In this document: positions 1 through 64,000 of the stretch, one piece after another
Layout of the letters: every line of letters starts with the position of its first letter
Position numbering within the stretch: the stretch's first letter is position 1
NCBI RefSeq assembly: GCF_024713975.1
Contig: NC_091095.1
Span: 2,144,001 to 2,208,000, forward strand
DNA from: Paralichthys olivaceus
Taxonomy: Eukaryota; Chordata; Actinopteri; Pleuronectiformes; Paralichthyidae
DNA length: 64,000 nt
Reading direction: 5' to 3'
Notes under the pieces: generated by a model
What the model was told of the DNA's origin: nothing
Database searches by the model: none
Seen by the model: only the letters and a program-made list of their open reading frames with translations
Translations under genes and position numbers: made by a program

Positions 1-625
1 ACAGATGGCGTGTTCATTCAGTGCTGTGAATGGCTTTATATGGGCTGCCTTTATACATGTGGCAATCCAAAGACGCTTCAGCCGCTCCGCTAAAAAAAGA
101 ACTTGACAAAATTATTGGTTTGGCGGCTTTCTTACACAAGTGACACGGGGAACTCGGAGAAAGAAAAGCCTGCCTCCTCTTTCTCCCTTTCTCTCGCTGT
201 CTTTGTCTCTTCACCTCTCACTCTCTCCAGGTCACACACCTTGATCAAAACAAACTAAATGAGGCGCCTGATTGCGAGATAAAGAGATTGTTTGCCCGCG
301 TGCATGTGTGTTTGCATGTTTTGTCGTATTAATAACTGCCTGCCCTGGGTCACATTCTAAAATATCAAAGGAGCGTATTCAGAAGTATACACAGGAAGGG
401 AATTCAGAAAATGAGACGCACTATGAGCATTAGATTTGCTAAAACACCCACCCAGCTTAAATCAAACAGCTCAGACTGAACTTGAAAACATAAGCCAACA
501 GTGTTCTGTTCTCTCGCAGGCTATAATCCTGTTTCCACAATGGACCACTCACTCTGCACTTGTTTTCCTCAGAAGGATAATTATAGGTCTGCAGACACAC
601 ATACAGCTCCCTTACTATCATTCTA

Positions 626-651
626 ACACACACACACACACACACACACAC
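626..651. repeat. (CA)n microsatellite
   Basis: A perfect CA dinucleotide run of about 13 units. The His/Thr and Cys/Val frames it creates are artefacts. Confidence 0.9.
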
Positions 652-1090
652 TCAAAGCAGAGTGTATATTCCAATGCAGAGTGAACCATGACTTCTTATC
701 CCATTACCAAATCATCACACCGACGGCCACTCTGGTCAAAGAAACTAATGGATACAGGAGTCGGTTAATTCCTGGATCCACTGACCACACGCCACAGTTC
801 AGGTCTTAGGCTGTGTGATTCCATCAGTGGGATAAAATAGTTGCCATCACTGAGGTTATAACCACACAAAACACCTGGACATCTTTCACAGGCAGAAATT
901 CAATCATTGTCCGTCCTTACAACCCAGCTCAGCCTGCATTTCAGGAGATCAGTGATTTGAGCTATATGATAATGTCAATGACTACATGCTAACGTTTAAC
1001 AAACATGATGTTTACCGCAAAGTATTGCAGAGGCAGATGTGAATGTCATGTAATTAAAGTTTGTAGATATACGGTCATAAACCAAAGTAC

Positions 1091-1265
1091 ATTCGTCCAT
1101 TATCTATTCTGCTTATCCTTTGTGGGTAGCTGGGGTGTGTGGGGGGAATCTCAGCCGACATTGGGCAGGAGTCGGGATACACCCTGGAAATGTCAACAAA
1201 CCAACACAAAGCTTATTTCACATTCACACCAATGGGCAATTTACATCTTAGTCAATCACCTAGAC
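1091..1265 (+). repeat. degenerate teleost interspersed repeat
   Basis: The stretch begins with the familiar fish repeat phrase tccattatctattctgctt. It then keeps recognisable later parts of that family: a 'cagccgacattgggcaggag' segment, 'gggatacaccctgga', and 'ttcacattcacaccaatggg caatttacat'. The match is from memory of a very common teleost repeat whose class I cannot name with certainty. It is diverged and incomplete. Confidence 0.6.
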
Positions 1266-2138
1266 TACAACCTAGTCTGGAGTCTGAAGGAAGTAGCTGA
1301 AGTACCCATAGAAAGCTGCACTGCTTCGTACCTTGCAACATATCCTGATACATCATGATGAGCCACAAGCTACAGTTCAACAAAGAACCTTTCTACCCCT
1401 CTTCACGGTGCTGGGTCCACAAACTACTCTGTTAGTTCAGCAATGAAGGTCACCAACCGGTTTAATAGAATAACAGAATCATCTGGATATATTTTATTAT
1501 AAGTGGTGGACCGACCGACCGACCAACCAACTAACCACATGGCACACCACACAGCCAGCAAAAAACATGGCCCACAAAAGGTGAGAGAGGTTCAAGTGGT
1601 CACAGTTTTACCAGATTGTGTCACTGCGGGTGATATTCTACCCTTTCATTATGTGCTCGGAGAATTGTTTTCACGATCGTCCTTTAGAGTCACTTACTGT
1701 AAGAGGGCTCATGTAAAATAATCAAACTTGTCACCTGAAGGCATCAATTGCTGAGCCTGACATCACTGTTCTTAAGTTCCTTTAAGAATAATACTTTGAG
1801 GTATTAAAAGCGTACCCCTGTGACTATCCCTGATGACATGTTCCGCTTTATTTTTAAACTTTAAAGTGAAAAAATGTACAGTTAGCGATGTGGATTTTTA
1901 ATCAATAAAACAGAAAAGCATAGTCAACATTTAATATTAGTACAACTATTTATTTCTTTCAAAATAAGAGTTTATGTTCCCATTGAAGCTGAAGGTTTAT
2001 GCATTGCAGATGTTGAATTTTAGACCATTGGACAACACTAAATAAAAATAGCTTGTTTAATAAAAAAGACAAACAAATACATTCTAGTCCTGAAAATTAT
2101 TTCAGTACCTGACAAGTCAAGGGTTGAACGATACAACC

Positions 2139-2384
<246 letters not shown>

Positions 2385-4010
2385 AGATATAAAGCTGTAA
2401 AACGCTGACAGGACAGAACAGCAGCTCCCTCAGCTTCCATATCTAGCACTTTTAGATATATTAGTACGAGCAGCCATCATCACCAGCTGACCCACATTAC
2501 ATTTTCCTGCCAACCTGTCTGACTGAGGCTCACTACAGTCGAGTGGGAAACACACTTTCTAAGAGATGCTGCGGTTTTCTTTTGTAAATGAGGACAATTT
2601 CATACTGTTATTACCGATGAGGGCAGAGATTCCCTCAGTGGTCAGAGAACATCCATAATCAGCAGTTGAACTCCATCCAGGAAGCTGAAGTAATTATTGT
2701 CTCAAGATAAAAACGGAAAGCAGGGGAGATTTTTTTTTTTTTTTTTAAAGGAGAAAATAAACTAGAGATAGAAATGACCTTAATATTATTTCTCTCTCTG
2801 GGTATTTCCAATAAGAGTATTCCATCGGAGGGGTTGATAAAAGGATTATGCAGCCAGCTTTATGCGGCTGGAGTAAAATCTGTATATGGAAGGAGAGCTG
2901 TTTGATTGAATAATTCTTGTTTCCTTTCTGCCAAGCAAGCAGTCCTCTTTGGGAAAAGTAGAAAATCAGCATTATGGCAGATTTATACATGTCTGACCAC
3001 CACCCTGTCCGCCCGTCTGTCTGTCTGGATGTTTGACTGCTTGCATATCAGTCAGAGGAGATGTCTAACAGAAATATTCATTCTGTATTTTCAGGGTGCT
3101 CACCACATCTAATAAAAGTCTTGTTACATAATTTTACAAGGGACAGAGCCCATGAGTATTTAAATAAGACACTGATGCTTCTTCCTGTCATTGTCTAACC
3201 TCACTTACATTCAGGAGAACATGCACAAGAACCCACAAATCAAACGTTATTTCTGTATTTGTAGTTTTTAAGCTACACTTAGTAAAATGAATACAACATT
3301 ACTGCATGGTGTTTGTGTTATGCCCTTTTTTTTTTATAAAGCGGTTAGGGTAACAGTTCAGAGGATAATTCTGGAGACAGTACTGCACCATATTCAGAAA
3401 AGTGTCTGTGTTATTAAACCTAGTTTCCTTGATATAAATGTGCGGTTAAGTTAAATTAAAAATACACAAGACACAATTCAACATCAGACAACCGCCAAAG
3501 TGACCAGAGTGGAATCAAATTCTGACTTCAAACTAACACCAACACACAAAGAAATATCAATCCTTTTAGACACGTGATATGATTAGTTGCTTATACTTCG
3601 CACCATCTACACATATTTATTGTTAAAAAAAATTCGTATGAGAACCACAAGTGTAAATTTAAGGTTTGTGTGATTAATGGGAGATATCAGGGTAAACAAT
3701 CACACAACAGTCGTTACCGCACTGGGACTGGTCAGCTGGTCTTTGGCATGGAAACTGAGCAAAAAGCTAATTCCAGGTATGAATAATTTTTATTTAAACA
3801 GCTAAAATAACTGCTGTCGTTATCGGGCATCATCAGCAGTTGCTGCATGCTGCCGTTTAGCCTTTTGACCTCTGAGTTTAGTTATCATAACAGGGTTGTG
3901 ACCTCACGACCTGCAGTCATTACAGCAGTCTCCTCCAATCAGCCCCCCCAAAGCTCTGATAAAGCCCTCAGGGACAAAACAGGCTGCTGGAATAGAGGTG
4001 ACATTAGATT

Positions 4011-4013
<3 letters not shown>

Positions 4014-4057
<44 letters not shown>
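4014..4057. repeat. (TG)n microsatellite
   Basis: Perfect TG dinucleotide run of about 22 units in non-coding DNA. Confidence 0.9.
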
Positions 4058-4060
<3 letters not shown>

Positions 4061-5974
4061 GGTTGGTATGCACGCCGCTCTGTTGTGGTTCTATACTTTT
4101 GAGGACCAACACTTATATTTTGGTGCTTTCCACCTCTTGAAGGGCTTAGTTTGGGATTAGCACTTTGGTTTAGGGTTCAGATAAGAATGAAGATGGAGCA
4201 CAGGTTTGGAATGAGGTTCAAATGAGGTATAGCTTGGAGTTTGAACTTGGGTTTAGGTTAAACAGTTAATACAACAGCTGACAGACAGACAGTGGACGGT
4301 CGGAGGGTTTGGGATTGACAAAGTTAGAGTTAATTCAAGATGTTGAAAAGATGAAAAGTTAAATTAAGAATGTATTCCCTGACTTTCTCTAATAGGCTCA
4401 AACATATCACTGAAATCCTTTTGAGGGGACATAACAGCAGGACACGAAGAACAAGTTTTGAACCTGCTGTTCTATCAAAGAGGATCAGTTGTATACTTGA
4501 AATTAAAACTAAAGTGGCAGCGAGTCTCAATAGTGTGGGCATCTTGTTAGGATTGTAGTGTGCTCTGTAATGATCACAAAACTCTATGTGTCTGTGGTTT
4601 TCCATGTGCTCAGTAATTAACTATACTTGCAAGAAGATAAAAGATATTGATACAAAGCAGTGGCACTCTGCTGAGTTTGTTCCCTTTTAAATTGTTGTAC
4701 TGAAAACATTTCTGTGAATAAATGTGTGTGAGATCCTTCCATGGTGGGGGAACAGGGTTTTAAAAACAAATTTAAAAATGGAGGAAAAGCTGTAGGATAC
4801 TTTGCAACCACTCGATTGTCTGATTGTAGATGAAATACAACACATCCTGATTCTATTCTTTAAACAACAAACAATTCATATGTCCCTGAAAATAACTTTC
4901 ATTCCTGTCATGATATCAGGATTACATTTCCATCTTTACCAATATATACATTCATTGTTTCTTGTATATGTTCACAACACTCATCTTTGGAAGGAATTAT
5001 CATTGATCCAGATTTCAAGACAAGTAGTGAGAACCTGGCAGTCTAAGTAACAGAAGTATTTAACTTGATTGAAGAGCCTGTTGCATCCTTTGTCAGAGAA
5101 GAGTCTGCAGGTGTTCACCTTTTTGACATAACTATTGTTTAAAATCATATTGATTGCTGGATCCATACGTGACGTATCTCACACAAAAATACTTATGACG
5201 TACTTTAAGCATATGCTTTCAAATAAAGACCAAGAAATACATCGAGATTGGATTAGACATGGTGGATTGTGACATTAAACGTACTAAAATAAAACAGAAA
5301 AAGGAAATGTGACCAGTTTGTTTGTCATTTAAGTCTTATTAAAGAAAAATGTAATAATCCTCTGGACATAGTCTAAAATAAAACATTAAAAGTCACATAT
5401 GTTTGACCATGTGAACGTATGATGTCAAAAAGACACAGGAGCTCCACAGCTATTGGCAGACATGAGTGGTTCTCATGAAGTCATTCCTGAAAATGATTGG
5501 TCAGGAAAATAATCCACTGACGAGAGATCACAGCACCGAACATCAAAACCTGACTCCAGGAGAGTAGTTCTCAGTTCAGATAAAATTCAGTCAGCAGGAC
5601 TGTTATTTGTATCTTTACTTTAAATTAAAGGGGAAGTAAATTGAAAGCGTTTAATAATTTGTGCAAAACCTGAAGATGACAGCTTCACCAAACTGAAAAC
5701 AACAACCCTCTCCTCAGCAAGGGATTCTCAAAAACTTGTAATCAACTAATGACAAAACTTTTCTCTTCTGGTAAATGTTTCCATGAGGGATGAAAACAAC
5801 CTTGCAAAGCTAATTAATCTATCAAAACATGCAGGTCACATTGCTCCACAGGCATTGTAGCATCCTCGCTGCACAATTTAAAGATGGATCAAAAGTTAAT
5901 ATCAAGCCTCTTCATCTCAGCACGCATTCTCTCAGTCTTCCTCCTCTGCGAGTAAAAAAAAAAAAAACACCCTC

Positions 5975-7010
5975 TGTCCCTCAAGTATCTTATTGTCATT
6001 CCTAATCATGCCTCAGAATCATAAACAATCCCACAACTTTTTAATATTTTATTCAGCCCTCTCTGTTTATGCAGTTCCCATAAGGCATTGCCTTTTAGAG
6101 TCTCCCTCTCCTGCGACAAAGACGTCGGGAAAACAAATAACGGCGGGAAAAAACAAACAAAACCAAGTCTCCTGAAATACCTTGTGGATGCCCAGAGGAA
6201 GGTGCTGGACAGACAGATGAGCAGATAGGTTTCCTCTGTCCTCCTCTCTCAGGCTGCCTCCTCTCTCGGCGTGCTGTGGAGAGTGACTGCTCACAGCCCG
6301 CCTGGCATATCTAATTAGAGCCAGGCTGTTGCCACTATCGGGCAGAGGATCTACCTCTCCAATCTCTCCTGACTCAATCTTCCCCATCTCTGATTTTCTT
6401 TTATATTTATGCTGGAATATTTAATTGTAGACAAAAGGTTACTCTGGGCTCTATTCATCGCACACAGGCAGAATAATCTCCTTTAAAAGGCTTGACATTT
6501 CAGGCTTTTCAAAGGGGGCTGAAAAAATTATATCCCCGCTTTTGTTAATCAATGAAGTAGAACTCCCCCGAACAAAAGAATTAAATTGCTTGGTTGGGTT
6601 AATAAAACACACAGAAATAGCTGCTTCCTGTGGGCTTTTGTGCTTGCCACTGGCTCCCCCCATATGCAACCAGCACTGTAATTCCATATGATTTAGGGAG
6701 TGAAAAAACTCTCATTTCTCCACACAGTTGGCTTTTTAAATCCTATTGAATGAGCAGTCTGTGAGGCTGGCTGATTGGGACCTCTCGCCTGAGCCTGGCT
6801 GCCTAGCTGCCTGGCTAGCAGAACAGGCTCTCTCCATTTAAATGTGACTTCCACCAAGGAGAGACAGCGGGTCCACTACAATTTACAATTTCTATACTGC
6901 CCCTGCTTCAGAAAAACATTGTAATTATGCAAATGATAGGGGCAATAATTAGGCCCTTCGCTGTCCCATTGTGTTAGCTGGTGTTCTGTTGCGGTCCAAT
7001 GGTAGGAGAA
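5975..7010. promoter_or_regulatory. candidate conserved non-coding enhancer block
   Basis: This 1-kb stretch has the look of a developmental conserved non-coding element. It is complex and not repetitive, it has no usable frame, and it is dense in homeodomain-like TAAT/ATTA cores such as ctaattagagcc near 6,311 and caataattaggccc near 6,943. It also has T/A-rich SOX-like sites (for example ttttgttaatcaatg near 6,540) and a SOX-POU composite at 6,917-6,934. Its position on the sox2 side of dnajc19 makes a role in sox2 regulation plausible. Conservation itself cannot be judged without an alignment. Confidence 0.4.
6917..6934 (+). promoter_or_regulatory. composite SOX-POU motif
   Basis: CATTGTA (6,917-6,923) is followed after three bases by the perfect octamer ATGCAAAT (6,927-6,934). 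Paired SOX and POU half-sites are the recognition signature of SOX2 with OCT/POU factors. The 3-bp spacing resembles the Fgf4 enhancer arrangement rather than the abutted form. The motif is seen directly; occupancy and target gene are inference from the sox2 neighbourhood. Confidence 0.45.
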
Positions 7011-7800
7011 ACGCAGCAGGGTTTGAATCGCTCCTTACAGAAAGCCTGCAGATGTTCACGGCATCGTCCGTCCTGTAACCAAGCATCACCTGAGCCGGGG
7101 TTCCCAGATGCATGATACAGTGGCAGCAGCCTCTGGTTCATCTGTCTGAGAGCGAGGGGTCACTTCAGCATACTAGTGTTTTAACAGAGGTGTGGCACAC
7201 CACTTTGTATCCTTACACTTTAACACCACTTGTGTGTTGTGCCGGCTATAAGAGCAGCTTGGATTATCATCTGTGCGAAGAAGTCAACTTTTAAGTTATT
7301 CAAAAGAAAAATTCAGGTTTTTCAAATGACAATTTTTCACCTTGAGCTCTGGTAAATAGTTCAAATCAGCTTTTAACCATTGTTGGAGCATTTGTGGCTA
7401 AATGTTTATGACACAGATTAATCATCACAAAAAGAAAAGACAGGTAATGATGTTGTGTTTACCAGAAAACTCAAGGATGTCGATTCACACTCAACGGCTT
7501 GTAATTTAATGAGCATCAAACTGTGAATACAAGATGTGGGATTGTGTTTTCCTTTTCCCACATCTGTAAGTGGAACACTTGTAAACAACACTCACAAGTA
7601 TTACTGTAACTATAGTAAAACACATCAGGGTTTGTTCACCCAAACTCTCATCTCTGTAATAAAGTCATCCTGTTTTTAAGTTATGGCAGGAAGTGACCAC
7701 TCCACTGCCTCAGACTCACTTCAAGTGACTTACATGTCCAAAGATGTCTGGTGAATCAGATAAATACTGAGCTTAACTGGCTGAATTATTCATACACCCT

Positions 7801-8850
7801 GAGACAGTTGGCTAACACGAGACAGTTTGCTAACACAAGAGAGTTGGCTAACACGAGACAGTTTGCTAACACAAGAGAGTTGGCTAACACGAGACAGTTA
7901 CTTAACATGAGACAGTTGGCTAACACGAGAGAGTTGGCTAACACGAGACAGTTACTTAACATGAGACAGTTTGCTAAAATGAGACAGTTAGCTAACACGA
8001 GACAGTTTGCTAAAATTAGCCAGTTTGCTCAAATGAGACAGTTAGCTAACACGAGACAGTTTGCTAACACGAGAGAGTTGCTACCACGAGACAGTTGGCT
8101 AACACGAGACAGTTTGCTACCACGAGACAGTTTGCTAACCCGAGACAGTTTGCTACCACGAGACAGTTTGCTAACTCGAGACAGTTTGCTAACCCGAGAC
8201 AGTTTGCTACCACGAGACAGTTTGCTAACCCGAGACAGTTTGCTAACACGAGACAGTTTGCTAACACGAGACAGTTTGCTAAAATTCGACAGTTTGCTCA
8301 AATGAGACAGTTAGCTAACACGAGACGGTTTGCTAACACGAGACGGTTTGCTAACACGAGACAGTTTGCTACCATGAGACAGTTTGCTAACACCAGACGG
8401 TTTGCTAACACGAGACAGTTTGCTAACACGAGACAGTTTGCTAAAATTCGACAGTTTGCTCAAATGAGACAGTTTGCTCAAATGAGACAGTTAGCTAACA
8501 CGAGACGGTTTGCTAACACGAGACAGTTTGCTACCATGAGACAGTTTGCTAACACCAGACGGTTTGCTAACATGAGACAGTTTGCTCAAATGAGACAGTT
8601 TGCTAAAATTAGAAAGTCAGCTAACACAAGACAGTTAGCTAACACGAGACGGTTTGCTACCATGAGACAGTTTGCTAACACGAGACGGTTTGCTAACACG
8701 AGACAGTTTGCTAACATGAGACAGTTTGCTCAAATGAGACAGTTTGCTAAAATTAGAAAGTTAGCTAACACAAGACAGTTTGCTAAGACGAGACAGTTTG
8801 CTAACACGAGACAGTTAGCTAACACGAGACGGTTAGCTTATTATTTTTAA
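7801..8850. repeat. 18-bp minisatellite, about 58 copies
   Basis: Tandem array with the unit gctaacacgagacagttt and point variants (accacg, acccga, caaatgag, aaaattag, cggttt). The 18-base period is kept throughout. Because 18 is divisible by 3, several frames stay open on both strands and give Leu-Ala-Asn-Thr-Arg-Gln-Phe-like repeats. They have no start context, splice context or non-repeat tail, so I treat them as non-coding. Variant units are themselves arranged in blocks, showing that the array grew by duplication of multi-unit segments. Confidence 0.93.
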
Positions 8851-9985
8851 AGGTGTCAAATTAAGTTTTTAGACGATCATTGTAAGGTCAAACTGAACCT
8901 ACCCTCTCACAGCTCTGTGTGGACGTCCATCTTGGATTAGAGTTCACCTGAGAACCAGCAAACAGGTGAGGAGGGAGGGCGGGGCTCAAATATCCCTGGA
9001 GGCGGGAAACGGTGTTGGAATCCGGGCTCCGCCCACAGCAGCCCGCCGCTGGTCTGACTCCCGGAAAGGGAGGGGCCAGACTCTCGGGAGCAGTTTTCCG
9101 CCCAACCTGGCAACCCTGGTGCAAAACTCAGGCTACTTCCACGAGTTTTAAACCAAAGACTGTTTATGAAGATTTGTGTGGAGACGTTAGTTTGATCTGT
9201 ACAGTAACATCATGTGAGAGGTGGGATGGACAGATGTGTGCAGGTGTTTCAAAAACAACTGATAATGGTTTGCTCTATTTATTGTACATTAATGTAGACT
9301 TGCACATTACTTGTGATTTAATCTGTATGAATTATGTTGTTATATATTTATGCCTCTTATTGTTCAATTCACCTATTTATATAGGTACATATTTATATTT
9401 TAATATTCATATCAATAGAACACAATTGTGAACCTGTTTCTGCAGATACATATATCATTATAGTTACAATATATGGTACTACAAATTATACCCATTTATA
9501 TATTTATATATATATAAAACGCATTACATTTATAAACATATGCATGAATGTGCATATGTTTATTTCAATATCTCCTTGTACACAATGCACAGCACACATC
9601 ACCGTGCAACCTATACCACTGCACTTTACCCAAGTCAACTACTTTACAAATTATATTTCTGTCTGTAATCAAAGGTGTATACTGTGTACACATTCTCTGT
9701 ATCTTTACTTAAGTTTTATTTTTAATTCATTTGATTGCCTAATTTATTTAATATGATTGTATTCAATATCATCTCATCTCATCTTACTCAGGTGCACGAA
9801 TTAAAAACCCACAGTTTTAGCTGTTGCACAAGATCATCATAACATTGCACGGTTTTTAATGCAGGACTTTAATCCTACATGTTAGGAAACGTTTACATGG
9901 ATTTCACTGAGGATAAATAATTATTATTGACTCTGAGCAGCTTCTGTTTTAACAATTCAGTCAAATCTGGCAACTCTGCTGCTTT
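8851..9985. other. intergenic stretch without a gene
   Basis: A GC-rich part (about 8,940-9,120) is followed by very AT-rich DNA with many ATAT and TTTA tracts (about 9,260-9,780). The open frames here are short and biased in the way AT-rich DNA produces, and none resembles a known protein. Confidence 0.5.
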
Positions 9986-10099
9986 TACGACAGTCCCCCT
10001 TCCGTTTCCGGCATAAACAGAGGAGCAGGGCGGCATGAGGATGAGAGGTCAAACTTTAGGATCCTGATCTCCAGCGGACACGGACCTGAACACACAGCC
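9986..10099 (+). promoter_or_regulatory. dnajc19: dnajc19 promoter and 5' leader
   Basis: The sequence turns from AT-rich to GC-rich just ahead of the dnajc19 start codon. It carries two adjacent ETS-type cores (cttccg and tttccgg, about 9,998-10,011) and no TATA box, the usual layout of housekeeping nuclear genes for mitochondrial proteins. CpG-rich DNA continues into intron 1 to about 10,370. The exact transcription start cannot be read from sequence. Confidence 0.45.
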
Positions 10100-12128
10100 A
10101 TGGTGGGTCTGACCTGCGGCTCTGTGGACGCAGACATCTTCCGTAAACGGCTCCAGACTCACGAATCCACCGGGACGCGAGACGGCGTCCGTTCCACACG
10201 GCTAGGCTAACGTTAGCTTCACTCGTGTGCGCTCTCGTGCAGCCTTGACGCGACGCGAGCCCGGTGATCGTGTGATCGACCGCCTCACGCTCGGTGCACA
10301 GCTTTGCCTCCTGACTGTCACCGGCGTCAGTGCGGCGAGCAGCTGGAGCGAGACTCCGTGTGACGCGTGTGTTTACATCTGCAGCTCTGTGTGAACCCTC
10401 ATGTCTGCTCTCTGTCTCTCTGCAGGCCAGCTCCTTGGCGGCAGTGGGACTGGCTCTGGCAGCCGCCGGGTTCGCAGGTGACTTCCTTATTTATTTATAT
10501 GTCGTATAATTAAAACGCGTTCGTTCGTTTCTACAGCGCTCTTTAAAAAAAAACACAGAGTTTACAAAGTGCTTTGACAGCGAGAAAAGTAAATATAAGA
10601 GAAATAAGAGTTCGCAGGATGTGATGTGACAGACAGACACGTTCAGGTGGTGTTCAGATGAAATGGTTAAATATAGAGCTGTGTCACGTGACAACTTGAA
10701 CACTTAATATGTAACAGGAATCTGACGATAACAATCAATGAACAAGTTTTTTTAAAAAGTCTATAAAACTGGGTTTAAGAAGAACAAACTCTCAGTGAAC
10801 TCATAGAAAGAAGACACATCTGGCACCGGGTGTTCATCTGTACAGATGTTTCTGTGTCCTCCACATCACGGAGTCTTCAGTGGTTCACAGAGACTTTTCA
10901 CCTCTCATCAAATTCAGACTAAATGACAACAACACAAGTTAAAATAGAACAACAGAGTTCAACAGCAGCATGAAACCTCCTCGCTGGGCCGAATAGAATC
11001 TGAACACTTTGACCTTCGTGGAGGTCAGATCGTTGCAGGTCTGCTGTATCAGTACCGCACTCATATTCATATGTGAATATGAGTGCGGTACTGTAGTTAT
11101 CCACCTCTCTCTCCTGTTTGTCTCGCAGGTCGTTATGCCATTCAGGCCATGAAGCAGATGGAGCCTCAGATGAAACAGGCTCTTCAGAGCTTCCCCACGA
11201 CGGTGAGTAGGAACCAGGTACACACACAGTACCTGTGAGTACTAGTGTATGTGTGAATGAGTTTATCACAAGTGTTTGGATCCAGTGGTGAGATGTTTAC
11301 GGAATATGTTGTCGCAGGCTTTTGGAGGAGGGTTCTACAGAGGTGGGTTTGAACCAAAGATGAACAAGAGAGAAGCTGCCCTGGTTTTAGGTGTCAGGTA
11401 CGTGTTCACTCTTTCCCACGTCACACACAAACACTGCTGCTCCCACAGTTGAAGTTAACTCCGTCGTGTTTTTGATGTAGCCGCCCCGGAGCTGTGAAAC
11501 AGTTTACGACTGAGTTATTCTACATATTAAAGTTTAAACTGAAGACCCACGATTCCTCTGGTTTTTGGGCGACCTTAAATTGCTTTTATTAACTTCTTAT
11601 TCTGCTTATTCTCATACTTTCTCAACTCTAGTTTTAAAATGTGCATCAGACAAACTTTGTGCAGCATCTCACTGCACAGATTATCACAATAATAATTGAT
11701 GATGTGTCTTTGATTTCCAGTCCCACAGCCAATAAAAATAAGATCAGAGAAGCCCACAGAAAATTGATGATCCTGAACCATCCAGATAGAGGTGAGAAGA
11801 AGCTTTAAAAGTTCTGACTGATCTGGCATCAGCTGTTATTTTAAAAAGAACTCATATAATCTGTAGCAGGCTGCCCTCGTCTGCTTTGGTACAAGTTTCA
11901 CTCTCAACAATGATTTGTTACGGAGGAAATGATTTCGTGGCCAACAGTAAATGTGGAGGCTGCCGTCACTGAAAGGTTTTACAGTTCGTTCTAATAAGAA
12001 CGTATAAACACTTTACTGCAAAGACTGATGAATGCAGTTTTCTCCCGTGTGTCGCAGGTGGATCTCCGTACCTCGCAGCAAAGATAAATGAAGCGAAGGA
12101 TCTGATGGATGGACAGATGAAGAAATAG
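10100..12128 (+). CDS. dnajc19: DNAJC19 (TIM14/Pam18), J-protein of the mitochondrial import motor
   Basis: Inner-membrane J-protein of the TIM23 presequence translocase motor. By family knowledge it stimulates mitochondrial Hsp70 ATPase during matrix import and is linked to prohibitin and cardiolipin remodelling. Coding exons are 10,100-10,102, 10,426-10,477, 11,129-11,202, 11,318-11,397, 11,721-11,791 and 12,058-12,128. All junctions are GT-AG and the joined frame gives 116 aa, the usual family length. The first exon codes for the initiator Met alone, followed directly by a donor. Residues about 4-25 form an Ala/Gly/Leu-rich membrane segment. Residues 54-116 are the C-terminal J domain, with the HPD motif at 90-92 and the conserved FEPKM and SPTANK stretches. 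The gene lies tail-to-tail with fxr1, as in mammals. No defect is seen. Confidence 0.97.
11050..11093. repeat. perfect inverted repeat in dnajc19 intron 2
   Basis: Bases 11,050-11,069 are the exact reverse complement of 11,074-11,093, with a 4-base loop (tatg). The 20-bp stem ends only 35 bases before the exon 3 acceptor, so the transcript can form a hairpin beside the polypyrimidine tract (ccacctctctctcctg). It is not a known transposon end that I recognise. Confidence 0.9.
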
Positions 12129-12219
12129 AGATGAAAATGCTGATCAGACATTAATGTGATTTCACACTATTGTTGATCTTGAACTGAGTGATCACCACTT
12201 TTCTAACTGATTGTTCTCA

Positions 12220-12225
12220 AATAAA
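12220..12225 (+). terminator. dnajc19: dnajc19 polyadenylation signal
   Basis: Canonical AATAAA 92 bases after the stop codon. A short 3' UTR is typical of this gene. A poly-C run follows near 12,255-12,267. Confidence 0.75.
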
Positions 12226-12802
12226 ATCACACTGTATAAATTGTTATGAGAGTCCCCCCCCCCCCCCTCATTATATTTGTATTTTGTGAATTCTTTATTG
12301 AATTAACTGAAGCTCGTAGTTTTTTGTCACGTCAACGTACATACAAATATTTTTTGCACACTACAAACACTGCACTAAAGGATCATACCCACTCATACTG
12401 TCATTTGAGCTTTGGGAGATTTCTCTTGTGACCAGTATGGATGGAAGGAACAGTTAAAGTGAACAGAAACTCTTTACAACTACATAGAGACATATATTAT
12501 TATTTTAGGACATTTATTGCTTTAATTGAAATGACAGATTTAAGTGTGAATGGGTGAGAACGACAGGAAGACACGTAGCAGAGGGCTTGAGCCGCAACAC
12601 GTGGAGAAGTCCAGCGGCTCACAACCAGAAAAATGCTCACCTTCATTTTCAAAACAGACTTGTTGTGAACGTACTTCTAAACTTGACATTTTTGAATTCG
12701 TATCTTCATGATTGTAATAATTTGATGGGTGAAAATGCTCCTGTGAAGTGATGTGGCAGCAACAGAGCACAGTCGGGTTTTAGATCTATACAGAAGATCA
12801 AG

Positions 12803-12808
12803 TTTATT
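12803..12808 (-). terminator. fxr1: fxr1 distal polyadenylation signal
   Basis: TTTATT on the plus strand is AATAAA on the fxr1 strand. It gives a 3' UTR of about 1.65 kb and ends fxr1 some 550 bases from the convergent dnajc19 end. Use of a more proximal site cannot be excluded. Confidence 0.5.
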
Positions 12809-14455
12809 TAAGAACTACCTGCATACAAAACATATTGCACATCAACCAACCAGAATGATCCTTAAAAAAAAAACATACTGGATGTCACAACCCTCAGTAG
12901 TCCAAATTGTCTTGTGTCTCCAAAATAACCCCTCTGCAACATGTTGTGTCAAGAAAAAGAAGAGCTTCTCTTATTTTTTTTCTTTTGTTTTTTTTAAATA
13001 CTGTACACTTTTTAAATAAATAAACCAAATAAATCTCCTTCCTAAATAGAACAGTCATTACAAGTTTCCAACCAGTTGGTCTGTGGAAGAATCCTGAAAA
13101 TGACTTCGTCGTCACATTGGCTTGGTTTTCCAGAAACATCTCAACACCAGGCTCGTCTGGTTCTCGCTGCTGCAACAGGACTTCTGTTTCAGTGGGCATG
13201 GAAGAGGGGAAATCTCAAAGGATAAAACAATGTGCTTTGAATCTGTTCATCTCAAACAGTATAATTTCATATTTGATGAAAACGCAGATGTTAAACAATG
13301 AGATGTTTCCAGGAAACCAAGCACCGAGGCTACATCTCTGTCCAGCACGAAACAGTAACAGGTGACTTTCCAGACTCGACTACAATCAACTTTTTTTTAA
13401 ACAAAGAAAAAGGTTAAGTTTCAGTGCAAAGAAAACAACTCCTCCATTGTTTCTCTTTTCCAGACACTCTGTAGTAACATCTCTTCTATGACCAAAGTGG
13501 TTGCATATTGAAAAACAAAGCAGCTAATGTCAAACTCAGATAACTGGACTCATTTGCCCCACAAACATTAAGAATAGACACATCTGAATTAAAAAAGATA
13601 TGCCTCTGAAATCCTATCAGGGTCTCAGTGTTGGCCTGCACCTGCCGACAGTGCCAGTACATGAAGCACAAAGGAGACAGCTGCTCTGGTTCCGCTGGGA
13701 ACAGGTGGAGGCGACCGAGTGACACGGAAATGAGCGAGCGGATCTCAGATGGTGTGCAGAGCCAGGCAACGACATGTTGAATCTACTCTCAAGGCACAAC
13801 AGCTGATCACATGTATGTCAGACATACTTGGGGTTTCTGACAAACGAGTGTGCACCGCGGCGCTGCTCACGCAGAACGCCGGAGTCACAAACAACTTTTC
13901 ATCAAAACATCCTGAAGAAGGGTGTGGAAGCTTCTCTCTGCATCTGCCTGTTAAAAGGCATATATATATCTTATTCTAAAACCCTGCTATGATGTTGTTT
14001 ATACCGATAAAAACACAACTGCTCAAGTCATACCACAGTAATGGGTTCGAATGGAATCCCTGTCTGCGTTTTTTTTTTTTACAAATACTGCATTCAGTCC
14101 GACCTCCCCCTGAGCTCTCAATGAAGAGTGGACCGAGAGGTACAGTTGAATAGAGATGTATGTACGTCTGAGTGTGTTTGACTATCTTTGGCAAGCTCAT
14201 ACAGGAAGAACTATTGTAAAAAAAATGTAGTAAAGTGGATAGTTGGAACAGAACACATGTAAAATGGGGTTTAGGGTTAGACCTCTAAAACTTGCACAGT
14301 GAAACAGGTTTCAAATATTCGTAACGTAAAAAAAAAAAAAAAAGAACAGTGCTTTTTGTATTTAGACGAGGGCTGCTCCGAGAGACAGTGAGATTAAATT
14401 CAGCGCAGCCAAACATGTTCAAATATTTGAAACCATTTCCTTTGATGCTGTCTGA
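12809..14455 (-). other. fxr1: fxr1 3' untranslated region
   Basis: Between the fxr1 stop codon and the distal AATAAA there is no coding frame of interest. The DNA is AT-rich with poly-A and poly-T runs (near 14,071 and 14,329), as expected of a long regulated 3' UTR. It contains one perfect miR-25/92-family 8-mer target (12,833-12,840). The extent is inferred from the signal, not from transcript data. Confidence 0.55.
12833..12840 (-). promoter_or_regulatory. miR-25/32/92/363/367 seed match in fxr1 3' UTR
   Basis: The mRNA strand reads GTGCAATA, an 8-mer match (seed plus A) to the miR-25/92 family. Regulation of FXR1 by this microRNA family has been described in mammals. The site lies very near the 3' end of the message, about 25 bases before the AATAAA, a position favourable for microRNA action. 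Function here is inferred. Confidence 0.45.
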
Positions 14456-17400
14456 CTAGGAGAGTCCGTTAACAACGGGCTGTGGGTTTGAGTCCTCGTA
14501 GGACACTTTGGCAGGCCTCTCACTGGGAGACCTGGGAGCTTTGCTGCTGCTGCCGCCGCCGCCCTCGCCGACAGCAGCGGCGTTGCTGTCGTTGGAGCCA
14601 TTGGTGGTTGCCGGGGGAGACGGGGGGCTGTGCTCAGCGATGGTTTCCACCTGAGCCTGGAGAGACGCGGCACAGACAAGTCGTGAATGTTTTCAGGCAA
14701 AAGAATCAGAGGGGCCACGCACACGCTGTGTAAACCCCAACCTGGCAATGCTAAATATTTAATATTGTAATGATGACATGATCATGAATTATGTGTTGTT
14801 CTATATAAGCTTTAGGTCGTGTCTATAGTCCAATAATTGTATTTATATGTCTTTGTATGACGTCATTTTCTTCTAATAAAGGTTAACTGGGGTCTACCAA
14901 CAATCATTTTATCACTTTGGTTCGAGTACTAACCACATCCTTGTTTTTCTTGGGGTCGCTGGACGTCGTCTGTCTGCTCTGAGACTCAGCCCTGGATATG
15001 TAGTCAGCCACAGTCACTAAACAAGACGAGAGGAAAGAAAATCAACGGTCAAATAAGACAGAGGCCGAGATGCTGCGTCGGCTGCTCAGCTCTAAACAAA
15101 TCTGCCCCATGTTTGGAACTTCCTCACGATGAGGACGACGGCACATCTCGCTCTCCCTGTAGAGAAGCTGAACACAAACAATGGCGGCAGTGCAAGGTGA
15201 GGGAATATTAACACCTGTGCGATCACCGTGAGAAGAAGCAGGCATGGTTGTCAGTTTTCAGAAAGTTACACAAGTTGAGCGACACAGAGCAAAAGTCTGT
15301 GAGGAGCGAACATTATAAAAACAGTCACGGCTGATGTTTGCGTAAATGACGACACAAAAACAAGTTGTGGCCGAGTTATTAGTGAATGAGGCCAAAATAA
15401 CACACGGGAGATGCATGTTTACTCTCCGATGCTAAATTTAGGAGGAAATGCTGTTACAGAAGAAGTTTTAGTTTAGTAAGTTGGAGACACACAAACAAAC
15501 ACGAGACCTGGGGTACAACTTTTTCAAGAAGCCATTCAGAGCAAGGACCAGGGGTGAGCACACTGGAAGTCGTCATGGTTACCTGGCTGCCTCTCCTCAG
15601 GCAGGCGGATGCGGCGACGTCGACTACGGTTGCGACGCTGAGATTTAGCTTCCGGGTCATCTACGGGTTGTTGTCATCACAAAGACAGCGATTTGAATTG
15701 GGGCTTAAAACTTTACATTACACTGCACTGACTGATTCCACACTTTAACTGAAACTCTGACAGCAACAGTCAGATCCAAGAATAAACATTTAGACAACTA
15801 GGACAAATCACGTTTATTACTATTATAGATCACGTGACTTCCATACCTATTCCATTTTCACTCATTGAGGCGTTGTCCGACTCGCTCATGCCGTCCATCA
15901 GTGTGGCGTCCTCGTCGGTTCTGCGTCGCCGAGACCTTCTGCGGCGGTTTGTGGGCAAGTTTGACTCGCTGGCATCGGTATCGGCTGTGTGGTCGGTCTC
16001 AGTGTTTGTCTCCAGGACTCCGTAGGCATTGTTATCCTCGTGGCCCTGGGGTCCTGCTGCAGAGTCACAGGGAACATCACAAACAAGTTAACGTAAAAGT
16101 GTTGGTTACTCAGTGCTTCGTATTGTTTACTCAGCCTTCCTGTGGCAACAGATCCGTGTGCACTACGTTTGGTGTGAAAAGTGTATGATGGTATATTTTA
16201 CCATAACTGTTGCTGTATCCTCTTCCTCCTCTTCCTCTTCCTCCACGGCCTCTGCCGGGTCCCGGCCTCCGACGACCATCTCTCTGTGGCCGCTGACCTC
16301 TCTCCCTGTCCCTGGAAGTCAGTTAGTTAGCCAATCAACATCTCACACTAATCACTGCCACATAATCAACAGCTTCATAACACAAGATTGTCAGGCTGAC
16401 AAAACTTCCTTTAATTGGACATGAACATGTTTGTGCATCTTTGGGTTCAATGGTTTGAAAACATTCACCTGTCCTGGTCCTCCCCAGCCAGGGACCAGTC
16501 ACTGAGTTCCTCCTTGCGCTCTGAATCGGTCTCAGAGGCGTTGGACTGCTCTGAGTTGGTACCTGAACGAGGAGACAGAGAGATCGCCACAAAAGAGATG
16601 TTAGGACAGATGCAGACATACTGGAGGACTTTGTTTTTATTAAAATATATATAATTTGTGCACAGACTATTTTAAAACAGTACCTGGACGCATATAAGCT
16701 GATTTTAAAGGGGCCTACCATATCCAGTGCTGTAGCTGTGGCCTCTGCGTCCACGGCCACGACTGTTGTAGGAGCGTCCGGCATGTAAGGAGGACGAGGA
16801 GGCATTGGAGCTGCCCTCTCCTCTGTCCCCTCTCTCTCCTCTGTCCCCCCTCTCTCCTCTGTCCCCCCTCTCTCCTCTCTCCCTGTCAGTGGGTCGGTAA
16901 CCCTGGGTGATCTGACGCAACTGCTCGTCAATCTGCATCCTCTCCAGACGAAGCTGCTCAACCTCCTGGGGGAAAAAGAAATGAGTGAAAAGATTCAAAT
17001 AAAGTGAAAGAGACGGGGGGAAAAAAGAGACAGAAGACTATAATAAGATTATAATAATTTATCACTTTCAGATAATCAGATCTCTTAGAAAGGGTTATCA
17101 CTGGATACACATGCAGTCATACACACATCTATATCACATCCAGTGTGCATGCTGTTGCTTATTCTGAATCTTGCTAGGCTGGTTCCCTGTGTAAAATCCA
17201 GATTCAGCCTCAGCTCTTCCTCGAGTCGCTGGCCCTCGGTAAGAAGCTCCACTATGTCCTACACACAAGTGCAAACAAACACACTGACGTGGCACAGACC
17301 ATGCACATGCATAAACAGAGCAACATATATACACACAGAAAAATACACACCACAGAGCAACAAGGCGATCATTGATTCTTTTTTAGTGTGATTAACAATA

Positions 17401-20400
17401 AATGTTGAATTTAGTGTATTTTAACAGAGGTGCTGTTTTTTATTCATACAAGTTAGAGTGAGGTTTGTGGTTTTCATCTCTTCTTCATCAGCAGAGACGC
17501 ACAAACAAAACATTTGACAAATCTTTAAATGTTATATTCCTGCACAGCACAAAGTCAAATGTTTTTTAAAGATTTAAGCACGGGTTACGAGGCGGTGCTG
17601 CTGACAGCCAGATAAATGTGAGTTTGGTTGTTTGTGTGTAGATTATTCCAACATGCATCAATTCATGCTTTTGATGAATGAAACACTGGTAAGCATTAGA
17701 GAGGGTTGCAGAAAATCGAAGCTGTGACATCGAATAAAAAAAGAATTGGTAAAAACAATATAAATAAACATGCTTCACAAACACACATGCAGACTGTACT
17801 TACATTGAGGTAAGAGATGTGGTACTCCAGCAAGACCTGAACATTGCCAATACTCTCCTTAGTACCAACAAAGGTGAAGGGGACCATTCCCTGTGTCGAC
17901 AAAACACACAAAAACAACGCACTGTTAGTATGGGAATGAGTGAACATCATTTGTGTAGTAGTATGAAACCTGTGGTTTTTTGTGAACATGCTGCTGTAGC
18001 AGACTTACTTCCTGTCGGGGCTGCTTGTTGTCATTGTCTCCTTCTATCCTCACCCTCACCACACCAGACTTGTCCACAATCTCCTGGATGACTTTGCCGT
18101 TCTTACCGATCACTTTGCCTGGAGACAACAGCGTAAAAGGACGAGAGCATGAGATGCAGTTGTAAGTTAAAAAAAGAGCAGATTGACCAACAAACTGAAA
18201 GCACGAAACTAATTTTTGTAAATATAGAGTTAATAATCATGGTATCTGAATAATAATAAAAAGTTACAGATGAAAAAAAATCAACTTAATATGCACAGTA
18301 CCTAAAACACAGTTATAATGTGCTGAACAAAATAAAAATTAAGAATCAAAGTCAAACGGGAAACAATTAAAAGCAGTTTGAAAATCACACATTAGACATT
18401 ATTAGGGCAGAAATATACAAATATAAATAGATGGAAACATTTTAAAATGATCAAATAATATTCAGTAAGATCAGACCCAGGATAAAAAACACTTAGTAAA
18501 AGGTTTTTTCAAAGTTGGAGACATACACCTATAAAAATGCACAGCACACAGAGCGTCTAATTTCCAGCTGCTGGTCAACAGAAATGTTCTGGATTTCCAT
18601 TCTCAAGCAGGAAATGTGCAGGTCCACATACCAACGAAGTTCCTTGGCACCTGGACAGAATCCTCCAGAAACTCCAGGAAGCCCCTGGCCTTCTTCACCG
18701 CCTCCGCATTCTAGAAGAAAACACAGTAATGGTATTCATTATACATTCAACTAAAACACGGGCAAAGTCAGGAGGAGACATATTTATATTCCACGTATGA
18801 TTGTTTCAGTGCATACACAAGTTCAAATGTTCATTCACTCCTTTCCTCCCAAGCTTCAAGCACCACTCCGTCAGGCATCCACCCTACCTCCCCATAAATC
18901 CTGAAAGTGCCAGTCTCCTCATCCAGTTCGATGGCAGTGACACCCGGAACTTTCCGAGCTTGCTGGATGTTGCTGCCGTGGCTGCCGATGGCCAGACCCA
19001 TCAGATCCATTCTCACGACGAACTCCTCCTGGAAGGACGACACCAGCTGCCTGGAGCTCTGAACAAAAAAAGAGAAAATGCATGTCACAGTTTGATTTGT
19101 TGTCAAAACACGTTGTAATCATTTGAAATATGTCACAGGACTGTTCCGAGCAACACTAGCTGTACTGACATAGAACACAAATGAACGTGGTACATGATCA
19201 TATGACAACTGGGTACTAAGCTGGTTTCCATGGTTACTCACTGACCTCCAGGTGTTTTGTAGCTTCCTGGTTGCGTGACATCAGAAGCAGCTTGGTCCTG
19301 AGACTGCGCAGGTGCATGTCACTCAGCAAAGACACACGCTTCACTGTTGTCTCATTGGTGGACTAGACACACACACAAAATAAAAGAATGAATTATTGAC
19401 ATACATGGAGCTGCTTCTCTGTTGATGACGACGAAGAAGAAATGCACAGGAGAGTCATCCAGTGCACAAACATACTGACGACAGGATTAAGGCACAACAG
19501 TTACCACAATCACTAGTTGGCTGGTCTCTGGGCAGTAAGAGATGCGACAGGCTCCCACGGCTTTCTTGAAGTCCTTATGGGCGTTCTCTATCTGGCACCT
19601 GTGATACAAGATCAATTAAATACTTTTAAAAGGTCCAATCAAAAGTATAAATACTATGTGAATCATGAAACACACAAGCTTTGTCCACCACCCCTGTCGT
19701 GTTGTACATACGCTTCTTGTAGGTCCTGAGAAACCGGGACTGAGCACTTGTAAAAGGAGTTCTTGGTGATGGCCTTGTTGGTGTTGACGGGACGCACACG
19801 CTCAAAGGTCACAATCTCGTTGTAGGTGGCATCGAATGCTGCGTACTCAATCACATAGAACTGAAAGCACAGAGCGGTTCAGAGTGTAAAACCACATCTA
19901 CTGACATCAAGTGTGTGTGAAATGAATTTTACTACATTGATTATATCACAATAATACAATAATTAATAACAGTGTTAACAATGAATAACACTCACGTCTC
20001 CCTTCATCATGCACACTTTGGCCAGCCACCAACCACAGGGCTCCTGATCATTTGCTCTGGAGAGGATCTGCCAGGAGATGAAGACAGAGTAAGACCACCA
20101 ACGGAGACAGACGAGAAAGGAAAATCAAAATAAAGAGAAAGACCACATGTGTTAACTCCTCACCTCCACCTCCTCGCCCTCTCCAATCTCCTTCTTGGCG
20201 TCGGTGGGTGGGGGCAACCTGACATCACTGAAGGGCACCTGGCGTTCTGGCTGCCAACTGAAAATAAAAGTAGTTTCCAGCCTTGTTAAAACACGGTGCT
20301 CGCTTCATTTGTCATAAATATCTTGAACCTGACATGATTAATGACTTCAGCTGGAATACGACTCACTTGTTCTCAAAGGCAATGGTGAGAGAATCATCGT

Positions 20401-21883
20401 GGATATCTTTGACAAGGCCCTGCAAGACAGACAGACACAAAGCTGTGAGAACATCTGACACAACTGAAGAGCAACTTATTAGAGTTCAACTGAGGAACAC
20501 GGAGGAAAATACTGTGATTCCTGAAGAAACCTTGTGAAAGACATAAATGATTTACTGGGAGGTGCAGAGCTTCAAGGTGAGTGAAAATCTGAAACACGAC
20601 TGTTCTATTTTACCGATTATATATAAATATTATATCATAATGTGGCTTTTAGAAGTTTGACGATCAGTCAGTTGACAGAAAAATAATCAGCAACTCCTCT
20701 GATGGTTGATCAACTGGAATATTTGCTTGGAAACTTACTTAAACATTCACTTTCCAGTTTATCTCTAGTTTCCTTACAAAAAACCACTAATAACCACTTG
20801 TTCTGTGCATGTAATTGTTGTTTCAGATGAAATATATCAATGCTTTGAGTCTAACAAACAAAATTCGACTCCCATCTAATTTGCTAAAGAGGTGGAATAT
20901 TTATTTACAGATAGCTGGAAGCCTGAGCAAATAAACTAAAATAATCTGCATGACTCCACACCCTGGGGCACAGGGGAATTTCTTTGGGTATTCTGGGTGT
21001 GCTATGCTGGTATAAGCCATGTGTTACATGCCAAAAGTGTCTAGTATTTGTAATTTAAGGGCACGCTAAGTGCCAAAGCACGCGGCACAAAGGAAGCCGA
21101 GTACATTCCTTTCTTCTGTGTTTTACACGTTATCCATTCACTTTATGCGACGAAATACAGCAATTTTAACAATGTCCTCCGAAGTCTGGAGCCCAGACAT
21201 CATGTTATGTTAAGTCTTTAATATTCTAAGTTTAGCTAAAGCCCACCTGTGTCCTACTGACAAGCTGCACGGGTGTCAAAACACAATTTGTACTGGATGT
21301 TATGTTCTCCCTTCTCATTAAGTCAAGTTAGGTTTGTTTATATGCTACGTTAAACACAATAGGAGATGAGGTATTTAAGAAAATGACTGAGACTTTGAAC
21401 TGGTTAGACTATGATCCGTGACCCTGTTTTCAAGGTTTACGTCATCACAAGGTTGAGATTCACTTGTCACTTCCTTCCTTACTGCACGTCGCCGTAAATA
21501 TGGGAGTGAGACATCGAATTCCACAGATCAGTTACACAAAAACGTCACAAATCATGAAAAAAGGTATCAGAGGGTTTGATGCTGACGGGTGAGTGTTAAA
21601 TGAAAACAGATTCCAACAGAGGAACTAGAGGAGAACAATGTGGAAGTTGAACTACAGCTTTAAAACTCAGGACCAAGTGACTCACGAGGCCTGAACTGAG
21701 AGGAGGAGAGGAGGAAGGAAGGAAGGAAGGAAGGAAGGAGGAATCAGGGTGGCGAAGGTGATGAGAGGGAGATAGGAGATAGAGGAGAAGAGACTTTACA
21801 CAGCAAGTCTAGAAATAGTCTGTGGTGTCGGTGACCCCCTCCACTGACATGGCAGCCGGTCAGGATTGACAAGGAACAGCTGG

Positions 21884-21933
<50 letters not shown>

Positions 21934-22575
21934 ATAGCTCGGGCATGATGAGGTGTCAGATAATAGACGCAGACGAGGTGTTTTCACAAGAAATCTCTGT
22001 CATGGCCACAAACAAAGCTTCGTAAACATCCCCACACTGTCAAAGAGCCGCTATACGTTCGAATCCCGGGCAGCTACACGACCCGAACACCCGAATAAAC
22101 CATCGCTCGGCTCCCATGTAGCTTCACGTCTTGACGTCAACTAGCAAAGATGGCTAACTTTTATTTAGCTCCAGGAAGCTAACGCAAAAACATCGGGCGC
22201 AGTTAGCAACAGCTCGAACCTCCACGAGTTTCATGTTCGTCGAACACGAGGTCGTGTTAGTTCACACACACAGACACACACACAAACACACACAGACAGA
22301 CACAGACACACACACTGAGTGTTTGATAAAAGTCTCTGGGTCCAGAACTGCTCACCGACGCTAGCTTAGCAAGCTAACTCCGGCTAGCAATGCTGGTACA
22401 AGCTAACGACGGGGTTCCGGAGCGGGTCGGAACACGCCGCTGGAGTCCGAGACCCTCGGGCTGGTGTCCCGCACCGTGCGGCGGGCTGTCCGCGGCGACA
22501 GCGCGCGGCCGAGCCGGTATTTACCTTGTAATAAGCCCCGTTGGAGCCGCGGACCTCCACCGCCAGTTCCTCCAT
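14456..22575 (-). CDS. fxr1: FXR1, fragile X-related RNA-binding protein
   Basis: Cytoplasmic mRNA-binding translational regulator of the FMR1/FXR family, important in muscle and neurons. There are 18 coding exons: 22,575-22,525; 20,419-20,367; 20,257-20,164; 20,067-19,996; 19,860-19,712; 19,598-19,505; 19,362-19,246; 19,058-18,888; 18,710-18,632; 18,118-18,009; 17,890-17,804; 16,965-16,719; 16,562-16,469; 16,311-16,202; 16,056-15,847; 15,660-15,583; 15,016-14,934; 14,656-14,456. They sum to 2,100 bases (699 aa), with all phases matching. Tandem Tudor (Agenet) domains span about 4-50 and 63-120. KH1 carries GSHG at 235-238 and KH2 carries GKNG at 298-301. A Leu-rich export-type helix starts at about 360 ([16 protein letters not shown]). 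An RG-rich box lies near 480-505 and Arg clusters near 550 and 590. The end VVNGLS resembles FXR1. Start MEELAVEV is the family start; an upstream in-frame Met is three codons away. FXR1 rather than FMR1 or FXR2 is supported by synteny and by the C-terminus. Confidence 0.96.
15583..15660 (-). other. fxr1: fxr1 muscle-type cassette exon
   Basis: This 78-base exon is a multiple of three and is flanked by phase-1 junctions on both sides. It codes for [18 protein letters not shown] and following residues, matching the Arg-rich exon that mammalian FXR1 includes in striated-muscle isoforms. Skipping it joins the exons on either side in frame. Tissue use in this species is inferred from the family. 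Confidence 0.7.
21714..21740. repeat. (GGAA)n tract in fxr1 intron 1
   Basis: Short tandem GGAA/GAAG run inside an A/G-rich stretch. Such tracts are potential ETS-factor binding arrays, but no function is shown. Confidence 0.7.
21886..21929. repeat. (AC)n microsatellite in fxr1 intron 1
   Basis: Dinucleotide run of about 22 units within the large first intron. Confidence 0.9.
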
Positions 22576-22660
22576 ATTGGACACGCAAAGGATGTTGGGA
22601 CGACAGGTGCTGCTGGGAGCATCAGGGGCTGAAGTCAGGGCAGGTGAGAGGTGACACGTG
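22390..22660 (-). promoter_or_regulatory. fxr1: fxr1 promoter and CpG-rich first exon region
   Basis: CpG density rises sharply around the first coding exon and the start of intron 1 (many gcg and cgc words at 22,430-22,520), typical of a CpG-island promoter. The 5' UTR extends upstream of 22,575, but its start cannot be fixed. No TATA box is seen. Confidence 0.45.
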
Positions 22661-23080
22661 TCAGTGTTGGTTCCAGGATGAAATCAAAAACCAGCACTGT
22701 CAAATAACATGTCGTTACTTACATGAGACACACATCCGACTCAATGAGGCTCATGGAGGAGCTAACCTCAAAGCAGGGGCGGAGCGGAGCTGACCCCAAC
22801 ATGGACAGGACCCTGAAAACCCCCCAGACATTTGATTATCATTAGTGTTCTGATGTGTTTTCTTGTTGCACCTCGGTCGTCCAAGTTGTTTTAAATGTTC
22901 TATATGAATAAAGCTGACGTGTGACACTAATACATTTTCAGCTGTCACTTCGGCAGCGGTGTGACGGTAAAATCCCGGTGTGGTGCGTTACCTCAGTTTT
23001 GAGGTCACAACAGAAACAAGGAACAGAAACCAGAAAACCGTTTTGTTTCATTTCTCTTTCATGGGCGACAGTAACTCATG

Positions 23081-23230
23081 ACGGGCAGCAGCAGCTCAGT
23101 CCATAGAGATCTGGCTCAGGGACCAGAGAGTGGTCGGTTCAAGTCCAGCATGGACTGAAAGTATGGAAGGTGGACCGGTAGCTGGAGAGGTGCCAGTCCA
23201 CCTCCTGGGAACTGCTGAGGTCAATAAGCT
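23081..23230 (+). mobile_element. tRNA-derived SINE
   Basis: The head resembles a tRNA gene with pol III promoter boxes: an A-box-like agctcagtccatagagat near 23,092 and a B-box ggttcaagtcc near 23,136. The body (gtatggaaggtggaccggtagctggagaggt) is shared with the minus-strand element at about 60,100-60,215, so this is one dispersed family. No target-site duplication was resolved. Confidence 0.7.
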
Positions 23231-24199
23231 ATGTCTTCTTCTTCTCTTTATTTAACTTTGGTTAACTGAACACACTGTGGTTGTGTCTTTGTGTTAAGGT
23301 GCAGCATGTAGAAAATGAACAGAACTCAAACCGTACTGTGATTGTATTCAGATTAGCAGCTTTCAGCTTTAGAAAAGTACCTGCACTTGTACTGTACTTA
23401 ACATCAGCAGCTTTCAGCTTGTTTTTTAGAAACATGAGATATGTTCATGAAGCGGCAGCATGTAGAGAACCAGCTGGTGAACTGTGCTGTAGTATTAATA
23501 TTAACTCTAGGACTGTGACATTTATTGTATTTTCATGTTTTTCGTCTCCTGCTGGGGAGAACACTCCGGAACAGCCAGGCAGCGCTTTGCTAACATGGCA
23601 ACATGAGAATATTTGTGCTCGGTGGTATTTCACCGTGCAAGGGGCTTGGACCCCAGTGAGGTGGAGACCCTGTATAAGGTTACCTCTTCATTCACCAGCT
23701 GCAAAGTAGGTCTGATTCCCACCTCAGGCGTGAGGAGCTCGCCAAACTGGGCCGTGGCTGAATTCTTGACAGGAGGAGACGTTGTTGATTCTCCTGTTGG
23801 TGACAAGTCCTCTGTTGTCTCTGTGGCTTCATTCTGCACATTTAAATGACAAAAACAATAAAATATATGTATAATTTAATATTTCAAATGATGAAAAGCA
23901 ATTATGACTTTTTTTTTTTTTTTACAATTAAAATAAGTTCATTACCTGGTATGTGGTGGTCAGAATGTCTGAGGAGAGATGTTTTCACAGAAAGCCTTCT
24001 CCACACGAAGCCGTGCATTTATGAAGGAAGTCCCGATGAGCAGATTCAGGGTATCTGTCCTTCAGGCGCCCTCTGACGGCAGCGTTCTCTTCTTTTCTTC
24101 CTCATTTTCTTCCATTGACGTTAGAAGCATGGTTTTCAGAGGCAGGGCCATTGAAACTGTTTTGTTGCATATCAGTGCTGTGATAGTCTTTAGATGTTT

Positions 24200-24490
24200 A
24201 AAGGGATAGTTCGCTGAAAAATGAAAATTCACTCATTATTACTACTGCACCACTATGACGGAGGGGTGGGTGAAGTGATTGAGTCTACAAAATATTTCTG
24301 GAGTCTAAGAAGTAAACTTTGTAGCAGCTGAATCCGATAAAATTGAAGTAAATAGTGACCGTAATAAAAAAAAAACACAACATGCCTCCACACTGTGATG
24401 TCATCCATGTGTCCACAAGTCCCGACATTCATATTCAATTTGAAACGGTGTCATTTGACTTCTAGAAACGGTCTCGTGGAAAAAAGCTTG
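24200..24490 (+). repeat. teleost interspersed repeat (aaagggatagttc family)
   Basis: Starts with aaagggatagttcgctgaaaa and continues through 'actcattattactactgcaccactatgac' and 'gaagtaaatagtgaccg', phrases I recognise from a repeat dispersed through many teleost genomes. The class is not certain. It creates the meaningless frame at 24,395-24,940. Confidence 0.6.
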
Positions 24491-25029
24491 GAAAATACCT
24501 TTAATTTGAATAATGTTATAGCAAAATTATATATTTTTTTTATTGACATGTACTTTGGATCTGGACAAACTGACGATGAAGTCAAATCTTCAATTCTGAG
24601 TAAAGGCAAACTAATTCCAACAAAAAAAGAAAAGTCTTCTGAAGTTCACATGTGCTGTAGTTTGATTCCCGAAAAACACAACACAGCTCATCACAGTATC
24701 ACATCTTTAAAACTTAACTGGAAGTATACTGTCACATCTGGTGCACAGATGCTGATGGTTTGTGATTCCAACATCATGTGTTCGTCCTCTGATCGTCAGA
24801 AGCTCCTGCACAGCTGGAGACTGGTGCTTGTCAGAAACTGTTTGTTTAGAAAATCATATTCTTCAGTACGATTGCTCTGCAGCTGCTCAGGTTCTGTCGA
24901 TGGATCCTGGTCAGAGCTCACTGGGTGTATCTGTCAGTGAAGCTCATCTTTTACAAACAGCCACTGTGACACCTAGTGGCCAACAGTTTCCCTCCTGGGG
25001 ACTGTTCTCAGAGGAAATCAGAATCATGG

Positions 25030-25205
25030 TATTTGTAGATGGTTTGTATTTATACGGAGCTTTTCGAGTCTTAATGACTCAAAGTACTTTACGATACACA
25101 CACACACACACACACAGTCAGGAGCAGTTTGGGATTCAGTATCTTGCCGACAACTCTCTGGTGAAGGGACGACCCGCTTTACCTCCTGAGCCACAACCAC
25201 ACCAT
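25030..25205 (-). mobile_element. SINE-like repeat with internal (CA)n
   Basis: On the minus strand it has a tRNA-like head (gtggctcaggaggtaaagcgggtcgtc). The plus strand shows the typical 'tatttatacggagcttttcgagtcttaatgactcaaagtactttacga' end of a common fish SINE, with a (CA)n tract at about 25,098-25,117. Confidence 0.6.
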
Positions 25206-26228
25206 AGAACTAAACCTCAATAGAGTCGATCTGATGTGAATAAAACACAAGAATAAACAATATTGTAATATAAAAAGTATTCACTGGAGCAATTTTGGAT
25301 TTGGTCAATGTTCATATAAAAAAAAAAAAAGGAAGCTGTCTGATTGGACTGAAATGCAAAACCTCATCAGACACAAAGTTCATGGAAGAAAACGTTTGTC
25401 TTCATTCCTCCCATGAAATAAACTGTTATTTAAAGTTAATTGATCTGGTGAAAACGAAGAACAATCCCCCAAAACCAAGACCTGAAATAAAACAGCTATT
25501 TATATATTATAATAACTAAATAATATTAATAATAAGAATAATAACTAAATATTACATATATAATCTATATTCATCATTCAAATTGTGCTGTGTAAAGCTT
25601 TTTGCACTAAATCTTCATTTTCAATTAGACGATGAAATTAAAGTGTGTTTTTTGTTCTAGGGAGAAACACTCAGGTGTCATTCATCAGTTCAACAAGTGA
25701 TAGAGAAGCAACACAGCCGTGTAATCAACGGATGGTTGGATGATATTTTACAATAAGAAGAAAACATTATCATCTCTCAAAGAGCCACATGGACAGTTAC
25801 ACGTATAACAACAATAAATGAAATCTATGTTAATGTTAAAGAATGACAATTATAAGGAAAGAAATAATTCGGCAGGGAAACAATCTGTGGTAAATATTGA
25901 GTAAAAGAAGTTGTGAAGCACACAATGCAAAGTAAAGACATTTAAAACATTTTCAGGTTTCGCTCCATCAGATTTGCTGCAGTGACCTCCAACGTCTGAA
26001 TAATTAAAGAATAAGTCACAGTCATAACTCTGTGCATTTAAATTCAAAGACAATGACACAACTACAGGTTATTATTCAAGTCAATGCCTGAAAAAAAAAA
26101 CAGAACTGAAGCTGAATTATTGCCCCAAAAAAAAAAAAAAAAATCTTGAAAGATGTTTTTGAGGCGTTTTTTTTTTTTAAAGTTTTCTGATTCTGTGGAG
26201 AATCAGCGATGGAGACAGCGTGTTCCTG

Positions 26229-26230
<2 letters not shown>

Positions 26231-26288
<58 letters not shown>
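26231..26288. repeat. (GT)n microsatellite
   Basis: Perfect GT run of about 29 units. Confidence 0.92.
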
Positions 26289-26290
<2 letters not shown>

Positions 26291-26539
26291 CTCTGTGGGG
26301 AAAATATTCTGCTCGGTCTGAAGACATTACCACAGACCCTCACGCTCGGCCTGATAGTCTGTCCTCACGTTCTGATTTAAACCAGTTTACCAATTCCATT
26401 ATGCTAAGCCTGAACACTGGTTGGGAAATGATGAACGATTATGTGAAACACATAATCTCCATGCTGCACCATCACTGCAATACGACAGCCAAATTTCATT
26501 CATCCTATCCAATTTCTTCCTTATTTAAGGAAAGAAAAT

Positions 26540-27960
26540 TACTGGTCCCAGTAATCAGATATGTAGCGAGGCTGTGTGCAAGAGTTAAGCCCACTCCCAT
26601 TAGGCTTTCTGCCGTGCTGCTGCTGTAGTCAAACACACACACACACACACGAGGACAGATACACATGTTTTCCACATGTCCGACCCTCCTCAGTTCTCAC
26701 ATCTCCTTTCACCCGTTTCAAGCACTATTATTTGGCCTTGATATATTCTCTACAACATCATGCGTTAGCGATGCCAGTTTGAAACACAGCGTCCCTTAAG
26801 TGGTTCAGAGAGCTGCAGACGGGCAGTTCTCCCACACTTCAGACTCTCTCCTCCACCTCCTCTCTTCCCTCTCGGTCTGCACAAATGTTCCCTTTTCCCT
26901 ACAACAACACCATTTTTCGAAATTAGGCTAAATTAGATAAGAATGCAATTTTGTGCCTCTCTCTCTCTCTCTCTCTCTCTCTTTGTCGTGATTATCCTTT
27001 AACAAAAATCTAATGTAATGACGAGACATTATTTGGCACCGACACTCAATCCTCTTCTTTCTCTCTGGATCTCCGTGGAGCTAAATCACCAGCGCTGCTA
27101 TATTAAACACCATGTAATTCATTGCTAATACACTCCGGGTATCACAGGCTGCGGTGTCACAAACAGAGGGAGGTGTGTTGAGCCTACGACTGTTTGTTCT
27201 CCTCCACACATGTCCAATTTCTCTCCCCAATCGGGAATGCATTATAGGTGTAATTGAAAATTAGTAGTACATCTTTTTTCCTCTCTTTTTTTTTTTCCAG
27301 GGGTAATTTATGAGGCCTCATTGTTCCTGTGTGACACCTCCAGGGCCTGTTTCTAACAAGGAGCCTGGAGCACCGGGAGGCTTTCTGCTCGCCCGGGCCC
27401 CGCAGCGCTCTTTCTGCTTTGTCACTAATTGTGGCCTCCTCTCCACTGAATTGTGATTTGGGCAAAAGAGGCTTGTTGGCTCGATGCAGTGAAGCTGCCG
27501 GTGACGCTCTCACCATTATCAAAGATACTCTTGATCTTTTCAAAAGCAGGAAATAGATTTTTTTTTTCTTCACCCTCCCGAGCCCTTGTTCAATCATACA
27601 GTGGGTGTGGGGGAGGGAGGGTGAGATGAGGGGTGGGGGGTGGGGGGGGGGGGGAGTAATTTGCAACGCGTCCATTAGTTCTTCATTAAAGCAAGATTAA
27701 ATTGCACCTCAAATCACATCTGCCTTTTCTAGAGTAAAGGGTGACAGTTTTAGGGCCAAAACTAATTACTAGTGCCAATGAATGAGAGAGGAAAACAGGG
27801 CTGTTTTTACATGAGATAGTGTGGCCTGTCATTATATTCAGACTAATTCCACTCTGCCTGCTCTCCTAATGAGACCAGAGCGTCCTCACATCTCTCACTC
27901 GCTCTCTTTCTCTGTATCTGCCTGCGCTCCAAATGTATAATTTTGATAGCACTTGGAGTT
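26540..27960. promoter_or_regulatory. candidate conserved non-coding block
   Basis: Apart from short CA and CT runs, this is complex, AT-rich sequence with many homeodomain-like cores (for example gaaattaggctaaattag near 26,919, gtcactaattgtggcc near 27,421, aaactaattactagtgcc near 27,759 and gcattaattaatttttcc near 27,962). No frame resembles a protein. The texture matches developmental enhancer clusters. Support depends entirely on cross-species alignment, which I cannot run. Confidence 0.33.
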
Positions 27961-30599
27961 TGCATTAATTAATTTTTCCTGCGAAACAAGTGCCAAATCT
28001 GTGATGTTCTGCATTATCATTTAAAGAGAGAGGGAGAGAGAGGGAGAGGGAAAAGAGACGGACAGGAAGAGTCAGAGGGAGAGGGGCAAAGAGAGAGAGA
28101 GAGAGAGAGTTACTGAAAGAGTGAAAAAGGAGAATAAAAGAGAGAAAAACTTAACTTCTTCTTCGTCTTCTTCTACAGAGTTTGGTGTCGTGAATAGAAT
28201 CGAACTTTGTGGACGGGACAGAACGTAGAATATAAAGTAAACTAATGCAGGACTACAGTCTTCATTTTGTCTCACATGGACATGATGGTGTGAACTGTAG
28301 CTTTTAATATATTCAGCAAATGAAAACTGAACAAAAGATCACTCTGTGCAAATCGTTTCGTGTGATCTGTGATGAACATTTTCGCTTTAAAGCTGTTTTG
28401 GGGGCTGATGACAAAAATCAAACATGGAAAACTTTCACAAAACAAAGAAAAACTAAATCAAAGTAAATCAAAACAGCAGAAGGCTGCAAGATACATCCGA
28501 TGTTCAAACGGAGGTAATGAAATGTGACACGAGTAAATTATTGTATTTGTGTGATTGACACCATGAGAGATGCTCTGAGAATCTCAACACCACTACAGAA
28601 CTACTTCAGTTTGCTTTAAGAGGCTGTGAACGCAACATTGAGAGAATAGAAGAATTCTGACTTCATTCATCTTCCAAAACCTTTAGCACTGTGCATATGA
28701 CATATTATTTATCTGTCAAACGTTTTCTCTCATGTGGTTAAAGACCTGAAAGAATTGAAATTATTCATATCTGAATATTTTGGTATGTATGTGAGGGGAA
28801 ATAACAATCCTGACTTGTAGTATCCGCTCGCTTCCATATCTTGAAGAGTCTTTTTAAATGAACACATTATTTCTGTGATAAACTCATAAATTCAAGTCAG
28901 GACTAAACTAAACACATTTAATTTCTTCATCAGCAACTTTTTATCTGCCAACAACCCTGTTTTCTTAAACTGATGAGAGAAAATTGAATGTAACACTGAA
29001 GTCTTCTCCGCTCCTCCTCTCCTCTCCTCTCCTCTCCTGCTCTCCCCTCCCTCCCTCTCTTCCTCTCCCTCTCTCAGAGCGACAGACGCTCCTCTCCCGT
29101 GCTGGAGGTTGAGGGTGGTTAGATTAGTCTAAGAGCTGAGAACAGCCGAGTCTCACAAACAGGATTTAGCATGTTGTCTCACAGTGGCAGCACTGCCTGG
29201 GATCACATGCTGCTGATGAGCCCTGGGGCATAACATGCTTATGGCAGATACACCGCGATTTACAGAGACAGGAGAAGTGCAGAGTACACCAACTTAACAT
29301 GTGTGCATTTGTTAACAGTGCACAAAGTTGAGATGTTGGCATCTTTAAATGAGTCAACAATGTTGTGAGGCTTTACCTCTGCACTGTGTATAAATCTCTT
29401 AATGCACATTACAGGCTTTTCAGAGTCGCTGGCTGATTAGCCCTCTCAAGACGATTTTTGCCATCCTTAAAATATTTTTTTTCTTACCCACAGTGCATTT
29501 TTTCCCCCGCGCAAGGTACCAAACCTCCTTTCCTTGCAAAAAAATATATATGCACTAGCACTAATTTTTTAAGCAGAGGAATCACCCCACTGGTTTCTGC
29601 TGAAGTGAGATTTGGCTGCAGAGACCGCGTTGGTTCCAGAAATTCAAACCTCATACCATTCCAGGCTGGGCTTATCCTAAGCTTGTTAGTATGTGTGATG
29701 CCGGGACCGATAGGGACCTCTACATTACCATAACGCTGCTGAATTAACTATGATCTTCCACTGCACCGGGAGAAAAACTGGCCCACAGAAGTTTTGCAAT
29801 ATGCTGTGCAGGATATTATGATAACATGCTATAATAAATGTTTATAATCTACTTAGAGAAGGAGCAGGGTTCAAATATGTTTCTATATTAGGCTTATTAA
29901 GGCTCTCGCAGATTTTCTGTTCCAGCTTCAGAATGGCTGAAATATGCACACTGAACCAGAAATGGAGAAATAAAAGCATCGGAGACGTGAGGATGATTCA
30001 TTACGGTGGAGATTGAGCAGTGATGCATCACAGCAGGAGGGAACGCTGCGGTTTTGGGGACATGACCCGTGTGTTGTCTCTGAGAATTTAGGGTTTGTAA
30101 GGAGTCAACAACATTCTACAGCTGAATCTAGTGTTTATGATTCATAATAGTCTACTTTTGGCTTTTTCAGCCCTAAAAACAATTTAACTCAACAGTGATT
30201 TGTTGTTTGTGCATCACAATAATGGGATGGGGTTGTGTTACATTATCAAGTCATGGCTGCAGCTCTGATCGAACAGGAAACTAAAAGGTTTCTCTGTCGT
30301 GGATTTCAGGAGTTTTCTGATTCTTAAATATACAGTTTCCCTTTCAAGTCGTTTTAACGTCGGAAAAACTGATTTAATTCCACATTTGTAGAATCGTGTA
30401 TCGTATTGGTTTGCTCTGTGACGTACACAAGTGAAACACTCAAACCTTTTATATGTATTTTGTACATTTCCCTCAATGTCAGCCTGTCATATTGATATTT
30501 TTGAAGAGTTTGGGATCTCCGCATGAATTTGAAATGAAGTTGTGAGCACGGTATTAGTGTGTGAGGGTAAATCCATTGGTGGCTCAGTGGTTTTTAAAG

Positions 30600-30800
30600 G
30601 AAATAGGTGAAATACACAGAGTTTGATGAGAAGACTGATGCCATGAACTCTCGAGCCTGTAAACATGAAGTGTGTCGTGTTAAACGTGGACGGAGCGAGG
30701 GCGGATGTTTTCCTGTTTCCAAGCTTTGTGCTAAGCTAACGGGGGGCTAACTGGAAATGACTGGATATTTACTGCACAGTTAAGAGAAAGCTTATCTCCT
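30600..30800 (+). repeat. degenerate teleost interspersed repeat
   Basis: Contains the phrase ttcctgtttccaagctttgt followed by gctaagctaac, which recurs in a common fish repeat family. The boundaries are uncertain. Confidence 0.45.
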
Positions 30801-31019
30801 GAAGTATCTCCAACTTAGATTTCCCAAATCAAACGATGGCCCTCTTCTATAGCCTCATTCTGAAAACACAACCTCACAAAGAACGTACGACTACACTGAT
30901 AATCTCGACAGCAGCTGAAAGTCCTCCTCTGACCTGCTGTGTTTAATCTGACTGCTGGGTGAGTGTTTCTGTGGAAAAACCATAAGGCCTCGACACACTG
31001 GAGACGCATTAGACGATAC

Positions 31020-31640
31020 ACTCCTAAAGGATCCTTATTATAGCGCTCGTCTTATTTTGATAAACAGTAATTTGGTGTCATGGACGACAGCGGGGACTGA
31101 ATGGGACTTGTCTGTCTATCTGCCTCTCTGCCATTCACGCCATTCCTCTGTCGGGTTAAGTCTCCCCTCTCTCCCTCTCTCTTTCTCTGTGTTGACACAT
31201 ATACATATCACACAGCAGGATTAGCATGACGGTGACTGTAACAAACCTCTTCTTTGATGGAAAAAAAGAGAAAGAAAGAGAGGAAGAAAGGGGGGAAAAA
31301 GCGGCGTATTCTATAGTGGAGGTGCCCAGCCAGAAAATAGCATACTTAGACAACAATGCCGTGGTAAGTACCTTAGCAAGGATCAGCGCTGGCAGAGTGA
31401 AACACATTACAAAACAATGGCTGACTGCCTGCCTGCTCGGCTGCTTGGCTGACTGTCAGGAGCCGCCGAGCTGCCATGAGCTGCCATGCTGTTATTTGTC
31501 AGGGGAGAGAAAAGGAGACAGAGACACATATCATCATCTCGCGCCTCATCGCCGTAAACACTGGTGTGAATGACTGGTCACAGCGCGTCTAATCCCGCCC
31601 GCAGACCCACTGTATCTCCCATGATCCCCCTCTTCAGTGT
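31020..31640. promoter_or_regulatory. candidate conserved non-coding block
   Basis: Complex sequence with a balanced composition, lying between repeats. It holds a 115-codon frame (31,226-31,573) that has a charged low-complexity start and no family resemblance. I read it as non-coding DNA of possible regulatory type. Confidence 0.25.
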
Positions 31641-32029
31641 GTGATGTCGTTCCACCACATGATAACAACATGGATGCAGAGGTAACAGGAGGGGGATAGA
31701 AAAGTGTGGAGGTTTGAGTTTAATAAATGTTTCTTGATGGTAATGATATTTTTAAAAAACCCGAAGTTCACTTTAAAAAGTTCTTTACAAAGACATATTG
31801 CAAAGAGTCACATGGAAAAACTCAAATATGAACATTTGATATGTGAACACAGCTTTTCTGTGTCTCATATGATTTTAAACTGAATATCTTCTGCTTCTGG
31901 ATTATTGGTCTGAGAAAACAAAACATGAAAACTATCACCTGGGACTTAGTTTTCTTTATAAATAAAGATAAATGACAGAAACTTGTAACCTGATAAAAGA
32001 TATTCTGAGAGCAAAACTGGATACAGCCG

Positions 32030-32760
32030 TGCCCAATAAAAGATTATCAATCCAAAACAAATTTAAAAAAAACCCACAATCCTAATTTTAAATAAAATGG
32101 CCAATAATCCTGCTGTTGAATTATGCTAAAATAACACAGCGAGTATGCAGCAATTATTAAACCTCCATATCATGCGTTCAGAATTACACATTTACATTCC
32201 AATATTTTGATAGGATCTAAATCAGGAAGTCAAATATATTCCAGTTTTATTATTGGGCCAATAATGAGTAGAGATTGTTTAATGCCAGTTAAAAGAGGAA
32301 AAGGGCTTCTGTAAAAGGGGGGGAGGGGGGCGTTACTAATGATATAAGAGCGAATGTTGGAGCATCTCCTGGAAATCTGGCAGAAATCCTAATGTCGCTC
32401 CTGTCCCCCTTTTAATGCAAACCAAATGAGCCTGCACGGTAATAAGAAGCTTCCCAGAATTAGTTTCCGTTTGCAGAAAATTGCGAGAAAAAAAAAAAAA
32501 AAAAAAAAAACCCCTAGTACTTTTATCTATGAATTTCACTCCAGCATAAGCAAAAAAAAAAAAAAAAAAAAAAAGCCAGACCCTCCTCCGACATTATTTG
32601 GATGACGTTCCATCAGTAGCAGCAGCAAGAAATAACATTGTGCAAATTCTATGCATGTTAATGATAAATAGGAATCCACCTGCTCACAGATAAAATGAGT
32701 TTAATTTCCCCCCCCCCCACCCGCTCCCATGTGCCTGCCTGGCCTTTTAGAAATTACTTA
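32030..32760. promoter_or_regulatory. candidate conserved non-coding block
   Basis: AT-rich, non-repetitive DNA with stretches such as gcagcaattattaaacctcc, attattgggccaataatgag and cttttaatgcaaaccaaatg. It is broken by two long A runs (about 32,489-32,511 and 32,551-32,574). No gene is seen. It looks like regulatory DNA of the sox2-flanking desert, but this is inference. Confidence 0.33.
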
Positions 32761-32840
32761 TGCACAGCTATTATTAAAATAGGGCCAGAGCAAATGAGAA
32801 AGAAGTGCTATCTCTGGAGAGAGTGGCTGGGTTTAGACGA

Positions 32841-32890
32841 CTGCTGCTGCTGCTGCTGCTGCCGCCGCTGCTGCTGCTGCTGCTGCTGCT
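32841..32890. repeat. (CTG)n trinucleotide tract
   Basis: About 16 CTG units with two CCG/CGC interruptions in the middle, in non-coding DNA. It is followed 26 bases later by a long (CA)n run. Confidence 0.92.
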
Positions 32891-32913
32891 TCACACAGTC
32901 AGCATTTCCTCCT

Positions 32914-32915
<2 letters not shown>

Positions 32916-32973
<58 letters not shown>
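32916..32973. repeat. (CA)n microsatellite
   Basis: CA run of about 29 units, adjacent to the CTG tract. Confidence 0.92.
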
Positions 32974-32977
<4 letters not shown>

Positions 32978-35900
32978 TGCTCATATGCAAACACACAGAT
33001 TGAAGCCTGTGCACAAACACCTCTCCTCCACACAGCTCCTCTGACCCTCTGTTTACTAAATTAATCCAAATCTTTTTCAGGAGGTCGGCGAGTTTTGTAG
33101 TGTAATGGAATTTGCAAGCTTTTATGAGAACACGTATTTGCACGACTGTCTGTCTGCGTGCACGTGTAAGCAAATATGCACATGTCTGTGTGTGTGTGTG
33201 TGTGTTCCCGCATCCATCTGTGATGCGCGCTTGTTTTGTATGCGAGTGTGATTTTGTTGTTGGAAGGAACATTTCCTTCGGGTGCACAATGTGCTTGTCC
33301 CCGCATCTTCAGAGAAGCTGAGGATGTGACAATTGAACGCCGAGGGCTCGGGAAAGTGTCGGTCATAAATGGTGACTGGAATATTTAAATATGCACGGGC
33401 CCGAAAAATGGGAAGCGAAAAAAGGAGAAGTGGGAAAGGAGGGAGAGAAGCAAGTGGGAAAGAAAAGAGGTCGGAGCAGGAGCGTGTTTGTACACTTTGT
33501 ACCTCCACCTCTGCTCCATTAGCAAAGCAACACATTCCTCTCATCTCTCACTTTGACCATGAACACTCGCAGAACATTCAGCTTTTTTTTCCATCCACAC
33601 AAGTTGAAGGATGTTCTGATGGCTGCTGTGCAGCGTCTCTCTGAACCTCAACTCCTGCCTCTTCATCGCTGCCATTCAACGATGAATGTCGAGAAAAAAA
33701 ACAACATCCAAACTAGAATTCATTAGCGAAAAGAGAAATCTAAATCGGAACTGAATTGAACACTCAATGACATTGTGTGGGGAAAAAATAAATAAAAACC
33801 ACGTGGCGGCGAGGAAAGACACACGACAGGGTTCACACGATGACAACGGAGGCGTCAAAACCACATGACCGGAACGATGTTTGAAGGTTTGAGCGATTCT
33901 GATTTTTTTTTAAAAAGACGTAAGAGCGGAACATGCAAAGGGAGTAACGCTGAAAAGAAACATTATGCCATTAGGCTGTGAGGAATAACTCCGAGGACAC
34001 GCAGAACAATGACGTGCAGACTTGTTTGCATTTTGTCTTGGGGCCTCCCGCTGTGCGTGTGCGCTCTAATGACGGCTCGCTGCGAGGGGAGCGGCCCCAA
34101 GAGGATGTTAAGACTCTGATAAATGAGGTTCAGTCTCAAGTTCACACACTCTCAGAGCAGCAATTATGTCAAGTAGCAGTAAAGAATATTTCTGTCCCGC
34201 AGTGGAAATGGGCCCGTGTGTTCTTGACAGGTCGAAATTACTGTGGCGCTTTGTGATGATGTCACAACGTCAGGTCTCCAAATGACATACTATAGTTTAC
34301 AAATACTACGGTCAGTATAATTACTGCAGTGAGAGGACTGAACAAAGACCCTGAAGACATACTGTTACTGCATGTTGTATCTGTACATGATACACACACA
34401 TAGTATATTCAGTGATAAGACGCAGTAGATCTATAGAGATGAAACTTCTAACTATGAGCCAAAGCGAGCAAATGAATTAGAAACTATTTGGATCATAAAT
34501 TTGAACAATAGTCGAATGATATAATATATAAAAGTACAACTGTGACATTTTGTTTTAAAAACTACATTTTTATGATGATATCAACATATTTCAACTTCAG
34601 TAACATTTGCACGACTTACTTTTGGTAAAAAATCGGTATATTCTACAAGCGCTAGCTCGGTCACAGCTAACGTCTGTGTCAGCTGGTATTTCGGTGGTTT
34701 GGTGTAAATGTCTGAGTAGTCCCACGCTCCGAAGCCTCACTTCCTGTGTGAAACCCCCTTAAAGTCAAGAGGTTTCGGTCTCTGCTTCTGTCTCTGATCA
34801 TTCTTCACTCCGACATCCTCTAGAGTGCAAAGTTAAATCCCCGTGCCACATGGGGAAAACGTGGCCTGTGACGGTTGGTAATCGAGTCCTCGTTACCACC
34901 TGAATAAATACTGTAACTTATGCAAACATGGATTAGCCGACTCCCACGACTCCCCGGTTCTGGCCGACGAGAGAGAAATGATTTCAGGAAGTTTGAGTCT
35001 GTGTGGAGTATTGTGACAGCGACAGCCCGAGAGTCTGATTGAATGGCAGCAGAGGAGCGTACATCTTTAAATTCCTCATTATCCACTAACACACGGACGC
35101 CACGACTGCTCCTATTCCATTACTTACTCCTCCGTATTGTCATGCTCGGAGAATTCAATGTAGTGCCTTTTATTGTAGAAAATGAAAAATGTCATTTCCC
35201 CCTTCTCTCCCTCTCTCTCTCTGCTAACACTAATTTAAAATGTCTCATCTCCCTGTGCGTGTTCAACAGTCTGATTGCCTCAGAGCTGAAGAAAGAGGCC
35301 TAAGAGGAGGAATCCCCTCTCTTTGTGAAAAGGAGACCAGGTGGGAGCGGAGGAGGAGGAAAATGGAGCGGGATGATTCATGAAGAATCTGCAGCTTCAT
35401 CAGAGTCGGTCAAGCAGGACAGCTGCTGCCGCTGACCTCCCGAACCGTCGGAGGGACCCACACCTTCAAGGACTAAAGGTCTCCTTATTCTTTTCCCTCC
35501 AGCAGTCGCACCACTCTCCTCCTCATTCTGTCGTTCTTTCTCTTTCTTTCTCTGTCACTTTTCCACTCTCAGCTTATTTCGACGGTGCAGGGCCAGGACT
35601 TAACCTCCCGGAGAAATAAAGTCCTTCGGGGCCGCAGAGGAGGACAATGACGAGGTGTCTCCGTGGCCCCGGGACACGGGACATGTGGCTGATGTGGACG
35701 ATGTGATATTTGCAGCATTTTGTGGTGAACAGAAAAACAACTGTTGCTCTGCTCTGCTCATAATCTGCACTGATTATTATTTAGTTTTATTTACTCAACA
35801 ACAAAGAGTTGGATCAATTAAATTCACGCTGGTTTACCCACGTTTTCCAAAACTGCAAAACCAACTGTGTTTACTTTAACAGTTTTATCTGATTTAACTA

Positions 35901-37922
35901 TATCATGTATAAAAAATATATATAAATGAATCCATGTACATTTGTACACCCTTCAAAGATACAATACTTTTACATTTTACCGACATTTATTTATAACAAT
36001 GGGAATAATCCATCAATAAAGAAAAGAGCTGCAGTCTGAGTGGATTTTTCTTTTTGTGTTCTTACGTAATATTTCTTGGTACATTATTTGCCACACATGT
36101 TTTTTACATATCTTTATTTCACGTATTATTATTGTTATTATATTTTAAAAGCACTTTTTTTTTAAACCACGTGGGTTTTTCAGAATCTCGCCCTGATGTT
36201 TGTGCCCAGGAAAATGTTTTTTAAAGATTGATTCCATTATATTATAGTTTTCAGCTTTGACATAATTGTGTTTCTGACACAAACTCTTATGATGTCAGGG
36301 CTGATGGGTTAAAAGAAAATGTTTGAAATGAATCAGGGTGTCAGACCTGGACAAGAGTAGATCAGTTATATAGATTATATTATCATTATACTTATTATTA
36401 GATAATGGCTGTTTATCAATGACTCCACGTTGGAACTCATATTCCCTCGTCTACTCCATTCATATCAGTAAGAGTCGGATGAACAACAGAAACAACTCAG
36501 CACAATAAACTACATCCTCCAGTATTTACTGAGCCTGAATACTTTCAAGGTGGTTTTACTGCATTAGACGTGGCTGGTTGTAAATAAACTGTCAGCTGAT
36601 TGTGTATTCTCCACTCAGGGTCCCAAGTGAAATGTGTTTCACAGAGATTGAGATCACGGAGGTTCACATGTTTATTGAAACAAGTTAAACTGTTCGTGTG
36701 AAGCTCAATAGTCTGTTTCGAGTTCACTCACATATTAATCTTATATAAAATTCCTTCCTCAGACAAAGGCTGCAGCAGCAGCAGCAGCGAGAATAAGACG
36801 CAGCTCTTTCCTGCAGTCTAGTGATGTCCACAGATAGTGTTCCACTGCCCTCCGGTGGAGAGCAACACAACTGTAGCTCCACCAGGAATTTATTTCCTCT
36901 TTAAGATCCTCAGATCCGGCTGATTCGACAGAGGGAGGTCGGTCACTTGCTCAGACACTTCTACAAAATGGATGAACGTTGCTTTACCATCGCTGTGCTT
37001 CTCTCGTGGACACATCTGGAGCACTGGCTGACCCACTAATATACAACAATGTGCAAAAATGCAGATGTGTAGATTCTTATCCAGCAGAAAACACCGTCAG
37101 GAAGGTGTGTGAGGAAACCTCCAGCATGAAACAAACAGAGTCTTAAAGAAGTCCTGCAACCGATGGTCTGTGCCCACACAGCCCTGAGCTCACCACAGTC
37201 AGTGTAACGCTACAGCCGCCAGCCTCCACGTCACATGTTCTTCATGAAACCATGAAATAGCTTCTTTAACTTGTGGATATTAAAGGAAATGTCAATCTGA
37301 GTGTTTTGCATCTAAAGCCAACGAAACCTCTGCGAGAACAAGAGGTGACCGTTTTCAGTATGAAGATTTCTACGACCACAGATTTGCCATTTTTCACGGT
37401 GTTGTAATATTTAGAGTGAAAACAAATTCAGTGTATTTTCTTTAATCAAAAACCTGAAACAAAATTGAAATGCAATCTTAACTACAATTCAATTTGTTGG
37501 ATTTTTATTTAGGTGTGTACCACGAAGGATAAAACCCAGACTTCCTCTTCTAATGGACGTTAAACATGTACTTTATATATTCAAATATAAAAACTACAGG
37601 TTGTCAAATCTACATATTCAATATTTTACAAGACAAGGTGTGGAGGCTGAAGATAATACTTGTATTCAGGGATGAAAAAAGAAATCTAATTGAAAATGTG
37701 GAGCCAAAACCGGACTGCAATTCACACACGATGTCATTTTTAGGATGAATGACGGCTCCAGAATAATCCCTGTGCTCAGTGATGCATCTTGCTGAGGACC
37801 AAAGAATTCCTCCAGTGCTTCTTTATGGGTCTAATGATGACCCACGGAGCCAGCGACTCCTGGAGTCAGAGTTTATTCAGATTAAGATGTCAGGGGTCTG
37901 AGACAGAGGACAGGATCAGGAG

Positions 37923-37925
<3 letters not shown>

Positions 37926-37970
<45 letters not shown>
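37926..37970. repeat. (GT)n microsatellite
   Basis: Perfect GT run. A second, shorter GT run lies at about 38,169-38,204. Confidence 0.9.
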
Positions 37971-37971
<1 letters not shown>

Positions 37972-38168
37972 AGTATTAGATGAGGATTTTTTTCCGGCCT
38001 GTATATTAGTGCTTAATCTGCCCTAACAAGATAGACTGCGACATGATCTGCTGCGTCACTGATGATGGGACCAGTAATGATTGAGGAGGAAAGTGAAAGG
38101 TTGTGAGCTAAGCCTGAAGTATAAGCTACTTTAACACGGAGCAACGCACGGCTGGTCACACTGCCACT

Positions 38169-38207
<39 letters not shown>

Positions 38208-39660
38208 AGTTATTAAATCAAATGTGTGACACCAAGTAGCTTAAAGCACCAATAAGCCACAAGGCCACGTTGGGTGTAATTTGCTAAATTGAAGGATGAG
38301 AGACAAACAGATGTGTTGGACCTTCTGACTTTAAAACAACTTTGATTATACAGAATATATTTGATGCTGATCTATATAAAGTGTAAGTTCATTATACTTC
38401 CAGGTCTTAACAGGAGCGTGGTCGTGTACTCTGCTTTAATCTGCTTTAAATCAAATGACTCAGATCACCTCCTCATTCGCCTCCAAATACACTTAATACT
38501 CATAAATATTTAATAAAATCTGCTTTTACATCACTAAGAACTCTGAAGCCTCGTCTGGTGATATTCACCTGGAAAACATGCAACTCCTGAATTAAGTACT
38601 TTCTTTCTTAATGTAAGTTTATTTCTAAAATTAATAATTTAAAAACCAAAATAGTTTCAGATTTCATCATGTGAATCTTCTCACAAAACAAAAGTTGCAG
38701 AGAACCGTTCGACAGTCAACCTCATGTGAAACACTTCATTCAAACACAAGGACTTCGGGGACACGACGTGTAGTTTCGACATTTTAAACGCTTTATTCAT
38801 CGAGTTCATTTTTACCACAACAGAAAATGTGTTGGCACACAACTGGAACATCTGTATTGTATAAAGCTGAAAAAGTACAGTGGGACTAACAAGTTGTCTG
38901 GGACGACGTTTAACAAGCCACAACAAGAACGGACAGATGGACACGAGGCAGAATCTTCTTAAAGGTTGTATACATGACATTTTGACCACTCATGCCCACT
39001 GAGCACGTGCAGCGCTCGGAGCTGCGGGAGCGTCCTCGGCCCTGAAATCATTTCCACCGCGTTTCACTAATTTTCCACTGTATTCAGTTTTGCTTCTGGT
39101 GGAGGGGAGGGCGGAGGTACGACACGTGCTGGTGGGAGTGCGACATCTAGTGGCAGAAAATCTCACATATATAACCTTTGACAGAAAAGTCTCAATTTGA
39201 GATGAACAAAAAAAGCAAAAGATATTAAAGCCTGTAGCAACTGACGTGAAACACACACGACAACTAACGCAGCAGCTTTAAGCTAATGTATGATATTGAC
39301 TAAATACTCAATATATGTAGTCATTGATATTTAAACCGTAATTCGTCTCGTTATCTTTAAATATGATATATCAAGTAGAAATGAATGAATTTTCACTTAT
39401 CATCAGCAACAGTAAAGTGATGATATCACATTTTAAGATATTATTTTCTATTATTTATTCATTGTTTTATCTCTTCAGATGAACATTTTATCCGACAAAA
39501 ACATTACAGTTTACTACAGGCCCCAAATCCACCATCATTTCACATTTTAAAATTAAATTTACTCCGTTTGCCAAAACGAACACTAACTTCACATTCAACC
39601 AACCATTTCTTTTTTTCACACTTGTATTTTGAAGTTATTTTTTGGGCTTTTGTTTTGAAG

Positions 39661-41341
39661 TTATTTTTTGGGCCCAGCTCCTTTGTGCTTCTCAAACTGT
39701 GCGATCTGATTGAAAATATCAAGGAGGTTCGTAGGGAGGGCTTTCTTTGACCTCTCCCCAGAAACACTTCTCTGTTCGTCACTTTCTGATTTTTTACTGA
39801 ATCCTCCCTCTGACCTGCTCCAGTCTTCCTCCGCTCCCCCCCGTCTACGTTCCTTCTCTCTTTTCACCTCTTCTACCTCACTCGTGTCCTCCCTCTCTCT
39901 GTTGTCATACCTACTGCCATCGAAGGAGTTCCTCTTTGACCTGTTCTCCAGCTGTTTGGAAGCAGAGTTTCCAGAATATCCAGATCGGACACTGGATTTC
40001 CGTGAATACTCCGAGTCCGCTGATGAGCACGATACTTTTCGCTTCCTGTTCTCATCTAAGCTACTTCTCCTCTTGGAGTCACTGTTCCTCTGTTTATCTT
40101 CCTTCTCTCTCTCCCTGTATTTATCCTTCGTTTCACTACTTCTGCTCCCTCTATCCTTTCTGTCTGGGCTTCTGCTCACACTGCTCTTCCTTCTCCTCGT
40201 ACTGCTCTCCTTGCTGTCCCTTCTCTTGATTTCTCTACGTGAGGAGTCTGACTCTTCGTTATCTGAGGCTGCCGACAAAGAATAAAGCTGAGAGATGCTT
40301 CTTTCACCGATCTTCTCCTCTACATCCTCCTCACCCCCCTTTCCAAACCCCGGGCCTCCCTTCTGGTTGAGAAAGGTGGCGGAGGTGTTAGGAGGTGCGG
40401 GATACCACTCCACCTCATCCTCCCTCCCATTTCTCTCACTCTTACCCTCCTCACTCCCCCTGCTCCCCCTTGAGGAGATCCTACTGCGGCGTTTACTTCC
40501 ACGCTCAGACTTCCTACGCTTCTTTTTCTTCTTTTTGGACCTCCTACGGGAGGAGGAGGACGATGAGGAAGCAGAGGAGTTCCTGGAGGAAGCGGAGGAT
40601 GAAGACGAGGAAGACGCAGACCTCTTCCGCTTTTTCTTCATTCTGAGGGAACATAAATCCACTGATAATCTCATCCTGATCAAACACCTGGATTTTACAT
40701 TACTTACACGCCTTTACCAGCATTTGAAACTACAAAATAAGTTTTAAAACATGTTATTAATGCAGCAGAATGACATCACATTAAAACTAGGTACCCGATA
40801 CGCGGTGACTTGTATGTACTTGCCGAATCTTTAAAAGATTTGAACCAACTCACCTCTTCTCTTCTTTTAAGATCTTACGCAATTTCTCAGCGCTGGTCTG
40901 GCTCTTAATTTTCACCTGCTCCTTAGCCAGCGCTTCTTCTCGCAGGCGAATTGATTTCTTCACGTCGCCGAGCAAGGCATGACAATGACACGCAAAAGCC
41001 CACAGAGACATATTCAAACACACACACGCACACAAACACACACCATGACCCCAAAGCACGCAACCGAGGCCCCAAAGAAACAGCATTCAGTCATTCATTC
41101 ATTCATTTTGTTATTTACGTCGCAATCAGAAAGTGGAGAGGAAAAGGAAAATCAAAAGTTTAGGACAGAAGAGCGTCACAATTAAAAAACCACAGGTGAC
41201 AGAAGGGAGGAATGCACACAGATTTACCAGAGAGTAAAAGTGATGCGATCCCAGGAGCGAGGGAGGGATGGACAGAGGTGCAGGCAGAGATGTGCAGAGA
41301 TGTGCAGGGTAAATAAACAGCATTTGTTCCCCATTGAGAGA

Positions 41342-41375
<34 letters not shown>

Positions 41376-42394
41376 CGGTTTCAACGTTACCGTGTTGGAC
41401 CAGAGACATGGCACCACGCCCAGTGTCCAGAAGAGAAGTCGTTGTCATTGTGCAGTTATTGTTTTTTTCACCCCCCCCACGAGATCGGTGACAAGGCCGT
41501 GGCAGTCAAAGGGTCAAAGGGCAGAGTTCCGGGGTTGCAGACACACAAACACCAAAACACTTCATCAGTATTACAAACAGCAGCGTCAGGAGGGTGGACA
41601 TGTTTTTTTTTTAAACACACAGAGTAAGAAGACATTGATAAAAGAAATTATATCTTTAAGGATAGAATCTGTACACAGTCAGTTTACCCCGTAAGCTGTA
41701 CATAAGGATAAACAACGCGTCTCCACTTCCTCCAACTTTACAGAGATGAAGCCACATCCGTTAACATGGAGGAGGTGGGGTTTATGACCCATGACGCAGC
41801 CAGCCACCAGGAGGTGATCAAGACACTTTGGCTTCACTTTCTGGGAGCCGTCATGGCGTCCATCTTTATTCACAGTCTATGGTTTTATCCCATTGTAAAC
41901 GCAGTCCGACGCGATTCAGCACCATGGACAGCTCTCTCATTAGATCCTTTCACTGAATGTCTGGGCTGATAACAAATCCATACTTCTAAACAGACAGTAT
42001 AACAGACAGTATAACAGACAGTATAACAGACAGACTATGCTTTGATACAGGAAATGGATGAGCTGAATATCCAAAAAAAACCCCGCAAACAATCAGGCGA
42101 CGAGAATGTTTGTTTCTTTGCTTCGACAACGTCTTTATTTGTTTTTTATCTGTTCTACTGTATTCAAATATGAGAGTATCACATGTCTTCTGTTGTTAGC
42201 ACGTGGTACACGATGTACTAAGTGCATACCTGCAGACTTCACCAAACCCCTGGTCAAGTGTGGTGGCCCCGCTCACCTGTATCGTGTCTGTGATCTTGTG
42301 CAGGGCCTCTTGTGCCTCAGGGTTTGAGTCATCCAGAGACAACGCTCTCCGATACAGTCCCTCCGCTGTTACTAGTTTCTCCTGTTCTTCAAGC

Positions 42395-42428
<34 letters not shown>

Positions 42429-45400
42429 CACACACAAGAGGAAAAGGTTTGATTAAGCTGGGAGAAAGTGTAGATCTGTTTCATTGCTCAAAAACTAGAT
42501 GGAGAAACCATTTATTAAACAATTATTGACTTCCGGTTGTCACCACTCTGATCTGTCAGGGTCAGTACAGGAAATAAAGTACTTACTGTTTCCCTCTCTC
42601 CACCAGTGTCTGGCAGAGGTACTTCCTGGCGTTGCGGTGATCTGGACAGTTTTCCAGAGCCTGTTCAAAATCTGTAATAGCCTTCATGATGCCGCCTTTG
42701 TTAGCGTACCTGAGCAACGAGGGAAACACACAGAATGAACAAAACATGTTGACGATCTAATCACACTATTTGGAGGAAGTGTCAAAGCTGACTGACAATT
42801 TCTTATAATTTTCTTTAAAAAAATCATTTTTACTTTAAACCTGCTCCTTTGATCGTAGAAACTAAGACTATCTCACAGTAAATATTAGAATACATCCAAC
42901 AAACCAAACTTCTATTATTGCCAAAAAGACAATTATGACACAAACGGGAGAAGATATTTGTTTCATATATTTTCCTCTAAAATAAATTCATGCATATTCC
43001 TTATCTAAGGTATTATTTGTCACTGCTGCCGACTTCATTCAGTTTCATGTGAGGTATGGAACACATTATATAAACTCACAGAGCTCCACGTGCCACCAGT
43101 GCTTCTACATTGTTGGTGTCAATCTCCAAAGCCTTGTTATATTCATTCATAGATTCCACATGTCGACCGTGTTTGAAGTGGTCCACGCCTGCACGAACGC
43201 TGAAACGAAAGAAAACACGAGAGACTGAAAATAAAGGTTACATTCACATTAAGAAGCAGCCAGAGGGAGAAAAGTTAAAAGGTTAAAAAGTTCATCAGTG
43301 AGCTGCAGTCAAAATTGAAAAAGTTACCACTTCAAGGCCCAGGATGCAGATTGTTTCTTCCTGATGGAAGAGGCAAAATCTTCCTCCTGGAAAAGTTTAC
43401 TGTGGAGAAAAGAGACACAGATAAGAACTCTGAAGACTTTCTAATAAGTTTTCCTTTTGTTTAAGCTTAGCACTTTCTAGAAGGACTCTCAATCTGAGGA
43501 CTAAAGCACGGACACATGAAAAGCACTGGGCCACAGAAACTCTCCAGACTTTCAAATCAGTCCTCTTACTGTCACTGAAGAATTTACTAAGAGAACCGGA
43601 CTGACAGATGATCTTTATTATCCCTGAGGGGGAAGTTGGGCTTAAAGAGGTTGTATTCATATTACAATTATTCGAGCCAGTCGGCATGTTTACCTCTGTA
43701 GTCCTCTCATCATTGATGGTGGGTGGATGTCGCTGATCCGCACCTTCTCCAGCAGGTAGTCCACGACAGAGGGGTTGTGGTAACCATGGCAGCGCCTCAG
43801 AATGCACTCATACGTCTCGGTGGAGTCGCTGGCTGCACGGAGGCTACGACTGAGAGAGAACGTTCAGAGTGAGCCAACGTGAACGAGTCCCATGCTAGAT
43901 CAGGAACACTGAGAACAATATCTGTGCAGAGCAATAAATGAGGACATTTTTAAATTAAATTGTGTCCCACGCTTCTTCTTTTTAACCCCAGTGAAAGATT
44001 TTATAAATTACTGACTTGGTTCTTATTTCACTGACTATTCCAATATTTATAAACATTATTAAATCTTTTTCTTTCTCTGCTCATGTTCCTCATTCTATCT
44101 CTCTTGATATTGTTTCTTCCTTGTTAAATGAGGAATATTATAATTCATGTTACACATTGTTTGTTTCATTCTGTGTAGGTCTCTTCGGTGTTGCATATTT
44201 TCTTGTGGTTTCTCAAATCGTGTTATTGTGTTACCTGTAGTGTACGGGCAGCTCCTCTCGGGTGATGACGCCCAGTTTGAGGTGCTCCAAGCTGGGAGAC
44301 AGAGACGTCTGTTGGAGGGAGATCGTGACTTTCTCCTGGTAGCGGTCAATGTCTTTCACTCCGGCTGGGGAAGAAAAAAACACAGCGCTCAGTCGGCCAT
44401 GTGAAGTAAGATAAACAGTAAATAATCACAAAATAAAGTGATGTTGTTCTACGTGTTTAATGGATGGAGCTAACACATTCTGACGAGAGCTGTGGTAAAT
44501 TATCCTGGTTGACCGGTGAAGGTGACTTGGAAACAAATTTGTTGTTTTGGTGATGAAATACCTTCTAAGATAACTACATGATTAAAAAATGTCTCATCCC
44601 ATAACGAAAACCGTTGGAGCCAAAAGTCTTTGTTGCCTTTACCGGGGTTTTGTTTTGCTTTTTTGGGCATTAGCATTTAACACCACAAGAGGGCAGGGAC
44701 ACAGTAATGATGGCTCATATCCCACAATGCAGTTTTAAATAGACACTGGTGAGTAGTCTCAGTGAGAACTAAGAAACACGGTCTGGAACTAAAGCAGGAT
44801 CAGCAAGAAGGAAGTCATAAAGGATTTACAAAAGGTGTGCGTGGCTATGGCTATCAGTATCGGGCCAATTAGCCACAACAGTCTTGTTAAGGATCAGAGC
44901 CTTGTGATAACTTTAGGCAACGTATGCCAACTTTATCTTTGTGTAGATCACGTGTAAAGTTAAACTGACAAAGCCAAACGAGACACTAACCTCTGATGAA
45001 GTCCCCAATCTGGTAGTAGGACAGAGGATCATCATGGTTGCCGGTGGAGGGAATTTCTCTGATGTGACACAGAGCCTAAAGGTGGAGAGGAAATCGTGTT
45101 TTGTTCAATATGAACAACAATCGTACAGAATCTAGAAAGGTCAGGGGAGCAGGAGGAAAAATGTGAGTTAGAGCATGAAATGAATAAATGGGATGTAAAA
45201 GTACCATGGATGTCAATCGTCATAAGTTTGTTTACATGAGATCTCAACCTGTGTGGTTCATTGAAAACACATTGTGGAATAGCAATGACAGACCTGGTGT
45301 CAACATCCATCTCAGGTGACCTGAGCTGCGAGTTCAGGTGTGAATGCATTTGAGATTCTGCTCACTCCGATCACCCAGGATGTAAATTCCAGAAACCCAG

Positions 45401-47335
45401 AGAACCACACAGTTGGTTTTGGCAAACTAACAATTCAATTTCCTTATTTATAATGGCTGACTTATTTTATCACATTCACACCTACTGAGAGAATTGTATT
45501 AACTTTGTGGAAGCGAGGGGTGGTGACCAGATAAACTGGCTGATCCAGGATTTTTCTCTTTCTTAAATTTGATGATATAACGCGTCACCCCAAGTGGAGG
45601 AATGTGGTTATTGATGTGTGTGAAGATTTCTGGCCTGAGTCATGTACACTCATGTTAGTTTAGCTTTCTGACTCACAGACAACTCTAGGTCTTCTATGTC
45701 CCTCTTCAGTCCTCCTGCCATGCACAGCAGAGTGAGAAAGAAGCCGTATTCTCTAATGTTGTTGATCCTCCCCACCACAATGTCTCCCTTTTCCAAGTCT
45801 CTGTACAGCATGGATCTTCTCTCCTCGTACGACACCTCCATGAATAGCTCCAGTGGTGGCATGATGGCATAGGGCTCTGAGTGAAGCACAGGGAGAAATA
45901 CGAATCAAACAACCAGGAAGTGAGAAAACTGTGATACGATCCGTGTTTGAACGACACACGACATTTGAAGACATTACTTTGAGCTCTTCAGACATGAAAC
46001 AGGTATTTCTCATAGTTTTCTGACGTATTATCGACAAAACAACATAAAGATAAACTGATAATGAAAATGATTGTTGGTTGCAGCCCCGATGAGCAAAGAA
46101 ATAGTATTAAACAGTATAAGTGCCCAACGACAGCAGGAGAGAGCAGAGCATTCTATTCTACATGGTGTTCTGACACATTAGTGTAGATGTGGCCTGAGAC
46201 GTGAGGTCGAACCTGCAGCCTCCTCCTCCTGCTCCTCATGCTCCTCGTCTTGAGGAGTTGTGGTCTTCCATGACGGACAGAACAGGATGTCAGCCTTTCT
46301 TGCAATGAACTGCTCCACAAGGGGACTGCCCTGCTCTTCCGCCCTGCTGCACAAAAAGCAGAAACATTAATCATTTGACAAACTAATCGTTGTCTAATTC
46401 ATTGCTGGTCAAAAGAAGAAGAACAGTTTTGTACAAACTTTAATAGAAACTGTTGAGTTACTGCACAATGTCTGTAATGACCAATGTTTGGTTACAGACC
46501 TCAAAATTCATCTACATTTTAAACCGTTAGAGAGGAACCAACAAATAATGAAAACGACTTAACAATTAGACTAGAGCTGAAATGATCAATGGATTGGTCA
46601 AGAAGTCATCACTACACGTCTGTGTACATCGATGGGAACGTGTTCTAATCTGAATGTGCACCGCGATCATTTCTAAAGAAGCTCACATATAAATGCAAGA
46701 TACCTCCACAAGCTTCACATGAAATTGACAAAACATGAAAACCTTAAGAGACTGAAGGGATCTTCAAGATGCTCCTGGAACATGGGGAGCTGAAATCCAG
46801 ACGTGCAGCTATGAGTCACAACTTTCTGACTTAGCTTTGAGATAAAAACAAAAGTATAATAACACTAAAGGTGATGGGAGGTAACTATCTGCACAACACT
46901 AATGTGTCACAGCGCTGTGTGTCCTGCTGTAATTAAAACAAGCTTCAGAATCATTTGTCAAGTGGAAGCCTGTGAAAAGGGAAGAAGTGTCCAAACCAGT
47001 TTACTGGAGTTTTAAAAAAACAAACCTGGCAGCTGACCTGTGACTTCAAATCAAATCACGGGATGTGGTTCGACAGAAGTCAGTCAGAAGCTGCTGAGTT
47101 GATCCAGCAGCTCTCTCTTGTAATAAACATCTGGAATGTGCTGATGTGTGTTGCGCGCACGCACACACACACACACACACACACACAACTTTCAGACTCA
47201 CCTCTCGCTCGTGACTTTGCACAGCTCGGGCACCACGGCCTGGAAGTCCGGGTTCTCTGTCTGCTCACATTTCAGTTTGTTGAACAGGGACTCGCCGTGA
47301 AACACGAGACACTGTCTCAACAGGTCTCTGTCCAT
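39661..47335 (-). CDS. ttc14: TTC14, S1 and TPR domain protein
   Basis: Tetratricopeptide repeat protein 14. Its molecular role is poorly defined, and the domain set suggests RNA-associated work in the nucleus. There are 12 coding exons: 47,335-47,202; 46,346-46,213; 45,876-45,677; 45,075-44,991; 44,364-44,235; 43,849-43,694; 43,399-43,328; 43,199-43,080; 42,709-42,587; 42,394-42,277; 40,957-40,854; 40,642-39,661. They sum to 2,358 bases (785 aa), close to the mammalian length. An S1-type RNA-binding fold spans about 117-205 ([17 protein letters not shown] is its start). TPR repeats run from about 296 to 424, including LVARGALYANKGG and [15 protein letters not shown]. The last exon codes for a Lys/Arg/Ser-rich, probably disordered tail that starts with MKKKRKRS and a Ser run. 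The exon 2 donor (gttcga) is weak and the exon 11 acceptor has a poor pyrimidine tract, but both give matching phases and conserved protein. It shares orientation with fxr1. Confidence 0.94.
40958..42276 (-). other. ttc14: ttc14 intron 10 with repeats
   Basis: This intron holds an (AG)n tract (about 41,336-41,375), a teleost interspersed repeat (41,695-41,885) and a short tandem run of three acagacagtata-type units (about 41,991-42,035). No alternative exon was recognised. Confidence 0.6.
41695..41885 (+). repeat. teleost interspersed repeat in ttc14 intron
   Basis: Ends with the very common fish repeat phrase gtcatggcgtccatctttat then tcacagtctatgg. It is preceded by the matching 'cagccaccaggaggtgatcaagacactttggcttcac' body. 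The family class is not certain. Confidence 0.65.
42395..42427. repeat. (CA)n tract at the ttc14 exon 10 acceptor
   Basis: The dinucleotide run directly abuts the exon 10 acceptor. On the gene strand the TG repeat therefore replaces the usual pyrimidine tract before the tag acceptor. Length change here could affect splicing. Confidence 0.85.
43598..43650 (-). mobile_element. fragment of a SINE/LINE 3' tail
   Basis: Contains tctttattatccctgaggg and ggaagttgg, the reverse complement of the 'cccc..gggataataaag' tail shared by many fish SINEs and LINEs. It lies in ttc14 intron 6. Confidence 0.45.
47160..47187. repeat. (CA)n tract in ttc14 intron 1
   Basis: Short CA run a few bases from the exon 1 donor. 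Confidence 0.85.
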
Positions 47336-47620
47336 CCTCGCTGCGAGCGGGACGGTCAAACGCACGCGTTAGCCGTTAGCTCCGCTCGGCTAATAACGTG
47401 GCGCATGTCTTGCGGTGGAGAAGATGGGCGTTGCTGTCGTCGAATCGCCTCGAGCGGTTCGCGCGCGGTTTCGCGACACGCGCCGTGATCGATGTGCCAC
47501 GCAGAAAAGTTTCGCAGTTAAACGGCAGCGTCGCCCGCCGTTGTTCGGCTAACTGGCTAACAGGCTACACCGAGACAAACGAGTGGCACGCTAACGCGGA
47601 AGTGGGGTTGACTGTTTTAG
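47336..47620 (-). promoter_or_regulatory. ttc14: ttc14 promoter, CpG-rich
   Basis: The DNA just upstream of the ttc14 start is strongly CpG-rich (for example gcggttcgcgcgcggtttcg near 47,453), with no TATA box. An ETS-type core (tttccgg) lies near 47,796. This is a housekeeping-type promoter, and the transcription start is not resolved. Confidence 0.4.
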
Positions 47621-48949
47621 TTGGTTATCTTCGTACGAACTCACATCGCTGCGCTGATGTCACGTTCGCAAAAATCGCGAACTGTCCCGAGAGACAAATC
47701 ACAACTACCGCTACTTTACTGGCACAAACTTTAGCAGCGGCAAGCTAACAGGAAGAGCCGAAGGGAGCATGCGCGGGGTGTGTTACACTGCAGCTTTCCG
47801 GAGGAAACAAACCCACCTAGGAACCACAGTCATCATGATTTGATTTATTAACTGTGTGCTTATTTTAATCTGAGCTAAAATATTTGTCTAGATCATCAAT
47901 AAATTATGTTTAAAAAAATACCAATGATTCAATATAGTTCAATCAATCTATCTTTCTATCTATCTGTCTATCTTTTTATCTATCTGTCTGTCTATCTTTA
48001 TATCTATCTATCTATCTATCTATCTTTTTATCTATCTATCTATCTTTTTATCTATCTTTTTATCTATCTATCTATCTGTCTATCTTTTTATCTATCTTTT
48101 TATCTATCTGTCTATCTTTTTATCTATCTATCTGTCTATCTTTATATCTATCTATCTGTCTATCTTTTTATCTCTCTATCTATCTTTTTATCTATCTTTT
48201 TATCTATCTATATATCTGTATATCTTTTTATTTATCTATCTTAATAATAAGTTCATGATCTATTGTCTGACAACATCTTATCATAATGGTTTTTTTTAAC
48301 GAGCTTGGCATTACAATTAAGAGTTTGTTTTTTTCTTTGGCAAATACAAGTGTCCCTTGTTTGGCACCAATGTTCAGCACCACAGTAACATCAGTGTGTG
48401 GTGTTGCATGGCTCCTCCGTGCAGAATATCCACATTCTCTCTTCTGGTGTTGTTAGAAAACATTTTAGGGATTTCAAACATGTCTGTGATTTAACAAACC
48501 ATGTGATCCAAATTGCCCCCACTGTCTTGCAATATTGAGCATTTCTTTTCTTTGTTGTGGTGTAGCAGAAAAATGATGTTGTATGGGCTCGAACTCTGAG
48601 AGTGGAGTTAGAGTTATATACTGTATAATTTGAGAATCTGTCTGACAACCTTGATGACAGCATCCTGATTCATCAAAAGCCACAACCCTACGACTATTAG
48701 CATGGAAAAACCTGTCATGATGAAGATGGGGTTTCCATCATAATTGATATCATAATAACTCCATCATGCAATTTGAAAAGCCCCTGGGGACGGACAACAC
48801 TAATAATAGATACAGGATGAAATCAATATTTTTGTAAGGGTTATGTTTGACATCATGGTGTCTTGTGTGTTCCAGTTCTGCTTTAGCTTCCTTTTCATCT
48901 GTGTTAAAATCAAACTCAAACTGTCCTTTAACACTCACTAATTGATGCT
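47621..48949. other. intergenic stretch between ttc14 and the Thr-rich locus
   Basis: Contains the TATC tetranucleotide array at about 47,942-48,240 and then about 700 bases of complex DNA (48,250-48,949). On the minus strand the latter has short frames (for example 48,750-48,938, starting SVKGQFEFDFNTDEKEAKAE) that look protein-like but match nothing I recognise and are broken by stops. A decayed transposon or pseudogene is possible. Confidence 0.4.
47942..48240. repeat. (TATC)n tetranucleotide array
   Basis: About 300 bases of TATC/TTTT/TGTC-type units. The Tyr-Leu-Ser-Ile frame at 47,906-48,244 is produced by the repeat. Confidence 0.9.
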
Positions 48950-50110
48950 GACCTGGTTTTTCAGGTTATATGACAGACGCATCTATTACTGCTACCTTGT
49001 CCCTCTCTCTGTAGCTGAAGGAGGAGCAAAGCTCAACTAAGGCTCAATGTAAAACAAAGAAAAATTACCACTCTGTTGTTGGAGTAGTGAGGAGTAATAC
49101 CACTCATCATGGAAAGAACAATACTCTATTGTATATTTTTGCTTGGATATTTTCATGCATCCTGCGCACAAGGTCAGAATTCATTGCAAGTGATTTTTGT
49201 CTGCATTTTAGGATACGTACTTTAGGAGAGTAAACAGTAGAATACTTCAAGAGCAGCTCAGTGGTGGTTAGTGATTTGTGTGTGTTATCCATTTAAAATT
49301 CAGAAAAATAATACTATATGTTTTTGCCTGTTATTGGTGTCTCGCTCCGAAACCTACGTGAATGAGGGGTAATGTGGTCGTCCTCTAACCAGATAGTTGG
49401 CGGCTCGAATCCCAGGTGTCCCTTGACAAGATGCTAACCCTAACCCCCACATAGATGTTGAATGTACTAGTTGGCATGTAATGTAATGTTGTCTGATTAA
49501 ACAAACATAATTTCCAATTGCTGCAAGCAAGATAAGACAACAATGATTACACAAAAAGAAATTGTGTTTTTCATTGCAACATGTGAAAAATATGATTTAT
49601 CAAAACCAACCATAAGAATAAATACATATAGGCTACGGCTGTTGGACCAAACCATCCAAAAGTTAAAACTTGGTAAAGGGTTTTCAGAGTTTAATTAATT
49701 ACTTGATTTAATGGGATTAAAAAAAACAATTCATTGGGTTTATTTCATTTCCAAGATGACATTTGGTACTTGAATGTCTCTCTGTCAAGGACATTGGAGA
49801 ATCATTAACACACACACAAATGTAAATCCTGGTCAGCAGACTCAGGTTCCACTCTCTCACCTGTAGTTGATTTGTACTTGGTTTGACGGCAGAACTTTAG
49901 GACACTTTATACATGTCTTACATCTGATTGTGATTAATACTAAAACAGAGAAAAAGTTAATTTACCTTGTGTAAATAGATGAATTTCCCACTCTGTTGTA
50001 ATGAAGAAACTTGTTATTCAGGATTCCTAAACACTTTTTCTCTTTCTCATAATGTCTCTTTACATTATCAACACCAACCATGACTGCTAATCCAACCTCA
50101 ACAACTGCAG
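48950..50110 (+). repeat. duplicated flank, unit 1 (upstream of Thr-rich exon 1)
   Basis: Matches 58,919-60,624 closely over two blocks: about 48,950-49,700 with 58,919-59,660, and 49,971-50,110 with 60,488-60,624. The bases between the blocks differ. It behaves like an intron: it ends with a branch-like ctaat (50,087-50,091) and a cag acceptor at 50,108-50,110. Unit 1 keeps a short tRNA-SINE-like piece (about 49,395-49,450) that is deleted in unit 2. Confidence 0.85.
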
Positions 50111-53100
50111 TGACAACCACAACAACTCCAACTACAGTCGCAACTACAGCAACTACAACCATGACCACAACTCCAACAACAACAACTACAGCCCCAACAA
50201 CAACTACAACTACAGCTCCAACTACTACAACTACAGTCCCAACAACAACTACAGTTTCAACTACTCCAACTACAGCTCCAGCCATAACAACTACAGCTTC
50301 AACTACAACAACTCCAACCACAACAACAGCTTCAACTACAGCTCCAACTACAACAACTACAGCCCAAACAACCACAACTACAGCTCCAACTACAACAACT
50401 ACTGCTTCAACTACAACAACTACAGCTCCAGCTACAACTACAGCCCCAATAACCACAAATACAGCCCCAACAACCACAACTACAACTCCAACTACAACAA
50501 CTACAGCTTCAACTACAGCAACTACAGCTCCAGCTACAACTACAGCCCCAATAACCACAAATACAGCCCCAACAACCACAACTACAGCTCCAACTACAAC
50601 AACTACAGCTTCAACTACAATAACTACAGCTCCAGCTACAACTACAGCCCCAATAACCACAAATACAGCCCCAACAACCACAACTACAGCTCCAACTACA
50701 ACAACTACAGCTTCAACTACAACAACTACAGCCCCAACAACCACAACTACAGCTCCAACTACAACTACAGCCCCAACAACCACAACTACAGCTCCAACTA
50801 CAGCCCCAACAACCACAACTACAGCTCCAACTACAACAACTACAGCTTCAACTACAACAACTACAGCCCCAACAACCACAACTACAGCTCCAACTACAAC
50901 TACAGCCCCAACAACCACAACTACAGCTACAACTACAACAACTACTGCTTCAACTACAGCAACCACAGCTTCAACTACAACAACAACAGCCCCAACCACA
51001 ACTACAGCTTCAACTACAGCTCCAACTACAACAACTACAGCCCCAACAACCACAACTACAGCTCCAACTACAACTACAGCCCCAACAACCACAACTACAG
51101 CTCCAACTACAACTACAGCCCCAACAACCACAACTACAACTACAACTACAACAACTCCAGCTACAACTACAGCCCCAATAACCACAAATACAGCCCCAAC
51201 AACCACAACTACAGCTCCAACTACAACAACTACAGCTTCAACTACAACAACTACAGCCCCAACAACCACAACTACAGCTCCAACTACAACTACAGCTCCA
51301 ACTACAACAACTACAGCTTCAACTACAACAACTACAGCCCCAACAACCACAACTACAACTACAACTACAGCCCCAACAACCACAACTACAGCTCCAACTA
51401 CAACAACTACTGCTTCAACTACAGCAACCACAGCTTCAACTACAACAACTACAGCCCCAACCACAACTACAGCTTCAACTACAGCTCCAACTACAACAAC
51501 TACAGCCCCAACAACCACAACTACAGCTCCAACTACAACTACAGCCCCAACAACCACAACTACAGCTCCAACTACAACTACAGCCCCAACAACCACAACT
51601 ACAACTACAACTACAACAACTACTGCTTCAACTACAACAGCTACAGCCCCAACAACCACAACTACAGCTCTGACTACAACTACAGCCCCAACAACCACAA
51701 CTACAGCTTCAACTACAGCTCCAACTACAACAACTACAGCCCCAACAACCACAACTACAGCTCCAACCACAACAACTACAGCTTCAACTACAACAGCTAC
51801 AGCCCCAACAACCACAACTCCAACTCCAACTACAGCTTCAACTACAGCCCCAACAACCACAACTACAGCCCCAACAACCACAACTACAGCTCCAACTACA
51901 ACAACTACTGCTTCAACGACAACAACTACAGCCCCAACCACAACCACTACAACTCCAACCACAACTACAGCTCCAACTACAACAACTACAGCTCCAACCA
52001 CAACAACTACAGCTTCAACTACAACAACCACAGCTCCAACTACAACAACTACAGCCCCAACCACAATAACTACAACTCCAACCACAACAACTACAGCTTC
52101 AACTACAGCTCCAACTACCACAACTACAGCTCCAACTACAACTACAGCCCCAACAACCACAACTACAGCTCCAACTACAACAACTACTGCTTCAACGACA
52201 ACAACTACAGCCCCAACCACAACCACTACAACTCCAACCACAACTACAGCTCCAACTACAACAACTACAGCTCCAACCACAACAACTACAGCTTCAAATA
52301 CAACAACCACAGCTCCAACTACAACAACTACAGCCCCAACCACAATAACTACAACTCCAACCACAACAACTACAGCTCCAACTACCACAACTACAGCTCC
52401 AACTACAACTACAGCCCCAACAACCACAACTACAGCTCCAACTACAACAACTACTGCTTCAACTACAACAGCTACAGCCCCAACAACCACAACTACAACT
52501 CCAACTACAGCTTCAACTACAACAATAACAGCCCCAACAACCACAACTACAGCTTTGACTACAACTACAGCCCCAACAACCACAACTACAGCTTCAACTA
52601 CAGCTCCAACTACAACAACTACAGCCCCAACAACCACAACTACAGCTCCAACTACAACAACTACAGCTTCAACGACAGCTACAGCTACAGCCCCAACAAC
52701 CACAACTCCAACTCCAACTACAGCTTCAACTACAGCCCCAACAACCACAACTACAGCCCCAACAACCACAACTACAGCTCCAACTACAACAACTACTGCT
52801 TCAACAACAACAACTACAGCCCCAACCACAACCACTACAACTCCAACCACAACAACAGCTCCAACTACAACAACTACAGCTCCAACCACAACAACTACAG
52901 CTTCAACTACAACAACCACAGCTCCAACTACAACAACTACAACAACTACAGCCCCAACCACAATAACTACAACTACAACCACAACAACTACAGCTTCAAC
53001 TACAGCTCCAACTACCACAACTACAGCTCCAACTACAACTACAGCCCCAACAACCACAACTACAGCTCCAACTACAACAACTACTGCTTCAACGACAACA

Positions 53101-56100
53101 ACTACAGCCCCAACCACTACCACTACAACTCCAACCACAACTACAACAACTACAGCTCCAACCACAACAACTACAGCTTCAACTACAACAACCACAGCTC
53201 CAACTACAACTACAGCCCCAACAACCACAACTACGACTCCAACTACAACTACTGCTTCAACGACAACAACTACAGCCCCAACCACAACCACTACAACTCC
53301 AACCACAACTACAGCGCCAACTACAACAACTACAGCTCCAACTACAACAACAACAGCCCCAACCACAATAACTACAACTCCAACCACAACAACTACAGCT
53401 CCAACTACCACAACTACAGCTCCAACTACGACTACAGCCCCAACAACCACAACTACAGCTCCAACTACAACAACTACCGCTTCAACTACAACAACTACAG
53501 CTCCAACTACAACAACTACCGCTTCAACTACAACAACTACAACCCCAACCACAACAACTACAGCCCCAACCACAACTACAGCTCCAACTACAACAACTAC
53601 AGCCCCAACAACCACAACTACAGCTCCAACTACAACTACAGCCCCAACAACCACAACTACAGCTCCAACTACAACTACAGCCCCAACAACCACAACTACA
53701 GCTCCAACTACAACAACTACTGCTTCAACTACAACAGCTACAGCCCCAACAACTACAACTCCAACTACAACAACTACTGCTTCAACTACAACAGCTACAG
53801 CCCCAACAACTACAACTCCAACTACAACAACTACAGCTTCAACTACAACAGCTACAGCCCCAACAACCACAACTACAACTCCAACTACAGCTTCAACTAC
53901 AGCTCCAACTACAACAACTACAGCCCCAACAACCACAACTACAGCTCTGACTACAACTACAGCCCCAACAACCACAACTACAGCTTCAACTACAGCTCCA
54001 ACTACAACAGCTACAGCCCCAACAACCACAACTACAACTACAACTACAACCACAACTACAGCTTCAACTACAGCTCCAACTACAACAACTACAGCCCCAA
54101 CAACCACAACTACAGCTCCAACTACAACAACTACAGCTTCAACTACAACAGCTACAGCCCCAACAACCACAACTCCAACTCCAACTACAGCTTCAACTAC
54201 AGCCCCAACAACCACAACTACAGCCCCAACAACCACAACTACAGCTCCAACTACAACAACTACAGCCCCAACCACAACCACTACAACTCCAACCACAACT
54301 ACAGCTTCAACTACAGCTCCAACCACAACAACTACAACTCCAACTACAACAACTACTGCTTCAACTACAACAGCTACAGCCCCAACAACCACAACTACAA
54401 CTCCAACTACAGCTTCAACTACAGCTCCAACTACAACAACTACAGCCCCAACAACCACAACTACAGCTCTGACTACAACTACAGCCCCAACAACCACAAC
54501 TACAGCTTCAACTACAGCTCCAACTACAACAGCTACAGCCCCAACAACCACAACTACAACTCTAACTACAACCACAACTACAGCTTCAACTACAGCTCCA
54601 ACCACAACAACTACAGCCCCAACAACCACAACTACAGCTCCAACTACAACAACTACAGCTTCAACTACAACAGCTACAGCCCCAACAACCACAACTCCAA
54701 CTCCAACTACAGCTTCAACTACAGCCCCAACAACCACAACTACAGCCCCAACAACCACAACTACAGCTCCAACTACAACAACTACTGCTTCAACGACAAC
54801 AACTACAGCCCCAACAACAACCACTACAACTCCAACCACAACTACAGCTCCAACTACAACAACTACAGCTCCAACCACAACAACTACAGCTTCAACTACA
54901 ACAACCACAGCTCCCACTACAACAACTACAGCCCCAACCACAATAACTACAACTCCAACCACAACAACTACAGCTTCAACTACAGCTCCAACTACCACAA
55001 CTACAGCTCCAACTACAACTACAGCCCCAACAACCACAACTACAGCTCCAACTACTGCTTCAACGACAACAACTACAGCCCCAACCACAACCACTACAAC
55101 TCCAACCACAACTACAGCTCCAACTACAACAACTACAGCTTCAACTACAACAACCACAGCTACAACTACAACAACTACAGCCCCAACCACAATAACTACA
55201 ACTCCAACCACAACAACTACAGCTCCAACTACAACTACAGCCCCAACAACTACAACTACAGCTCCAACTACAACAACTACAGCTCCAACCACAACAACTA
55301 CAGCTTCAACTACAACAACCACAGCTCCAACTATAACAACTACTGCCCCAACCACAACAACTACAACTCCAACCACAACTACAGCTTCAACTACAGCTCC
55401 AACCACAACAACTACAGCTTCAACTACAATAACCACAGCTCCAACTACAACAACTACAGCCCCAACAACCACAATTACAGCAACAACTGCAACAACTACA
55501 GCCCCAACAACCACAACTACAACTCCAACTACAGCTTCAACTACAGCTCCAACTACAACAACTACAGCCCCAACAACCACAACTACAGCTCTGACTACAA
55601 CTACAGCCCCAACAACCACAACTATAGCTTCAACTACAGCTCCAACTACAACAACTACAGCCCCAACAACCACAACTACAGCTCCAACTACAACAACTAC
55701 AGCTTCAACTACAACAGCTACAGCCCCAACAACCACAACTCCAACTACAGCTTCAACTACAGCCCCAACAACCACAACTACAGCCCCAACAACCACAACT
55801 ACAGCTCCAACAACCACAACTACAGCTTCAACTACAACAACCACAGCTCCAACTACAACAACTACAGCCCCAACCACAATAACTACAACTCCAACCACAA
55901 CAACTACAGCTCCAACTTCAACTACAGCCCCAACAACCACAACTACAGCTCCAACTACAACAACTACCGCTTCAACTACAACAACTACAGCCCCAACCAC
56001 AACAACTACAACTCCAACCACAACTACAGCTTCAACTACAGCTCCAACCACAACAACTACAGCTTCAACTACAATAACCACAGCTCCAACTACAACAACT

Positions 56101-58081
56101 ACAGCCCCAACAACCACAATTACAGCAACAACTGCAACAACTACAGCCCCAACAACCACAACTACAACTCCAACTACAGCTTCAACTACAGCTCCAACTA
56201 CAACAACTACAGCCCCAACAACCACAACTACAGCTTCAACTACAGCTCCAACTACAACAACTACAGCCCCAACAACCACAACTACAGCTCCAACTACAAC
56301 AACTACTGCTTCAACTACAACAACTACAGCCCCAACCACAACAACTACAACTCCAACCACAACTACAGCTTCAACTACAGCTCCAACCACAACAACTATA
56401 GCTTCAACTACAATAACCACAGCTCCAACTACAACAACTACAGCCCCAACAACCACAATTACAGCAACAACTGCAACAACTACAGCCCCAACAACCACAA
56501 CTACAACTCCAACTACAGCTCCAACTACAACAACTACAGCCCCAACAACCACAACTACAGCTCTGACTACAACTACAGCCCCAACAACCACAACTACAGC
56601 TTCAACTACAGCTCCAACTACAACAACTACAGCCCCAACAACCACAACTACAGCTTCAACTACAGCTCCAACTACAACAACTACAGCCCCAACAACCACA
56701 ACTACAGCTCCAACTACAACAACTACTGCTTCAACTACAACAACTACAGCCCCAACCACAACAACTACAACTCCAACCACAACTACAGCTTCAACTACAG
56801 CTCCAACCACAACAACTATAGCTTCAACTACAATAACCACAGCTCCAACTACAACAACTACAGCCCCAACAACCACAACTACAACTCCAACTACAGCTCC
56901 AACTACAACAACTACAGCCCCAACAACCACAACTACAGCTCTGACTACAACTACAGCCCCAACAACCACAACTACAGCTTCAACTACAGCTCCAACTACA
57001 ACAACTACAGCCCCAACAACCACAACTACAGCTCCAACTACAACAACTACAGCTTCAACTACAACAGCTACAGCCCCAACAACCACAACTCCAACTCCAA
57101 CTACAGCTTCAACTACAGCCCCAACAACCACAACTACAGCCCCAACAACCACAACTACAGCCCCAACAACCACAACTACAGCTCCAACTACAACAACTAC
57201 TGCTTCAACGACAACAACTACAGCCCCAACAACAACCACTACAACTCCAACCACAACTACAGCTCCAACTACAACAACTACAGCTCCAACCACAACAACT
57301 ACAGCTTCAACTACAACAACCACAGCTCCAACTACAACAACTACAGCCCCAACCACAATAACTACAACTCCAACCACAACAACTACAGCTCCAACTACCA
57401 CAACTACAGCTCCAACTACAACTACAGCCCCAACAACCACAACTACAGCTCCAACTACAACAACTACCGCTTCAACTACAACAACTACAGCCCCAACCAC
57501 AACTACAGCTCCAACCACAACAACTACAGCTTCAACTACAACAACTACAGCCCCAACCACAACAACTACAACTCCAACCACAACTACAGCTTCAACTACA
57601 GCTTCAACTTCAACTACAGCTTCAACTTCAACTACAACAACTACAGCCCCAACCACAACAACTACAACTCCAACCACAACAACTACAGCTCCAACTACCA
57701 CAACTACAGCTCCAACTACAACTACAGCCCCAACAACCACAACTACAGCTCCAACTACAACAACTACCGCTTCAACTACAACAACTACAGCCCCAACCAC
57801 AACTACAGCTCCAACCACAACAACTACCGCTTCAACTACAACAACTACAGCCCCAACCACAACAACTACAACTCCAACCACAACTACAGCTTCAACTACA
57901 GCTCCAACCACAACAACTACAGCTTCAACTACAATAACCACAGCTCCAACTACAACAACTACAGCCCCAACCACATCAACTACAACCACAACTACAGCTT
58001 CAACTACAGCCCCAACAACCACAACTACAGCAGCGACTACAGGACCAAGCACCACCACTGGAGAAGAAACAACAACCCAAG
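50111..58081 (+). CDS. giant Thr-rich mucin-like exon, copy 1 (partial gene)
   Basis: One frame stays open from 50,053 to 58,089. It codes for about 2,660 residues, mostly Thr, in runs broken by Ala-Pro, Ala-Ser, Pro or Ala-Leu (typical unit APTTTTT, 21 bases). Lys, Arg, Asp, Glu and Cys are absent from the body. The non-repeat tail has GPSTTT, GEET and TTTQ. This is the composition of a heavily O-glycosylated mucin PTS domain. I place the exon between the acceptor at 50,110 and the good donor at 58,082 (caag|gtaact). It then has 7,971 bases and is phase 1 at both ends, the class usual for extracellular domains. If an unspliced start is used, the first ATG is at 50,080, but there is no signal peptide. 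No 5' exon or Cys-rich mucin domain was found, so the gene is incomplete. A non-coding satellite is the alternative. Confidence 0.55.
50111..58081 (+). repeat. Thr-codon minisatellite array, unit 1
   Basis: The same interval at DNA level. Short units of 15-24 bases (such as acaactacagctccaact) contain almost only A, C and T on this strand. They are arranged in higher-order blocks marked by rare variants. The Ala-Leu variant (gctctgactacaact) recurs near 51,666, 53,943, 54,474, 55,590, 56,567 and 56,938. The acaattacagcaacaactgc variant recurs at 55,471, 56,116 and 56,455. The array evolves by duplication of several-hundred-base blocks. Confidence 0.92.
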
Positions 58082-58220
58082 GTAACTGACTTCAAATTGT
58101 CATGTCTTCATAATGTAAATTTTCCCAGTGTGGTTGAAATACAACTTGGTCAGGATTGTAAATCAACCTGAGATCCAATGATAATCTAAAACATAATACA
58201 GGGGTTATGTATTTTTGTAG

Positions 58221-58335
58221 TATGTGAGGATCCCTCTCCCAGACGGACAGAAGTGCAATAGATGTGTAATGAAGAACGTCAGCAAAATCAGAGTATTTAC
58301 AGTCTTGGTTAGAATAAACAGTTTGTTGCATGATG
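58221..58335 (+). CDS. candidate terminal exon of Thr-rich gene copy 1
   Basis: A tatttttgtag acceptor ends at 58,220. Joined in phase 1 to the donor at 58,082, the frame reads VCEDPSPRRTEVQ and stops at 58,259-58,261. AATAAA follows at 58,313-58,318. Phase, acceptor, stop and polyadenylation signal all fit a short last exon after a 139-base intron. The peptide matches nothing I know, and a chance arrangement is quite possible. Confidence 0.3.
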
Positions 58336-58429
58336 GAAGGTAAATGAACTGAGGAATTATTGTCAATAATGGTAGAGTATCTGAGCAGACATGTTGTATA
58401 TCAAGCAGTCTTGCTGTAATCATAGTCCA

Positions 58430-58915
58430 CGATCAGGATCAACAATCACGATCGGATGCCATCATAGCCCACAATCCATTCTAATGATCCACCATTTCCA
58501 TCACGATCAGCCAGCACAATCTCTGATTCGCAATCCACCATCATAATTCACGATGTGGCTGCAGTCGCGGCCCCGGATCAGTGAACGATAAGGCTTAGGG
58601 ACTCCAGAGAAGAAGTTAAGATAGTAACATGTATTGTTATAAGTTATTTGATGTGATAAGGAGGGAGAAGAGGAAAGAGAAGCTCCATGTGTCATGTGTC
58701 CCCCGACATTCTAGACCCATAGCAGCATAACTAAGAGCAGGTTGAAGACAATCCTGGACCAGCTCTAACTACAAGCTTTATCATGAAGGAAGGTTTTAAG
58801 CCTACTCTTAAATGAAGAGAGGGTGTCTCCCTCCCGAACTGAAACTGGGAGATGATTCCACAGGAGAGGAGCCTGAAAGCTGAAAGCTCTGTGTTTTGGA
58901 AACATGCATGTCTGT
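58430..58915 (+). repeat. teleost interspersed repeat between the two units
   Basis: Carries several phrases of a repeat common in percomorph genomes: 'atcataattcacgatgtggctgcag', 'ctagacccatagcagcataactaagag', 'gagagggtgtctccctcccgaact' and 'ccacaggagaggagcctgaaagctg'. It ends exactly where homology to unit 1 begins, so it may mark the duplication breakpoint. Confidence 0.6.
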
Positions 58916-58918
58916 GAG

Positions 58919-60624
58919 CTTACCTGGTTTTTCAGGTTATCTGAGAGTAGCTTCTATTACTGCTACCTTGTCCCTCTCTCTGTAAATGAAGGAGGAGCAA
59001 AGCACAACTAAGGCACAATGGAAACCAAAAACAAATTACCACTCGGTTGTTGGAGTAGTGAGGAGTAACACCACTCATCATGGAAAGAACAATACTCTAT
59101 TGTATATTTTTGCTTGGATATTTTCATGCATCCTGCGCACAAGGTCAGAATTCGTTGCAAGTGATATTTGTCAGCATTTTAGGATACGTACTTTAGGAGA
59201 GTAAACAGTAGAATACTTCAAGAGCAGCTCAGTGGTGGTTAGTGATTTGTGTATGTTATCCATTTAAAATTCCAAAAAATAATGCTATATGTTTTTGCCT
59301 GCTATTGGTGACTCGCTCAAAAACTACTACTACTGTTGCGCGGTCGTGAATGAGGGGTAATGTGGTCGTCCTCCAACCAGATGGCTAACCTCCACATGGT
59401 TGGATGTACTAGTTGGCATGTAATGTAATGCTGTCTGATTAAATAAACATAATTTCCAATTGCTGCAAGCAAGATAAGACAGCAATAATTACACAAAAAG
59501 AAATTGTGTTTTTCATTGCAACAAGTTATAACGTGAAAAATATGATTTATCAAAACCAACCATAAGAATAAATACATATACGGCTGTTGGACCAAACCAT
59601 CCTAAGGTTAAAACTTGGTAGGGTTTCCAGACATTAATTAATAACTTGATTTAATGGGATTAAAAAGACAGAATACTACAGAGGGGGACAGGGTGTCTGA
59701 TGTTCAAGATGACTGGGTCAGTTAATTCATGAAGGCGTCAAATTCAGTTCAACTTCAACTATTGTCACTTTGTCAACAACTACAGACCAATAGATTTCCG
59801 AGACAACTCTGAATTATTGAACAGATGTATCACAGTAGCATCTCTGACACAATGGTTGGAGCTTCTTCACTGAGGTGAAGACTGGTGTCAGATGGTACTG
59901 ATGAAGATTAACTTCCTTTATTTATCCCACAAGGGGAAATTCTTTTTACACTCATTTTACACTTTTAACACATGCAGTTCAACCCCCCCCACCCCCCCCA
60001 AACACACACACACACACACAGAGGGCTCAAAGACATGCACATGCACATTTGTGGAGAGAGATTGTAGAGTAGAGTAGAGTGATGGGCAGCCCCAGGAGAA
60101 GCGCCCCGTGAGCAATTGGGGAATTGGGGGGCATGGTGCCTTGCTCAAGGGCACATCAGCAGTGCCCAGGAGGTGAACTGACACCTCTCCAGCTACCAGT
60201 CCACCTTCCGTACCCATGGTACAGCTTGTTTTCTAGACTCGGGTCAGCAAATCTTGGGTAAAACTGAGTCTGAACTGGTTCAAAGCAGTGGATTGTTGGA
60301 CACAGTGTTTATATAACTCGTTTGGAAGAAGGGAGTTATGCATACTTGAGCTTGGCATTGCTTTGCAGCTCAGTGATTTTCTTTGATAAACTGTGTTGTG
60401 CAATAGATATGATCAGTTTATTTTGTTCACTTTGTAGAAGTAACACTTTATCTGCGTATCCACGTGTTGTTTCAGTTCAACAACACAAATAGATGAATTT
60501 CCCACTCTGTTGTAATGAAGCAACTTGTTATTCAGGATTCCTAAACTTTTTTTCTCTTTCTCATAATGTCTCTTTACATTATCAACACCAACCATGACTG
60601 CTAATCCAACCTCAACAACTGCAG
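58919..60624 (+). repeat. duplicated flank, unit 2 (upstream of Thr-rich exon 2)
   Basis: Second copy of the segment at 48,950-50,110, with insertions. About 59,660-60,487 is absent from unit 1 and includes a minus-strand SINE. The last 137 bases, including the ctaat branch-like site and the gcag acceptor at 60,621-60,624, are almost identical to unit 1. Confidence 0.85.
59905..60215 (-). mobile_element. SINE with LINE-type tail, inside unit 2
   Basis: On the minus strand the body gtacggaaggtggactggta (ending at 60,215) matches the SINE at 23.16 kb. It then runs through 'gagcaaggcaccatg' to the family tail 'aatttccccttgtgggataaataaag' at about 59,910. A GT/C-rich tract lies inside (59,981-60,020). 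It is absent from unit 1, so it was inserted after the segment duplication or lost from unit 1. Confidence 0.7.
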
Positions 60625-63600
60625 TGACAACTACAACTACAGGTGCAACTACAGCAACTCCAACCATGACCACAACTCCAACAACAACTACAACTACAGC
60701 TCCAACAACAACTACAACTACAGTCCCAACAACAACTACAACTACAGCTCCAACTACTACAACTACAGTCCCAACAACAACTCCAACCACTACTGCTTCA
60801 ACTACAACAACTACAGCCCCAACCTCAACTACAGCTCCAACCACAACAACTACAGCTCCAACCACAACAACTACAGCTTCAACTACAATAACCACAGCTT
60901 CAACTACAACAACTACAGCCCCAACCACAACTACAGCTTCAACTACAGCTCCAACTACAACAACTACAGCTCCAAATACAACCGCAGCCCCAACAACCAC
61001 AACTACAGCCCCAACAACCACAACTACAGCTCCAACTACAACAACTACTGCTTCAACTACAACAGCTACAGCCCCAACCACAACAACTACAACTCCAACT
61101 ACAGCTTCAACTACAGCTCCAACTACAGCCCCAACAACCACAACTACAGCTCCAACTACAACAACTACTGCTTCAACGACAACAACTACAGCCCCAACCA
61201 CAACAACTACAACTCCAACCACAACAACTACAGCTCCAACCACAACAACTACAGCCCCAACCACAATAACTACAACTCCAACCACAACAACTACAGCTCC
61301 AACTACTACAACTACAGCTCCAACTACAACTACAGCCCCAACAACCACAACTACAGCTCCAACGACAACAACTACCCCCCCAACTACAACTACAGGTCCA
61401 ACCACAACAACTACAACTACAGCTTCAACTACAGCTCCAACTACAACAACTACAGCCCCAACCACAACAACTCCAACCACAACTACAGCTCCAACTACAA
61501 CAACTACAGCTCCAACCACAACAACTACAGCTTCAACTACAACAACCACAGCTCCAATTACAACAACTACAACCCCAACCACAGCTCCAACTACAACAAC
61601 TACAGCTTCAACTACAGCTCCAACTACAGCTCCAACTACCACAACTACAGCTACAACTACAGCCCAAACAACCACAACTACAGCTCCAATTACAACAACT
61701 ACCACTTCAACTACAACAACTACAGCCCCAACAACCACAACTACATCTCCAACCACAACTACAGCTTCAACTACAGCCCCAACCACAACAACTCCAACCA
61801 CAACTACAGCTCCAACTACAACAACTACAGCTCCAACCACAACAACTACAGCTTCAACTACAACAACCACAGCTCCAATTACAACAACTACAACCCCAAC
61901 CACAGCTCCAACTACAACAACTACAGCTTCAACTACAGCTCCAACTACAGCTCCAACTACCACAACTACAGCTCCAACTACAGCCCAAACAACCACAACT
62001 ACAGCTCCAATTACAACAACTACCACTTCAACTACAACAACTACAGCCCCAACAACCACAACTACATCTCCAACCACAACTACAGCTTCAACTACAGCTC
62101 CAACCACAACAACTACAGCTTCAACTACAATAACCACAGCTTCAACCACAACAACTACAGCCCCAATAACCACATCTACAGCTCCAACTTCAACTACAGC
62201 CCCAACAACCACAACTACAGCTCCAACTACAACAACCACAGCTCCAACCACAACAACCACATCTCCGACTTCAACTACAGCCCCAACAACCATAACTACA
62301 GCTCCTCCTACAACAACTACTGCTTCAACGACAACAACTACAGCTTCAACTACAACAACCACAGCTCCAACCACAACAACCACAGCTCCAACTACAACAA
62401 CTACAACTTCAACCACAACTACAGCTCCAACTACAGCAACTACAACTCCAACCACAACAACTACAGCTTCAACTACAACAACAGCTCCAACTACAACAAC
62501 TACAGCTCCAACCACAACAACTACAGCTTCAACTACAATAACCACAGCTCCAACTACAACAACTACAGCCCCAACCACAACAACTACAACTCCAACCACA
62601 ACTACAGCTCCAACTACAACAACTACAGCCCCAACCACAACAACTACAACTCCAACCACAACTACAGCTCCAACTACAACAACTACAGCTCCAACCACAA
62701 CAACTACAGCTTCAACTACAACAACAACAGCTCCAACTACAACAACTACAGCCCCAACCACAATAACTACAACTCCAACCACAACAACCACAGCTCCAAC
62801 TACAACAACTACAGCCCCAACCACAATAACTACAACTCCAACCACAACAACTACAGCTTCAACTACAACAACTACAACTCCAACCACAACTACAGCTTCA
62901 ACTACAGCTCCAACCACAACAACAACAGCTTCAACTACAATAACCACAGCTTCAACTACAACAACTACAGCTTCAACTACAGCTCCAACTACAACAACTA
63001 CAGCCCCAACAACCACAACTACAGCTCCAACTTCAACTACAGAACCAACAACCACAATTACAGCTCCAACTACAACAACTACAGCTTCAACTACAGCTCC
63101 AACTACAACAACTACAGCCCCAACAACCACAACTACAGCTCCAACAACCACAACTACAGCTCCAACTACAACAACTACAGCCCCAACAACCACAACTACA
63201 GCTCCAACTTCAACTACAGGACCAACAACAACAACTACAGCTCCAACTACAACAACTACCGCTTCAACTACAACAACTACAGCCCCAACCACAATAACTA
63301 CAACTCCAACCACAACAACTACAGCCCCAACAACCACAACTACAGCTCCAACTACAACAACTACCGCTTCAACTACAACAACTACAGCCCCAACCACAAC
63401 AACTACAACTCCAACCACAACTACAGCTTCAACTACAGCTCCAACCACAACAACTACAGCTTCAACTACAATAACCACAGCTCCAACTACAACAACTACA
63501 GCCCCAACAACCACAATTACAGCAACAACTGCAACAACTACAGCCCCAACAACCACAACTACAACTACAGCTTCAACTACAGCTCCAACTACAACAACTA

Positions 63601-64000
63601 CAGCCCCAACAACCACAACTACAGCTCTGACTACAACTACAGCCCCAACAACCACAACTACAGCTTCAACTACAACAACTACCGCTTCAACTACAACAAC
63701 TACAGCCCCAACCACAACAACTACAACTCCAACCACAACTACAGCTTCAACTACAGCTCCAACCACAACAACTACAGCTTCAACAACAATAACCACAGCT
63801 CCAACTACAACAACTACAGCCCCAACAACCACAATTACAGCAACAACTGCAACAACTACAGCCCCAACAACCACAACTACAACTACAGCTTCAACTACAG
63901 CTCCAACTACAACAACTACAGCCCCAACAACCACAACTACAGCTCTGACTACAACTACAGCCCCAACAACCACAACTACAGCTTCAACTACTGCTCCAAC
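60625..64000 (+). CDS. giant Thr-rich mucin-like exon, copy 2 (runs off window)
   Basis: Second copy of the Thr-rich coding block. It begins after the same acceptor (60,621-60,624) with the same leading codons (ACA ACT after the split Val) and stays open to the window end. I saw no in-frame stop. Early units differ from copy 1 (for example TTTTTTP and TPT variants, and TTGAT near 60,638-60,652). The block near 63,450-64,000 matches the distal part of copy 1, sharing the ITATTATTTAP and ALTTTTAP markers. It could be a second PTS exon of the same mucin gene or the PTS exon of a tandem paralogue. The 3' end is not in the window. Confidence 0.5.

Follow-up and report, generated by a model that had tools for sequence, protein, structure and literature searches.

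The locus analysed here, next to what looks like a ttc14-like gene of Paralichthys olivaceus, probably encodes a secreted mucin with a cysteine-free mature chain, a MUC7-like layout and three tandem N-terminal cassettes, a reading that builds on what the DNA itself shows: exon anatomy, phases, a signal exon present in three copies and indications of coding selection. Each cassette pairs a signal-peptide-like exon with a Thr-rich exon, and downstream of cassette 3 lie two short candidate 3' exons. The N-terminal cassette (signal exon, intron of ~0.6-1.5 kb and giant T/A/P/S exon) would have been tandemly duplicated to three copies before one short C-terminal module. If confirmed, this would be a fish mucin growing by two routes at once, through repeat turnover within an exon and through duplication of whole cassettes. 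Because the three copies vary in length and divergence while frame and signal exon are common to all, they offer a direct test of selection on mucin length and, if coding is confirmed, also permit testing whether one locus switches mucin length through exon choice.

Sequence data and scope of searches

The window is the whole 64,000-nucleotide stretch of DNA analysed. Reading was continued past its right edge into the adjoining sequence (L009, in which position 713 corresponds to window position 64713), and genome searches covered the whole 588-Mb assembly. Splice sites were scored with general splice-site frequencies, and repeat pairs were gathered by a diagonal scan.

Architecture of the locus

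The features on which the analysis rests are the following, with exon borders marked by a slash and window coordinates given unless L009 is named.

48965..49172, forward strand: cassette 1 signal-peptide-like exon; ATG at 49109, putative signal peptide MERTILYCIFLLGYFHASCAQ, donor AAG/GTCAGA at 49173, phase 1
From 48965, forward strand: presumptive 5' UTR part of cassette 1, acceptor-like site ttttcag/GTTATATGAC
50111..58081, forward strand: Thr exon 1; 7,971 nt, phase 1 in and out, unit approximately TTTTTAP, tail GPSTTTGEETTTQ
58222..58891, no strand assigned: dispersed repeat element at the cassette 1/2 junction, from genome matches; AATAAA near 58314
58936..59143, forward strand: cassette 2 signal-peptide-like exon; acceptor-like site at 58936, ATG at 59080, 64-nt coding part as in cassette 1, donor at 59144
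60625..64713 (window part to 64000), forward strand: Thr exon 2; 4,089 nt, tail and donor the same as in Thr exon 1
L009:2328-2391, forward strand: cassette 3 signal exon, beyond the window
L009:3022-4938 (C3:2211022-2212938), forward strand: Thr exon 3; 1,917 nt, beyond the window
L009:5498-5583 and 5730-5810 (with stop), forward strand: candidate 3' exons, from open frames and splice contexts
L009:6824, forward strand: AATAAA downstream of the candidate 3' exons

The first-pass annotation had described two tandem Thr-rich exons; both are real, a third was found, and the signal-peptide exons that it had suggested seeking nearby and beyond 64 kb turned up as three signal-peptide-like exons, one per Thr exon.

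Thr exon 1 runs for 2,656 full codons without a stop, in a frame that the annotation had also called open. T+S make up 72.6% of it, A 14% and P 11%; Cys is absent, and the two charged residues present both fall within the GEETTTQ tail. The related statement that the T/A/P/S arrays are uncharged and Cys-free until the tail holds for this block and, as to charge, fails for Thr exon 2, where one of three charged residues is a Glu inside the array. Across Thr exons 1, 2 and 3, T+S amounts to 73, 72 and 65%, with P at 10-11% and T alone at 63-69%. In the broad sense a mucin is recognized by a long exon of in-frame tandem P/T/S-rich repeats, and the exons of 7,971, 4,089 and 1,917 nt, every length a multiple of 3, are of this kind.

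Fish antifreeze glycoprotein (AFGP) genes, described as clustered copies with a signal peptide and a very long Thr-based repeat of Thr-Ala/Pro-Ala type (PMC8622921), have a comparable layout. That the locus is an AFGP-like gene, with one huge Thr/Ala/Pro repeat exon behind a signal peptide, is nevertheless very improbable, and we rejected this identity: the repeat is of TTTTTAP type, the AAT, PAT, TAA and TPA tripeptides are virtually absent (together 7, 1 and 2 in Thr exons 1, 2 and 3), no Leu-Asn/Ile-Phe cleavage linkers were found, and T makes up 63-69% rather than one third.

The coding part of the signal exon is identical at 64/64 bases across the three copies, while 27/280 gap-free columns of its flanks are variable (P(0 of 64)=0.0015), and the genome search placed it at these three sites and no others. 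The exon is in frame and, read by eye, has a hydrophobic core and an S-C-A cleavage context; it falls below the threshold of a 20-residue hydropathy scan, a window long for a signal peptide. The only Cys of the conceptual protein are residues 8 and 19, both within the putative signal peptide. Some 140-160 bp upstream of each ATG were duplicated together with the exon.

Splice contexts and the output of the cassettes

Phase-1 splice contexts lie at both ends of the Thr exons, and each of the three copies retains its acceptor and donor; this conservation is partly trivial in copies 1 and 2, since both sites are shared by descent. Thr exon 1 is bordered by the acceptor CTGCAG/TGACAAC and the donor AAG/GTAACT, so that the clean 3' splice donor noted earlier is borne out at 58081, with the same donor in block 2. 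The Thr exon donors rank in the top 0.6-1.7% of the GT sites scored in all three copies, the acceptors carry 10/17 pyrimidines, and the signal-exon donor GTCAGA is moderate (top 3.2% of GT sites). Downstream, the donor of candidate 3' exon A ranks among the best 0.4% of the GT sites scored. The alternative donor of exon B is weak (top 7.4%), which leaves the end of that exon uncertain. Two further joins were discarded: an exon at 58129 (TGTGGTTG…) after Thr exon 1, because the 47-nt intron would be too short, and the internal use of signal exon 2 downstream of Thr exon 1, which by eye would run into a TAA.

Since both borders of every Thr exon are in phase 1, in-frame joining to common 3' exons would be possible for any cassette. 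Single-cassette products would then have 2,733, 1,439 or 715 residues, and all three cassettes chained would give 4,735 residues. Isoforms, one 4,735-residue protein and three genes are alternative predicted outputs. One tentative version has three alternative 5' cassettes (each with a start, a signal peptide and a PTS exon, of 2,657, 1,363 or 639 codons) and one constant C-terminal module, with length set by the choice of start exon or by phase-1 chaining; it has perhaps three chances in ten.

Onward splicing is not forced, because an in-frame stop lies just past each Thr exon donor (…TTTQGN or …TTSPGN, then stop). The cassettes could instead be three separate mucin genes with two coding exons each, of which the first two would end at TGA after the Thr exon (…GEETTTQGN, then stop) and be polyadenylated in the dispersed element, only copy 3 having or having had a longer C-terminus. 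This is a doubtful reading, to which we give about one chance in four. The TGA lies in frame three bases after the donor GT in all three copies, an AATAAA occurs near 58314 in the junction element, the block upstream of each ATG was copied along with the signal exon, and two coding exons are also what MUC7 is described as having (PMC4997351). However, the stop closely follows a well-scoring donor that all three copies retain, the AATAAA belongs to a transposon-like repeat (the element at 58222..58891 matches more than 30 other genome places at 72-88% identity, a lower bound), the duplicated upstream block starts near an acceptor-like site, and separate promoters would be hypothetical.

Evidence for coding selection

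An open frame counts for little in these arrays, because other frames are open as well and just 0.6-0.8% of single changes would create a stop. Blocks 1 and 2 also read open in a second sense frame (Asn/Tyr/Ser) and in an antisense frame (Val/Ala/Gly). Nor do the repeat lags, all multiples of 3, carry evidential weight, since they follow from the NCN pattern. Stronger coding evidence comes from the absence of frameshifts, the synonymous excess, and the signal-exon and splice anatomy.

No frameshift occurs in 4,656 codons over the Thr exons, and the frame of Thr exons 1, 2 and 3 runs unbroken, with C as the second base of 98%, 97% and 93% of their codons. When copies 1 and 2 of the neighbouring intron are compared, 510 aligned bases show 38 substitutions and 7 indels, of which 6 have lengths not divisible by 3. 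In an all-pairs comparison within Thr exon 1 (E1-E1), the third codon position differs 415 times, the first 190 times and the second 69 times; these pairs are not independent, and we therefore relied on 18 non-overlapping repeat pairs. In these, with only 44 informative codons, there are 25 synonymous codon differences to 19 nonsynonymous ones, where 33% synonymous is expected (p=0.0012), corresponding to a dN/dS of ~0.37.

By these measures the Thr arrays look coding and under selection. A non-coding (ACN)n-type satellite or a decayed gene, with the open frame as a by-product of composition, might explain two further open frames per block, the few stop-creating changes and retention of frame by slippage of trinucleotide-based units. 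We judge it unlikely, given the lack of frameshifts in the Thr exons against 6 out-of-frame indels in the intron, the synonymous excess, the invariant signal exon and the phase match across exons. The 18-bp satellite at 7801-8838 of the window offers a comparison: by position, its changes from the consensus number 95/90/100, and none of its three forward frames is free of stops, although it holds one 260-codon open stretch. Of the earlier proposal of selection for a huge O-glycosylated domain rather than an idle satellite, the coding and selected appearance, the phase-1 splice contexts and the position behind a signal-peptide-like exon speak in favour, and the arrays would be substrates for dense O-glycosylation.

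The excess at codon position 3 would also be compatible with the antisense Val/Ala/Gly frame.

Candidate C-terminus and domain searches

The candidate 3' exons carry on the phase-1 frame of Thr exon 3 and would encode a C-terminus of 55 residues. Pfam, NCBIfam and PDB searches gave nothing convincing for them, and the genome search found no second copy. Pfam scans detected neither VWD nor any other domain in six frames of L009:4938-9899 or in the three forward frames of window positions 47900-50110 and 58082-60618 and of L009:714-3021, and found nothing in ten window ORFs. The VWD, C8 and CK Cys-rich domains of gel-forming mucins were absent from the non-repeat stretches scanned with Pfam. VWD or SEA exons, which had been suggested as neighbours, were likewise missing from the stretches scanned, and the 10 SEA matches in the genome all lie off this contig.

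A membrane-bound SEA-type mucin, with SEA domain and membrane part shortened or undetected, is also unlikely, though a shade less so than a satellite. The candidate C-terminus (AVAYLQMKISLSGEVSNSTIVELVSQFIKNQLLNGTAHTVNVKTIQR) resembles by eye the strand-helix-strand half of a SEA domain, sea-bream I-Muc and Muc13 are described as mucins with SEA and transmembrane parts (PMC3680472), and one stretch at 66083, in the interval separating Thr exon 2 from signal exon 3, is hydrophobic enough to exceed the hydropathy threshold. However, the C-terminus has no SEA match by HMMER, whose filters drop most weak matches; none of the 10 genome matches is on this contig; and the 20-residue scan of 68939-71600, 2.7 kb after Thr exon 3, found nothing above the threshold, the same one that missed the signal exon. 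The SEA domain suspected by eye was dropped for want of support from profile match or genome search.

With no transmembrane exon found in the stretch scanned after Thr exon 3, the product would be soluble, in keeping with the preferred secreted mucin. If the locus is transcribed, the signal peptide would direct the chain to the ER, and GalNAc transferases may load repeats of ~65-73% Thr/Ser with O-glycans, so that the chain becomes a hydrated, stiff bottle-brush. Its mature part lacks Cys and should form no disulphide-linked gel; in mucus, such a soluble mucin could act as lubricant, barrier or decoy.

Relation to known systems

In a narrow search of the open-access literature, no precedent stood out for the cassette-cluster arrangement. 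The closest layout is that of MUC7, the salivary mucin of placental mammals, described as having two coding exons, its second exon coding for the signal peptide and the next for in-frame O-glycosylation repeats (PMC4997351). The likeness, a signal-peptide exon followed by one repeat exon, concerns layout and not MUC7 sequence, and the fish locus differs in carrying the cassette three times and in repeats that are far longer and mostly Thr. Fish AFGP genes share the signal peptide, the very long Thr-based repeat and the clustering. Sea-bream I-Muc, reported to have SEA, transmembrane and cytoplasmic-tail parts and no clear mammalian orthologue (PMC3680472), resembles the locus in the last respect, as a fish mucin; by that description it differs in the other three parts, which were not found here. 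Human mucin clusters (MUC3A/12/17, MUC21/22 and MUC2/5AC/5B/6) and partial MUC4 duplications document clustered genes and partial copies (PMC13345508), and have in common with the fish locus a large VNTR exon, clustering and partial gene copies. As described, those clusters consist of separate genes, whereas the fish locus repeats only the 5' cassette before one candidate 3' module.

Organization of the Thr-rich locus

The first-pass annotation had described two giant Thr-rich exons in tandem, and both blocks are borne out as real by their open stretches, a 21-bp repeat unit and splice signals. The window (C3:2144001-2208000 of a 588-Mb, 25-contig genome) was extended by the next 80 kb beyond its right edge, denoted L009, where L009:713 corresponds to extended window coordinate 64713. 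In the window ORF scan, the open stretch of block 1 (50053-58086) lies in frame 0, and that of block 2 lies in a different frame and reaches the edge at 64000. The extended locus contains three tandem cassettes, each composed of a signal-peptide-like exon, an intron and a Thr-rich exon.

Features of the locus and its neighbor
49109, 59080 and 66328: starts of the signal-peptide-like exon in copies 1, 2 and 3
50111-58081: Thr exon 1, 7,971 nt, limits from splice signals
Ending at 64713: Thr exon 2, 4,089 nt, read past the window edge
67022-68938 in extended window coordinates (L009:3022-4938): Thr exon 3, 1,917 nt, read past the window edge
L009:5498-5583 and L009:5730-5810: candidate C-terminal exons, into which the phase-1 frame could run on after Thr exon 3 (open frame, splice contexts)
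L009:6824: AATAAA, downstream of the candidate 3′ exons
39664-47335, minus strand: TTC14-like gene, start at 47335, translated by eye

The 21-bp unit, which spans both blocks and is overlapped by further periods in block 1 (Tandem Repeats Finder), encodes seven residues, TTTTTAP and variants thereof. Thr exon 3 has a higher-order unit of its own, TTTTTAQTTATTAP, contains 25 Gln and, despite the identical signal exon, has no long near-identical repeat segment in common with Thr exons 1 and 2. Thr and Ser account for 65-73% of the chain and Pro for 10-11%, with zero Cys beyond the signal peptide.

Every Thr block has a copy of one exon upstream of it, ATGGAAAGAACAATACTC…GCACAAG|GT, encoding MERTILYCIFLLGYFHASCAQ, which reads by eye as a putative signal peptide (short charged start, hydrophobic core, Ser-Cys-Ala ahead of the cleavage point) and falls below the 20-residue threshold of the hydropathy scan. 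Since the end of this exon and both ends of each Thr exon are in phase 1, the two join in frame in 3/3 copies. Its 64 coding bases are identical across the three copies and the flanks vary in 27 of 280 gap-free columns (P=0.0015 for 0/64); a whole-genome search with a 201-base query around the exon found it at three places only. An acceptor-like site (tttttcag|GTTA) precedes the ATGs of copies 1, 2 and 3 by 144, 144 and 138 bases, so a non-coding first exon is possible farther upstream of each signal exon.

At the 3′ junction, copies 1 and 2 agree at 98% over 561 bp, and around the Thr acceptor at 97.7% over 133 bp, while their signal-exon flanks differ in 24 of 326 aligned columns. Diverged flanks, near-identical junction and acceptor, and a distinct copy 3 suggest that the duplication is older and that exchange or conversion has recently acted across Thr exons 1 and 2. 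Because the non-coding flanks differ by 7%, the copies are unlikely to be two haplotypes assembled in error as separate copies. A dispersed repeat element with more than 30 relatives genome-wide occupies both cassette junctions (58222-58891 and L009:854-1193); copies 1 and 2 have a common insertion point for it and are 98% alike there.

Coding status of the Thr-rich exons

The long open frame had initially been taken as a sign of selection. Openness itself is poor evidence of coding, because both blocks can likewise be read without stops in one extra sense frame and in one antisense frame, and only 0.6-0.8% of single changes in them create stops. It is also of little informative value because an 18-bp satellite (57 copies, 7801-8838), which has stops in all three forward frames, nevertheless includes a 260-codon open stretch.

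Coding status is instead backed by frame keeping, an excess of synonymous changes and the contrast with this satellite. C occupies codon position 2 in 2,605/2,656, 1,320/1,362 and 596/638 codons of Thr exons 1, 2 and 3, and a scan of that position revealed no stretch hinting at a shifted frame; the adjacent intron carries 38 substitutions in 510 bases and seven indels between copies 1 and 2, six of them not multiples of three. Across 18 non-overlapping pairs of near-identical repeats (4,163 aligned bases), differences at codon positions 1/2/3 number 11/9/25. In this small sample, 25 codon differences are synonymous and 19 nonsynonymous (p=0.0012, dN/dS about 0.37), against 33% synonymous expected under a simple neutral model. 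The satellite, used as non-coding control and compared with its consensus, whereas the Thr exons were compared pairwise, shows an even spread of changes by position (95/90/100). The 18-pair test is blind to sense versus antisense, the wobble base being common to both frames; what favors the sense frame is the signal exon, the splice sites and the fact that a poly-valine protein is implausible.

Candidate 3′ end and proposed product

The candidate C-terminus reads GPTAVAYLQMKISLSGEVSNSTIVELVSQ-FIKNQLLNGTAHTVNVKTIQRVRVAP* and by eye resembles half a SEA domain. Searches with it returned nothing convincing in Pfam (best DUF1758, E 0.044, under its cut-off) or among PDB sequences (one match, E 1.6), only a sliding-clamp model in NCBIfam (E 0.028, 14 bits versus a cut-off of 284), and no relative elsewhere in the same genome. 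Of the VWD and SEA exons suggested as search targets, none was found in the stretches scanned: the three forward frames between cassettes 1/2 and 2/3 gave no Pfam domain, and the SEA model matches 10 places in the genome, all on other contigs. With no domain between cassettes and no second copy of the candidate C-terminus, repetition is, on this evidence, confined to the 5′ cassette. An open stretch that follows Thr exon 2 and precedes signal exon 3 (L009:2029-2256) carries a hydrophobic run (66083), which could be chance or a piece of an inserted element.

These observations establish the anatomy of the locus and the constraint acting on it. Judged from sequence, it is a real, probably functional mucin-type gene with an unusual proposed cassette layout. 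The product would be a secreted Thr/Ser-rich chain, presumably O-glycosylated over its whole length, and would act as a soluble rather than gel-forming mucin. The cassettes could yield isoforms of 2,733, 1,439 or 715 residues, or their chaining could give a 4,735-residue protein; equally, cassettes 1 and 2 may terminate at the TGA right behind their Thr exon.

MUC7 has a signal-peptide exon followed by a single exon of in-frame repeats (PMC4997351), the same layout as the cassettes here; all canonical human mucins have a large VNTR exon, and MUC4 and MUC20 have partial duplications (PMC13345508). Sea bream I-Muc has SEA and TM (PMC3680472), which were not found at this locus. The Thr-Ala/Pro-Ala repeats and linkers described for antifreeze glycoproteins (PMC8622921) are absent or nearly so here. 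The gel-forming and SEA mucin classes fail on the features tested. Narrow searches of the open-access literature (mucin with TTC14, fish threonine-rich or SEA mucins) gave no description of the locus among the papers listed; it had been proposed as a possibly lineage-specific mucin gene.

Genomic neighborhood

The left-hand neighbor, tentatively named TTC14 from its appearance, encodes a TPR-like stretch (scoring below Pfam cut-offs) and a Ser/Arg-rich tail. This gene and the mucin locus are arranged head to head, with ~1.8 kb between the start codon of the former and that of signal exon 1, and a promoter region common to both is possible. An ATCT-type array occupies 47942-48241, between the TTC14-like gene start and the mucin locus.
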